DNA of 37,250 nt from an uncultured Thermomicrobiaceae bacterium (GCA_938082375.1 CALKCJ010000057.1:1-37250); one strand, 5' to 3'; positions 1 to 37,250 are shown, counted from the first letter of the stretch. The notes: generated from the sequence alone by a model not told the origin. Numbers and translations: made by a program.

Positions 1-142
1 ATCTAAGCGGGAAGCCCACCCCAAGATGAGCCGTCCCACCCCACAAGGGGGTAAGACCCCGGGCAGATGACCCGGTGGCGAGGCGGCCGGTGGACAGCGG
101 GTAACCGACTGGAGCCGAGCCGTGCTCATGGTCGAGGGTAGT
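1..142 (+). rRNA. rrl: 23S ribosomal RNA, 3' end (partial)
   Basis: The first bases match the conserved end of bacterial 23S rRNA: a block with AAGCGGGAAGCCCACC and CAAGATGAG, then the GGCGAGGCGGCCGGTGG segment, and finally a GTGCTCATGGTCGAGGG segment equivalent to the terminal CTAAT-GGTCGAGGG region. The gene begins before the window. The exact 3' end is estimated to within about 10 bases. It is followed by 5S and a tRNA on the same strand, so this is the tail of an rRNA operon. Confidence 0.88.
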
Positions 143-230
143 CACCCGGCTGCCTGACCGGTCCTCCACTGTCGCGCTGATCAGCGCTCAGCGTTCCAAC
201 AGCCCGTTTCCTCACCATCACCGGTCTCTC

Positions 231-360
231 CGGCGGGCGCGTGGCCGAGAGCGGCGTCGAACCACCCCGTCCCATCCCGAACCGGGTCGTGCCCGACGCC
301 AGCGCCGGAGAGTACTACGCGGGGAACCGCGTGGGAGGCGAGGCCGCTGCGCGCCCGCCC
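231..360 (+). rRNA. rrf: 5S ribosomal RNA
   Basis: The hallmark 5S core CCCGTCCCATCCCGAACCGG lies at about 264-284. The ends pair as helix I: GGCGGGCGCG at 232-241 is complementary to CGCGCCCGCC at 350-359. The interval from helix end to helix end is about 128 bases, slightly longer than the usual 117-120, so the mature ends may lie a few bases inside. It sits between 23S and an initiator tRNA in the rRNA operon. Confidence 0.88.
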
Positions 361-392
361 GAGAGACCGGTGTTCGCTCGCTTCCCCATCGC

Positions 393-467
<75 letters not shown>

Positions 468-471
468 CCAA

Positions 472-510
472 AACCGCGCCCGAGGAACCCCTGGGGCGCG
501 GTTCGTTTTT
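472..510. terminator. Strong intrinsic terminator after the rRNA operon, probably bidirectional
   Basis: AACCGCGCCC (472-481) and GGGCGCGGTT (494-503) form a perfect 10-bp stem with a 12-base loop, followed by CGTTTTT. On the other strand the stem is followed by TTTTGG, so the same hairpin could also stop the convergent minus-strand fliO transcript that ends at 668. No gene is visible between 511 and 667. Confidence 0.85.
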
Positions 511-667
511 GCACCTGACCGCCTCTCATCACCTCACTCGCCCACGCGATCGGCTGCGCTCCCTCCGAGAGAGGAGTACCCGTGCCTGGCCTTACCCCCA
601 CCCCGCCCTGGCCGAGCAGCGCCGGTACTCCAGCTCCAGAGCTTCTGAGTGGTGACGATCGCGGGCG

Positions 668-1462
668 TCAACCCTCGCGAGCGTCCGGTCGGTAGCCGAA
701 TCGTCGCGACGCCTCTGTCTCGTCCTCCAGCCATCGCGCGCCGTTCGCCCCCACAGGTGGACGGGGAGGCGCGTCGCCCTGACGCCCCAGGCCGGCTCCT
801 GCGTCTCCTCGAACAGTCGTGTCCACGATCGACCAGGCGTGCGGGAGGCGCGTAGCCAGCACGTCGCGGAAGCGGGGCAATATCGCGGTCAGGCTCCGCA
901 CGCCACCGGCCTGGCCAGCTCGACGGGCAAGCAATGCTTGCGCTTCCTCGACGCCGAGCTCGGTGATCAGCGAGAGGCCGGTTCCCCCGGCCCCGATCAC
1001 CATGACCCGGTTGCCGATACGTACCACGTGCAGTACGCCCGCCCCACCGAGCGGCAGTGTTTCGATCACCTCCAGGAATTCGCTGCACGCTCCGATCCCA
1101 GCAGCTTGCGCCATACGACGGTTGAGGTAGCGTAGCCCACGGATCGCTCCGTACGCTCCGACGATCACAACGAGCAACGGGACGGCCATGCTCCCGATGA
1201 CATCCCAGGCCGAGGGTGCGCTCGAAAAGCGGTAACCTGACTGCTCGAGCTGGGCGTAACCCTCGGCCAAGAAGGTTGCCTCACCGCTGTTGGGCGCTCC
1301 GCCAGAGGCGGCCGGCTCGCTGCCCCCGCGCAGTCCGGCGAGCACGGGTACCGCGAGCAAGCTGGCGATGAGCACACCACACAAGGCTATCCAGCGACCG
1401 GGCAATTGCCCGGTCAGAACAGACTTCAACCAACCGCCTTGAAGGTCACGCCTCCGCCACAT
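668..1462 (-). CDS. fliO: Flagellar biosynthesis protein FliO
   Basis: FliO is a membrane-anchored assembly factor for the FliP pore of the flagellar export gate. The 264-residue protein has an N-terminal hydrophobic segment (about residues 25-45), a second membrane helix (about 95-112), and then the FliO/MopB domain with the typical LPLGGAGVLHVVRIGNRVMV stretch, a small beta-rich cytoplasmic domain. The C-terminal 70 residues are Arg/Gly-rich and not conserved. The start is either GTG at 1465 or ATG at 1462, both overlapping the fliN stop, which implies translational coupling. It is the last gene of the minus-strand flbD-to-fliO operon. Identification rests on the domain motif together with its position after fliN. 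Confidence 0.85.
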   Translation of the reverse strand: MWRRRDLQGGWLKSVLTGQLPGRWIALCGVLIASLLAVPVLAGLRGGSEPAASGGAPNSGEATFLAEGYAQLEQSGYRFSSAPSAWDVIGSMAVPLLVVIVGAYGAIRGLRYLNRRMAQAAGIGACSEFLEVIETLPLGGAGVLHVVRIGNRVMVIGAGGTGLSLITELGVEEAQALLARRAGQAGGVRSLTAILPRFRDVLATRLPHAWSIVDTTVRGDAGAGLGRQGDAPPRPPVGANGARWLEDETEASRRFGYRPDAREG

Positions 1463-1848
1463 CACGCGCCACCGCTACTGGCCAGGCGCTTCTCCGGCGA
1501 GACGATCTCGACGATCCGGATGGCGAACTTCTCGTCGACAACGACGACTTCACCACGGGCGATCAACGTCTTGTTGATCGTCAAGTCGACCGGCTCACCG
1601 GCCAGGCGATCGAGTTCGATCACCGAGCCAGGACGCAGGCCGAGGATGTGCTTGATCTGCATCCGTGTCGAGCCAAGCTCGGCCGTGAGCTCCACCTCGA
1701 CATCCCGGAGCAGATCGATCGGGTGCAGCGTTCCGCCGTTTGGCTGTTCGGCGAACGAAGGAAATGTCGCCTTGTGCACTGGTAGATCGTCACCTCGGAT
1801 GCTGCGGCTGTCGCCATCGCTCAGCCCGCCGCGTGCGTCTTCCTCCAT
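1462..1848 (-). CDS. fliN: Flagellar motor switch protein FliN
   Basis: FliN is part of the cytoplasmic C-ring that sets rotation direction and docks the export apparatus. The protein is 128 residues. Residues about 1-40 are a variable, acidic tail. Residues about 45-120 form the SpoA/FliN domain, with the recognisable features LLRDVEVELTAELG, LGLRPGSVIELDRLAGEP, an RGEVVVVDEKFAIRI segment and the EIVSPEKR end. The length is close to that of short FliN proteins and there is no CheC-like or FliY extension. The start codon overlaps the fliM stop (TAATG) and the stop overlaps the fliO start, so fliM-fliN-fliO are translationally coupled. Confidence 0.95.
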   Translation of the reverse strand: MEEDARGGLSDGDSRSIRGDDLPVHKATFPSFAEQPNGGTLHPIDLLRDVEVELTAELGSTRMQIKHILGLRPGSVIELDRLAGEPVDLTINKTLIARGEVVVVDEKFAIRIVEIVSPEKRLASSGGA

Positions 1849-2870
1849 TACGATGCACCTCCCAAGTCATCCATAAGTTCTGAGACCGCCGCCGTCGACA
1901 CGCTCTGACTCCCGTCCGTATACAGCCCGGCGATTCGCACGGCGAAGGATCGCCCCCGTCGTCCGGGGAAGGCGAGAAAGCACGGCTCCTCTTCGACAAA
2001 GACCGGCAGGGGGCAGTCTACCGGTGCCTGAAGCAAAAGGATGTCACCGACATTCAGCTCTAGTAACTCAGCAACCGTCAAGGCCGTTCGTCCGATCTCT
2101 ACCCGGAGACGAAGTGATACTTCCTGAAGTTGTGCGGTGAGATCGGCGATCGATTCGCTGCTGGCCGTGCGCCGCGGGTTCGCGAAGAGGACCCGGGCAT
2201 TGAGGCGAGGCATGATCGGTTCAAGCGTCGATGCGGGAAGTATGACCGTCAGCTCACCACGGGCGTCGAACAGGCGCACTTCATGGCGTACCAGCAGCAC
2301 AATCTCGCTCGGGAGCATGCCCTGGAGTTGCTGGGCTGAGAGGACGACCTCACAGCGCGAGTGCTGGAGCTTCACCACTTGCTCCCAGGCGTTGACCAAC
2401 TCGCCGAAGATCCCGTTCCCGAGATCTTGGAGTAGGAGGAGTTCGATCTCGGTCACCGTCGAACTGGTGAACGACGGGCGCTCCTCTCCCGCCCCACCGA
2501 GCATGCGATCGATGATCCGTGAGGCGATGGCGAAGTCGATCTGCAAGAGCACGCGTCCTACCAGCGGCTCTAGCTCTGCGAGGCAGAGGACGGTCTGAGC
2601 CGGCAGCCGGTCGAGGTAGTCTCCTACTGTCGTCTGTTCGAGCTGGACGAGCTCGACATGGACGGCCGAGCGTACCTGAGCCGAGAGATGGTTGCTCACG
2701 TAGCGGTCGAACGTTTCGTGGATGCTCTGGATGGAGCGGATATGATCCTTCGAGAACTTGTCCGGCCGGCGGAAATCATAGGTCACTGGCCTACGCGAGC
2801 TACTGCTGGCACTCCTTGCGGGTTTGCTACCTGCGGCTACCGGAGACCGGCGGCTCGGTTTCGCCGACAT
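1848..2870 (-). CDS. fliM: Flagellar motor switch protein FliM
   Basis: FliM is the middle C-ring protein that links FliG to FliN and normally binds CheY-P. The 340-residue protein has a FliM core at about residues 30-240 (YDFRRPDKFSKDHIRSIQ, then the IIDRMLGGAG loop) and a C-terminal SpoA domain (about 255-330, LLELNVGDILLLQ). The N-terminal 30 residues are Ser/Arg/Ala-rich and lack the usual EIDxLL CheY-binding peptide. A stop codon lies in frame just upstream of the ATG, so that peptide is not hidden by a wrong start. It follows fliL by 15 bases in the same operon. Confidence 0.95.
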   Translation of the reverse strand: MSAKPSRRSPVAAGSKPARSASSSSRRPVTYDFRRPDKFSKDHIRSIQSIHETFDRYVSNHLSAQVRSAVHVELVQLEQTTVGDYLDRLPAQTVLCLAELEPLVGRVLLQIDFAIASRIIDRMLGGAGEERPSFTSSTVTEIELLLLQDLGNGIFGELVNAWEQVVKLQHSRCEVVLSAQQLQGMLPSEIVLLVRHEVRLFDARGELTVILPASTLEPIMPRLNARVLFANPRRTASSESIADLTAQLQEVSLRLRVEIGRTALTVAELLELNVGDILLLQAPVDCPLPVFVEEEPCFLAFPGRRGRSFAVRIAGLYTDGSQSVSTAAVSELMDDLGGAS

Positions 2871-2885
2871 CGACGCTCCACCTTG

Positions 2886-3410
2886 TCACTGAATCACAAA
2901 CTGGGCGAGATAGACGGCCTTGATCTCATGGTCGTGGAAGAGCGGCTGCAGGCGATCCATTAGTTCCTGTTTCAGTGCCTGCTTACCTTCCGGCGTGGAT
3001 ACATCGGCGACTGTCTTCGAGCTCAGTACCATCGTCAGCACATCCTGGATTTGTGGCTGCCACGGCTGGAGCTCGCTTGCCAACGCGTCCTGCTCGTGCT
3101 TGAGCTCCTCGGCACTCAACTTCTCCGGGTCAACGCCTTCCACCACAAGTTCAACTACGATTTCAGCCTTCAAGTAGCGGAAGCCACCTGGGTCGGCGAG
3201 GTTGACGACGCGCTCGCCTAAGGAGACCGGGATGCCGCGCTGGGGTTTACTCTGCGGAGCCGCTTCCGCCTGCTTACCGCCGATGTTGATGCTTAAGACC
3301 ACCGGCACGTGGACGATCCCGAGCTTCCACAAGGCCCCTGCAGCGAGCACAAGTACGAGGGGGATCACCAGCATGCTCGGCAGGACGCGGCGTTTGAGCA
3401 GTCGCTTCAC
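2886..3410 (-). CDS. fliL: Flagellar basal-body-associated protein FliL
   Basis: FliL is a single-pass inner-membrane protein that surrounds and stabilises the stator. The 174-residue protein has a short basic N-terminus (KRLLKRR), one membrane helix at about residues 12-31, a linker, and an extracytoplasmic domain starting near LGERVVNLADPG and continuing through RYLKAEIVVELV to the C-terminal VYLAQFVIQ, all typical of the family. The start is GTG, preceded by a good AAGGAAGAAG ribosome-binding site. It sits between motB and fliM, a common location for fliL. Confidence 0.92.
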   Translation of the reverse strand: MKRLLKRRVLPSMLVIPLVLVLAAGALWKLGIVHVPVVLSINIGGKQAEAAPQSKPQRGIPVSLGERVVNLADPGGFRYLKAEIVVELVVEGVDPEKLSAEELKHEQDALASELQPWQPQIQDVLTMVLSSKTVADVSTPEGKQALKQELMDRLQPLFHDHEIKAVYLAQFVIQ

Positions 3411-3437
3411 CCTTCTTCCTTTCAGTCGAACCGTAGC

Positions 3438-4169
3438 TCACGGCGCTACCGTGCCAGGGGACAGTCCAAGCGTTGGCTGCAGGATCACGATGTCGACACG
3501 ACGGTTCTTACGGCGTCCCTCGAGCGTGCTATTGTCAGCCCGCGGGCGATACTGGGCGTAGCCCACGGCGGACAGCCGCTCGGGAGGCAGCCCTGATACG
3601 TCTGTTAGATACCGCACTGCTGCCACCGCGCGCATCACCGAAAGCTCCCAATTGTCCGGGTACGCACCGGCCGGAGGGGGGACATTGTCGGTATGCCCCT
3701 CGACGCGCACCTGGTTTGGCAGGGCAGCCAGGATGCTCGCGATTCCATCGAGCACACGGGCCGCCTCCGGTCGCAGCTGGGCCTGGCCTGGTGGGAACAG
3801 CAGTGCGTCGGACAGGTGGATCACGATTCCCTCATACGTCAGCTCGACTTCGGCCAACTGGCGATCCAGCCCTAGGCGGGTCAGCAATGACATCACTTCG
3901 GCGCGCACGCCGAGGTAGGTGGCAAACCGCGGATCTTGTTCCAGTGGTGCGGTGATGCGCCGGGACGGAGGCGAGCTGTCGAGCACGTCGAGGTTGAAGG
4001 CGGCTCGCAACGAGGATGTGACTTGCCGGAACTTCTCGAGGTCGGCGCGCGAGATCGAGTACATCACGACGAAGAAGACGAGGAGCAAGGTGATCAAGTC
4101 AGCGTAGGTGATTAACCACCGCTCGTGGTTCTCGTGCTCCTGCTCGTGATGCCGGGCTCGCCGCGCCAT
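3438..4169 (-). CDS. motB: Flagellar motor stator protein MotB
   Basis: MotB pairs with MotA as the ion-driven stator and anchors it to peptidoglycan. The 243-residue protein has one N-terminal membrane helix beginning ITYADLITLLLVFF. Asp24 in this motif is the expected ion-carrying aspartate. A linker and plug region (about 41-105) is followed by an OmpA/MotB peptidoglycan-binding domain (about 110-235) with GHTDNVP at 158-164 and the terminal RRKNRRVDIVI. The ATG follows the motA stop by 6 bases, and its AGGAGG-like ribosome-binding site lies inside the end of motA. The driving ion (H+ or Na+) cannot be decided from the motif alone. Confidence 0.96.
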   Translation of the reverse strand: MARRARHHEQEHENHERWLITYADLITLLLVFFVVMYSISRADLEKFRQVTSSLRAAFNLDVLDSSPPSRRITAPLEQDPRFATYLGVRAEVMSLLTRLGLDRQLAEVELTYEGIVIHLSDALLFPPGQAQLRPEAARVLDGIASILAALPNQVRVEGHTDNVPPPAGAYPDNWELSVMRAVAAVRYLTDVSGLPPERLSAVGYAQYRPRADNSTLEGRRKNRRVDIVILQPTLGLSPGTVAP

Positions 4170-4175
4170 ACGTGC

Positions 4176-4988
4176 TTACTCCCCTCCTGGGGCCATCGCC
4201 CCGGCACCGACCGGCGGTGCGGCCCCCTTCGTTGGCCGCACCGCCCGAGCGGCAGGCGGGAGCAGCACGATCAGCTTCTCGCGCAGCATGCGCGGGTTCT
4301 CGCCTGCCTGAATGCCGAGGACACCCTCGATGATGAGCTGGCGCTCCTCAATCTCCCCCTTGCTTCGCAGCTTCAGCTTGTTGCCGATGGGCAACCAAAG
4401 GAGGTTGGCCGAGGCGACGCCGTAGAGCGTGGCGAGGAAGGCGACAGCGATGGCCGGCCCGAGCTCATCCGGGTTCTCCAGGCTGCTGAGCACGTGCACC
4501 AACCCCATCACCGTGCCAATGATCCCCATCGTGGGCGCAAAACCACCCATCGTGGTGAACATTCCATAGGCCCGTGCGTGCCGCGCTGCCATCGCCTCCA
4601 CGTCGGCATGCAGGATCTGCTCGGTCAGCTCGGGATCAGTCCCATCGACCACCATCATCACTGCTCGCTTGAGGAACGGATCGTCGATCGGATAGCTCTC
4701 CAGCGCGAGCAAGCCGTCGCGGCGTGCGGTCTCCGCCAGCTTGACGAGTTCCTCAACCAGCTCAAAGCGCCGGTCGGGCGGTGTCCTCATCGCCCGGGCG
4801 ATCAGCTTCGGGATCGCGAGGATATCGACCAGCGCGTAGCTGGTCATGGTGGCGCCGATCGTCCCGCCGAACACGATCATCGCTGCCGTGATCCCGATCA
4901 GCGATTCAGCATGACCGCCTTCCATCAGGAAGGCCACAATCAGCGACGCGAAACCCAGGACAATCCCGACCAGGGTAGCGATATCCAT
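4176..4988 (-). CDS. motA: Flagellar motor stator protein MotA
   Basis: MotA forms the four-helix stator subunit whose cytoplasmic loop pushes on FliG. The protein is 270 residues from the ATG at 4988, which begins MDIATLVGIVLGF and has an AGAGGGGG ribosome-binding site. A longer frame reaching 5084 would only overlap flbD and adds a basic non-conserved tail. There are two N-terminal helices (about 1-21 and 30-52), a cytoplasmic loop (about 60-145) with the charged RRFELVEELVKLAETARRDG region, and two C-terminal helices containing the proline-bearing FAPTMGIIGTVMGL motif. The Pro/Ala-rich C-terminal tail is longer than usual. It is followed directly by motB. Confidence 0.96.
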   Translation of the reverse strand: MDIATLVGIVLGFASLIVAFLMEGGHAESLIGITAAMIVFGGTIGATMTSYALVDILAIPKLIARAMRTPPDRRFELVEELVKLAETARRDGLLALESYPIDDPFLKRAVMMVVDGTDPELTEQILHADVEAMAARHARAYGMFTTMGGFAPTMGIIGTVMGLVHVLSSLENPDELGPAIAVAFLATLYGVASANLLWLPIGNKLKLRSKGEIEERQLIIEGVLGIQAGENPRMLREKLIVLLPPAARAVRPTKGAAPPVGAGAMAPGGE

Positions 4989-5001
4989 AGCCCCCTCTTC
5001 C

Positions 5002-5238
5002 TCACTCGACGACCGGCGGCGACGTTGATCGCGGGAGCAAGGCGCTCCCCGCGATCCCGCCGAGTACCGCCTGGCGGTAGGCAAGTACCCGCCGCACGAT
5101 CTCGTCGACCGGCTCGCGCACCAGCAGCCGCTTGCGCGTCACTAACACGATGACGGTCTCCGGCACCGACTCGATCGTCTCGATCAGCTCAGCGTTGATC
5201 ACGATCTCCTCGCCGTCCAGGCGGGTCACCGCAATCAT
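5002..5238 (-). CDS. flbD: Flagellar FlbD family protein
   Basis: This small protein belongs to the FlbD (SwrD) family found upstream of motA or fliL in many Gram-positive and deep-branching bacteria. In Bacillus the homologue raises motor power by increasing stator protein levels; that role is inferred here. The 78-residue protein starts MIAVTRLDGEEIVINAEL and continues IETIESVPETVIVL, both typical of the family, then has a poorly conserved C-terminal tail. A GGAGGGAG ribosome-binding site precedes the ATG. It is the first recognisable gene of the minus-strand flagellar operon and is separated from motA by 13 bases. Confidence 0.9.
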   Translation of the reverse strand: MIAVTRLDGEEIVINAELIETIESVPETVIVLVTRKRLLVREPVDEIVRRVLAYRQAVLGGIAGSALLPRSTSPPVVE

Positions 5239-5516
5239 GCTCTCCCTCCGAGCCGGGGTGCCGCGAGGTCAGGTCACCACGAGGGAGCAGTACTGAGCAG
5301 CCAGCAGTCCCGACCAGCCGAGTACGCTGGCGCCAAGGCCGAGCAGGAAGCGGGCCCTACTGCATTGGTACCCGCGTACCTCGTCAAGCTGTGACGCGCT
5401 GGGTATGCCGGCATGTCGAGCCTCGGCGTAGAGTGCAGCCCTGGGAAGGGCAGGATTTGGTGCGCGCGCTCGACGCCGGGCGACGACGCGGTTCACTGCC
5501 GCAAACGGGAACGGCG
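5239..5516. promoter_or_regulatory. Divergent regulatory region between the flbD and fliP flagellar arms
   Basis: This 278-base gap separates the two outward-facing flagellar operons and should carry both promoters. A minus-strand candidate reads TTGACG, 17 bases, then TGCAGT, read from about 5387 down to 5359; only the -35 box is convincing. A GGTACCCGCGTACC inverted repeat at 5367-5380 lies in the spacer of that candidate and could be an operator. No sigma-28 (GCCGATA) or sigma-54 box was seen. No plus-strand promoter for fliP could be singled out. Confidence 0.4.
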
Positions 5517-6332
5517 ATGGCCTCATGCGGTTTTGACTCCTACGCACAGCCCACCTCCAACTGGCCGCGGGCGTGGCTGCGCTGGCTCCGGCGCACGGTC
5601 GGCCTACTCGGTATCGTGCTGGCGACTGCCGGGTGTGGCTTGAACGCCACGCTCGGCGGCACCCAGATCAGCGTGCAGAGCAACTCGCCGAGTGGCCAGG
5701 CAAGTTCGTTGGCCTCGGGGCTCGAGCTCGTCTTCCTGCTGACGCTGCTTAGCCTGCTTCCAGTCATCCTCATGGTGATGACGTCGTTTACCCGGATCAT
5801 CATCGTGCTCTCGTTCGTGCGCAACGCCATCGGCATCCCCCAGCTCCCACCCAATCAGGTCTTGATCGGCCTGTCGCTCTTCTTGACGATCTTCGTCATG
5901 GCGCCGGTCTGGCAGGAGATCAACCGGACAGCGCTCCAGCCTTACTTGGCTGGCGAGATCGACCAGCGAACCGCCTTCGACCGCGGCCTCGTTCCCCTCC
6001 GCCAGTTCATGTTCAAGCAGGCGCGCCAGAGGGACATCGCCCTATTTATGAATCTCGGCAATCAGCCTCGTCCGCGTAACCCCGACGATGTTCCCACGTG
6101 GGTTCTCGTCCCTGCCTTCATCTTGAGCGAGCTGAAGACGGCGTTCATGATGGGCTTCGTAATCTTTATCCCATTTCTCATCATCGACCTCATCGTCTCC
6201 AGCACCCTGATGGCGATGGGGATGATCATGGTACCCCCAGTCGTCGTCTCGCTTCCCTTCAAAGTCCTCCTCTTCGTCATGGTCGACGGCTGGGATCTGC
6301 TGGTGCGGTCGCTGGTCAGCAGCTTTGCCTGA
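5517..6332 (+). CDS. fliP: Flagellar export gate protein FliP
   Basis: FliP forms the core of the export-gate pore with FliQ and FliR. From the ATG at 5517 the protein is 271 residues, close to the family size. It begins with a signal peptide-like stretch (WLRWLRRTVGLLGIVLATAG, about residues 21-39), as FliP proteins often do. The first FliP helices follow at LVFLLTLLSLLPVILMVMTS, with the signature motifs FTRIIIVLSFVRNA and PPNQVLIGLSLFLTIFVM. After the periplasmic loop come TWVLVPAFILSELKTAF and the final SSTLMAMGMIMVPPVVVSLP. The frame extends upstream to 5391 but without family resemblance. It is the first gene of the plus arm. Confidence 0.95.
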   Translation: MASCGFDSYAQPTSNWPRAWLRWLRRTVGLLGIVLATAGCGLNATLGGTQISVQSNSPSGQASSLASGLELVFLLTLLSLLPVILMVMTSFTRIIIVLSFVRNAIGIPQLPPNQVLIGLSLFLTIFVMAPVWQEINRTALQPYLAGEIDQRTAFDRGLVPLRQFMFKQARQRDIALFMNLGNQPRPRNPDDVPTWVLVPAFILSELKTAFMMGFVIFIPFLIIDLIVSSTLMAMGMIMVPPVVVSLPFKVLLFVMVDGWDLLVRSLVSSFA

Positions 6333-6345
6333 GAGGCAGTGGGCA

Positions 6346-6615
6346 GTGAACGAGCTGATGTTGTTGGAGCTGGCACGCACGGCGATCACCACGATGCTGC
6401 TGGTTCTCTTTCCGCTGCTGGCAGCCATCTTGGTCGTCGGCCTGTTGGTCAGCGTCGTGCAGGCAGTGACGCAAGTGAACGAGCAGACGCTCGTCTTCAT
6501 CCCCAAGATCGTGGTCGCCTTCCTGGTCGTACTGTTTTCTGGGTCGTGGATGGCGCGGCAGCTCGCCGCTTTCACCGTCGAGGTGCTCACGATGCTGCCG
6601 CTCCTGCGCCGGTGA
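6346..6615 (+). CDS. fliQ: Flagellar export gate protein FliQ
   Basis: FliQ is a small two-helix subunit of the export-gate complex. From the GTG at 6346 the protein is 89 residues, exactly the usual FliQ length. The TTG at 6325 would overlap fliP and adds non-family residues. Two membrane helices (about 13-38 and 50-75) flank the conserved QAVTQVNEQTLVFIPKIV turn. It lies 13 bases after fliP and 25 bases before fliR, so all three are almost certainly co-transcribed. Confidence 0.93.
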   Translation: MNELMLLELARTAITTMLLVLFPLLAAILVVGLLVSVVQAVTQVNEQTLVFIPKIVVAFLVVLFSGSWMARQLAAFTVEVLTMLPLLRR

Positions 6616-6640
6616 CCGGAATCGGAGACACGGGCCGATA

Positions 6641-7420
6641 ATGATCGATTTCCCGCTTCTCCCCAGCTCGATGGCTGTCTTCCTCCTGATGACCGTCCGC
6701 ATCGGGCTGGTGATCACGCTGATCCCGGGCCTGAGCGGCCGCTCGGTTCCGAACCAAGCCAAGGTGGCGCTCACCGTGATCTTGGCGCTGATGCTCGGCC
6801 CTTTCGTGCAGGCCAATACCGTCGCGCTGAGCCGCGCTGACCGCTTCGTCCTCGCGCTGGCACAGGAGTTCCTGGTCGGCCTGGCGCTTGGGCTGGCAGT
6901 GGCGATGGTTTTCGCCGCGGTGGAGATGACAGCTAGCATCATCAGCGTTCAACTGGGGTTTAGCCTGGCGAACGTCTTCAATCCGAGCTTGAACCTCCAG
7001 GGGACAGCGCTGAACACCCTTTACCTGGCGCTGGCAAGCCTGCTGTTCTTCATCACCAACGGCCACCACCTCTTGCTGCTCGGGCTCCAGCGCAGCTTCC
7101 AGACCGTTCCGCTCGGCGGAGCGAGTCCAGCCCCGGGGGCCGATCAAACCCTGGTCGAGCTGAGTGCTGCCATGTTCTCCGACGCCCTGCGGCTGGGGCT
7201 GCCGATCGCTGGCACCCTGCTCATCGCCGACGTCGCGCTGGGCATTCTCAGCCGGATGGTGCCGCAGATGAACGTCTTCTTCGTGGGGCTGTCGGCCAAG
7301 ATCTTCGCCGGGCTGTTGCTCCTGGCCCTGACGCTCCCCTTCCTCGTCCGCGTCCTGTCAGACGTGGTGACCCGCGAGCTCAGCCAGACGATCGCGCAGA
7401 TGCTCCAGGTTTTGAGGTAG
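6641..7420 (+). CDS. fliR: Flagellar export gate protein FliR
   Basis: FliR completes the FliPQR pore of the flagellar type III export apparatus. The 259-residue protein is strongly hydrophobic with about six membrane segments. Family features visible are the early FLLMTVRIGLVITLIPGLSG stretch, AQEFLVGLALGLAVAMVFAA, the QLGFSLANVFNPS loop and the C-terminal FFVGLSAKIFAGLLLLALTL. The ATG follows fliQ closely and has only a weak ribosome-binding site. A GCCGATAA string just before the ATG is probably coincidental because no -35 box accompanies it. Confidence 0.95.
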   Translation: MIDFPLLPSSMAVFLLMTVRIGLVITLIPGLSGRSVPNQAKVALTVILALMLGPFVQANTVALSRADRFVLALAQEFLVGLALGLAVAMVFAAVEMTASIISVQLGFSLANVFNPSLNLQGTALNTLYLALASLLFFITNGHHLLLLGLQRSFQTVPLGGASPAPGADQTLVELSAAMFSDALRLGLPIAGTLLIADVALGILSRMVPQMNVFFVGLSAKIFAGLLLLALTLPFLVRVLSDVVTRELSQTIAQMLQVLR

Positions 7421-7426
7421 GGTCAC

Positions 7427-8476
7427 ATGACGAGCGAGCGCACCGAACGCGCAACGCCCCGCCGTCGTCAGGAGGCCCGCAGGCAAGGCCAGGTGGCCCG
7501 CAGCGCCGATCTCACCTCGGCGCTGGGGCTGCTCGCCGCTGGGCTCTTCCTCCCCTGGTACGGTTCGTACGCCTTTCGCCAGGTCAGCCGGTACCTCGAG
7601 GGAGCCTTTACCCGTCTCCCTCGTGAGGAACTGACCACCGCTGGCCTGGCACAGCTCGGCTGGGAAGCCGGGGCGGTCTTCTTTCACATCACGCTCCCAC
7701 TGCTCGGGCTGATGCTCCTGGTGGGCGTCGGCAGCACGCTGGCGCAGGCCGGCGTGGTCTTCGCACCGGCCGCGCTCAAACCCGACCTCAAGCGGATCGA
7801 TCCGATCGCGGGTTTCCAGCGCATCCTCTCGCGTCGCGGCGCCTTCGAGACGGCGAAGGCCGTGGTGAAGATCATCGTGATCGGCGCGGTCACCTATCCG
7901 CTCGTGCGCGCTGATCTCGCGCTTTTTGCGAGTCTCACCGGCGCCGATCCGCTTGCGATCGGCCAAGCTATCGGGGGGTCGATCCGCGAGCTTGGACTGC
8001 GCGCCGGAGCGGCCTTTCTCGCGCTGTCACTGCTCGACTATGGCTTCCAGCGCTGGGATCTCGAGCAACGGCTCCGGATGACCCGCCAGGAGGTCAAGGA
8101 CGAGCTGAAGCAGACCGAGGGTGACCCCGAGGTCAAGGCTCGGATCCGCCGACTCCAACGGCAATACGCCCAGCGCCGGATGATGGCCGAAGTGCCGAAG
8201 GCTACGGCGGTCCTGACCAACCCAACCCACCTGGCCGTCGCGATCCGCTACGAGGCCCGGAGTATGCGTGCTCCGGTCGTCGTCGCCAAAGGGGCTGGCC
8301 ACCTCGCCGAGCGGATCAAGGCAGTGGCACGGCAACACGCCGTCCCGGTGCTCGAGCACCGAGTGCTGGCGCAGTCGCTCTACCGCACGGTAGAGGTCGG
8401 CCAGGAGATCCCGGTGACCCTCTACGAGGCAGTCGCCGACGTGATCGCGTACGTCTACCGGCTCCGCACACGCTAG
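7427..8476 (+). CDS. flhB: Flagellar export specificity switch protein FlhB
   Basis: FlhB controls the switch from exporting rod and hook proteins to exporting filament proteins. The 349-residue protein opens with the standard ERTERATPRRRQEARRQGQV segment, has four membrane helices (about 30-50, 88-110, 142-165 and 188-206), and a cytoplasmic domain with the self-cleaving NPTH motif at residues 265-268, followed by HLAVAIRYE. After the cleavage site the conserved VVAKGAGHLAERIK and VLEHRVLAQSLYR segments are present. A GAGGTAGGG ribosome-binding site precedes the ATG, 6 bases after fliR. Confidence 0.97.
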   Translation: MTSERTERATPRRRQEARRQGQVARSADLTSALGLLAAGLFLPWYGSYAFRQVSRYLEGAFTRLPREELTTAGLAQLGWEAGAVFFHITLPLLGLMLLVGVGSTLAQAGVVFAPAALKPDLKRIDPIAGFQRILSRRGAFETAKAVVKIIVIGAVTYPLVRADLALFASLTGADPLAIGQAIGGSIRELGLRAGAAFLALSLLDYGFQRWDLEQRLRMTRQEVKDELKQTEGDPEVKARIRRLQRQYAQRRMMAEVPKATAVLTNPTHLAVAIRYEARSMRAPVVVAKGAGHLAERIKAVARQHAVPVLEHRVLAQSLYRTVEVGQEIPVTLYEAVADVIAYVYRLRTR

Positions 8477-8495
8477 CCAGTTGAGGGGAACAGGC

Positions 8496-10556
8496 ATGGC
8501 AGCGAGACCAGGCGAGGCGACGGTGGTCGGGCTCCGGCGGCTTATCCGCTACAGCGACGTGATGCTCGCCGCTGGTGTGGTCGCCATCGTTGCCATCATG
8601 ATCATCCCGGTACCGACGCGCCTGCTCGACGTGCTGATCACAACGAACATCGCCGCGGCCATCACGATCCTGCTTGTCTCCCTGTACGTGCAGGAGCCGC
8701 TCCAGTTCTCGGCCTTCCCTTCAATCCTCCTGCTCGCCACGCTCTTTCGCCTGGCGCTGAACATCACCTCCACCCGTTTGATCCTGCTCCAGGGTGACGC
8801 GGGCGAAGTGATCCGGTCATTCGGCACGTTTGTCGTCGGCGGCAACTATGTCGTCGGCATCATCGTCTTTCTGATCCTGGTCGTGATCCAGTTCGTCGTC
8901 ATCACCAACGGCGCCGGTCGTGTAGCCGAGGTCGCTGCTCGCTTCACGCTCGATGCCATGCCCGGCAAGCAGATGAGCATCGATGCCGACCTCAACGCCG
9001 GGCTGATCACCGAAGACGAGGCGCGGCGACGCCGCGAGGAGATCGCGCGCGAGGCCGATTTCTACGGAGCCATGGACGGCGCCAGCAAGTTCGTCAAGGG
9101 CGACGCGATCGCCGGCATCGTGATCATCGTCGTCAACATCGTGGGCGGCATCGCCATCGGGGCCATCCAGCGCGGCATGCCGCTGAGCGAGGCGCTTCAG
9201 ACCTATGCCCTGCTGACTGTCGGCGACGGCCTCGTCTCGCAGATCCCAGCGCTGCTTATCTCCACAGCGACCGGTATCATCGTGACCCGCAGCGCCGCCG
9301 ACACCAACCTGGGCCTCGACGTCGCTCGGCAGATCCTGAGCACGCCGCGGGCCCTGGCGATCGCTGGCGTACTCCTGGCAGTGCTCGGCCTGGCACCGGG
9401 GCTCCCCAAGCTGCCCTTCTTCATCGGGGCCGTTGGCCTCCTGACCACCAGCCGGCTCCTACGCCGGCCCGTTACTCCTCCAGCCAGCGAAGCGACAGCA
9501 CCGGCCACTGAGCCGGAGGACTCGCTCCCCGACCTGGTCAGCATCGACCCGCTCGAACTCGAGATCGGCTATGGCCTGATCCCGATGGTCGACCAGGCCG
9601 CAGGCGGCCAGCTCTTGCGCCGCATCACGCTCCTGCGCAAGCAGGTCGCCCAGGAGCTGGGAATTATCGTCCCGACGATCCGCATCCGCGATAACCTGCA
9701 ACTGCGACCGAACGAATATCGCGTGCTGCTGCGCGGCGTGCGGGTGGCCCAGGGCGAGATTTACCCTGACCGGCTGATGGTCATGAACCCAGCCAGCGGC
9801 CCGCCTGAGATCGAGGGCGTCCAGAGCAAGGAGCCGGCCTTCGGACTGCCGGTCGTCTGGATCCAGGAGACCCTGCGCGCTGCGGCCGAGATGCAGGGAT
9901 ACACCGTCGTCGATGCCGCGTCGGTCATCACCACCCATCTCAGCGAAATCATCCGTGGTCATGCTGCCGAACTCCTACGTCGTCAGGATGTGCAGCGCCT
10001 GCTCGATCTCGTGCGGCAGGAGCATCCGGCGGTCGTGGACGAACTCATCCCGCATCTGCTCTCACTGAGCGAGGTTCATCAGATCTTGCAGCACCTCCTG
10101 AGCGAGGGCATCCCGATCCGCGATCTGGTCACGATACTCGAGTCGCTGGGGAACCATGCCCGAAGCGTCCGCACTGTGGCAGCACTGGCGGAACATGCCA
10201 GAGCCGCGCTGGCACCGGTGATCACGCAGCGGTACCTGGAGGCAGACGGGCTCCTCTACGCCGTCACGCTGCACCCCGAGCTCACTGCCGAGCTGGCCGA
10301 GGCGGTACACCCGACGGACGAAGGGCCGCAGCTCCTGATCGGCCCCGAGCGGCTTCAGCGTCTCGTCACGAACCTCGCGCACGAGATGGAGCGCATGGCT
10401 GGGATGGGCCATCAGCCAGTGTTGCTCGTACCAAGTTCGATCCGCCTGGGTTTGAGCCGGCTACTACGCCGCTCGCTTCCGAATCTCGCCGTGCTGGCCT
10501 TTCAGGAGGTAGCGCACGGCGCACAGATCCAGGTACTCGGATCGGTGAAGGGGTGA
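8496..10556 (+). CDS. flhA: Flagellar export gate protein FlhA
   Basis: FlhA is the largest export-gate subunit; it couples ion flow to export and docks substrate-chaperone complexes. From the ATG at 8496 (AGGGGA ribosome-binding site) the protein is 686 residues. The membrane half carries eight helices, with the typical PSILLLATLFRLALNITSTR, FVVITNGAGRVAEVAARFTL, AMPGKQMSIDADLNAG and GDAIAGIVIIVVNIVGG segments. The cytoplasmic half starts at about residue 340 (LELEIGYGLIPMVD) and continues to the terminal VLAFQEVAHGAQIQVLG. It lies between flhB and flhF in the export operon. Confidence 0.97.
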   Translation: MAARPGEATVVGLRRLIRYSDVMLAAGVVAIVAIMIIPVPTRLLDVLITTNIAAAITILLVSLYVQEPLQFSAFPSILLLATLFRLALNITSTRLILLQGDAGEVIRSFGTFVVGGNYVVGIIVFLILVVIQFVVITNGAGRVAEVAARFTLDAMPGKQMSIDADLNAGLITEDEARRRREEIAREADFYGAMDGASKFVKGDAIAGIVIIVVNIVGGIAIGAIQRGMPLSEALQTYALLTVGDGLVSQIPALLISTATGIIVTRSAADTNLGLDVARQILSTPRALAIAGVLLAVLGLAPGLPKLPFFIGAVGLLTTSRLLRRPVTPPASEATAPATEPEDSLPDLVSIDPLELEIGYGLIPMVDQAAGGQLLRRITLLRKQVAQELGIIVPTIRIRDNLQLRPNEYRVLLRGVRVAQGEIYPDRLMVMNPASGPPEIEGVQSKEPAFGLPVVWIQETLRAAAEMQGYTVVDAASVITTHLSEIIRGHAAELLRRQDVQRLLDLVRQEHPAVVDELIPHLLSLSEVHQILQHLLSEGIPIRDLVTILESLGNHARSVRTVAALAEHARAALAPVITQRYLEADGLLYAVTLHPELTAELAEAVHPTDEGPQLLIGPERLQRLVTNLAHEMERMAGMGHQPVLLVPSSIRLGLSRLLRRSLPNLAVLAFQEVAHGAQIQVLGSVKG

Positions 10557-10560
10557 GGCC

Positions 10561-11604
10561 ATGCTCCAGACCTATCGCGCGGCAACCGTCCAGGACGCGA
10601 TCCGGCTGGCCAAGGCCGAGCTCGGGCCCGATGCCCTCATCCTCGAGGTACGCCGGATCAGCCCGCTCGTGCCAGGGCAGAGCCGGGAAGGCGCCGTCGA
10701 GATCCGAGCCGTCGCCGCACACCAGGAGCAGTCCGGAGCGCGGAGCGACACCGCAGCAGCAAGATTGCGCGCCAGCGAACCAACCGTTCGCCACCTTCCG
10801 CTCAGCGCAGCCGCCGACCGAAAGCTCCAGAGCTTGGGCATCGGCCCCGCGCTCGCCCAGCGGCTAGCACGAACCTACGACGAAACACAGTCGCATCCAG
10901 CGAAGGAGCGTCGTGCCGCACTGGCGACCATCATTGCCCGGCACATCGCTTTCTGCGAGCTGCCGCCGGGTCGTCGCCCCGCCATCATCGCGCTGATCGG
11001 CCCAAGCGGTGTCGGCAAGACGACCACGATTGCCAAGCTGGCCTCCCAGCTCCGAAGTCGTGGGGCTCGCGTCGCAATGCTCGGCCTCGATCCTAACCCA
11101 GTGACCAGTAGCCTGCTGACTGCCTGGGCTGCACACCTGCGGATCCCCTCCGCCGTCGCCGGTGACCGCGCGGAGCTGACCCAAGCAGTAGCCGCTGCTG
11201 GGCGGGCCGATCTTCTGCTGATCGACACGCCGGGCTGCAACCCATACGACCAGGCGCAGGTGAAGCGGCTGCGCGACACTCTCGGCTGCCGCGACCCTAT
11301 CGTCTGCTGTCTCACCCTGGCCGTGACCGGCGACACGAGCGAGCTGGTCGACATCGGCCGCCGCTTCCTGCGCTTGAACCCCACCGCGCTGCTCCTGACC
11401 AAGCTCGACGAGACCCGGCGAGCGGCATCGAGCCTCGCTCTCGCCGAACAGCTTCGTCTGCCACTTGCCGGGCTGGCGACCGGCCCGCAGGTGCCGGACG
11501 ACCTGGTGCCGGCGAGCCCCGTCGCCCTGGCGGAACTCGTGGCATGGACGCTCGAGCGCGAGCTACGGCTAGCCGCAGCTCCGGTAGGACCTGTGGCTTC
11601 TTGA
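10561..11604 (+). CDS. flhF: Flagellar biosynthesis GTPase FlhF (divergent motifs)
   Basis: FlhF is an SRP-type GTPase that places flagella and helps the first export-gate proteins insert. The 347-residue protein has the N-terminal B region (residues 1-55, starting MLQTYRAATVQDAIRLAKAE), a linker, the helical N domain (about 78-135) and the G domain with P-loop GPSGVGKTTT at 147-156 and TKLDE at 280-284. Two motifs differ from the family: the DTYR box reads DPNP at 177-180, and the DTAGR box reads DTPGC at 222-226. It directly follows flhA. FlhG, its usual regulator, is not the next gene. Confidence 0.92.
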   Translation: MLQTYRAATVQDAIRLAKAELGPDALILEVRRISPLVPGQSREGAVEIRAVAAHQEQSGARSDTAAARLRASEPTVRHLPLSAAADRKLQSLGIGPALAQRLARTYDETQSHPAKERRAALATIIARHIAFCELPPGRRPAIIALIGPSGVGKTTTIAKLASQLRSRGARVAMLGLDPNPVTSSLLTAWAAHLRIPSAVAGDRAELTQAVAAAGRADLLLIDTPGCNPYDQAQVKRLRDTLGCRDPIVCCLTLAVTGDTSELVDIGRRFLRLNPTALLLTKLDETRRAASSLALAEQLRLPLAGLATGPQVPDDLVPASPVALAELVAWTLERELRLAAAPVGPVAS

Positions 11605-11733
11605 GCCTAGTACCACTCGACCGGTATAGCTCGGACTGTGGGGGCTTCTAGCGTCGTCCTGATGGCCGCTATGCTGCGCTGTGTCAACCGGTGAAGAGGT
11701 TTACAGGCGTGTGCTGTCGCGCGGATTTCCGAG

Positions 11734-12102
11734 GTGGTTGAGGTGAAGCACTCACGGCAGGTTTCCACGCACGAGGTTAAGTCCTTCTCCGAGTCGATCT
11801 CTGGGCGTCACCTCAGCACCCTGATCGGCCTGGCGACCTTCTTGATCGTTTACGTGGCCGGGCTCGTGCGCCAGCAGCCGCTTGTCTGGGTGGCGACCAG
11901 CAGCGCTCTGGCCCTGCTGGTGATGGTCGGTGCGGGCCTCGTTATCGAGCGGATTCTGAGTACGGCACTCCGGAAGGAGATACCAGCGGACGACAGCGAG
12001 GAAGAGGCCGCAACGTACGAGCCCAGCTCGAGGGTCTCGGCAGGTCTGCGCACAGCAGACCGGTACACCGCGACAACGGCGATACATGATAGGGCTGACT
12101 GA
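11734..12102 (+). CDS. Small two-helix membrane protein, function unknown
   Basis: I do not recognise this family. The 122-residue protein (GTG at 11734, or GTG at 11743 with a GAGGTGG ribosome-binding site) has two membrane helices, at about residues 28-45 ([19 protein letters not shown]) and 50-71. It ends with an acidic cytoplasmic tail (ADDSEEEA) and a polar C-terminus. It lies between flhF and fliA, and its stop codon overlaps the fliA start (TGATG), so it is translationally coupled to the sigma factor. In many bacteria this slot holds flhG. A role in flagellar number, membrane placement or FliA control is a guess from position only. Confidence 0.65.
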
Positions 12103-12890
12103 TGACCGCGCTACCGTCGACCAATGCTGGCCAGCCAACGCACCTGTGGCAGCGCTATACCGTCAGCCACGATGCCGCAACCCGCGAGCAGCTCATCCAG
12201 CAGTATGCACCGCTGGTCAAGTACGTTGTTGACCGCCTGCGCATCTCCCTCCCTCCGAGCCTGGAGCGCGACGACCTGATCGGCTACGGCACCATCGGTC
12301 TGATCGAGGCGATCGACCGCTTCGACCCCTCGCGGGGGGTCAAGTTCGAGAGCTATGCCGCGTTACGCATTCGCGGCGCAATCCTCGATGCTCTGCGCTC
12401 GCTCGACATTGTCCCGCGCGGGGCGCGGCACCGAGCCCGCCAGATCGAGCAGGCGACACGGGAGCTGTTCGCCACGCTCGGACGCATGCCCAGTGACGCC
12501 GAGGTCGCAGCACACCTGGGGCTAGGTCTGAGCGAGTTGCAGCAGGCGATTCAGGACGCCGCCTGCCTGTTCCTTCCGCTCAATCATGCCGATGAGTTTC
12601 ATGAGTTGGCGCTCGAGGAGCAAGTCGCTGATCAGGGGGCGCCCGAGCCGGATGAGTTGGCCGCACAGTCGGATCTCACCGAACGTCTCGCTGCAGCGCT
12701 CGAGCAGCTCAGCCAGCGCGATCGGCTCATCCTCTCGCTCTACTACTACGAGGAACTAACAATGCGCGAAATCAGCCAGATGCTAGGAATCAGCGAGTCG
12801 CGAATCAGCCAGATTCTCACTCGAGTGCGGCTGCAACTGCGCGCGCTCTTGCATGAACGGGGGGTTACAAGCACCGACGCGGTGCTGTAG
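12102..12890 (+). CDS. fliA: RNA polymerase sigma factor FliA (sigma-28)
   Basis: This sigma factor directs late flagellar promoters. The 262-residue protein shows the sigma-28 order: region 1.2/2 (about residues 25-105) with LVKYVVDRLRISLPPSLERD, DLIGYGTIGLIEAIDRFDP and VKFESYAALRIRGAILDALRS; region 3 (about 108-165) with PRGARHRARQIEQ; and region 4 (about 195-250) with a helix-turn-helix at LTMREISQMLGISESRISQI. Its start overlaps the previous stop, so it belongs to the fliP operon. Its anti-sigma factor FlgM is encoded 2.8 kb downstream behind a matching sigma-28 promoter, which forms the standard hook-completion checkpoint. Confidence 0.96.
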   Translation: MTALPSTNAGQPTHLWQRYTVSHDAATREQLIQQYAPLVKYVVDRLRISLPPSLERDDLIGYGTIGLIEAIDRFDPSRGVKFESYAALRIRGAILDALRSLDIVPRGARHRARQIEQATRELFATLGRMPSDAEVAAHLGLGLSELQQAIQDAACLFLPLNHADEFHELALEEQVADQGAPEPDELAAQSDLTERLAAALEQLSQRDRLILSLYYYEELTMREISQMLGISESRISQILTRVRLQLRALLHERGVTSTDAVL

Positions 12891-12905
12891 CAGGAGGATC
12901 AAGCC

Positions 12906-13382
12906 ATGACGGCCATACTTTTTGTCGGCCTGCCGGAGATGGAAGCGATCGCCTTGATCGGCCTGCTCGGGATCGCCTCGGTCGCTGCCTGGACCAGTGC
13001 CACCCTCTGGCAGCGCCAGCGAGCAATCGAGCGAGATGTCACGCTCCTCTACGAGCACCTTCGGGCCCTTGAGCCAGGCAGTCCTGTCGTCGAGACCTGG
13101 GACGACGTCCGACTCCCGAGTCTATCCACCTTTGCCGAGAGCGTGCAGCCAGCGTCATGGGATCCATCCTCAGCAGTGCCACCAGGTGGCACTGTCTCGG
13201 CCCACTCGGCAGAAGTCGCGGAGGTGGCCGACCAGCTCCTCCAGTCCTCCCCCGAGGCACTGCGTCGGATGCTCGCGGGCTCGCTCAACCTGAGCCAGCC
13301 GGCGATCTTCACGTCGACCGAAGAGGATGGTCACGACGGGTATGCTCGCGGGCCGTGGCGTCCCGCAGACTTGGAGCGATAG
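12906..13382 (+). CDS. Membrane-anchored protein of unknown function in the swrB position
   Basis: The 158-residue protein has one N-terminal membrane helix (about residues 12-33, EAIALIGLLGIASVAAWTSA). A charged heptad-like segment (QRQRAIERDVTLLYEHLRAL) follows, suggesting a short coiled coil, then a Pro/Ser-rich middle. A C-terminal helix (about 106-125, VADQLLQSSPEALRRMLAG) completes it. It follows fliA by 15 bases with an AGGAGGATC ribosome-binding site. In Bacillus the gene after the FliA equivalent is swrB, which has the same topology (one N-terminal helix plus coiled coil) and promotes basal-body maturation. Similarity in position and shape is visible; homology is not established. Confidence 0.75.
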   Translation: MTAILFVGLPEMEAIALIGLLGIASVAAWTSATLWQRQRAIERDVTLLYEHLRALEPGSPVVETWDDVRLPSLSTFAESVQPASWDPSSAVPPGGTVSAHSAEVAEVADQLLQSSPEALRRMLAGSLNLSQPAIFTSTEEDGHDGYARGPWRPADLER

Positions 13383-13386
13383 GCCT

Positions 13387-14016
13387 ATGGCGCCCGGTCA
13401 AGGCAGGGTTCCATGGCGGGACGCGGTGGTGGCGACCCTGTTGGCACTTACCGCGGTTCTGATGGAGGCCAGGGCGCTCAGCGCCGAAGCGCTTCCGATC
13501 CGGGTCATTCTCTCGCACATCCCGATCATGACGACCTGGGGACCACCCGACGCCAACGGTGTGGTGATGCTGGTGCTGGAAGAAGGAGATATCCGGGCCG
13601 ATCTGGTCGGCCTGCCGCCACTGCGTGAAGATGAGCGCTACGAGCTCTGGCTGCTCCAGTCGCAATCAGGAGAGACATACTCGCTCGGTCGATTTACGAT
13701 CACGAGTGATACGCCGGTGACCAAGGTCGATTTCCTGCTCTCCGAGCCTGTTCCCGACCGGGGATGGGACATTGTCCTGGTGACCGTGGAGCCGGAACCG
13801 GATCCCGAGCCGACGAGTCCGGATCCACGGCGGGTACTGGCCGGCGCCTTCCCCGGCACACCGGTGGAGCTACACCTGGTGCCGCCCGTGCTACCCAAGA
13901 CCGGCGGCGAGGCGACGACTGGGGCGGCACAGTGGGTAGGTCTTGCGGGCGCGAACGCGTTGCTGCTCTTCGGGCTCCAGCGTCTGCGGCGTTCCAGAGG
14001 GATCGGGAGAGGCTGA
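13387..14016 (+). CDS. Secreted RskA-like domain protein with LPKTG sorting signal
   Basis: The 209-residue protein (ATG at 13387) starts with a signal peptide (about residues 10-33). A beta-rich domain (about 38-155) resembles the extracellular C-terminal domain of RskA-type anti-sigma-K factors: ADLVGLPPLREDERYELWLL, then GETYSLGRFTI, then a WDIVLVTVEPEPDPEPTSPD stretch. The C-terminus is a textbook sortase signal: LPKTG at 169-173, a hydrophobic helix (about 180-196) and a basic tail (RLRRSRGIGRG). No cytoplasmic anti-sigma domain is present. It lies between the fliA region and flgF, and its stop overlaps the flgF start. Cell-surface attachment is inferred. Why it sits in a flagellar operon is unknown. 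Confidence 0.78.
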   Translation: MAPGQGRVPWRDAVVATLLALTAVLMEARALSAEALPIRVILSHIPIMTTWGPPDANGVVMLVLEEGDIRADLVGLPPLREDERYELWLLQSQSGETYSLGRFTITSDTPVTKVDFLLSEPVPDRGWDIVLVTVEPEPDPEPTSPDPRRVLAGAFPGTPVELHLVPPVLPKTGGEATTGAAQWVGLAGANALLLFGLQRLRRSRGIGRG

Positions 14017-14759
14017 TGATCCGATCGATCTACCAGGCCGCTTCGGCGATGATGGCGCAGATGGCGCGTCAGTTGGCCATCAGTACCGACCTGAGCAACG
14101 TCGACACGCCTGGGTACCGCCAACAGCTCAGCGGCGTCCACGACTTCCGGGAGATGCTGCTCAACCGGATCGCCGGAGGTGATGCGCGGCCGATCGGCAG
14201 CATCTCGACAGCCGTGCGGTTCGACCAGCCACAACCGGATCTCAGCCAGGGGGCGCTGGTCGAGACTGGACGGCCCCTCGATCTGGCCATCGCTGGAGCC
14301 GCCTTCTTTACGGTCGAGACCCCACAGGGGCTCCGGTACACGCGCGACGGGCGCTTCCGGCTCGACGAGCAAAGGCGCCTGGCCACTGCCGACGGCTACC
14401 CGGTGCTGGGAGAGGGAGGGCCGATCACGATACCCCCCGGCGACGTCTCGGTCGACCCTGACGGCACGGTACGGGTGAACGACCAGGTCGTCGGCCGGCT
14501 GCTGCTCACGGAGTTCCCGGCCGGCGCCCGATTCCAGCTCGTCGAGCAGAACCGCTACACCAGCGATGCCGCCGGGGTGCCGTCGCAGACGGCCGGCGTG
14601 AGCCAGGGATTCATCGAGCAGTCGAACGTCGACATCACCAGGGCGCTCACCGACATGCTCGCGGCCAACCGCAGCTACGCCCTGGCCCAACGGGCACTCC
14701 AGCTCGCCGACGATTCGCTGCAGCTGGCAGTCAACGAGATCGGCAAGGTCAGCGCGTAG
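14016..14759 (+). CDS. flgF: Flagellar rod protein FlgF/FlhO-like
   Basis: A rod-hook family protein of the flagellar axis, exported without a cleaved signal. The 247-residue protein has the N-terminal rod motif (TDLSNVDTPGYRQQ, about residues 23-36), the middle domain with LDLAIAGAAFFTVETPQGLR and YTRDGRFRLDEQRRLATADG, and the C-terminal rod motif GFIEQSNVDITRALTDMLAA followed by a heptad-rich end. I favour FlgF (proximal or distal rod) over FlgG because the next gene fits FlgG better. The pair resembles flhO-flhP of Bacillus. Its ATG overlaps the previous stop. Confidence 0.85.
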   Translation: MIRSIYQAASAMMAQMARQLAISTDLSNVDTPGYRQQLSGVHDFREMLLNRIAGGDARPIGSISTAVRFDQPQPDLSQGALVETGRPLDLAIAGAAFFTVETPQGLRYTRDGRFRLDEQRRLATADGYPVLGEGGPITIPPGDVSVDPDGTVRVNDQVVGRLLLTEFPAGARFQLVEQNRYTSDAAGVPSQTAGVSQGFIEQSNVDITRALTDMLAANRSYALAQRALQLADDSLQLAVNEIGKVSA

Positions 14760-14770
14760 GGGGTCGGCGG

Positions 14771-15550
14771 ATGAGCAGCCTCTACTTCCCAGCAGTCAGC
14801 GGGATGCGTGCCCAGCAGCAGCGGCTGGATATCATCGCCAACAACCTGGCGAACATGAGTACGACCGGCTACAAGGCGGCGCGCGCCCAGTTCGCCGCGC
14901 TCCCCCCGCAGGAGGTCAGGGTAGCGCGCGCTGGCACGACGACACTCGGCTCGGTGGAACTGGGCAGCGGCGTTGTCCTCAACGGAACTACACGCCAGTT
15001 CACGCAGGGGCCGGTGCAGGTCACCGGTAACCTGCTCGATCTGGCCATCCTGGGATCGGACGAGTTCTTCCAAGTTACCACTCCGGAGGGCATCACTGCC
15101 TACGTCCGCAGCGGCACGCTCTCGGTGGACGCAGCTGGGCGGCTGACCCTCGGCGACGGCAGCCTTTTGACGCCGCCCATCGTTGCACCGGATGGAGTCA
15201 GCGTCAGCCACGTCGATGAGCGCGGGGTAGTCTACGGCCGAGCGGCTGGCGCGACCGAGCCCCAGCCGCTCGGCCAGATCATGCTGGTGCGCTTCCCCAA
15301 TCCCGATGGGCTGCTGGCGGTGGGAAGCAACCGCTTCATCGCGACACCGGCTGCCGGCGCACCGGAACTCGGCACCCCGGCGGCGGACGGCTGGCCGGCG
15401 GTCGCCAGCGGCATGCTCGAAGCATCGAACGTCGACTTAGCGGATCAGATGGTACAGTTGATCGAGGCCCAGCGTGCCTATAGCGCCAACGCGCGCGCAC
15501 TGGACACGCTCGATGAGATGCTTGGCCTGGCCATCCGCACGCGCTCGTAG
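14771..15550 (+). CDS. flgG: Flagellar distal rod protein FlgG/FlhP-like
   Basis: A 259-residue rod-hook protein with the canonical N-terminal motif DIIANNLANMSTTGYKA (about residues 20-36). The middle domain has LLDLAILGSDEFFQVTTPEG, YVRSGTLSVDAAGRLTLGDG and a LGQIMLVRFPNPDGLLAVG segment. The C-terminal motif is GMLEASNVDLADQMVQLIEA, followed by AQRAYSANARALDTLDEML. These features fit FlgG, the distal rod. It lies 11 bases after flgF and is the last gene before the sigma-28 promoter, so early-class genes end here and late-class genes begin downstream. Confidence 0.88.
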   Translation: MSSLYFPAVSGMRAQQQRLDIIANNLANMSTTGYKAARAQFAALPPQEVRVARAGTTTLGSVELGSGVVLNGTTRQFTQGPVQVTGNLLDLAILGSDEFFQVTTPEGITAYVRSGTLSVDAAGRLTLGDGSLLTPPIVAPDGVSVSHVDERGVVYGRAAGATEPQPLGQIMLVRFPNPDGLLAVGSNRFIATPAAGAPELGTPAADGWPAVASGMLEASNVDLADQMVQLIEAQRAYSANARALDTLDEMLGLAIRTRS

Positions 15551-15609
15551 TTCTCAGCGCTCTCGCCACTGCGCGACAACCGGCGGGCCGCGCCGCGCGA
15601 GTCCTGGGT

Positions 15610-15636
15610 TAAGCTTTCTGGACACTCGGCCGATAG
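15610..15636 (+). promoter_or_regulatory. Sigma-28 (FliA) promoter for flgM-flgN-flgK-flgL-fliW-csrA
   Basis: TAAGCTTT at 15610-15617, exactly 11 bases, then GCCGATAG at 15629-15636. This matches the sigma-28 consensus TAAAGTTT-N11-GCCGATAA in spacing and in most positions. Transcription should start near 15644, about 50 bases before the flgM start. It lies in the only sizeable gap of the plus arm (15551-15694) and is the expected target of the FliA encoded upstream. Confidence 0.88.
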
Positions 15637-15694
15637 GAGAGAATAGCGAGCGCTTTCGAGACATGTTTTCGTGTGGAGAGGGAGTAGAAGCGGA

Positions 15695-16012
15695 ATGGTG
15701 CAGGGTATCCCGCCTTGGCCCGCCGACGCTCAGCTTCACCGAGTCGACTCCGGCGAGCGGCCCGCGCTCCGACCACGAAACACGTCACCCGTAGAGCGAC
15801 ACAACGGAGTCCAGCCTGGCGACCACGCCGTCGAGCTGTCGCCACACCTGCGCGATCTCCAGCGCGCGATCGAGACGGTGAAGCAGGCCCCTGATGTGCG
15901 TATCGAGCGCGTCGCCGCGCTGCGCGAAGCGATCGAGACTGGTCGCTACTCGCTCGACCCGGGCGAGTTGGCCGTGCGCCTCGCAGCGAAGTTGCGGCCG
16001 GATCTGACATGA
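15695..16012 (+). CDS. flgM: Anti-sigma-28 factor FlgM
   Basis: FlgM holds FliA inactive until it is exported through the finished hook. The protein is 105 residues from the ATG at 15695, with GGAGAGGGAG upstream; an in-frame GTG at 15671 is possible. The N-terminal half is polar, Pro-rich and probably disordered. The C-terminal half carries the FlgM signature: VELSPHLRDLQRAIETVKQA, then VRIERVAALREAIETGRYSL and DPGELAVRLAAKL, the helices that bind sigma-28. It is the first gene behind the sigma-28 promoter, so FliA drives its own inhibitor. The stop overlaps the flgN start. Confidence 0.92.
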   Translation: MVQGIPPWPADAQLHRVDSGERPALRPRNTSPVERHNGVQPGDHAVELSPHLRDLQRAIETVKQAPDVRIERVAALREAIETGRYSLDPGELAVRLAAKLRPDLT

Positions 16013-16452
16013 GCCTGGTCACCCGACTGGCAGCACAGCTTCGAGCCCTGCGCGCCGTCCATGCCCGACTAGCCGAGCTGGAGGAGGCAGTACGCACGGG
16101 CGACCTGACCGGGATTCACCGCGCCATCGAGCGGCTCGACGTGGCCACCGGGTGGGCTAGCCACTCTCATAGCACGCTGGTTTCCGAGCTGCAAGCGCCC
16201 GAGCCGCGCAAACTCTGGGAGGCGAGCCTGGACGAAGACTCGACCAGGCTCGCTCAACTCCAGCGGGAACTCGAAACCGAGCTGACCCGCCTTCGAGAGC
16301 AACGCACGCGAACGCTGCACCTCCTCGAGACGCTGTTCGCCCTCAGCCATGACCTGCTCGTGACTCTCCAAGGACAACTCGCCACCGGGACGGACTATGC
16401 GCGCCGGGCCACCGAACTCGAGGAGCAGCGGCTTGTCGACACCTCGGCGTGA
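16009..16452 (+). CDS. flgN: FlgN-like export chaperone for FlgK/FlgL
   Basis: The 147-residue protein is almost entirely helical with heptad patterning, as expected for FlgN, which carries the hook-filament junction proteins FlgK and FlgL to the export gate. Visible are two long helices (about residues 5-35 and 78-130) with the LQRELETELTRLREQRTRTL segment. Sequence conservation of FlgN is low, so the call depends strongly on position between flgM and flgK. The ATG overlaps the flgM stop (ATGA), implying translational coupling. Confidence 0.82.
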   Translation: MSLVTRLAAQLRALRAVHARLAELEEAVRTGDLTGIHRAIERLDVATGWASHSHSTLVSELQAPEPRKLWEASLDEDSTRLAQLQRELETELTRLREQRTRTLHLLETLFALSHDLLVTLQGQLATGTDYARRATELEEQRLVDTSA

Positions 16453-16471
16453 GTACGGAGAGGCATGACCA

Positions 16472-17878
16472 GTGTCGTTTCGAGCGTTAGAGACCGCCTA
16501 CCGAGGACTCGTCTCCCAGCAGCGGGCGGTTGACACCAGCAACCACAACGTCGCCAACGCGAACACCCCTGGCTTCTCGCGCCAGCGCGTCCTGTTCACG
16601 CCCACCGCTCCTTACACCGTGCCAGCGTTCAACCGCAGCGCGCTCGCCGGACAGGTCGGCACCGGCGTGACTGTGGCCGCCATTACCCGGGTACGAGAGT
16701 CTGTGTTCGATTTCCAGTTTCGCGTGCAGTCCGAGGCGCTGGGGGACGCCTCCACTCGGGTGGCCACTTATGCGCAGCTTGAGGGGATCTTCAACGAGCC
16801 AGGCGAGAACGGCCTGGGTGCCCTGCTGGATCGCTTCTGGCGAGCCTGGCAGGTGGTGACGAACCGGCCGGAGGACCTGGCTGCCCGGGCCAGCCTGGTG
16901 CAGGAATCGACCACGCTGGCGGTCAACCTCAACCGCATTCGCCAGCAGCTGGGCCAGCTCCAGGAAGACCTCGTCCAGAAGCTGACCTTGCAGACAGGCG
17001 AGGTCAACAGCATCGCCGAGCGGGTGGCGGCGCTCAATGCTCAGATCACCGCGGCGATCGCGACCGGCCAGAACCCGAACGACCTGACGGACCAGCGCGA
17101 CCTGCTGCTGGATCAGCTCGCTCAGTCCACCGGCGTCACCGCGCGGCCGCTGCCCAATGGCGCCGTCAACCTCTACCTGGGAGGCTATCCACTGGTCGAC
17201 CAGGATCAGGCGTTCGCCCTGCAGGTCGCCGTCTCCAGCGGGACGGCGAGCATTGTCTGGCAAGCAAGCGGCAGTGCGGCCGCGATCCAGCGCGGCTCGC
17301 TGACGGCGCTGCTCGAACTCCATAACACCGCCGTGCCTGGCCTGGCGTCACAGGTGGAGAGCATCCGCGACGCGCTAAAGAACGAGGTCAACGCCTTGCA
17401 CCAGACCGGCTACGGGCTGACCGACACCTCGCCGCCGCCACCCGCGCGCGCCTTCTTCGAGGTGCTGCCGAGCGGCGACCTCCGAGTCAACCCCGCCCTG
17501 GCCAGCGATCCGGCTCTGATTGCCGCATCGAGCACTCCAGGGACCCCCGGGAACAACGATGTAGCCAGGCAGATCGCCGATCTCCGCTACGCGCTGGTAA
17601 TGAACGGCAACACCGCCACGGTCAACGACTTTTACAATGCCCTGGTTGCCAAACTCGGCGGCGATTCCCGCGAGGCCCGAGTGGCGAAGGAGAACCAGGA
17701 GACGCTGGTGCAGGCGATCGATCGGCAGCGGCAAGAGATCTCCGCCGTCTCGATCGATGAGGAGATGGCCAACCTAGTCAAGTTCCAGCATGCCTACCAG
17801 GCGGCGGCGCGGGCGATTACGGCGGTCGATGAGATGCTTGACCGGATCATCAACGGTATGGGCATCGTCGGGCGATAG
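16472..17878 (+). CDS. flgK: Flagellar hook-associated protein 1 FlgK
   Basis: FlgK is the first hook-filament junction protein. The 468-residue protein starts at GTG 16472 with a GGAGAGG ribosome-binding site. The N-terminal rod-type motif is SNHNVANANTPGFSRQRV. It continues with the FlgK-specific GTGVTVAAITRVRESVFDFQ and DRFWRAWQVVTNRPEDLAAR segments, a long helical region (LNAQITAAIATGQNPNDLTD, QRDLLLDQLAQ), and a smaller outer domain. The C-terminal motif is SIDEEMANLVKFQHAYQAAA, followed by RAITAVDEMLDRIINGMGIV. It is shorter than enterobacterial FlgK because of a compact middle domain. The flgL gene follows after 9 bases. Confidence 0.97.
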   Translation: MSFRALETAYRGLVSQQRAVDTSNHNVANANTPGFSRQRVLFTPTAPYTVPAFNRSALAGQVGTGVTVAAITRVRESVFDFQFRVQSEALGDASTRVATYAQLEGIFNEPGENGLGALLDRFWRAWQVVTNRPEDLAARASLVQESTTLAVNLNRIRQQLGQLQEDLVQKLTLQTGEVNSIAERVAALNAQITAAIATGQNPNDLTDQRDLLLDQLAQSTGVTARPLPNGAVNLYLGGYPLVDQDQAFALQVAVSSGTASIVWQASGSAAAIQRGSLTALLELHNTAVPGLASQVESIRDALKNEVNALHQTGYGLTDTSPPPPARAFFEVLPSGDLRVNPALASDPALIAASSTPGTPGNNDVARQIADLRYALVMNGNTATVNDFYNALVAKLGGDSREARVAKENQETLVQAIDRQRQEISAVSIDEEMANLVKFQHAYQAAARAITAVDEMLDRIINGMGIVGR

Positions 17879-17887
17879 GAGCGAGTC

Positions 17888-18763
17888 ATGCGCGTCACTC
17901 ACGGGATGCTAGTCGATACCCTGCTGCGCAACCTCTCGCGTAACCTGAGCCGGATGGAACGAGTTCACGAGCAGATCACCTCGGCCAAGCGCGTTAACCG
18001 GCCGTCCGACGACCCGGTCGGCGCGGCCACCATCCTCAGGCTCCAGTCGGCGAGCGCCCAGATCGAGCAGTACCTGCAGAACGTCGAGCAGGCCCGCTCC
18101 TGGCTCGACCTGACCGACCAGGCCCTCACCACTATCGGCAGCGCCCTGCAGCGGATCCGCGAGCTGCTCGTCCAGGCGGCAAACGATACGCTCTCCACTG
18201 AAGACCGCAATGCGATCTGGCGAGAGTTGACAGCGCTGCAACAGCAGATCGCCACGACTGGCAACTTTGCCCACGCGGGACAGTATCTGTTCGCCGGCCA
18301 AAAGACCCAGACTCAGCCCTTTGACCTGACGACTGACCCGCCAGCATACCAAGGTGACGCCGGTAGCCTGGAGCGAATGATCGACGCTGGGGTGACGATC
18401 CCGATCAACGTGACCGGCGACGTGGCGATCCTACCGGTGCTGCAAGCGGTCAAGGCTGCCCGCGATGCCGTCGCGCTGGGCAATACGTCTGCCATCCAGG
18501 CCAGCCTCGGCCAGATCGACAGCGCCCACAGCCAGCTTCTCGCCGCCCAGGCGGAGGTGGGTGCCCGGGTCAACCGGCTCGACGCCCAACGTGATCGGCT
18601 GCTCGACGCGCACACCAGCACGCTGCGGCTGCTGAGCGAGGCCCACGACACTGACATGGCCGAGGCGCTCACGCGCTTCGCGAAGGAAGAGCTGACCTAC
18701 CGTGCCGCGCTCCAGGCCGGCGCCAAAGCGGTCCAGCCGACGCTGGCCGACTACCTGCGCTGA
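17888..18763 (+). CDS. flgL: Flagellar hook-associated protein 3 FlgL
   Basis: FlgL is the second junction protein, lying between FlgK and the flagellin filament. The 291-residue protein has a flagellin-like N-terminal helix (RVTHGMLVDTLLRNLSRNLS, then ITSAKRVNRPSDDPVGAATI), a QYLQNVEQARSWLDLTDQAL segment, and an AGQYLFAGQKTQTQPF turn that is typical of FlgL. The C-terminal helix (about 255-291) contains DTDMAEALTRFAKEELTYRA followed by ALQAGAKAVQPTLADYL. An AGGAGCGAG ribosome-binding site precedes the ATG. No flagellin gene follows; fliW and csrA do. Confidence 0.96.
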   Translation: MRVTHGMLVDTLLRNLSRNLSRMERVHEQITSAKRVNRPSDDPVGAATILRLQSASAQIEQYLQNVEQARSWLDLTDQALTTIGSALQRIRELLVQAANDTLSTEDRNAIWRELTALQQQIATTGNFAHAGQYLFAGQKTQTQPFDLTTDPPAYQGDAGSLERMIDAGVTIPINVTGDVAILPVLQAVKAARDAVALGNTSAIQASLGQIDSAHSQLLAAQAEVGARVNRLDAQRDRLLDAHTSTLRLLSEAHDTDMAEALTRFAKEELTYRAALQAGAKAVQPTLADYLR

Positions 18764-18766
18764 ACC

Positions 18767-18784
18767 TCCTTTTGACAGAAAGGA
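18767..18784 (+). promoter_or_regulatory. Small hairpin covering the fliW ribosome-binding site
   Basis: TCCTTT at 18767-18772 pairs perfectly with AAAGGA at 18779-18784 around a TGACAG loop. AAAGGA is the fliW ribosome-binding site, 9 bases before the ATG at 18794. In RNA this 6-bp stem would hide the site. The stem is short, so any effect may be modest. Confidence 0.45.
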
Positions 18785-18793
18785 ACGCTTCCC

Positions 18794-19252
18794 ATGAGCA
18801 TGCCGAAGCAGAGCCAGCAGCCGGCTACCGAAAGCCTTGAAGGTGCTCCAGGTCGGGAGCCAGTCGAGATCGTCTTCCCCTTCGGCCTGGTTGGCTGCCC
18901 GGCGTGGCGGCGCTTCGCGTTCGCCCTTCCGGACGAGGCACCCGGGCTGGCAGTGCTGCAGTCGCTCGACGACGAGGACGTTGCCTTCGTCCTGGCCGCG
19001 GTGGAGGATCTGGTACCCGACTTTTTGGCGACGCTGAGCCCCGAGGACCTGGGGCTGCTGCAAGCCCTCGGCCTGGGACGTGACCCGTCGGTGCGGCTCT
19101 ACTGCACGCTGTCGGTACAGGCAGACGACTCGGTCACCGCCAACTTGCTCGGCCCGCTGGTGCTCGACTTCGAGCGGAGTTGTGGCTCGCAGGTTGTGCT
19201 GTCGGGCTCACCCTGGAGTAGCCGGCATCCGGTCGCTCCAGCAGGGAAGTGA
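18794..19252 (+). CDS. fliW: Flagellar assembly factor FliW
   Basis: FliW binds CsrA and relieves its repression of flagellin translation; free flagellin titrates FliW away, closing the loop. That mechanism is known from Bacillus and inferred here. The 152-residue protein has a variable 23-residue N-terminus, then the FliW beta-barrel features VEIVFPFGLVGCPAWRRFAF, LPDEAPGLAVLQSLDDEDVA and VRLYCTLSVQADDSVTANLL, ending in GPLVLDF. It is translationally coupled to csrA, whose start lies at its stop codon. Its own ribosome-binding site lies in a small hairpin. Confidence 0.92.
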   Translation: MSMPKQSQQPATESLEGAPGREPVEIVFPFGLVGCPAWRRFAFALPDEAPGLAVLQSLDDEDVAFVLAAVEDLVPDFLATLSPEDLGLLQALGLGRDPSVRLYCTLSVQADDSVTANLLGPLVLDFERSCGSQVVLSGSPWSSRHPVAPAGK

Positions 19253-19260
19253 GGCGACCG

Positions 19261-19524
19261 ATGCTCGTCCTCAGCCGCCGGCCCGGCGAGGCGCTGGTCA
19301 TCGGCGACGGCATCCGAGTGGTGATCCTCTCAGTGGAGGGGGAACGCGTGCGGGTCGGGATCGAGGCACCACGCGAGGTACCGGTCCTGCGCGCCGAGCT
19401 GGCCGAGGCGGTCTCCGAGGAGAATACCCGCGCGGCCCGTGCCGGTGCCCGCCGTGACCTCCTCAACAGGCTGCAGGGCCGCCTGAAGGGTTCACCACCA
19501 TTCCCCCATCAGGGACGGCGCTGA
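19261..19524 (+). CDS. csrA: Carbon storage regulator CsrA
   Basis: CsrA is an RNA-binding translational regulator that binds GGA motifs. The 87-residue protein starts at MLVLSRRPGEALVIGD, the invariant N-terminus, with the central IRVVILSVEGERVRVGIEAP core and the REVPVLRAEL segment that completes the intertwined dimer. The C-terminal tail (about residues 58-87) is unusually long and basic and ends FPHQGRR. A GTG at 19249 would add four residues and overlap fliW; I prefer the ATG because it gives the conserved N-terminus. This is the last gene of the flagellar island. Confidence 0.95.
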   Translation: MLVLSRRPGEALVIGDGIRVVILSVEGERVRVGIEAPREVPVLRAELAEAVSEENTRAARAGARRDLLNRLQGRLKGSPPFPHQGRR

Positions 19525-19857
19525 GCGTCCACGCTCTCGCCAGTGGCGCGTTATCGTGCTCGTGCCTCGCATTCCCATACCACCAGCAGGCGGGCAGTAG
19601 CAGCCCGCGCGGTTTACCCGCACCTCGCGGCGCGTGAAAGGCATGAGCGGAAGCTGACTGCTGGCGCTGCACCGCCCCCTTCCCTCGACACCTACATCCA
19701 TTGACGATAACTCACCGCACTTTTCTCATTCTGCCCTGCCGCACCCGGTTGCGTCACGCACGCGAGCAGCGGGGAAAAGAGGGAGATACCCTGTGCTTCC
19801 GCTTGACAGAGTGGGCTGGAGCCTCTAGGATGTTACTGAGAATAGAACGGAGTTTTA
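19525..19857. other. Intergenic region between the flagellar island and the IclR cluster
   Basis: This stretch of 333 bases has no convincing gene. It holds a modest hairpin (GCGGGC at 19590-19595 with GCCCGC at 19603-19608), followed shortly by GGTTT, which may act as a weak terminator for csrA. It also holds the sigma-70 promoter at 19803-19831. Short frames in the region (for example 19701-20033) lack ribosome-binding sites and overlap the regulator gene. Confidence 0.6.
19803..19831 (+). promoter_or_regulatory. Sigma-70 type promoter for the IclR-peptide transport cluster
   Basis: TTGACA at 19803-19808 (perfect -35), a 17-base spacer, and TAGGAT at 19826-19831. The start of transcription should be near 19838, about 20 bases before the regulator ATG at 19858, with an ACGGAG ribosome-binding site between them. 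It is the only strong promoter seen before the long same-strand cluster ending at 30082. Confidence 0.8.
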
Positions 19858-20712
19858 ATGAGTCAAACAGCTGTCACCACCTCACGCTACTACATCGACG
19901 CCGTCGGGCGTGCCGTCCAGCTCTTGCGCGCCTTTCTCACGCCTCCGCACCAGTTCGGCGTCACCGAATTGAGTCAGATCACTGGCCTCAGCAAGAACCA
20001 GGCGTTCCGGCTCCTGCGGACATTGACCGCTGAGGGGCTGCTCACCTGGGATCCGGAGACGAAGACCTACACACTTAGCTACGCGCTGACCGAGCTCGGT
20101 GCGGTCGCCTCGCGCGGTTCCTCGTTGGTCCAGGCGGCCGCGCCGGTGCTCGATCGGCTGGCACAGGAGACCGGCGAGACGGTCAACCTGATCGCCCGCG
20201 CCGACGAGTTCACAGCGATCTGCATCGACAAGCGCGACAGTGCCCGGCTGCTGCAGATCACGGCCAAGATCGGCGCCCGCTTCCAGCTCCACGCCGGGGC
20301 CGTGCCCAAGCTGCTGCTCGCCTTCTCAGCTCCGGAGAGCGTTGAGCGCTACCTGACCCATCGCCAGCCGCTCCAGCGATTCACTCCACGGACGATCACC
20401 GAGCCTGACACACTGCGAGGGGAGCTCGCAGCGATCCGCGAGCGCGGTTATTCCATTAGCGACGAGGACCTGGATCTCGGCGCCTGCGCCATCGCCGCGC
20501 CGATCTTCGACCGTCACGGCGTGGTGATCGCCGGCGTGAGCATTGCCATGCCGACCTCGCGGTTCGGTGCGGCCGAGCACGCGCGGTACCGCGAGGCCGT
20601 GATAGGGGCCGCCGCGGAGATCTCCCGCCGGCTCGGGCACCGTCTCGCTACGCTGAACGGTGCAGCCTCGGCAATGCAGCCGCGGAACATCTCGAGAAAG
20701 CACGATCGCTAG
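19858..20712 (+). CDS. IclR family transcriptional regulator
   Basis: The 284-residue protein has an N-terminal winged helix-turn-helix (about residues 13-75) with VGRAVQLLRAFL, VTELSQITGLSKNQAFRLLR and a TAEGLLTWDPETKTYTLSY wing. The IclR effector-binding domain (about 85-262) has QETGETVNLIARADEFTAIC, the HAGAVPKLLLAF helix, RERGYSISDEDLDLGACAIA and a final APIFDRHGVVIAGVSIAMP segment. IclR proteins usually control the adjacent catabolic operon in response to a small metabolite. Here the substrate-binding protein gene starts 47 bases downstream on the same strand, so the regulator probably controls and is co-transcribed with the cluster. Confidence 0.93.
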   Translation: MSQTAVTTSRYYIDAVGRAVQLLRAFLTPPHQFGVTELSQITGLSKNQAFRLLRTLTAEGLLTWDPETKTYTLSYALTELGAVASRGSSLVQAAAPVLDRLAQETGETVNLIARADEFTAICIDKRDSARLLQITAKIGARFQLHAGAVPKLLLAFSAPESVERYLTHRQPLQRFTPRTITEPDTLRGELAAIRERGYSISDEDLDLGACAIAAPIFDRHGVVIAGVSIAMPTSRFGAAEHARYREAVIGAAAEISRRLGHRLATLNGAASAMQPRNISRKHDR

Positions 20713-20759
20713 GCGGTTTGTTTGGCTGTTTGATCTTCAGGGGAGGAGGGACGATCTCC

Positions 20760-22526
20760 ATGAGCCAATCGATCGACCACGTACTCCGGCAGCTCCGCGA
20801 GGCCGGGATCCATGTCTCGCGCCGCGAGCTGCTGCGGCTGGCTATGTTCAGCAGCGCGGCACTCGTCTCCGGCGCTACCTTCGCAGCCTGCGGTGGTCAA
20901 GAGGGCGGCACGGCCGGCGGAGCGACGCCGCCGGGCGGCAGCACCGGTGCCCAGGCGAGCCCGACCGCGCCACCGGCGGCGACACCAGGCCAGCACGCTG
21001 TTAGCACCCCGACGGCAGCCGCCGCCCAGCCCCGCAAGGGTGGTGTCTGGCGCATGGCACTCCACGCCAACCCGACGGCCTACCCGATCACGCTTCCCGG
21101 CGCGCTGGCCGATATCCTGGTGAACAAGACGATCTACAACTGCCTGACGCAGTACCAGCTCAAGGACGGCGCTATCGAGGTGGTGCCCGACCTGTCCGAG
21201 TCCTGGGAAGCGAACGACGACCTGACCGAGTACACCTTCCGACTCAAGCAGGGCGTGACCTGGCACGACGGCCAGCCGTTTACTGCCGACGACGTAAAGT
21301 TCACCTTCGAGGCGATCCTCAATCCGAACGTGAACGCCGCACTCCGCGGGCCGGTATCGTCGATCGACCGCGTCGAGGTCGTGGACGAGCACACTGTGCG
21401 CTTCATCCTCAAGCGGCCGTTCGCGCCTCTCCCGGTGATGTTGGGCTACAACCAGGCCATCGTCCCCAAGCACCTGCTGGAGGGGCAGGACCTGAATCAG
21501 CCGACCGAGTTTCTCAAGAACCCGATCGGCACCGGGCCGTTCAAGTTCAAGGAGTTCGTCCAGGGCAGCCACCTCGAGGCGGTTGCCAACCCCGACTTCT
21601 TCGACGGCGCGCCGTACCTCGACGGGATCGTGTTCAAGGTCATCCCCGACGGCAATGCCCGCGTCGCCCAAGCCAAGGCCGGCGAGATCGACTTCACCGT
21701 CATCGAGCCACCACAGGTCGATGCGCTTAAGGGCGCGGACAACGTCGAGATCCGCGAGGCGCCACAGGTCAACTACTATTTCTTCGCCGTCAACCACACT
21801 GTGCCACGACTCCAGGACGTGCGCGTGCGTCGGGCGCTCTCTCACGCGATCGACAAGCAGGCGATCGTCGACCGGATCTTGCGCGGCTACGGCCAGGTCG
21901 CGACCGGGCCGATCAACCCGCTACTGGGCGACTATTACAACCCCAACGTCACCACCTACGAGTACGACATGGACAAAGCAGCCGCACTCCTCAAGGAGGC
22001 TGGATGGACGAAGGGGCCGGACGGTGTCCTCGTCAATGCGAGCGGCGAGCGCTTCACCATCCTCTTCAACGGCCCTAAGGGCTTCCCGGTGATGGAGCAG
22101 GTCATCACCTACGCCCAGCAGCAGTACCAGAAGCTCGGCATCGAGGTGACGCTCGACATCGTCGACTGGCCGGTTCACCTGGAGAAGTACCGGAATCTCG
22201 AGTACGACCTGCTGATGGAGTGGTGGATCACCCCGCCGGATCCCGACCTCTACGACCACTACTTCAGCGAGTCGGCGCAGAACCGTTGGGCGTACAAGAA
22301 CCCGCAGCTCGACGAACTGCTCGTCCAGGCGCGGAGCGAGGCGGATCGGGCCAAGCGCGTGCAGCTCTACCACCAGATCCAGAAGCTGATCGCCGAGGAT
22401 CTACCGGTGATTTACCTGTACTACCCGCGGGAGCTGCAAGCGGTGAGTAAGCGGACGAAGGGTCTGCCTTTGATCGGCTACCGCGACGCGCTGACCTGGA
22501 TGGAGAAGGTCTGGCTCGAAGAGTAG
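20760..22526 (+). CDS. Peptide/nickel-type ABC transporter substrate-binding lipoprotein
   Basis: A 588-residue family 5 extracellular solute-binding protein. The N-terminus has a twin-arginine motif (SRRELLRLAMF, Arg21-Arg22), a short hydrophobic stretch and a lipobox-like FAAC with Cys44, so it is probably exported folded through Tat and lipidated. A Gly/Thr/Pro-rich linker (about 45-92) precedes the binding domain, which has the signature YTFRLKQGVTWHDGQPFTAD followed by DVKFTFEAI, the NPIGTGPFKF motif and the VRRALSHAIDKQAIVD segment. The ligand is probably an oligopeptide or similar. The ATG at 20760 follows GGGGAGGAGGG. A hairpin separates it from the permease genes. Confidence 0.94.
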   Translation: MSQSIDHVLRQLREAGIHVSRRELLRLAMFSSAALVSGATFAACGGQEGGTAGGATPPGGSTGAQASPTAPPAATPGQHAVSTPTAAAAQPRKGGVWRMALHANPTAYPITLPGALADILVNKTIYNCLTQYQLKDGAIEVVPDLSESWEANDDLTEYTFRLKQGVTWHDGQPFTADDVKFTFEAILNPNVNAALRGPVSSIDRVEVVDEHTVRFILKRPFAPLPVMLGYNQAIVPKHLLEGQDLNQPTEFLKNPIGTGPFKFKEFVQGSHLEAVANPDFFDGAPYLDGIVFKVIPDGNARVAQAKAGEIDFTVIEPPQVDALKGADNVEIREAPQVNYYFFAVNHTVPRLQDVRVRRALSHAIDKQAIVDRILRGYGQVATGPINPLLGDYYNPNVTTYEYDMDKAAALLKEAGWTKGPDGVLVNASGERFTILFNGPKGFPVMEQVITYAQQQYQKLGIEVTLDIVDWPVHLEKYRNLEYDLLMEWWITPPDPDLYDHYFSESAQNRWAYKNPQLDELLVQARSEADRAKRVQLYHQIQKLIAEDLPVIYLYYPRELQAVSKRTKGLPLIGYRDALTWMEKVWLEE

Positions 22527-22551
22527 GCAGGCCGCGATGTGGCCGATCCGG

Positions 22552-22590
22552 CCCCGGGTGAGCCCCCGCACGAGGTGGGCTCGCCCGGGG
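22552..22590 (+). terminator. Large hairpin between binding-protein and permease genes
   Basis: CCCCGGGTGAGCCC (22552-22565) pairs with GGGCTCGCCCGGGG (22577-22590) over 14 positions with a single G-T pair and an 11-base loop. No T-run follows, so it is probably not a full terminator. Hairpins in this position commonly protect the 3' end of binding-protein mRNA or lower permease expression; that role is inferred. It lies in a 174-base gap that holds nothing else obvious. Confidence 0.6.
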
Positions 22591-22700
22591 TCGGGTAACC
22601 ACGAGTGGAAGCGAGATCTGCGACCGCAAGGTCGGAGCGGATGGCCATCGTTGTCTGATGTCGAGTCGAGGCACGTGACTGTGCGAGCGAAGGGGCGCTG

Positions 22701-23648
22701 ATGGCCGCGTACGTCGTGCGCCGGCTGCTCCAGGCAGGGGTGCTGCTTTTCATCGTCAGCGTGCTCACGTTCCTGCTGATCCACTCGGCACCGGGCGGGC
22801 CGGCACTGCTGGCGAACCCAGACTTGAGTCGAGAGCAGATCCAGCAGATGACCGCGCAGCTCGGGTTGGACGACCCCTTGCCCGTGCAGTACGCCCGCTG
22901 GCTGCGCAACGTGCTGCGCGGCGACTTCGGCAACAGCTATAACACGGTGCAGCCAGTCACCCGGCTGATCGCCGAGCGGCTGCCGAACACGATCATGCTG
23001 ACCGGTCTGGCGCTGGTGCTTTCGATCGCGATCGCGGTGCCGCTCGGCGTCCTCAGCGCCCTCAAGCGCAACTCGGCGCTCGACCGGCTCATTGCTGGCT
23101 TCAGCTTCATCGGCGTCTCGATCCCGGTCTTCTGGCTCGGCATCATGCTGATTATCGTCTTCGCTGTGCAGCTCAAGCTGCTCCCGGCCGGCGGGATGTA
23201 CACGCTGGGTACTGAGTTCTCGCTCGTCGACCGCCTGGAGCATCTCCTCCTCCCGACGCTGGTGCTGGTCGTCGCCAACCTGGCCGAGCTGACGCGCTAT
23301 ACCCGCTCCGGGATGATCAACGTGCTGAGCGAGGACTACATCCGCACAGCGCGGGCCAAGGGGTTACCGAACCGCGTGGTGCTGATCCGGCACGCGCTGC
23401 GCAACGCGCTCATCCCGGTGATCACGATCATCGGCGTGCTACTACCACGCGCCGTCAGCGGCGCGGCGATCACTGAAACCGTCTTCTCCTGGCCGGGGAT
23501 GGGCCGGCTGGCGGTCGAGGCGGCGATGACCCGTGACTATCCCGTCGTGCTGGGCGCGACCCTCACCGTGGCCTTGGTCGTCGTCCTAAGCAGCCTCGTG
23601 ACCGACCTCCTCTACGCATACATCGACCCGCGCATCCGGCTGGGCTAG
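22701..23648 (+). CDS. Peptide ABC transporter permease, DppB type
   Basis: A 315-residue inner-membrane permease. The N-terminus AAYVVRRLLQAGVLLFIVSV, then LTFLLIHSAPGGPA, is the standard DppB/OppB start, followed by DPLPVQYARWLRNVLRGDFG. The six-helix binding-protein-dependent transport domain runs from about residue 95, with GFSFIGVSIPVFWLGIMLII and the cytoplasmic EAA-type loop YIRTARAKGLPNRVVLIRHA, which contacts the ATPase. An AAGGGG ribosome-binding site precedes the ATG. It should pair with the permease encoded immediately downstream. Confidence 0.95.
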   Translation: MAAYVVRRLLQAGVLLFIVSVLTFLLIHSAPGGPALLANPDLSREQIQQMTAQLGLDDPLPVQYARWLRNVLRGDFGNSYNTVQPVTRLIAERLPNTIMLTGLALVLSIAIAVPLGVLSALKRNSALDRLIAGFSFIGVSIPVFWLGIMLIIVFAVQLKLLPAGGMYTLGTEFSLVDRLEHLLLPTLVLVVANLAELTRYTRSGMINVLSEDYIRTARAKGLPNRVVLIRHALRNALIPVITIIGVLLPRAVSGAAITETVFSWPGMGRLAVEAAMTRDYPVVLGATLTVALVVVLSSLVTDLLYAYIDPRIRLG

Positions 23649-23661
23649 AGAGCGTGCACCG

Positions 23662-24564
23662 ATGACCGGCACATCGATCAGCAGCTATCTCGAACAAGCG
23701 CAGGCGCGGCCTCGTCGCTCCTGGTGGGCACTGGCGCGACGGCGCTTCCTGCGTAACCGCGTCGCTGTCCTCGCAGCACTCTATCTGATCGCAATGTACC
23801 TGGTGGCCCTGCTCGCCCCGGTCATCGCACCCTACCACCCCAACGAGGGCGATATCCTCTCCATCCATACGCGCCCCTCCCGCGAGCACCTCCTCGGCAC
23901 CGATGAGAACGGCCGTGACGTGCTCTCCCGGTTGATCTTCGGCGCCCGCATCTCGATGAGCGTCGGCCTGATCGCGATGGTGATCTCGATCGCGATTGGC
24001 TCGCTGATCGGCGGCGTGAGCGGCTATGTCGGCCGGGCGGTAGACAGCGTGCTGATGCGCATCACCGACGGCATGATGGCCATCCCCTACTTCTTCCTCG
24101 TCCTAATCGTGGTGGCCGTCTTCGGCTCAAGCTTCCGCAACATCGTACTGGTCATCGGCGTGACGAGCTGGATGGTGGTGGCACGTATCGTCCGCAGCGA
24201 GGTGCTGCGCACCCGCGAGCTCGACTTCGTGCTGGCCGCCCGCGCGCTGGGCGCCTCGAGCACGCGCATCCTGCTGCGCCACATCTTGCCCCACGCCGTG
24301 CCCTCGATCATCGTCGCGGCGACGCTGGGCGTGGCCAACGCGATCCTGCTCGAATCGGCGCTGAGCTATCTCGGGCTCGGCATCCAGCCGCCGCAGGCAA
24401 GCTGGGGCAATATGCTTAGTAACTCCCAGGCCTACCTCTGGGAGAACCCCCTGTTGCCGCTCTACCCTGGCCTGCTCATCCTGCTCACCGTGCTCGCCTA
24501 CAACTTCCTCGGCGACGCGCTGCGCGACGCCCTCGACCCCCAGTACCGGGAGGGACAGCTATGA
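23662..24564 (+). CDS. Peptide ABC transporter permease, DppC type
   Basis: A 300-residue permease with the typical DppC/OppC layout. An N-terminal cytoplasmic segment (RRSWWALARRRFLRNRVAVL) leads into the first membrane helix, a short periplasmic loop contains PSREHLLGTDENGRDVLSRL, and five more helices follow. The EAA loop is ELDFVLAARALGASSTRILL followed by RHILPHA, and the family end is PGLLILLTVLAYNFLGDALR, then DALDPQYR. It lies 13 bases after the first permease. The next gene starts within its stop codon. No gene for the DppD/DppF-type ATPases follows, so these must be supplied from elsewhere. Confidence 0.95.
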   Translation: MTGTSISSYLEQAQARPRRSWWALARRRFLRNRVAVLAALYLIAMYLVALLAPVIAPYHPNEGDILSIHTRPSREHLLGTDENGRDVLSRLIFGARISMSVGLIAMVISIAIGSLIGGVSGYVGRAVDSVLMRITDGMMAIPYFFLVLIVVAVFGSSFRNIVLVIGVTSWMVVARIVRSEVLRTRELDFVLAARALGASSTRILLRHILPHAVPSIIVAATLGVANAILLESALSYLGLGIQPPQASWGNMLSNSQAYLWENPLLPLYPGLLILLTVLAYNFLGDALRDALDPQYREGQL

Positions 24565-25619
24565 CATCTCCTGCCCTGCCGACCATCGGGCTGGCTGGCG
24601 ACCTGATGCTGCGGCGGCCGTTGCCAGACGATGCCTTCGCCCGGCGACCAGGACTGGCGGCGGCTCGTGAGGTGATCCGTGCCTGCGACCTGATGATCGC
24701 CAACCTGGAGATGCCACTATCGCGCCGGGGCTACCGGGTGCCCAAGCACTCCAACCTGCGCTCCGACCCCGAGGTCATCTGGAGCGTGCGCCAGCTCGGC
24801 GTTCACACGGTCACACTCGCCAACAACCACATGATGGACTACGGCCCCCAGGCGATGCTCGACACGCTGGCCGTCTGTGACGAGGCGGGGATCGCCCGCT
24901 GCGGAGCCGGAGCCGACCTGGATGCTGCCCTCGAGCCCGCCTGGCTGACGTGCCAGGGCACGAAGATCGCCCTGCTCAGCGTCGCCAGCACCCTGCCGGT
25001 CGAATCCGACGCTGGCCCCGGTAAGCCGGGGATCGCGCCGCTACGGGTCCGCTTCTCCTTCGAGGTCGATACCAACCTGCTGACCGAGCAACCTGGCACG
25101 GTGCCCCCGGTGCGGAGCTGGCCGGAGGCGGCCGATCTCGAGCGAGCTTGCGAGCAGGTGCGTCTCGCCCGGCGCGAGGCCGATCTCGTGATCGCCGGCA
25201 TCCACTGGGGCGTGCCCCCGCACTGGCTGTCTCCCTACCTCGGCCTGCTAGCCGAGTACCAGCGGCCGGTAGCGCATGCTCTGATCGAGGCCGGCGCCGA
25301 CGTGATTGCCGGCCACCACTCGCACTGCCTGCACCCGATCGAGTGGTACCGAGGCAAGCCGATCTTCTACAGCCTGGGCAACTTCCTGTTCGAGGGCCCG
25401 CCAGCGTTCATGGAGCCGGAGTCGGTACTCGTGCGGCTGAGGCCGGGTGCCCCACCGGTCGTCGAGCTGGTGCCGCTGCTGCTAGACGACGACGGCTTCC
25501 CGGCCGTGGCGCGCGGCCCGGAAGCCACGCGGGGCATCGAGAAGCTGCGGGCGAGGTCGGCCGGCTACGGCTGCGCGATCGAGGAGCGCGGCGGAGGCTG
25601 GCTAGCCTGTCCGGCGTAA
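24561..25619 (+). CDS. CapA-family metallophosphatase-like protein
   Basis: The 352-residue protein belongs to the CapA family (named for poly-gamma-glutamate synthesis), which has a calcineurin-like metallophosphatase fold. Metal-site motifs are visible in order: GDLML near residue 13, ANLEMPLS, TLANNHMMDYGP, GIHWG and AGHHSHCLHPIEWY, followed by IFYSLGNFLFEGP. No signal peptide or membrane anchor is seen, unlike many CapA proteins, so it is probably cytoplasmic. Its ATG overlaps the permease stop (ATGA), which ties it to peptide uptake. A role in hydrolysing a gamma-glutamyl or phosphorylated substrate is speculation. Confidence 0.88.
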   Translation: MTSPALPTIGLAGDLMLRRPLPDDAFARRPGLAAAREVIRACDLMIANLEMPLSRRGYRVPKHSNLRSDPEVIWSVRQLGVHTVTLANNHMMDYGPQAMLDTLAVCDEAGIARCGAGADLDAALEPAWLTCQGTKIALLSVASTLPVESDAGPGKPGIAPLRVRFSFEVDTNLLTEQPGTVPPVRSWPEAADLERACEQVRLARREADLVIAGIHWGVPPHWLSPYLGLLAEYQRPVAHALIEAGADVIAGHHSHCLHPIEWYRGKPIFYSLGNFLFEGPPAFMEPESVLVRLRPGAPPVVELVPLLLDDDGFPAVARGPEATRGIEKLRARSAGYGCAIEERGGGWLACPA

Positions 25620-25707
25620 TCGCCGCCTCCCGCGTAGCGGCCGGCGCTGGTCGTCGGCCGCGGGTAACGAGCGAACGGGTATCGTGCTGGAAGGAGAGGG
25701 AGGGATC

Positions 25708-27489
25708 ATGACCTCGACAAGGCCGTTCGTGACCTGGAGCGATCCCGCGCTGGAGCGCGAGCTGCTGTCGCACGTGTCGCTCGATGTACCCTGGAGCGTC
25801 GTCGAGCAGTTCTCCCAGCTCACTCGGCTCTCCGGTTCCCCCGAGGAGCATAGGGCCATCGAGATCCTCATCGAGCACCTGCGCTCCTGGGGCGTGCCGC
25901 ACACCCTCTACGAGCCGGTCTGCTTCATCTCCATCCCGCTCGGGGCCACCCTGCGTAGCCTGGAGCCGGGCGGCAAAGCTTACCGGGCCAAGACCGTCTC
26001 GATGTCGGCCTCCACCGGTGGCGAGGAGATCACCGGCGAGCTGGTCTACGTGCCGGGCACCGGCGGGACACAGTCAGGCGATGTGTTCTCCGCCGGGGTG
26101 GACCTCGGCGGGCGGGAGGTGCGCGGCAAGGTCGTCCTGACCGAGGGGATGGCTTCGCCGGGCAAGGTCAACGACGTGATGAACGCTGGTGCGCTGGCCG
26201 GCATCTTCATCAACCCGGGTACCTACATCCACGAGGGGATCTGCACCACCATCTGGGGTACGCCCGATCTCGACAGCATGAAGCGCCAGCCCAGCATCCC
26301 GGTCGTGGCAGTCAACAGCCCCGACGGCCAAGAACTGGTCGCGCTGGCGAAGCGCGGCGGGCGGGTGGCCCTCTCCACCCGGCTCGATACCGGCTGGCGG
26401 CCGATCCCGGTGCTGGTGGCCGAGATCCCTGGCCAGTCGATCCCCGAGGAGTTCGTGCTCCTCCACGGCCACCTCGACTCCTGGCACGTCGGCGTCGGCG
26501 ACAACGCGACCGGCGATGCCACCATGCTGGAACTCGCCCGTGTCTTCTGGCAGCACCGCGACCGGCTGGCCCGCTCGCTGCGGATCGCCTGGTGGTCGGG
26601 CCACTCGCACGGGCGCTATGCCGGTTCCACCTGGTATGCCGATACCTTCGGCCTCGAGCTGGCCCGCACCTGCGTGGCGCAGGTGAACTGCGACTCGCCC
26701 GGCTGCCGCTGGGCCGATACCTACACCGAGCTCACGGCGATGAGCGAGACCGAGCCGTTCGTGGACGCGGTCATCCGCGAGACGACTGGGATCACGCCCG
26801 AGCCGGAGCGGCCGCCGCGCGCTGGCGACTACTCGTTCAACCAGATCGGCATCACCAGCTTCTATATGCTCAGCTCGACCATGTCGGAAGCGGCCCGGCG
26901 TGAGCGCGGATACTACCCGGTCGGCGGGTGCGGTGCCAACATCCAGTGGCACACCGAGGACGACACGCTGGAGATCGCCGATCGCGACAACCTGCTGCGC
27001 GATATGCGCATGTACGCCGCTTCGCTGCTGCGCGCGCTCAACGCGCCCATCCACCCCTTCGACTGGACGCGTACCACTCGGGAGTTCCGCCAGACCCTCG
27101 AGCGCTACCAAGCGGCTACCGGCGACGCGTTCAACTTCTCCCCTGCTTTCGAGGCCGTGGACGCGCTGGAGCGGGCACTGGAGCGGCTGTACAGTGCGGT
27201 CCCAGCATGCACTCCTGACAGCCCGGAGGCGCGCCGCATCAACGCGGTGCAGCGCCGCCTAGCGCGTATTCTGGTACCGGTCAACTACAGCCGGATGGCC
27301 CCCTTCTGGCACGACCCGGCGCTGAACGTGCCGCCGTTGCCGGATCTCGCGCCAGCGCTGGCGATGCCGGGCGCGAAGGACGACCAGCACCGGCGGGGCA
27401 TCCTGGTGGCGCACCTGACCCGCGGGCAGAACCGGCTGCTCTGGGCGCTGGAGCAGGCACGCGAGCTGGTGGAGACGGCGCTTGGCTGA
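25708..27489 (+). CDS. M28-family peptidase-like protein with altered active site (copy 1)
   Basis: The 593-residue protein (ATG at 25708, strong GGAGAGGGAGGG ribosome-binding site) has an N-terminal helical part, a PA-type insert (about residues 105-235) and an M28 zinc-peptidase core (about 238-440). Expected metal ligands are visible: His255 and Asp257 (HGHLDSW), Asp265 (GDNATGDA), Asp329 (NCDSPG) and His415 (WHTEDDT). The catalytic Glu-Glu pair is replaced by His299-Ser300 in WSGHSHGRYAGSTWYAD. A C-terminal helical domain follows (about 450-590). No signal peptide is present, so it is probably cytoplasmic. It is a paralogue of the gene at 28307. Substrate and activity are unknown. Confidence 0.88.
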   Translation: MTSTRPFVTWSDPALERELLSHVSLDVPWSVVEQFSQLTRLSGSPEEHRAIEILIEHLRSWGVPHTLYEPVCFISIPLGATLRSLEPGGKAYRAKTVSMSASTGGEEITGELVYVPGTGGTQSGDVFSAGVDLGGREVRGKVVLTEGMASPGKVNDVMNAGALAGIFINPGTYIHEGICTTIWGTPDLDSMKRQPSIPVVAVNSPDGQELVALAKRGGRVALSTRLDTGWRPIPVLVAEIPGQSIPEEFVLLHGHLDSWHVGVGDNATGDATMLELARVFWQHRDRLARSLRIAWWSGHSHGRYAGSTWYADTFGLELARTCVAQVNCDSPGCRWADTYTELTAMSETEPFVDAVIRETTGITPEPERPPRAGDYSFNQIGITSFYMLSSTMSEAARRERGYYPVGGCGANIQWHTEDDTLEIADRDNLLRDMRMYAASLLRALNAPIHPFDWTRTTREFRQTLERYQAATGDAFNFSPAFEAVDALERALERLYSAVPACTPDSPEARRINAVQRRLARILVPVNYSRMAPFWHDPALNVPPLPDLAPALAMPGAKDDQHRRGILVAHLTRGQNRLLWALEQARELVETALG

Positions 27490-27585
27490 GGTACCCCACC
27501 ATCGCCCGCGTGAAGGGGGCGCCCGATCGGCCCAGATCGGATAGAGTGTGGCCTGGCGGCGACGGTGACCCGAGAGGAGAGGGCG

Positions 27586-28287
27586 ATGACGACGATCGGA
27601 TTCGCTACCATAGCCGAAGCGCCGCGTGACGACGTGATCCCTGCCATCCGCGCGCTCCTGCCACCCAACGTCCAGATCGTCGAGCGGGGAAACCTGAACG
27701 GGCTCAGGCGCGAGGAGATCGCGGCGCTGGCCCCCGATCCCGGTGAGGTCGGCATCGTGGCGCGGCTGCGCGAAGGCGGCGAGACGCTGCTCTCGCACCG
27801 CAAGATCCTGCCCCGCATGCAGCGGCTGGTCGACGAGCTGGTGCGCGATGAGGGAGCCGACCTGGTGGTGATCCTCTGCGGCGCGGACTGGAGCGCGCTC
27901 GAGTCGCCGGTGCCGCTGGTGAATCCGGGCCGGCTCTTTCCGGCGGTCATCGCGTCGCTGGCCTACGGGCGGAAGCTCGGTGTCATCAAGCCCTCGCCCG
28001 GGCAGGTGGCGAACGAGGTGGAACGCTACCGCGCGCTGGGGATCGAGGCGGTAGTCACGAGCGCCTCGCCCTATACCGGCGAGGAGCGGATGGCGCTGGC
28101 CCGCCAGGCGGCCGAGCAGCTGCGCGACGCCGGCTGCGAGCTCATCTGGATGACCTGTATCGGCATGGACGAGGCGATGCGCGAAGTGGTCGCCGAGCTG
28201 ACCGAAAAGCCGGTCGTCCTGGCGCGCTCGCTGCTGGGGCGGATCGTGGCCGAGCTAGTCGCCGCCCGGCAGCCAGCCCGGGTGTGA
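27586..28287 (+). CDS. AroM-like protein (Asp/Glu racemase-like fold predicted)
   Basis: The 233-residue protein resembles AroM, a family of unknown function named from the Escherichia coli aroL operon. Visible matches are the start TTIGFATIAEAPRDDVIPAI, the RGNLNGLRREEIAALAPDPG segment, and VARLREGGETLLSHRKILPR. Two cysteines in conserved-looking loops, Cys98 (VVILCGADW) and Cys191 (WMTCIGMD), are spaced like the catalytic pair of aspartate/glutamate racemases; that comparison is my inference. The ATG at 27586 follows GAGAGGAGAGGG. It lies between two M28-like genes, which suggests a role in processing the same substrate, for example a D-amino acid or cyclic peptide part. Confidence 0.82.
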   Translation: MTTIGFATIAEAPRDDVIPAIRALLPPNVQIVERGNLNGLRREEIAALAPDPGEVGIVARLREGGETLLSHRKILPRMQRLVDELVRDEGADLVVILCGADWSALESPVPLVNPGRLFPAVIASLAYGRKLGVIKPSPGQVANEVERYRALGIEAVVTSASPYTGEERMALARQAAEQLRDAGCELIWMTCIGMDEAMREVVAELTEKPVVLARSLLGRIVAELVAARQPARV

Positions 28288-28306
28288 GGGCGAGGGGAGG
28301 GAAGTC

Positions 28307-30082
28307 ATGAGCCAGGTTGCCACGGACATCGAGCGCCGGCTGCGGGAGGCGGTCTCCGCCGAGCGACTGCAGCGACACCTCGAGCGCTTCAGCACCCTCT
28401 TCCGGGACAGCGGAAGCGAAGACGAGCGTCGGGCAGCCGAGTACGTGGCCGAGCAGGTGAGCGCAGCCGGAGCGAAGGTGAGGATCTTCACCTTCGACTC
28501 GCTCATCTCCTGGCCGCTCGAGGCGACGCTGGTCGTCACCTATCCGGACGGGCACAGCGAGGAGATCCCAGCCCGCCCGCGCTCGTTCGGCGGGGTGACG
28601 CCGCCAGAGGGGATTGAGGCGGAGCTGGTCTCCATCCCGTTCCAGAAGCCCAGTCAGGGCGAGATGATTTTCACCCACCGGGCGGTGGCCGGCGACTACG
28701 AGGGTCGCGACGTGCGCGGCAAGATCGTCCTCACCGCCGACGGCGGCCCAGATGGGATCCGCCGGGCCGAGGAGTGCGGCGCGCTGGCCCACGTGCACAT
28801 CTGGCCCTCAGACGAGCCTGCCATCCACGAGATGATCGCGACGCCGGTCTGGGGCACGCCGACGCCCGAGACTGCCCCGAGCATCCCGAAGATCCCGGCC
28901 CTCGGCGTCACCAACGCCGAGGGCGAGCGGCTAGCCCAGGCCTGCGCTGCCGGGCCGGTGCGTGCCCGGCTGACCTCGAAGGTCCGCACCGAGTGGATGC
29001 GGCTGCCACTGGTGGTCGCCGATATCCCCGGCCGCGACCCCGAGGGAGCCTTCCTGCTCGTCGGCGCACACATCGACTCGTGGTACGAGGGGATCACCGA
29101 CAACGCTACCGGCGATGCCAGCTTGATCGAGATGGCCTGCATCCTGGCGCAGCACCCGGGAGCGCTGCACTACGGCGTGCGCTTCGCCTGGTGGCCGGGC
29201 CACTCCACGGGCCGCTACTCCGGCTCGACCTGGTACGCGGATACGCACTTCATGGAGCTGCGCGAGCGCTGCCTGGGCTACCTCAACATCGATTCGCCCG
29301 GCATCCGCGGGGCTTCCGTCTGGGACTGCCGCTACAACACCGCCGAAGTGGAGCATATTACGGCTGCCGTCGTAAGGGAGCTGTCCGGGCAAGAGCCGAA
29401 CCTGCGCCGCCCGCTCAAGGCCGGCGACCAGTCGTTCCTCGGCGTGGGGCTGCCCTCGCTGGGAGCCTTCCGCATGCTTCCGCCCGACCATCCAGACCGC
29501 AAGGCCGTCGGCGGCTCCGGCGGCGGCTGGTGGTGGCACACGCCCCACGACACGCTGGACAAGGCCGATGCCGAGGTCCTGGCCGATGACACCCGCGTCT
29601 ACCTGACTCTGGTGGCCCGGATGTGTTTGCCACCGCTACACCCGTACCGGTACGTGCCGGTCGCCGGTGACTTCTTGCGCCACCTCGGTGATCTGCAGGA
29701 GGCCGCGGGCACGCACCTCGATCTTGCACCCACCCTGGAGCGCGCGCGGCAGTTTCAAGCGGTCGCCGAGCGGCTCGATACAGCGGCTCAGCAGGTTGCC
29801 AGTGACGGTGAACAGATCCTCGCGTTTAACCGCAGCATGCGCGAGCTGTCGCGGCTGCTCAACCCGGTCCTCTTCACGATTCGGGGGCCCTACGAGTTCG
29901 ACCCAGCGCTGCAGCTCCCGGTTCTGCCAGGGTTAGCACCCATGCGACGGCTGGCGACGCTCGCCGCGGCCAGCGACGAGTATCGCTTCTTGTGGACGCA
30001 GCTGGTTCGCCAGCGCAACCGGATCGAGGATGCATTGCGCCGAGCGACCGCGCTCGCAGACGATCTTGCCAGCATCCTCTAG
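28307..30082 (+). CDS. M28-family peptidase-like protein with altered active site (copy 2)
   Basis: The 591-residue protein has the same architecture as the product encoded at 25708, and the active-site residues even have the same numbers: His255 and Asp257 (GAHIDSW), Asp265 (TDNATGDA), Asp329 (NIDSPG) and a later His in WWWHTPHDTLDK. Again the expected Glu-Glu is His299-Ser300 (WPGHSTGRYSGSTWYAD). The PA-like insert is at about residues 100-230 and a helical C-terminal domain ends the protein. No signal peptide is seen. A GGGGAGGGAAG ribosome-binding site precedes the ATG, 19 bases after the AroM-like gene. It ends the cluster and a palindrome follows its stop codon. Confidence 0.88.
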   Translation: MSQVATDIERRLREAVSAERLQRHLERFSTLFRDSGSEDERRAAEYVAEQVSAAGAKVRIFTFDSLISWPLEATLVVTYPDGHSEEIPARPRSFGGVTPPEGIEAELVSIPFQKPSQGEMIFTHRAVAGDYEGRDVRGKIVLTADGGPDGIRRAEECGALAHVHIWPSDEPAIHEMIATPVWGTPTPETAPSIPKIPALGVTNAEGERLAQACAAGPVRARLTSKVRTEWMRLPLVVADIPGRDPEGAFLLVGAHIDSWYEGITDNATGDASLIEMACILAQHPGALHYGVRFAWWPGHSTGRYSGSTWYADTHFMELRERCLGYLNIDSPGIRGASVWDCRYNTAEVEHITAAVVRELSGQEPNLRRPLKAGDQSFLGVGLPSLGAFRMLPPDHPDRKAVGGSGGGWWWHTPHDTLDKADAEVLADDTRVYLTLVARMCLPPLHPYRYVPVAGDFLRHLGDLQEAAGTHLDLAPTLERARQFQAVAERLDTAAQQVASDGEQILAFNRSMRELSRLLNPVLFTIRGPYEFDPALQLPVLPGLAPMRRLATLAAASDEYRFLWTQLVRQRNRIEDALRRATALADDLASIL

Positions 30083-30102
30083 GGGCGAATGATCATTCGC
30101 CC
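30083..30102. terminator. Perfect 20-bp palindrome after the cluster, possible bidirectional terminator
   Basis: GGGCGAATGA followed by its exact reverse complement TCATTCGCCC begins at the base after the TAG stop. As RNA it gives an 8-bp stem with a GATC loop, followed by CTGCAACG, with no T-run. It lies between convergent genes, so it could end both transcripts; a protein-binding site is also possible. Confidence 0.5.
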
Positions 30103-30112
30103 TGCAACGAAA

Positions 30113-30319
30113 CTATGACCGGGCTGCCATGATCAGCAGGACGAGGAGCGCGAGTGCCACACCGTAAGCGCCGAGTACCCCGGCCAGCGTCCAGGCCAGG
30201 GCTCCAAGCAGATCCTCCGCTCGATCGCAGCGCTCGGCGTGCTCGGCGCAGGAGGCCAGGAAGGACGGGCCAGCCAGGAAGGCGGCGAAGGCGGTGAGGA
30301 CGGTGAGCAGGTCGGCCAT
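30113..30319 (-). CDS. Small hydrophobic protein, unknown
   Basis: A 68-residue frame with two likely membrane helices (about residues 3-24, LLTVLTAFAAFLAGPSFLAS; and 40-64, LAWTLAGVLGAYGVALALLV) joined by a Cys/Glu/Arg-containing loop (CAEHAERCDRAED). The ATG at 30319 has a GGAG close upstream. I do not recognise it. It lies downstream of another tiny membrane protein gene on the same strand. Support is the clean two-helix pattern and position only. Confidence 0.45.
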   Translation of the reverse strand: MADLLTVLTAFAAFLAGPSFLASCAEHAERCDRAEDLLGALAWTLAGVLGAYGVALALLVLLIMAARS

Positions 30320-30498
30320 AGCTCCAGTCCGGCGAGGAGTCGCGGTCGGCGGTCGCAGGCTGGCGAGCGGGGAGTGCTACGGCCTGGCGCTGGCCTCTCC
30401 CGGCTCGGCAACGCTCAAGTCACCCGCTGGGCTAGCCCACGGCAGCGAAGTCACTCTCTCCGTTCACGATCCCGGTTCGCTCGACGCCGCTACTAGCG

Positions 30499-30693
30499 TC
30501 ATTCTCCCTCCGGCGGCCTCGTGCTGGGACGCTGACCCCGGGAGAAGAAGATGACCAGGAGCAAGATCACCGCGATCAGCCCGGCGAGGCCGGCGGCTGC
30601 CAGCGCCCCGTAGATATAGCCCGCGAAGGTCATCAGGATCAGCAGTGCGACCAGCGGTAGCAAGAACCAGATAGCGACCTGCAAGCGGGACAT
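30499..30693 (-). CDS. Small two-helix membrane protein, unknown
   Basis: The 64-residue protein starts at ATG 30693 with a good AAGGAG ribosome-binding site 9 bases upstream. It has two membrane helices (about residues 6-27, VAIWFLLPLVALLILMTFAG; and 30-50, GALAAAGLAGLIAVILLLVI) and a polar, Pro/Arg-rich tail ending RPPEGE. Longer in-frame starts are less likely because they cross the probable promoter region. No family is recognised. An extended -10 promoter is present just upstream. Confidence 0.65.
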   Translation of the reverse strand: MSRLQVAIWFLLPLVALLILMTFAGYIYGALAAAGLAGLIAVILLLVIFFSRGQRPSTRPPEGE

Positions 30694-30750
30694 AGTACAC
30701 GCTCCTTGGCGAAAGTGATCGCTCTCGCTGTGGCGCTGATTTCTGGCCTC

Positions 30751-30759
30751 ATGATAGCA
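30751..30759 (-). promoter_or_regulatory. Extended -10 promoter for the 64-residue membrane protein
   Basis: On the minus strand the sequence reads TGCTATCAT: an extended -10 (TGN) followed by TATCAT at 30756-30751. No good -35 box is seen, which an extended -10 can tolerate. Transcription would start near 30744, about 50 bases before the ATG at 30693. Confidence 0.5.
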
Positions 30760-30804
30760 CACCCGTCCCACTGCCGCCTGTGCGGGCATGGGTCTTCGCC
30801 CCGC

Positions 30805-31755
30805 TCATCGCCAGGGGCGATAGCCACGAGTCGGCCGGAGGTGTCGCTCGATGGCAGGCTCGATGTGGACGATCACGTCAGCCGGCTGACCGAGCTCTTC
30901 CTCGACTCGTGCGGCGACGGCGCTGGCGATCTCGTGCGCCTCTTCGACTCGCAAGTGGGGGTCGACCTGAACGTGAAGGTCGACCCAGACGAGTCCCTCG
31001 CCCCCGCGGGTTCGGATGTTGTGGACACCGCGCACTCCCGGAACCGCCCGGGCCGCGCGCTCGACGACCTCGACCGGGACTGCGGCGACATCGGAGAGCG
31101 TCAGCGCCGCGTCGCGCATGATCGTCCAGGCAACCCAGGCGATCACCGCCGCGATCGCCACCCCGAGCAGCGGGTCGAGAATCGGATAGCCGAGTCGCAC
31201 TCCAGCCAGCCCACCGATGACCGAGACCGAGACCAGCACGTCGGAGGTCGTATGCTTAGCATCGGCACCGAGGATCGAACTGTGCAGCTCACGCGCGCGG
31301 CGGCGTTCCCAGAGCGTCACCCCGATGTTGATCACCAGCGTGACGCCCATCACCATGAAGGAATAGACGGTCACCTCTGGTACAGCACCTGTTTGCCAGC
31401 GTTGCCAGGCTTCCTGCAAGATCTGAAAGACCGCCAGTACCATGGCCATCCCTATCGCGAGTGCGGTGATGGTCTCGAAGCGGCGGTGCCCGTACGGATG
31501 GCTGGGGTCGGGTGGGCGAGCAGCGATGGACATCCCGATCAAGCCGACGACGTTAGCAGAGCTGTCCATCAGTGAGTGGAGACCGTCCGCGGTCATGCTC
31601 AGACTACCGCTGATCAGGCCATAGACCAGTTTCGCGGTCGCCACGAACAGGTTGAGCACGAGGACGACGACGAGCGTCTGCCTGATCTTCGCGGTTCGGC
31701 GGGCTGTCAACAACTCTCGGCTCGGCACTGCCTGATTGGCATAGATCGGTTTCAT
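30805..31755 (-). CDS. Cation diffusion facilitator family transporter (zinc-type)
   Basis: CDF proteins export divalent metal ions in exchange for protons. The 316-residue protein has six predicted membrane helices (about residues 25-45, 50-75, 95-113, 128-147, 168-190 and 193-212) and a C-terminal cytoplasmic domain (about 220-305). The metal site follows the HxxxD pattern in helix 2 (His60, Asp64 in GLHSLMDS) and helix 5 (His168, Asp172 in KHTTSDVL), which usually indicates zinc. The conserved HPYGHRRFE loop at about residues 86-94 and the VHNIRTRGGEGLVWVDLHVQ segment are present. A GAGGG ribosome-binding site precedes the ATG. Confidence 0.95.
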   Translation of the reverse strand: MKPIYANQAVPSRELLTARRTAKIRQTLVVVLVLNLFVATAKLVYGLISGSLSMTADGLHSLMDSSANVVGLIGMSIAARPPDPSHPYGHRRFETITALAIGMAMVLAVFQILQEAWQRWQTGAVPEVTVYSFMVMGVTLVINIGVTLWERRRARELHSSILGADAKHTTSDVLVSVSVIGGLAGVRLGYPILDPLLGVAIAAVIAWVAWTIMRDAALTLSDVAAVPVEVVERAARAVPGVRGVHNIRTRGGEGLVWVDLHVQVDPHLRVEEAHEIASAVAARVEEELGQPADVIVHIEPAIERHLRPTRGYRPWR

Positions 31756-31793
31756 GCGTAACCCTCGAGCGGCTGGATGAGTCCATGATGGTA

Positions 31794-31823
31794 ACTGTAT
31801 CCTCAGCGAGGCCAGTTAGTCAG
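31794..31823 (-). promoter_or_regulatory. Candidate promoter for the CDF transporter
   Basis: On the minus strand CTGACT (31823-31818), 18 bases, then TACAGT (31799-31794). Four of six bases match in each box. It lies in the 127-base gap between the divergent CDF and YihY-family genes, at a suitable distance from the CDF start at 31755. No metal-regulator operator could be recognised. Confidence 0.35.
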
Positions 31824-31882
31824 GAGCCAAAATTGAAGTTCGTTTCCGCGAATTCCTCTCGACCAGCCGCCACCGGCATCCG

Positions 31883-32833
31883 ATGGCATACCGCACAGGG
31901 GTCTCCGCAGTGATCAGAGTGGCTCGCCGCAAGGCCAGCGCGACCATCGCGCGGCTACAGCAGTGGTACCCGGCCCGACTTGGGCAAGCGGTCATCCAGG
32001 GCTTCTCGCGGCACAGAGGCGGGATTTACGCGGCGGCGCTGGCGTACTACGCGTTGCTCTCCTTCTTCCCCTTCCTGATCCTGCTGGTCAGCCTAGTAAG
32101 CCTGATGATCGGTGACCCAGCGACCCGAGGACGCGCCGCGAGTTTTGTCGTCTCCCAGATCCCGCAGGCCGCCGACTTCGGCGACGAGATCGAGCGCGCG
32201 ATCGCTGCGCTCTCCGGCGTGCGGGGCGGCCTGCCCGGGGTGGTCGGTCTCCTCGGCTCCCTGCTGGGAGCCAGCCAGGTCATCAGCGCCCTGCGCCGCG
32301 CGTTGAACGATGCCTTCCAGGTCACGCGCCCCCGGCCTTCTATTCGGGGCCGGCTGATCGACCTGCTGGCGGTATTGGGGCTCGTGGCGCTGGCGGTAGT
32401 CTGGACGGCGCTCGGCCTGCTGCTGAGCGCGCTCGCGGTCATCCCGCGGCGGCTGGGCCTGGAGCTAGCGTGGCTGCCGGCTAATTGGGTGCTGTGGCTG
32501 GTGTCGATCCTCTTGACCTGGGTCCTGACCCTGCTGGCCTACGCTATCCTCCCAGCCTGGCGGCCGGGCTGGCGTGACCTGGCGGTCGGCGCCTTCGCGG
32601 CCGCGCTCGGCATCGAGCTGGTTCGGACCGGGTTCGAGGTCTTCGTCGCGCGCTTCGGCCACTACGATGTGGTCTACGGCGCCCTGGGCGGGGTCGTCGC
32701 GTTCCTGGTTTTCGTCTACTTCGTCGCCGTGGTGGCCTTACTGGGTGCCCAGCTCGCGGCCACGCTCGCCCGCGAGCGAGCCGGCCCGGCGAGCGGCGTG
32801 AGCCGGCAAGCTACGAGATCGTCCGGAGGCTGA
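31883..32833 (+). CDS. YihY/BrkB-family inner membrane protein
   Basis: A 316-residue polytopic membrane protein of the YihY (formerly UPF0761 or RNase BN-like) family, whose function is unknown. Features are the basic cytoplasmic N-terminus, the signature GGIYAAALAYYALLSFFPFL at the first helix (about residues 46-70), then an amphipathic region (SALRRALNDAFQVTRPRPS) and five further helices. The last two contain FGHYDVVYGALGGVVAFLVF and YFVAVVALLGAQLAATL. The ATG at 31883 lacks a ribosome-binding site. A GTG at 31910 preceded by AGGGG is a plausible alternative start. Confidence 0.9.
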   Translation: MAYRTGVSAVIRVARRKASATIARLQQWYPARLGQAVIQGFSRHRGGIYAAALAYYALLSFFPFLILLVSLVSLMIGDPATRGRAASFVVSQIPQAADFGDEIERAIAALSGVRGGLPGVVGLLGSLLGASQVISALRRALNDAFQVTRPRPSIRGRLIDLLAVLGLVALAVVWTALGLLLSALAVIPRRLGLELAWLPANWVLWLVSILLTWVLTLLAYAILPAWRPGWRDLAVGAFAAALGIELVRTGFEVFVARFGHYDVVYGALGGVVAFLVFVYFVAVVALLGAQLAATLARERAGPASGVSRQATRSSGG

Positions 32834-32869
32834 CACTGGCGTTCAGTCGTTAGGAACTCAGGTGACCTA

Positions 32870-32898
32870 TTGGTACACCTGCCTTGGGGTTCTACGAT
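32870..32898 (+). promoter_or_regulatory. Promoter for the trypsin-like protease gene
   Basis: TTGGTA at 32870-32875, a 17-base spacer, and TACGAT at 32893-32898. Both boxes match four of six consensus bases with ideal spacing. Transcription would start near 32905, well upstream of the first usable protease start codon at 33074. Confidence 0.55.
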
Positions 32899-32977
32899 AG
32901 TGCCGCTCGCCAATACAGCAAGGATGGCCGATTGAGGTCGGCCTGGCAGGCTGCAGCGTGTTTCCAGGCGGCGGTGA

Positions 32978-34585
32978 ATCCCCACACCGACACCCGCACC
33001 GCCGGCGCCGACTCCGACGGTCGAGATAGCGCCGAGCCCGACGGCTGCCCAGCCACTCGCCTGGGAAGAGGTCGTGGAGAAGCTCCGTCCCTCCACAGTC
33101 ATGATCATCGCCGACTTTCCGGAGACGGTGATCTCCTACGAGGGCGTCGGCTTCGGCACCGGCGTCGTCTACACCGACGACGGCTACATCGTCACCAATG
33201 CTCACGTCGTCGAGGGCGCAGCCGCCATCACCGTGGTGCCCGCGGGCAGCAACCGCGAGCGCCCGGCGCGCTTCGTGGGTGTCAGCACCTGCGACGATCT
33301 CGCTGTGATCAAGGTCGACGACATTGAGGGTCTGGCGCCGGCCGTCTTCGGCAGCAGCGACGAACTCAGGGTCGGTGAGGATGTGACGGCGCTCGGTTAC
33401 CCATTCGGTGCAGAGATCGGCACCGACCTCAGCGTCACCCGTGGCATCATCTCCAAGCTGGACTTCCAGCTCCCGCCACACGAGAGCCTGACTCAGACCG
33501 ATACGCCGATCAACCCCGGAAACTCCGGTGGGCCAGTGGTCAACCGTAAAGGGGAGATCGTCGGCATCAACGCGCTGGGCGCCGACCCGAGCATGGCGCA
33601 GGACCTCAACTTCGCCATCAGCATCGACAAGGCCAAGCCGATCATCGCCGAGCTGGAGCAGGGACAAAACCGGCTCTGGCTGGGGATGAGCCTAGTACCG
33701 AACCTCTACGAGGACTATTTCGGAACCTCGGACGGCCTGGTAGTGGCCGCCTTCGCCAGCCGGAGCCCCGCCTCCAGCGCTGGCGTGCAGCCAGCCTACC
33801 TGCTGACCCAGCTGGAAGGGCTGTCGGTCAACTCCATGGCCGACGTGTGCAAGATCCTGCGCTCGCACAAGGACGGCGACGGACTGAAGGTCCAGTTCAT
33901 GAACGTGACTGAGACTGAGATCCAGGCCCTGGAGGGAGAGGTCATTATCGGCGAGCCGACCGCCAGCGTGCCGGTCAAAGTGGTGGCCCGGCAGTCGTTC
34001 GCGGCCGATGTGCCAACGGTGCCGGCCAGCGGCGGCGGCACCACCACAGGGAGCTGGGACTTCTCGACGGACGACGGCGACTGGTATACCGGCAACTTCG
34101 AGGACTCCGTGGTCGAGATCCGAGACGGCGCCTATCACATCACGTTCAAAGCGGGCGGCTGGTACCGGGTGGCAGGCCCTCAGTCCATTGCCTTAGGTAG
34201 CGATCAAGCGATTATCGCCGACGTGCGGGTCCTCGAGGGGATAGCCGGTGTTGTACTGGGCTTCACCAACAACGAGGGCAACCTGAGCTTCTACCTCTGC
34301 TACATTACCAGCGAGGCGACATACGGGTGCGGCGTCTTCATCGACAGCCGGTACATCTCGCTCGTCGAGCCGACGCCCTCCAACCTGTTCTATCCTGGCG
34401 ACTTCAACACGCTGGTGATGTCAGCGATCGGCAGCCGGATCACGTTCCAGATCAACGGCACGGAAGTAGCGGCTTTCGACGACAGCAGCGTGGCGGGCGG
34501 CATTCCTGGGGTCTACCCCGAGGGGTTTTCGGACGTGCCCGGCCAGGCCTCCTTCGACAACGTGAGCATGGAGGTCGCGCCGTAG
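32978..34585 (+). CDS. Trypsin-like (HtrA/DegP-type) serine protease with lectin-like C-terminal domain; 5' end apparently disrupted
   Basis: The open frame starts at 32978 after a stop; the first usable start is GTG 33074, giving 503 residues. The protease domain (about residues 5-185) has the full triad: His44 (TNAHVVEG), Asp75 (CDDLAVIKV) and Ser151 (NPGNSGGP). A PDZ-like domain (about 195-285) follows, then a Thr-rich linker and a ConA/LamG-like beta domain (about 325-503). Upstream of 33074 the same frame encodes a Pro/Thr-rich linker (IPTPTPAPPAPTPT), typical of lipoproteins, while a lipobox-like LAGC is in another frame at 32943-32954. The export signal therefore appears lost by frameshift or deletion, or the sequence contains an error. 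Confidence 0.85.
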   Translation: MPTPTPAPPAPTPTVEIAPSPTAAQPLAWEEVVEKLRPSTVMIIADFPETVISYEGVGFGTGVVYTDDGYIVTNAHVVEGAAAITVVPAGSNRERPARFVGVSTCDDLAVIKVDDIEGLAPAVFGSSDELRVGEDVTALGYPFGAEIGTDLSVTRGIISKLDFQLPPHESLTQTDTPINPGNSGGPVVNRKGEIVGINALGADPSMAQDLNFAISIDKAKPIIAELEQGQNRLWLGMSLVPNLYEDYFGTSDGLVVAAFASRSPASSAGVQPAYLLTQLEGLSVNSMADVCKILRSHKDGDGLKVQFMNVTETEIQALEGEVIIGEPTASVPVKVVARQSFAADVPTVPASGGGTTTGSWDFSTDDGDWYTGNFEDSVVEIRDGAYHITFKAGGWYRVAGPQSIALGSDQAIIADVRVLEGIAGVVLGFTNNEGNLSFYLCYITSEATYGCGVFIDSRYISLVEPTPSNLFYPGDFNTLVMSAIGSRITFQINGTEVAAFDDSSVAGGIPGVYPEGFSDVPGQASFDNVSMEVAP

Positions 34586-34595
34586 CGGGGCGAGG

Positions 34596-36257
34596 TCAGA
34601 GCAGGCGGCGCTGGGCGAGCTCGGCGAACTCGTAGTCGCGCCAGACGGGGATGCCGCAATAGCGCTCCCCCTCCGGGCAGGCCGGGCGCCTACCGGCCTC
34701 ACTGCGCAGGACGCAGGGCGGCCTGGCGACGTAGTGGCCGATCCCCGGCAGCACGCGCGCGACCTGCTCGGTCTCCTGCCGCGCGGTCTCGAAGATCTCC
34801 CGCTGGGCGTTGTAACAGAGCCGCTTCACCCACTTCCAGAAGTAGGTGAGGAGCGTCCCCGACTCGTAGAAGCGGACGCGGTGGCTGTTGGGCAGCAGAT
34901 AGAGCACCTGCTCCGCTGGCACGCCCGCGTCCAGCAGCCGGTTCTTGGCGTCCCAGAGCGCCTGGATGGTCGCCAGGTACTCGTCGAGCGCCGCTGGCAC
35001 CCGGGCGATGTCGGCCGGAATGATCACGTCCGGCTCCTGCCGGAGATGGGCGGTCAAGACCGGTCCGGAGGAGATCGTGCCGCGATGGCGCTGGTTCTGG
35101 GCGTCCTCGGCGCCGCTGATCCGCTTCTGGAAGGTGAAGGGAACGTGGGCCATCGTCTGCATCAGCTTGGAGTGCATGGCCAGGAAGAGGGGATGGCCCA
35201 GGTAGCGGTTGCGGGCCGGGTCGAGCACCACGGCGATGGCCTCGCGGTCGGGCAGCTCCTCGCGGGTGCGGCCGAGCACGGCCCGCGCCGCATCGGCCAG
35301 CAGCCGCTCTGAGTCGGGGTTGTAGCTGACCAGCTTCGAATCGTAGCCCTCGAGCGCCTCGTCGAATTCGCGGAAGAAGGCCTCGCTGGCCGGCCGCTGC
35401 AGGGTCTCCCGGAACTGGGCGAGCACCTGGTATTCGAGCGTGTCCTCCGCGGCCAGCACCTGGAGGTCGAGCCGGTGCCCGGGCGCGCCGAGGAAGTACG
35501 GGTCGACCTTCAGTACCTCCTCGACCATCCGGTTGACCAGGTAGCGAACCTCGGCCGGCGCGTCGAGCTGGTTAGCCAGGACGTAGTAGCGCAGCAGCGT
35601 CAACCCGTTGATGGTGTGGTAGAGGTGCGCTGGCGTGGCCAGCGGGAGCACGTAGCGGGCCACCTCCTGGGCCCGCCGCTGCACGGCCGTGCGCAGCTTC
35701 TGGGCAGCCTCGGGGCTGCGCGCCCGGGCTCGCGCCGGGAAGACCTGCGCGTAGCGGGCGGCGATGTCCGGGATCAGCAGCTCGGTCAGGCGGCGGTAGC
35801 CGGCCAGGGCCCGCTCGATGGCATTCCGGTAGGCCTCGAGCAGCGGCTCCGGCAGCTCGGGCGTGACCATCGTCTTGCCGGAGACCTCGCGGTAGCGCTG
35901 CGACACCTGCTCCGAGTTGTAAAAGGGGTGGTGGTGGAAGAACGACCAGATCGCCAGGCGCGAGATGCCGTCGAGCACGAAGACGAAGTTGGCGTGCTGG
36001 AAGGTAGTGTGGTGGCCGGCCTCGAAGAGGTCGGCGTAGAGACGGAGAGCGCGACGAAGGCGCACCGGTCGGCTCTCGTCCCCCAGCTCGTCCCCCGACG
36101 CGTCGAGCAGTTCAAGCACATTCTCGACCCTGGCCGGCCGGGACCCGTAGCACGACCAGGCGGCCGCGATGGTGAGCGCAAATGGGTGGGAGGCCGACTC
36201 TGTGGTCAGGAGCCGGACTCTTGGCGGCTCGGAACGGAAGGGGTACGCGCTCTCCAT
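34596..36257 (-). CDS. Tandem-domain FAD-dependent thymidylate synthase (ThyX) family protein
   Basis: ThyX makes dTMP from dUMP using FAD and methylenetetrahydrofolate. This 553-residue protein is about twice the usual size and appears to hold two ThyX-like halves. The first (about residues 10-255) has HHHPFYNSEQVSQRY at 108-122 in place of the RHR..S.N..S.RY motif. The second (about 300-510) has QRHRGTIS at 389-396, LYLLPNSHRVRFYESGTLLT, and WVKRLCYNAQREIFETARQ. A C-terminal Cys cluster (Cys515, Cys527, Cys534) resembles a metal site. The ATG at 36257 follows GGAGGATC. Whether it makes dTMP is uncertain because each half has an incomplete motif. Confidence 0.87.
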   Translation of the reverse strand: MESAYPFRSEPPRVRLLTTESASHPFALTIAAAWSCYGSRPARVENVLELLDASGDELGDESRPVRLRRALRLYADLFEAGHHTTFQHANFVFVLDGISRLAIWSFFHHHPFYNSEQVSQRYREVSGKTMVTPELPEPLLEAYRNAIERALAGYRRLTELLIPDIAARYAQVFPARARARSPEAAQKLRTAVQRRAQEVARYVLPLATPAHLYHTINGLTLLRYYVLANQLDAPAEVRYLVNRMVEEVLKVDPYFLGAPGHRLDLQVLAAEDTLEYQVLAQFRETLQRPASEAFFREFDEALEGYDSKLVSYNPDSERLLADAARAVLGRTREELPDREAIAVVLDPARNRYLGHPLFLAMHSKLMQTMAHVPFTFQKRISGAEDAQNQRHRGTISSGPVLTAHLRQEPDVIIPADIARVPAALDEYLATIQALWDAKNRLLDAGVPAEQVLYLLPNSHRVRFYESGTLLTYFWKWVKRLCYNAQREIFETARQETEQVARVLPGIGHYVARPPCVLRSEAGRRPACPEGERYCGIPVWRDYEFAELAQRRLL

Positions 36258-36705
36258 AACGATCCTCCGCGCTCGTGACGCCGGTAGCCTGCTACCCGCG
36301 GTAGCCGCACCGCGCGGGCTCAAGTATGGCAGAGGTGTACGTACAGATACAAGGGCCGGAGATACTGCGTCACGCGATCCAGCGCTCGATCCCCGTTGTC
36401 GAACTGTTTGCGACGAAGGTACTCCCTGTACGTCATGCTGTCTCGCGACACCCAGCGTTCGACTCGACCTCCGGCGCGACACCCCCTTGACGCGGCCTTA
36501 TCGACTCCGCGGCCGCGACAAGCATACGCCTAAGCCCCATCAGTGCCGTTGCCTTTGGGCGCCGAGCGCCACATCCATCTCCGGCGCGATCGATCTGTGG
36601 CGGCCACGAGAGACGGCCCCGCCACCCACGAACCAAGGGCAAACCGCCCTGGCTTGCCGACATGGGATTGTCGAGGCGATGGGCAGGAACAACCTTGCCC
36701 TCTCC
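36258..36705. other. Intergenic region upstream of the ThyX-family gene
   Basis: No convincing gene is seen in this 448-base stretch; frames crossing it have no ribosome-binding site and resemble no family. A weak minus-strand promoter for the ThyX-family gene may lie at 36323-36352: TTGTAT, 18 bases, CATACT. Confidence 0.5.
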
Positions 36706-36734
36706 TTGACCGGGCGTCGGGCCGTCGTTAGAAT
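36706..36734 (+). promoter_or_regulatory. Sigma-70 promoter of the ArsR-like regulator gene
   Basis: TTGACC at 36706-36711, a 17-base spacer, and TAGAAT at 36729-36734: five of six matches in each box. Transcription should start near 36741, directly at the inverted repeat described next. Confidence 0.8.
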
Positions 36735-36742
36735 GAGTTCAA

Positions 36743-36758
36743 CAACATTTGAATGTTG
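36743..36758. promoter_or_regulatory. Operator-like inverted repeat at the transcription start
   Basis: CAACATT, TG, AATGTTG: a perfect 7-bp inverted repeat with a 2-base centre, inside the longer symmetric-looking TTCAACA...TGTTGAA. Its AT-rich sequence stands out from the GC-rich surroundings. It overlaps the expected transcription start, as many ArsR/SmtB-type operators do, and the gene behind it encodes a regulator of that fold, so autoregulation is likely. Confidence 0.65.
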
Positions 36759-36780
36759 AAGGGATGTAGAATGAATTGCC

Positions 36781-37250
36781 ATGCGTGACCATGAGCAGCA
36801 CCAAGAGGATGCGTTCGAGCCCGCCGAGGTTTTCGTGATCGACGACCTCGAAACCCTCCGTGCCTGCCTGCACCCGCTGCGGCTCGCCATCCTGGAGTGC
36901 CTTCAGGAGGAGGCGCTGAACGTGGCGCAGGTGGGCGAGCGGCTCGGTATCCAATCCACCACGCTCTACTACCACGTCCGGGAGTTGGAGAAAGCGGGCC
37001 TGATCCGGCTGGTTCGGACCGCGATCGAGTCCGGTATCCAGACGAAGTACTACCGGGCAGTCGCGCGGTTCTACCGGCTTCCACTGGCGATGCTGCAGGC
37101 AGGGGAAGTCCAGGAGCAGCTCGATGCCAGCGTCGAGCTTGTCATGACCACGCTCGACCTGACTGCCTGGCAACTCCGGGCGGCGCTCATGCAGGGGGTG
37201 CTGACGCAGCATCCAGACATGAGCCTCGTCCAGCGCTGGATCGTCAGGAC
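36781..37250 (+). CDS. ArsR-like winged-helix transcriptional regulator (3' end outside window)
   Basis: An open frame without a stop runs from ATG 36781 to the end of the window, giving at least 156 residues. The first 20 residues are acidic and polar. A winged helix-turn-helix (about residues 24-95) follows with LRACLHPLRLAILECLQEEA, LNVAQVGERLGIQSTTLYYH and VRELEKAGLIRLVRT, the ArsR-type pattern. The rest (about 96-156) is helical, with YYRAVARFYRLP, and is probably a dimerisation or sensor part. No metal-binding Cys cluster is seen; the only cysteines are at 29 and 40. The ribosome-binding site is weak. A strong promoter and an operator-like repeat lie just upstream. Confidence 0.85.
   Translation, partial: MRDHEQHQEDAFEPAEVFVIDDLETLRACLHPLRLAILECLQEEALNVAQVGERLGIQSTTLYYHVRELEKAGLIRLVRTAIESGIQTKYYRAVARFYRLPLAMLQAGEVQEQLDASVELVMTTLDLTAWQLRAALMQGVLTQHPDMSLVQRWIVR

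Follow-up and report, generated by a model that had tools for sequence, protein, structure and literature searches.

A widespread prokaryotic M28 family of predicted GCPII/transferrin-receptor architecture with His-Ser at the position of the catalytic Glu-Glu pair

A Glu-Glu pair is regarded as the signature of M28 metallopeptidases and is the usual test for their activity. In GCPII, Zn2 is coordinated by His377 and Asp453 and Zn1 by Glu425 and His553, both zincs are bridged by Asp387 and a hydroxide, and Glu424 serves as catalytic residue (PMC8538779). Here, we analyzed a stretch of 37,250 nucleotides (hereafter, the window) from an uncultured Thermomicrobiaceae bacterium (GCA_938082375.1, CALKCJ010000057.1:1-37250), which encodes two paralogous proteins, A and B, of this type. 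They resemble GCPII/GCPIII and the NAALADase-like proteins (M28B; human FOLH1/PSMA) in the full-length predicted architecture, in the ligands corresponding to H377, D387, D453, and H553, and in the HxD motif, but differ in that Glu424-Glu425 of GCPII is replaced by His-Ser. They also have Trp414 (in A) instead of Tyr552 before the last His, and show on inspection no counterpart of the type II membrane anchor of GCPII.

Proteins A and B and their active-site residues

The positions of the two genes, their neighbors, and the relevant residues are listed in Table 1. A and B are 36% identical to each other across 585 residues. Both matched Pfam Peptidase_M28 (E-values of 1e-15 and 8e-17), with a PA domain in addition; their scores against the M28 profile PF04389 (58 and 62 bits) were above the curated cut-off of 21.3, and this profile was matched by all 74 family members scanned. 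The N-termini of A and B are MTSTRPFVTWSDPALEREL and MSQVATDIERRLREAV, respectively. By inspection, no hydrophobic N-terminal stretch that could serve as a membrane anchor or secretion signal was visible in either, and hence both proteins appear to be cytoplasmic.

Table 1 Features of the A/B gene cluster, numbered from the first nucleotide of the window
Feature	Position	Strand	Basis or remark
IclR-family regulator; opens the co-directional cluster	19858..20712	+	profile match
SBP_bac_5 solute-binding protein, start codon uncertain	20718..22526	+	profile match
DppB/OppB-type permease	22701..23648	+	profile match
DppC/OppC-type permease	23662..24564	+	profile match
PGA_cap (CapA-like) protein	24561..25619	+	profile match; distant likeness to lasso-peptide Trp epimerase MslH (120 bits; cut-off, 700)
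Protein A, His-Ser M28B-like, 593 aa	25708..27489	+	intact ORF; Pfam Peptidase_M28 and PA domain; AlphaFold2 model
Start codon of A	ATG 25708	+	purine-rich GGAGAGGGAGGG site just ahead
A W183-G184-T185-P186, apical (PA) domain motif, family-invariant	26254..26265	+	aligned with AGDPLTPG stretch of bacterial Glu-Glu M28B protein
A H255-L-D257-S-W259, HxD motif and His ligand of metal 2	26470..26484	+	alignment
A D265, bridging Asp (GCPII Asp387)	26500..26502	+	alignment
A GHSHGRYAGSTWYAD, residues 298-312; His299-Ser300 at the catalytic Glu-Glu position (GCPII Glu424-Glu425)	26599..26643	+	alignment
A D329, metal-2 ligand (GCPII Asp453)	26692..26694	+	alignment
A E347, invariant Glu, candidate compensating acid or substrate contact	26746..26748	+	alignment
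A H415, metal-1 ligand (GCPII His553)	26950..26952	+	alignment
A C-terminal helical domain (~445-593), structural counterpart of the transferrin-receptor/GCPII dimerization domain	27040..27486	+	model, HMM
AroM-family protein (Asp/Glu racemase superfamily), between A and B	27586..28287	+	profile match; probable start ATG 27586 behind GAGGAGAGGG
Protein B, second His-Ser M28B-like protein, 591 aa	28307..30082	+	intact ORF; Pfam profile; AlphaFold2 model
B GHSTGRYSGSTWYAD, residues 298-312	29198..29242	+	translation
B H411, metal-1 ligand	29537..29539	+	alignment

The original prediction, made from the DNA alone, was that both paralogues carry His-Ser for Glu-Glu while keeping the other metal ligands, and this was confirmed by translation and HMM alignments. 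The motif shared by the two proteins, GHSxGRYxGSTWYAD, lies at the catalytic Glu-Glu position of M28 peptidases: in alignments with proteins of solved structure, His299-Ser300 fell exactly opposite the Glu-Glu of WWGAEEAGL in keratinase KP1 and of SWDAEEFGL in GCPII/GCPIII. The HMM alignment, and likewise that with a bacterial Glu-Glu M28B protein, equated Glu424, Glu425, His553, His377, Asp453, and Asp387 of GCPII with H299, S300, H415, H255, D329, and D265 of A, respectively. H255, D257, D265, D329, and H415 (H411 in B) are retained in both proteins. A simple register shift, by which Glu-Glu members might have explained the motif away, was rejected on the family alignment around GHSxGRY, because in Glu-Glu relatives the pair falls into the very same columns: among 50 such relatives, Glu occupies column 299 in 47 and column 300 in 48, in agreement with the KP1 and GCPII alignments. 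Hence, A and B are M28/M28B homologues by profile and predicted fold, with the remaining ligands of active M28 peptidases (His, bridging Asp, Asp, and final His) in place, and stand outside the definition of these peptidases by their catalytic pair.

Conservation and phylogeny of the family

One genome per species was scanned, which yielded 303 relatives; the best 80 of these matches, in 78 loci, were taken and came from Chloroflexota, Bacillota, Alphaproteobacteria, and Armatimonadota. Plasmid records added Deinococcus, haloarchaea, and Burkholderia, and further members were collected from approximately 1000 more genomes of three phyla. The resulting family of approximately 140 homologues is spread over Chloroflexota, Bacillota, Alphaproteobacteria, Armatimonadota, Deinococcota, Haloarchaea, and one Burkholderia plasmid. 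Its members scored above 300 bits, in contrast to canonical M28 proteins, which scored below approximately 135 bits. Database annotation calls them merely 'M28 family peptidase', and Pfam and NCBIfam offer generic names only (LapA reached 23 bits against a cut-off of 600). In the open-access literature, we found no account of an M28 family whose catalytic Glu has become His, or of M28 proteins linked to AroM or hydantoin racemase. This large prokaryotic family with its fixed replacement is uncharacterized.

Among the 141 members that have sequence at this site, His occupies position 299 throughout; at position 300, 135 have Ser, five have Glu (L095, L107, L108, L173, and L174), and one has Thr. 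H255, D329, D374, and H415 are each present in 141/141 and D265 in 140/141, the exception being the distant member L173, at whose locus an in-frame TAG stop was reported; 10 members carry Cys instead of D257 in the HxD motif. Further residues are conserved specifically in this family, namely W183-G-x-P, Y304, W309, D312 (139/141), and E347, which is invariant here but occurs in only 10 of the 50 Glu-Glu relatives. In an alignment of 84 diverse members, invariance was limited to 17 of the 593 columns, and the four kept ligands and H299 account for five of them (p ~1e-8). The identical change in the two copies had been put forward as an argument for selection. Selection stands, but the agreement of A with B is weak evidence because they are paralogues; it is the family-wide invariance of H299, far beyond chance, that provides the strong evidence. 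By the Nei-Gojobori method, run with our own script, A gave dN/dS values of 0.09-0.10 and B a value of 0.11 when compared with relatives sharing 93-95% identity; between A and the more distant L013, the value was 0.27. Both genes are under purifying selection.

A maximum-likelihood tree was built with the motif columns excluded; it came from a quick search with SH-aLRT support and contains some long branches, so its details are unsure. The whole family formed one clade (support 100), in which a clade of four His-Glu members (98) was sister to the His-Ser clade (98), and the His-Glu member L095 was nested beside a His-Ser protein. Since Glu-Glu lies outside the family clade, the shortest history runs from Glu-Glu through His-Glu to His-Ser, plus one return from Ser to Glu, and the tree suggests this order. 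The replacement is thereby refined into two steps: every member has His, but a minority, most of them in the sister clade, still have Glu at the second position.

Predicted fold and gene neighborhood

AlphaFold2 models of the two proteins had mean pLDDT values of 94.2 for A and 93.5 for B, with a pTM of 0.93. The model of A resembled GCPII and the transferrin receptor over residues 13-593 (Z 36-37.5, rmsd 2.5-3.1, 530-541 residues aligned; Foldseek E ~1e-32). That of B aligned along its full length with TfR1 and GCPII (Z 32-36); M28 aminopeptidases of Bacillus relatives, with approximately 390 residues covered, tied with these. Together, the two models gave Z 32-37 and rmsd 2.5-3.4 across approximately 540 residues, spanning GCPII 55-750 and TfR1 121-755. 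As modeled, A and B have the M28B architecture of protease, apical, and helical dimerization domains in a single chain. In the models, the C-terminal 150 residues are the counterpart of the M28B dimerization domain, because the models match GCPII and the transferrin receptor over their full length, and the family HMM matched the dimerization domain of 4twe (i-E 5e-6). Pfam TFR_dimer (PF04253) fails to detect this domain, a difference from GCPII: none of 74 members gave a match near the cut-off (best E 0.12). A scan of 251 genomes of the same phylum gave no match either, but nor did its control genomes. A and B are probably dimeric.

A bacterial Glu-Glu protein used for comparison was L189, an M28B protein of a Pseudomonadota genome (with a 50% identical place in Gemmatirosa, L190). 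It aligned with the family (hhalign probability 99.1 over 499 columns) and grouped with it in a separate tree (SH-aLRT 92, on a long branch), but it differs from A and B in its Glu-Glu pair, in a hydrophobic stretch at the N-terminus, and in apical and C-terminal parts that are larger. The family-invariant W183-G-x-P aligned to its apical AGDPLTP stretch, and the matching part of the GCPII apical domain lines the substrate pocket.

The cluster runs in the order IclR, SBP_bac_5, DppB, DppC, PGA_cap, A, AroM, and B, all on the plus strand, and contains no importer ATPase gene within the window. In a scan of 124 loci, of which many were short, the neighbors of family genes included oligopeptide-type ABC importers, IclR regulators, the Asp/Glu/hydantoin racemase family, M20, PGA_cap, and HyuA/HyuB; M19 genes also occur beside family members. 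By HMM count, a racemase or AroM gene was present in 30 of 78 related loci (~1.03 Mb), which are not independent, since many are Alphaproteobacteria with the same arrangement. The genome to which the window belongs (3.36 Mb) has four racemase-superfamily genes, and two of the four have a family gene within 8 kb. Family genes often come in pairs: at least two were present in 20 of the 78 loci. A third paralogue in the same genome, L121, lies beside a carbohydrate-type importer, an SDR, a PFK-domain protein, and an Asp/Glu/hydantoin racemase. Because the importers vary in type among loci (oligopeptide, carbohydrate, and polar amino acid), the context leaves the substrate class unfixed. Clusters of the hydantoin-utilization type share the racemase, HyuA/HyuB, and M20 genes with family loci, but most family loci, the window included, have no hydantoinase, and ABC importers prevail. 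The whole-length GCPII/transferrin-receptor architecture, the width of the family, and the operon context all go beyond what had originally been noted.

Possible functions of the His-Ser family

The conservation pattern suggests that the replacement gave a metal-enzyme active site that is changed rather than dead, and the retention of all other ligands favors an enzyme over a binding protein. We put at roughly one in two the probability that A and B are metal-dependent amide (peptide-like) hydrolases acting on an imported compound, with His299 as proton shuttle and a weakened or remodeled Zn1 site. The substrate would be delivered by the adjacent ABC importer. With H255, D265, and D329 intact, the protein would bind at least metal 2, and His299 would take over from the Glu424 shuttle in deprotonating the water on metal 2. 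The metal-1 site is half kept (D265 and H415); Ser300 offers no carboxylate of the Glu425 type, so metal 1 may be weakly bound, absent, or held via water or His299 itself. The racemase and hydantoinase neighbors hint at an amide that is cyclic or of unusual stereochemistry, which the AroM/racemase partner may adjust. In GCPII, the E424Q mutation lowers Vmax only 8-fold (PMC8538779), so a shuttle other than a carboxylate seems chemically tolerable. The His-Glu members, in which His is already present and the metal-1 carboxylate kept, fit His as the new base. Against the hydrolase reading, the ligand equivalent to Glu425 is lost, and studies of GCPII orthologues treat it as essential (PMC10794815).

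It is unlikely, but the most probable of the alternatives, that the family consists of pseudo-enzymes, that is, metal- or ligand-binding sensors or carriers in which the fold was kept and hydrolysis lost. The transferrin receptor is this very fold turned into a pure binding protein; it is among the best structural matches, and TfR1 shares with A and B both the full-length fold and the lack of a Glu-Glu active site, neither catalytic carboxylate being present in A or B. The metal ligands, however, which are lost in the transferrin-receptor type, are kept here: H255, D265, D329, and H415 are retained almost without exception across bacteria and archaea, as are W183-G-x-P, Y304, W309, D312, and E347, and the genes lie in catabolic-looking operons with racemases and hydrolases.

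A more doubtful alternative is an ordinary dinuclear M28-type hydrolase whose two lost functions are supplied by other groups, for instance, His299 as metal-1 ligand and E347 or D312 as the base. The conservation of these two acids, for E347 well above that in Glu-Glu relatives, is as this would have it, and in the model the helix that succeeds the strand following D329 has E347 at its start. Judged from the alignment, however, E347 appears to fall outside the Zn shell of GCPII, and in the His-Glu members His299 is not needed as a ligand because the metal-1 Glu is kept there.

We consider it improbable that the scaffold serves a different chemistry, such as a non-hydrolytic amide rearrangement, an epimerization, or a cyclization comparable to that of the M28-fold glutaminyl cyclases, with His299 as acid/base. 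A His base without a second carboxylate suits proton transfer, and racemase-superfamily and CapA/MslH-like genes adjoin. The positive support, however, comes from context, and glutaminyl cyclases retain their Glu residues. Decay or sequencing artefact, for which only the stop in the distant L173 could be adduced and nothing in A or B, is refuted by the family conservation, the low dN/dS, and the intact ORFs in many genomes, as the original claim of a selected site had anticipated.

Returning to the hydrolase reading, we tentatively extend it: a widespread prokaryotic branch of the GCPII/transferrin-receptor lineage may have acquired new catalytic machinery in two stages, the His base coming first and the loss of the metal-1 carboxylate second. 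The product would be a mononuclear or asymmetric His-assisted metallohydrolase working with a racemase on imported non-standard amides, and the paralogue pairs of some operons may heterodimerize.

If the proteins are active, the GCPII fold can exchange both its proton shuttle and a metal ligand without losing catalysis, and each step is represented by an extant intermediate. If they are inactive, prokaryotes have in this large family an equivalent of the transferrin receptor. In addition, the family supplies soluble bacterial relatives, including thermophilic ones, of the drug target PSMA.

Other genes of the window

The PGA_cap protein of the operon showed distant similarity to the lasso-peptide Trp epimerase MslH, scoring 120 bits against a cut-off of 700. 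It is possible that this protein is a second stereochemistry enzyme beside AroM. Elsewhere in the window, a 628-aa protein contained two Thy1 (ThyX) stretches and was approximately three times as long as the Pfam Thy1 model.

Features and loci
Feature	Locus	Coordinates	Strand
PGA_cap protein	window	24561-25619	
Protein with two Thy1 stretches	window	34596-36482	-
Third His-Ser gene with its neighbours, source genome	L121 (G000:C30)	2200-11247	
Adjoining His-Ser and His-Glu paralogues	L107	5211-8826	
Adjoining His-Ser and His-Glu paralogues	L108	1-3490	
His-Glu member, Bacillota	L173	474-2225	

Variation among family members

In the family alignment, Cys replaced the HxD Asp (Asp257 of protein A) in 10 members, including those at loci L016, L051, and L095. 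In the Bacillota His-Glu member at L173, for which an in-frame TAG was reported, Cys replaced the bridging Asp265; this gene is possibly a decaying copy or contains a recoded stop.

His-Ser and His-Glu paralogues

The third His-Ser gene of the source genome was accompanied by genes for a carbohydrate-type ABC importer, an SDR, a PFK-domain protein, and an Asp/Glu/hydantoin racemase, whereas the importer in the window is of the oligopeptide type. In two Chloroflexota genomes, a His-Ser paralogue adjoined a His-Glu paralogue, and an AroM gene was also present at L107. The two versions of the active site are thus in use next to each other.
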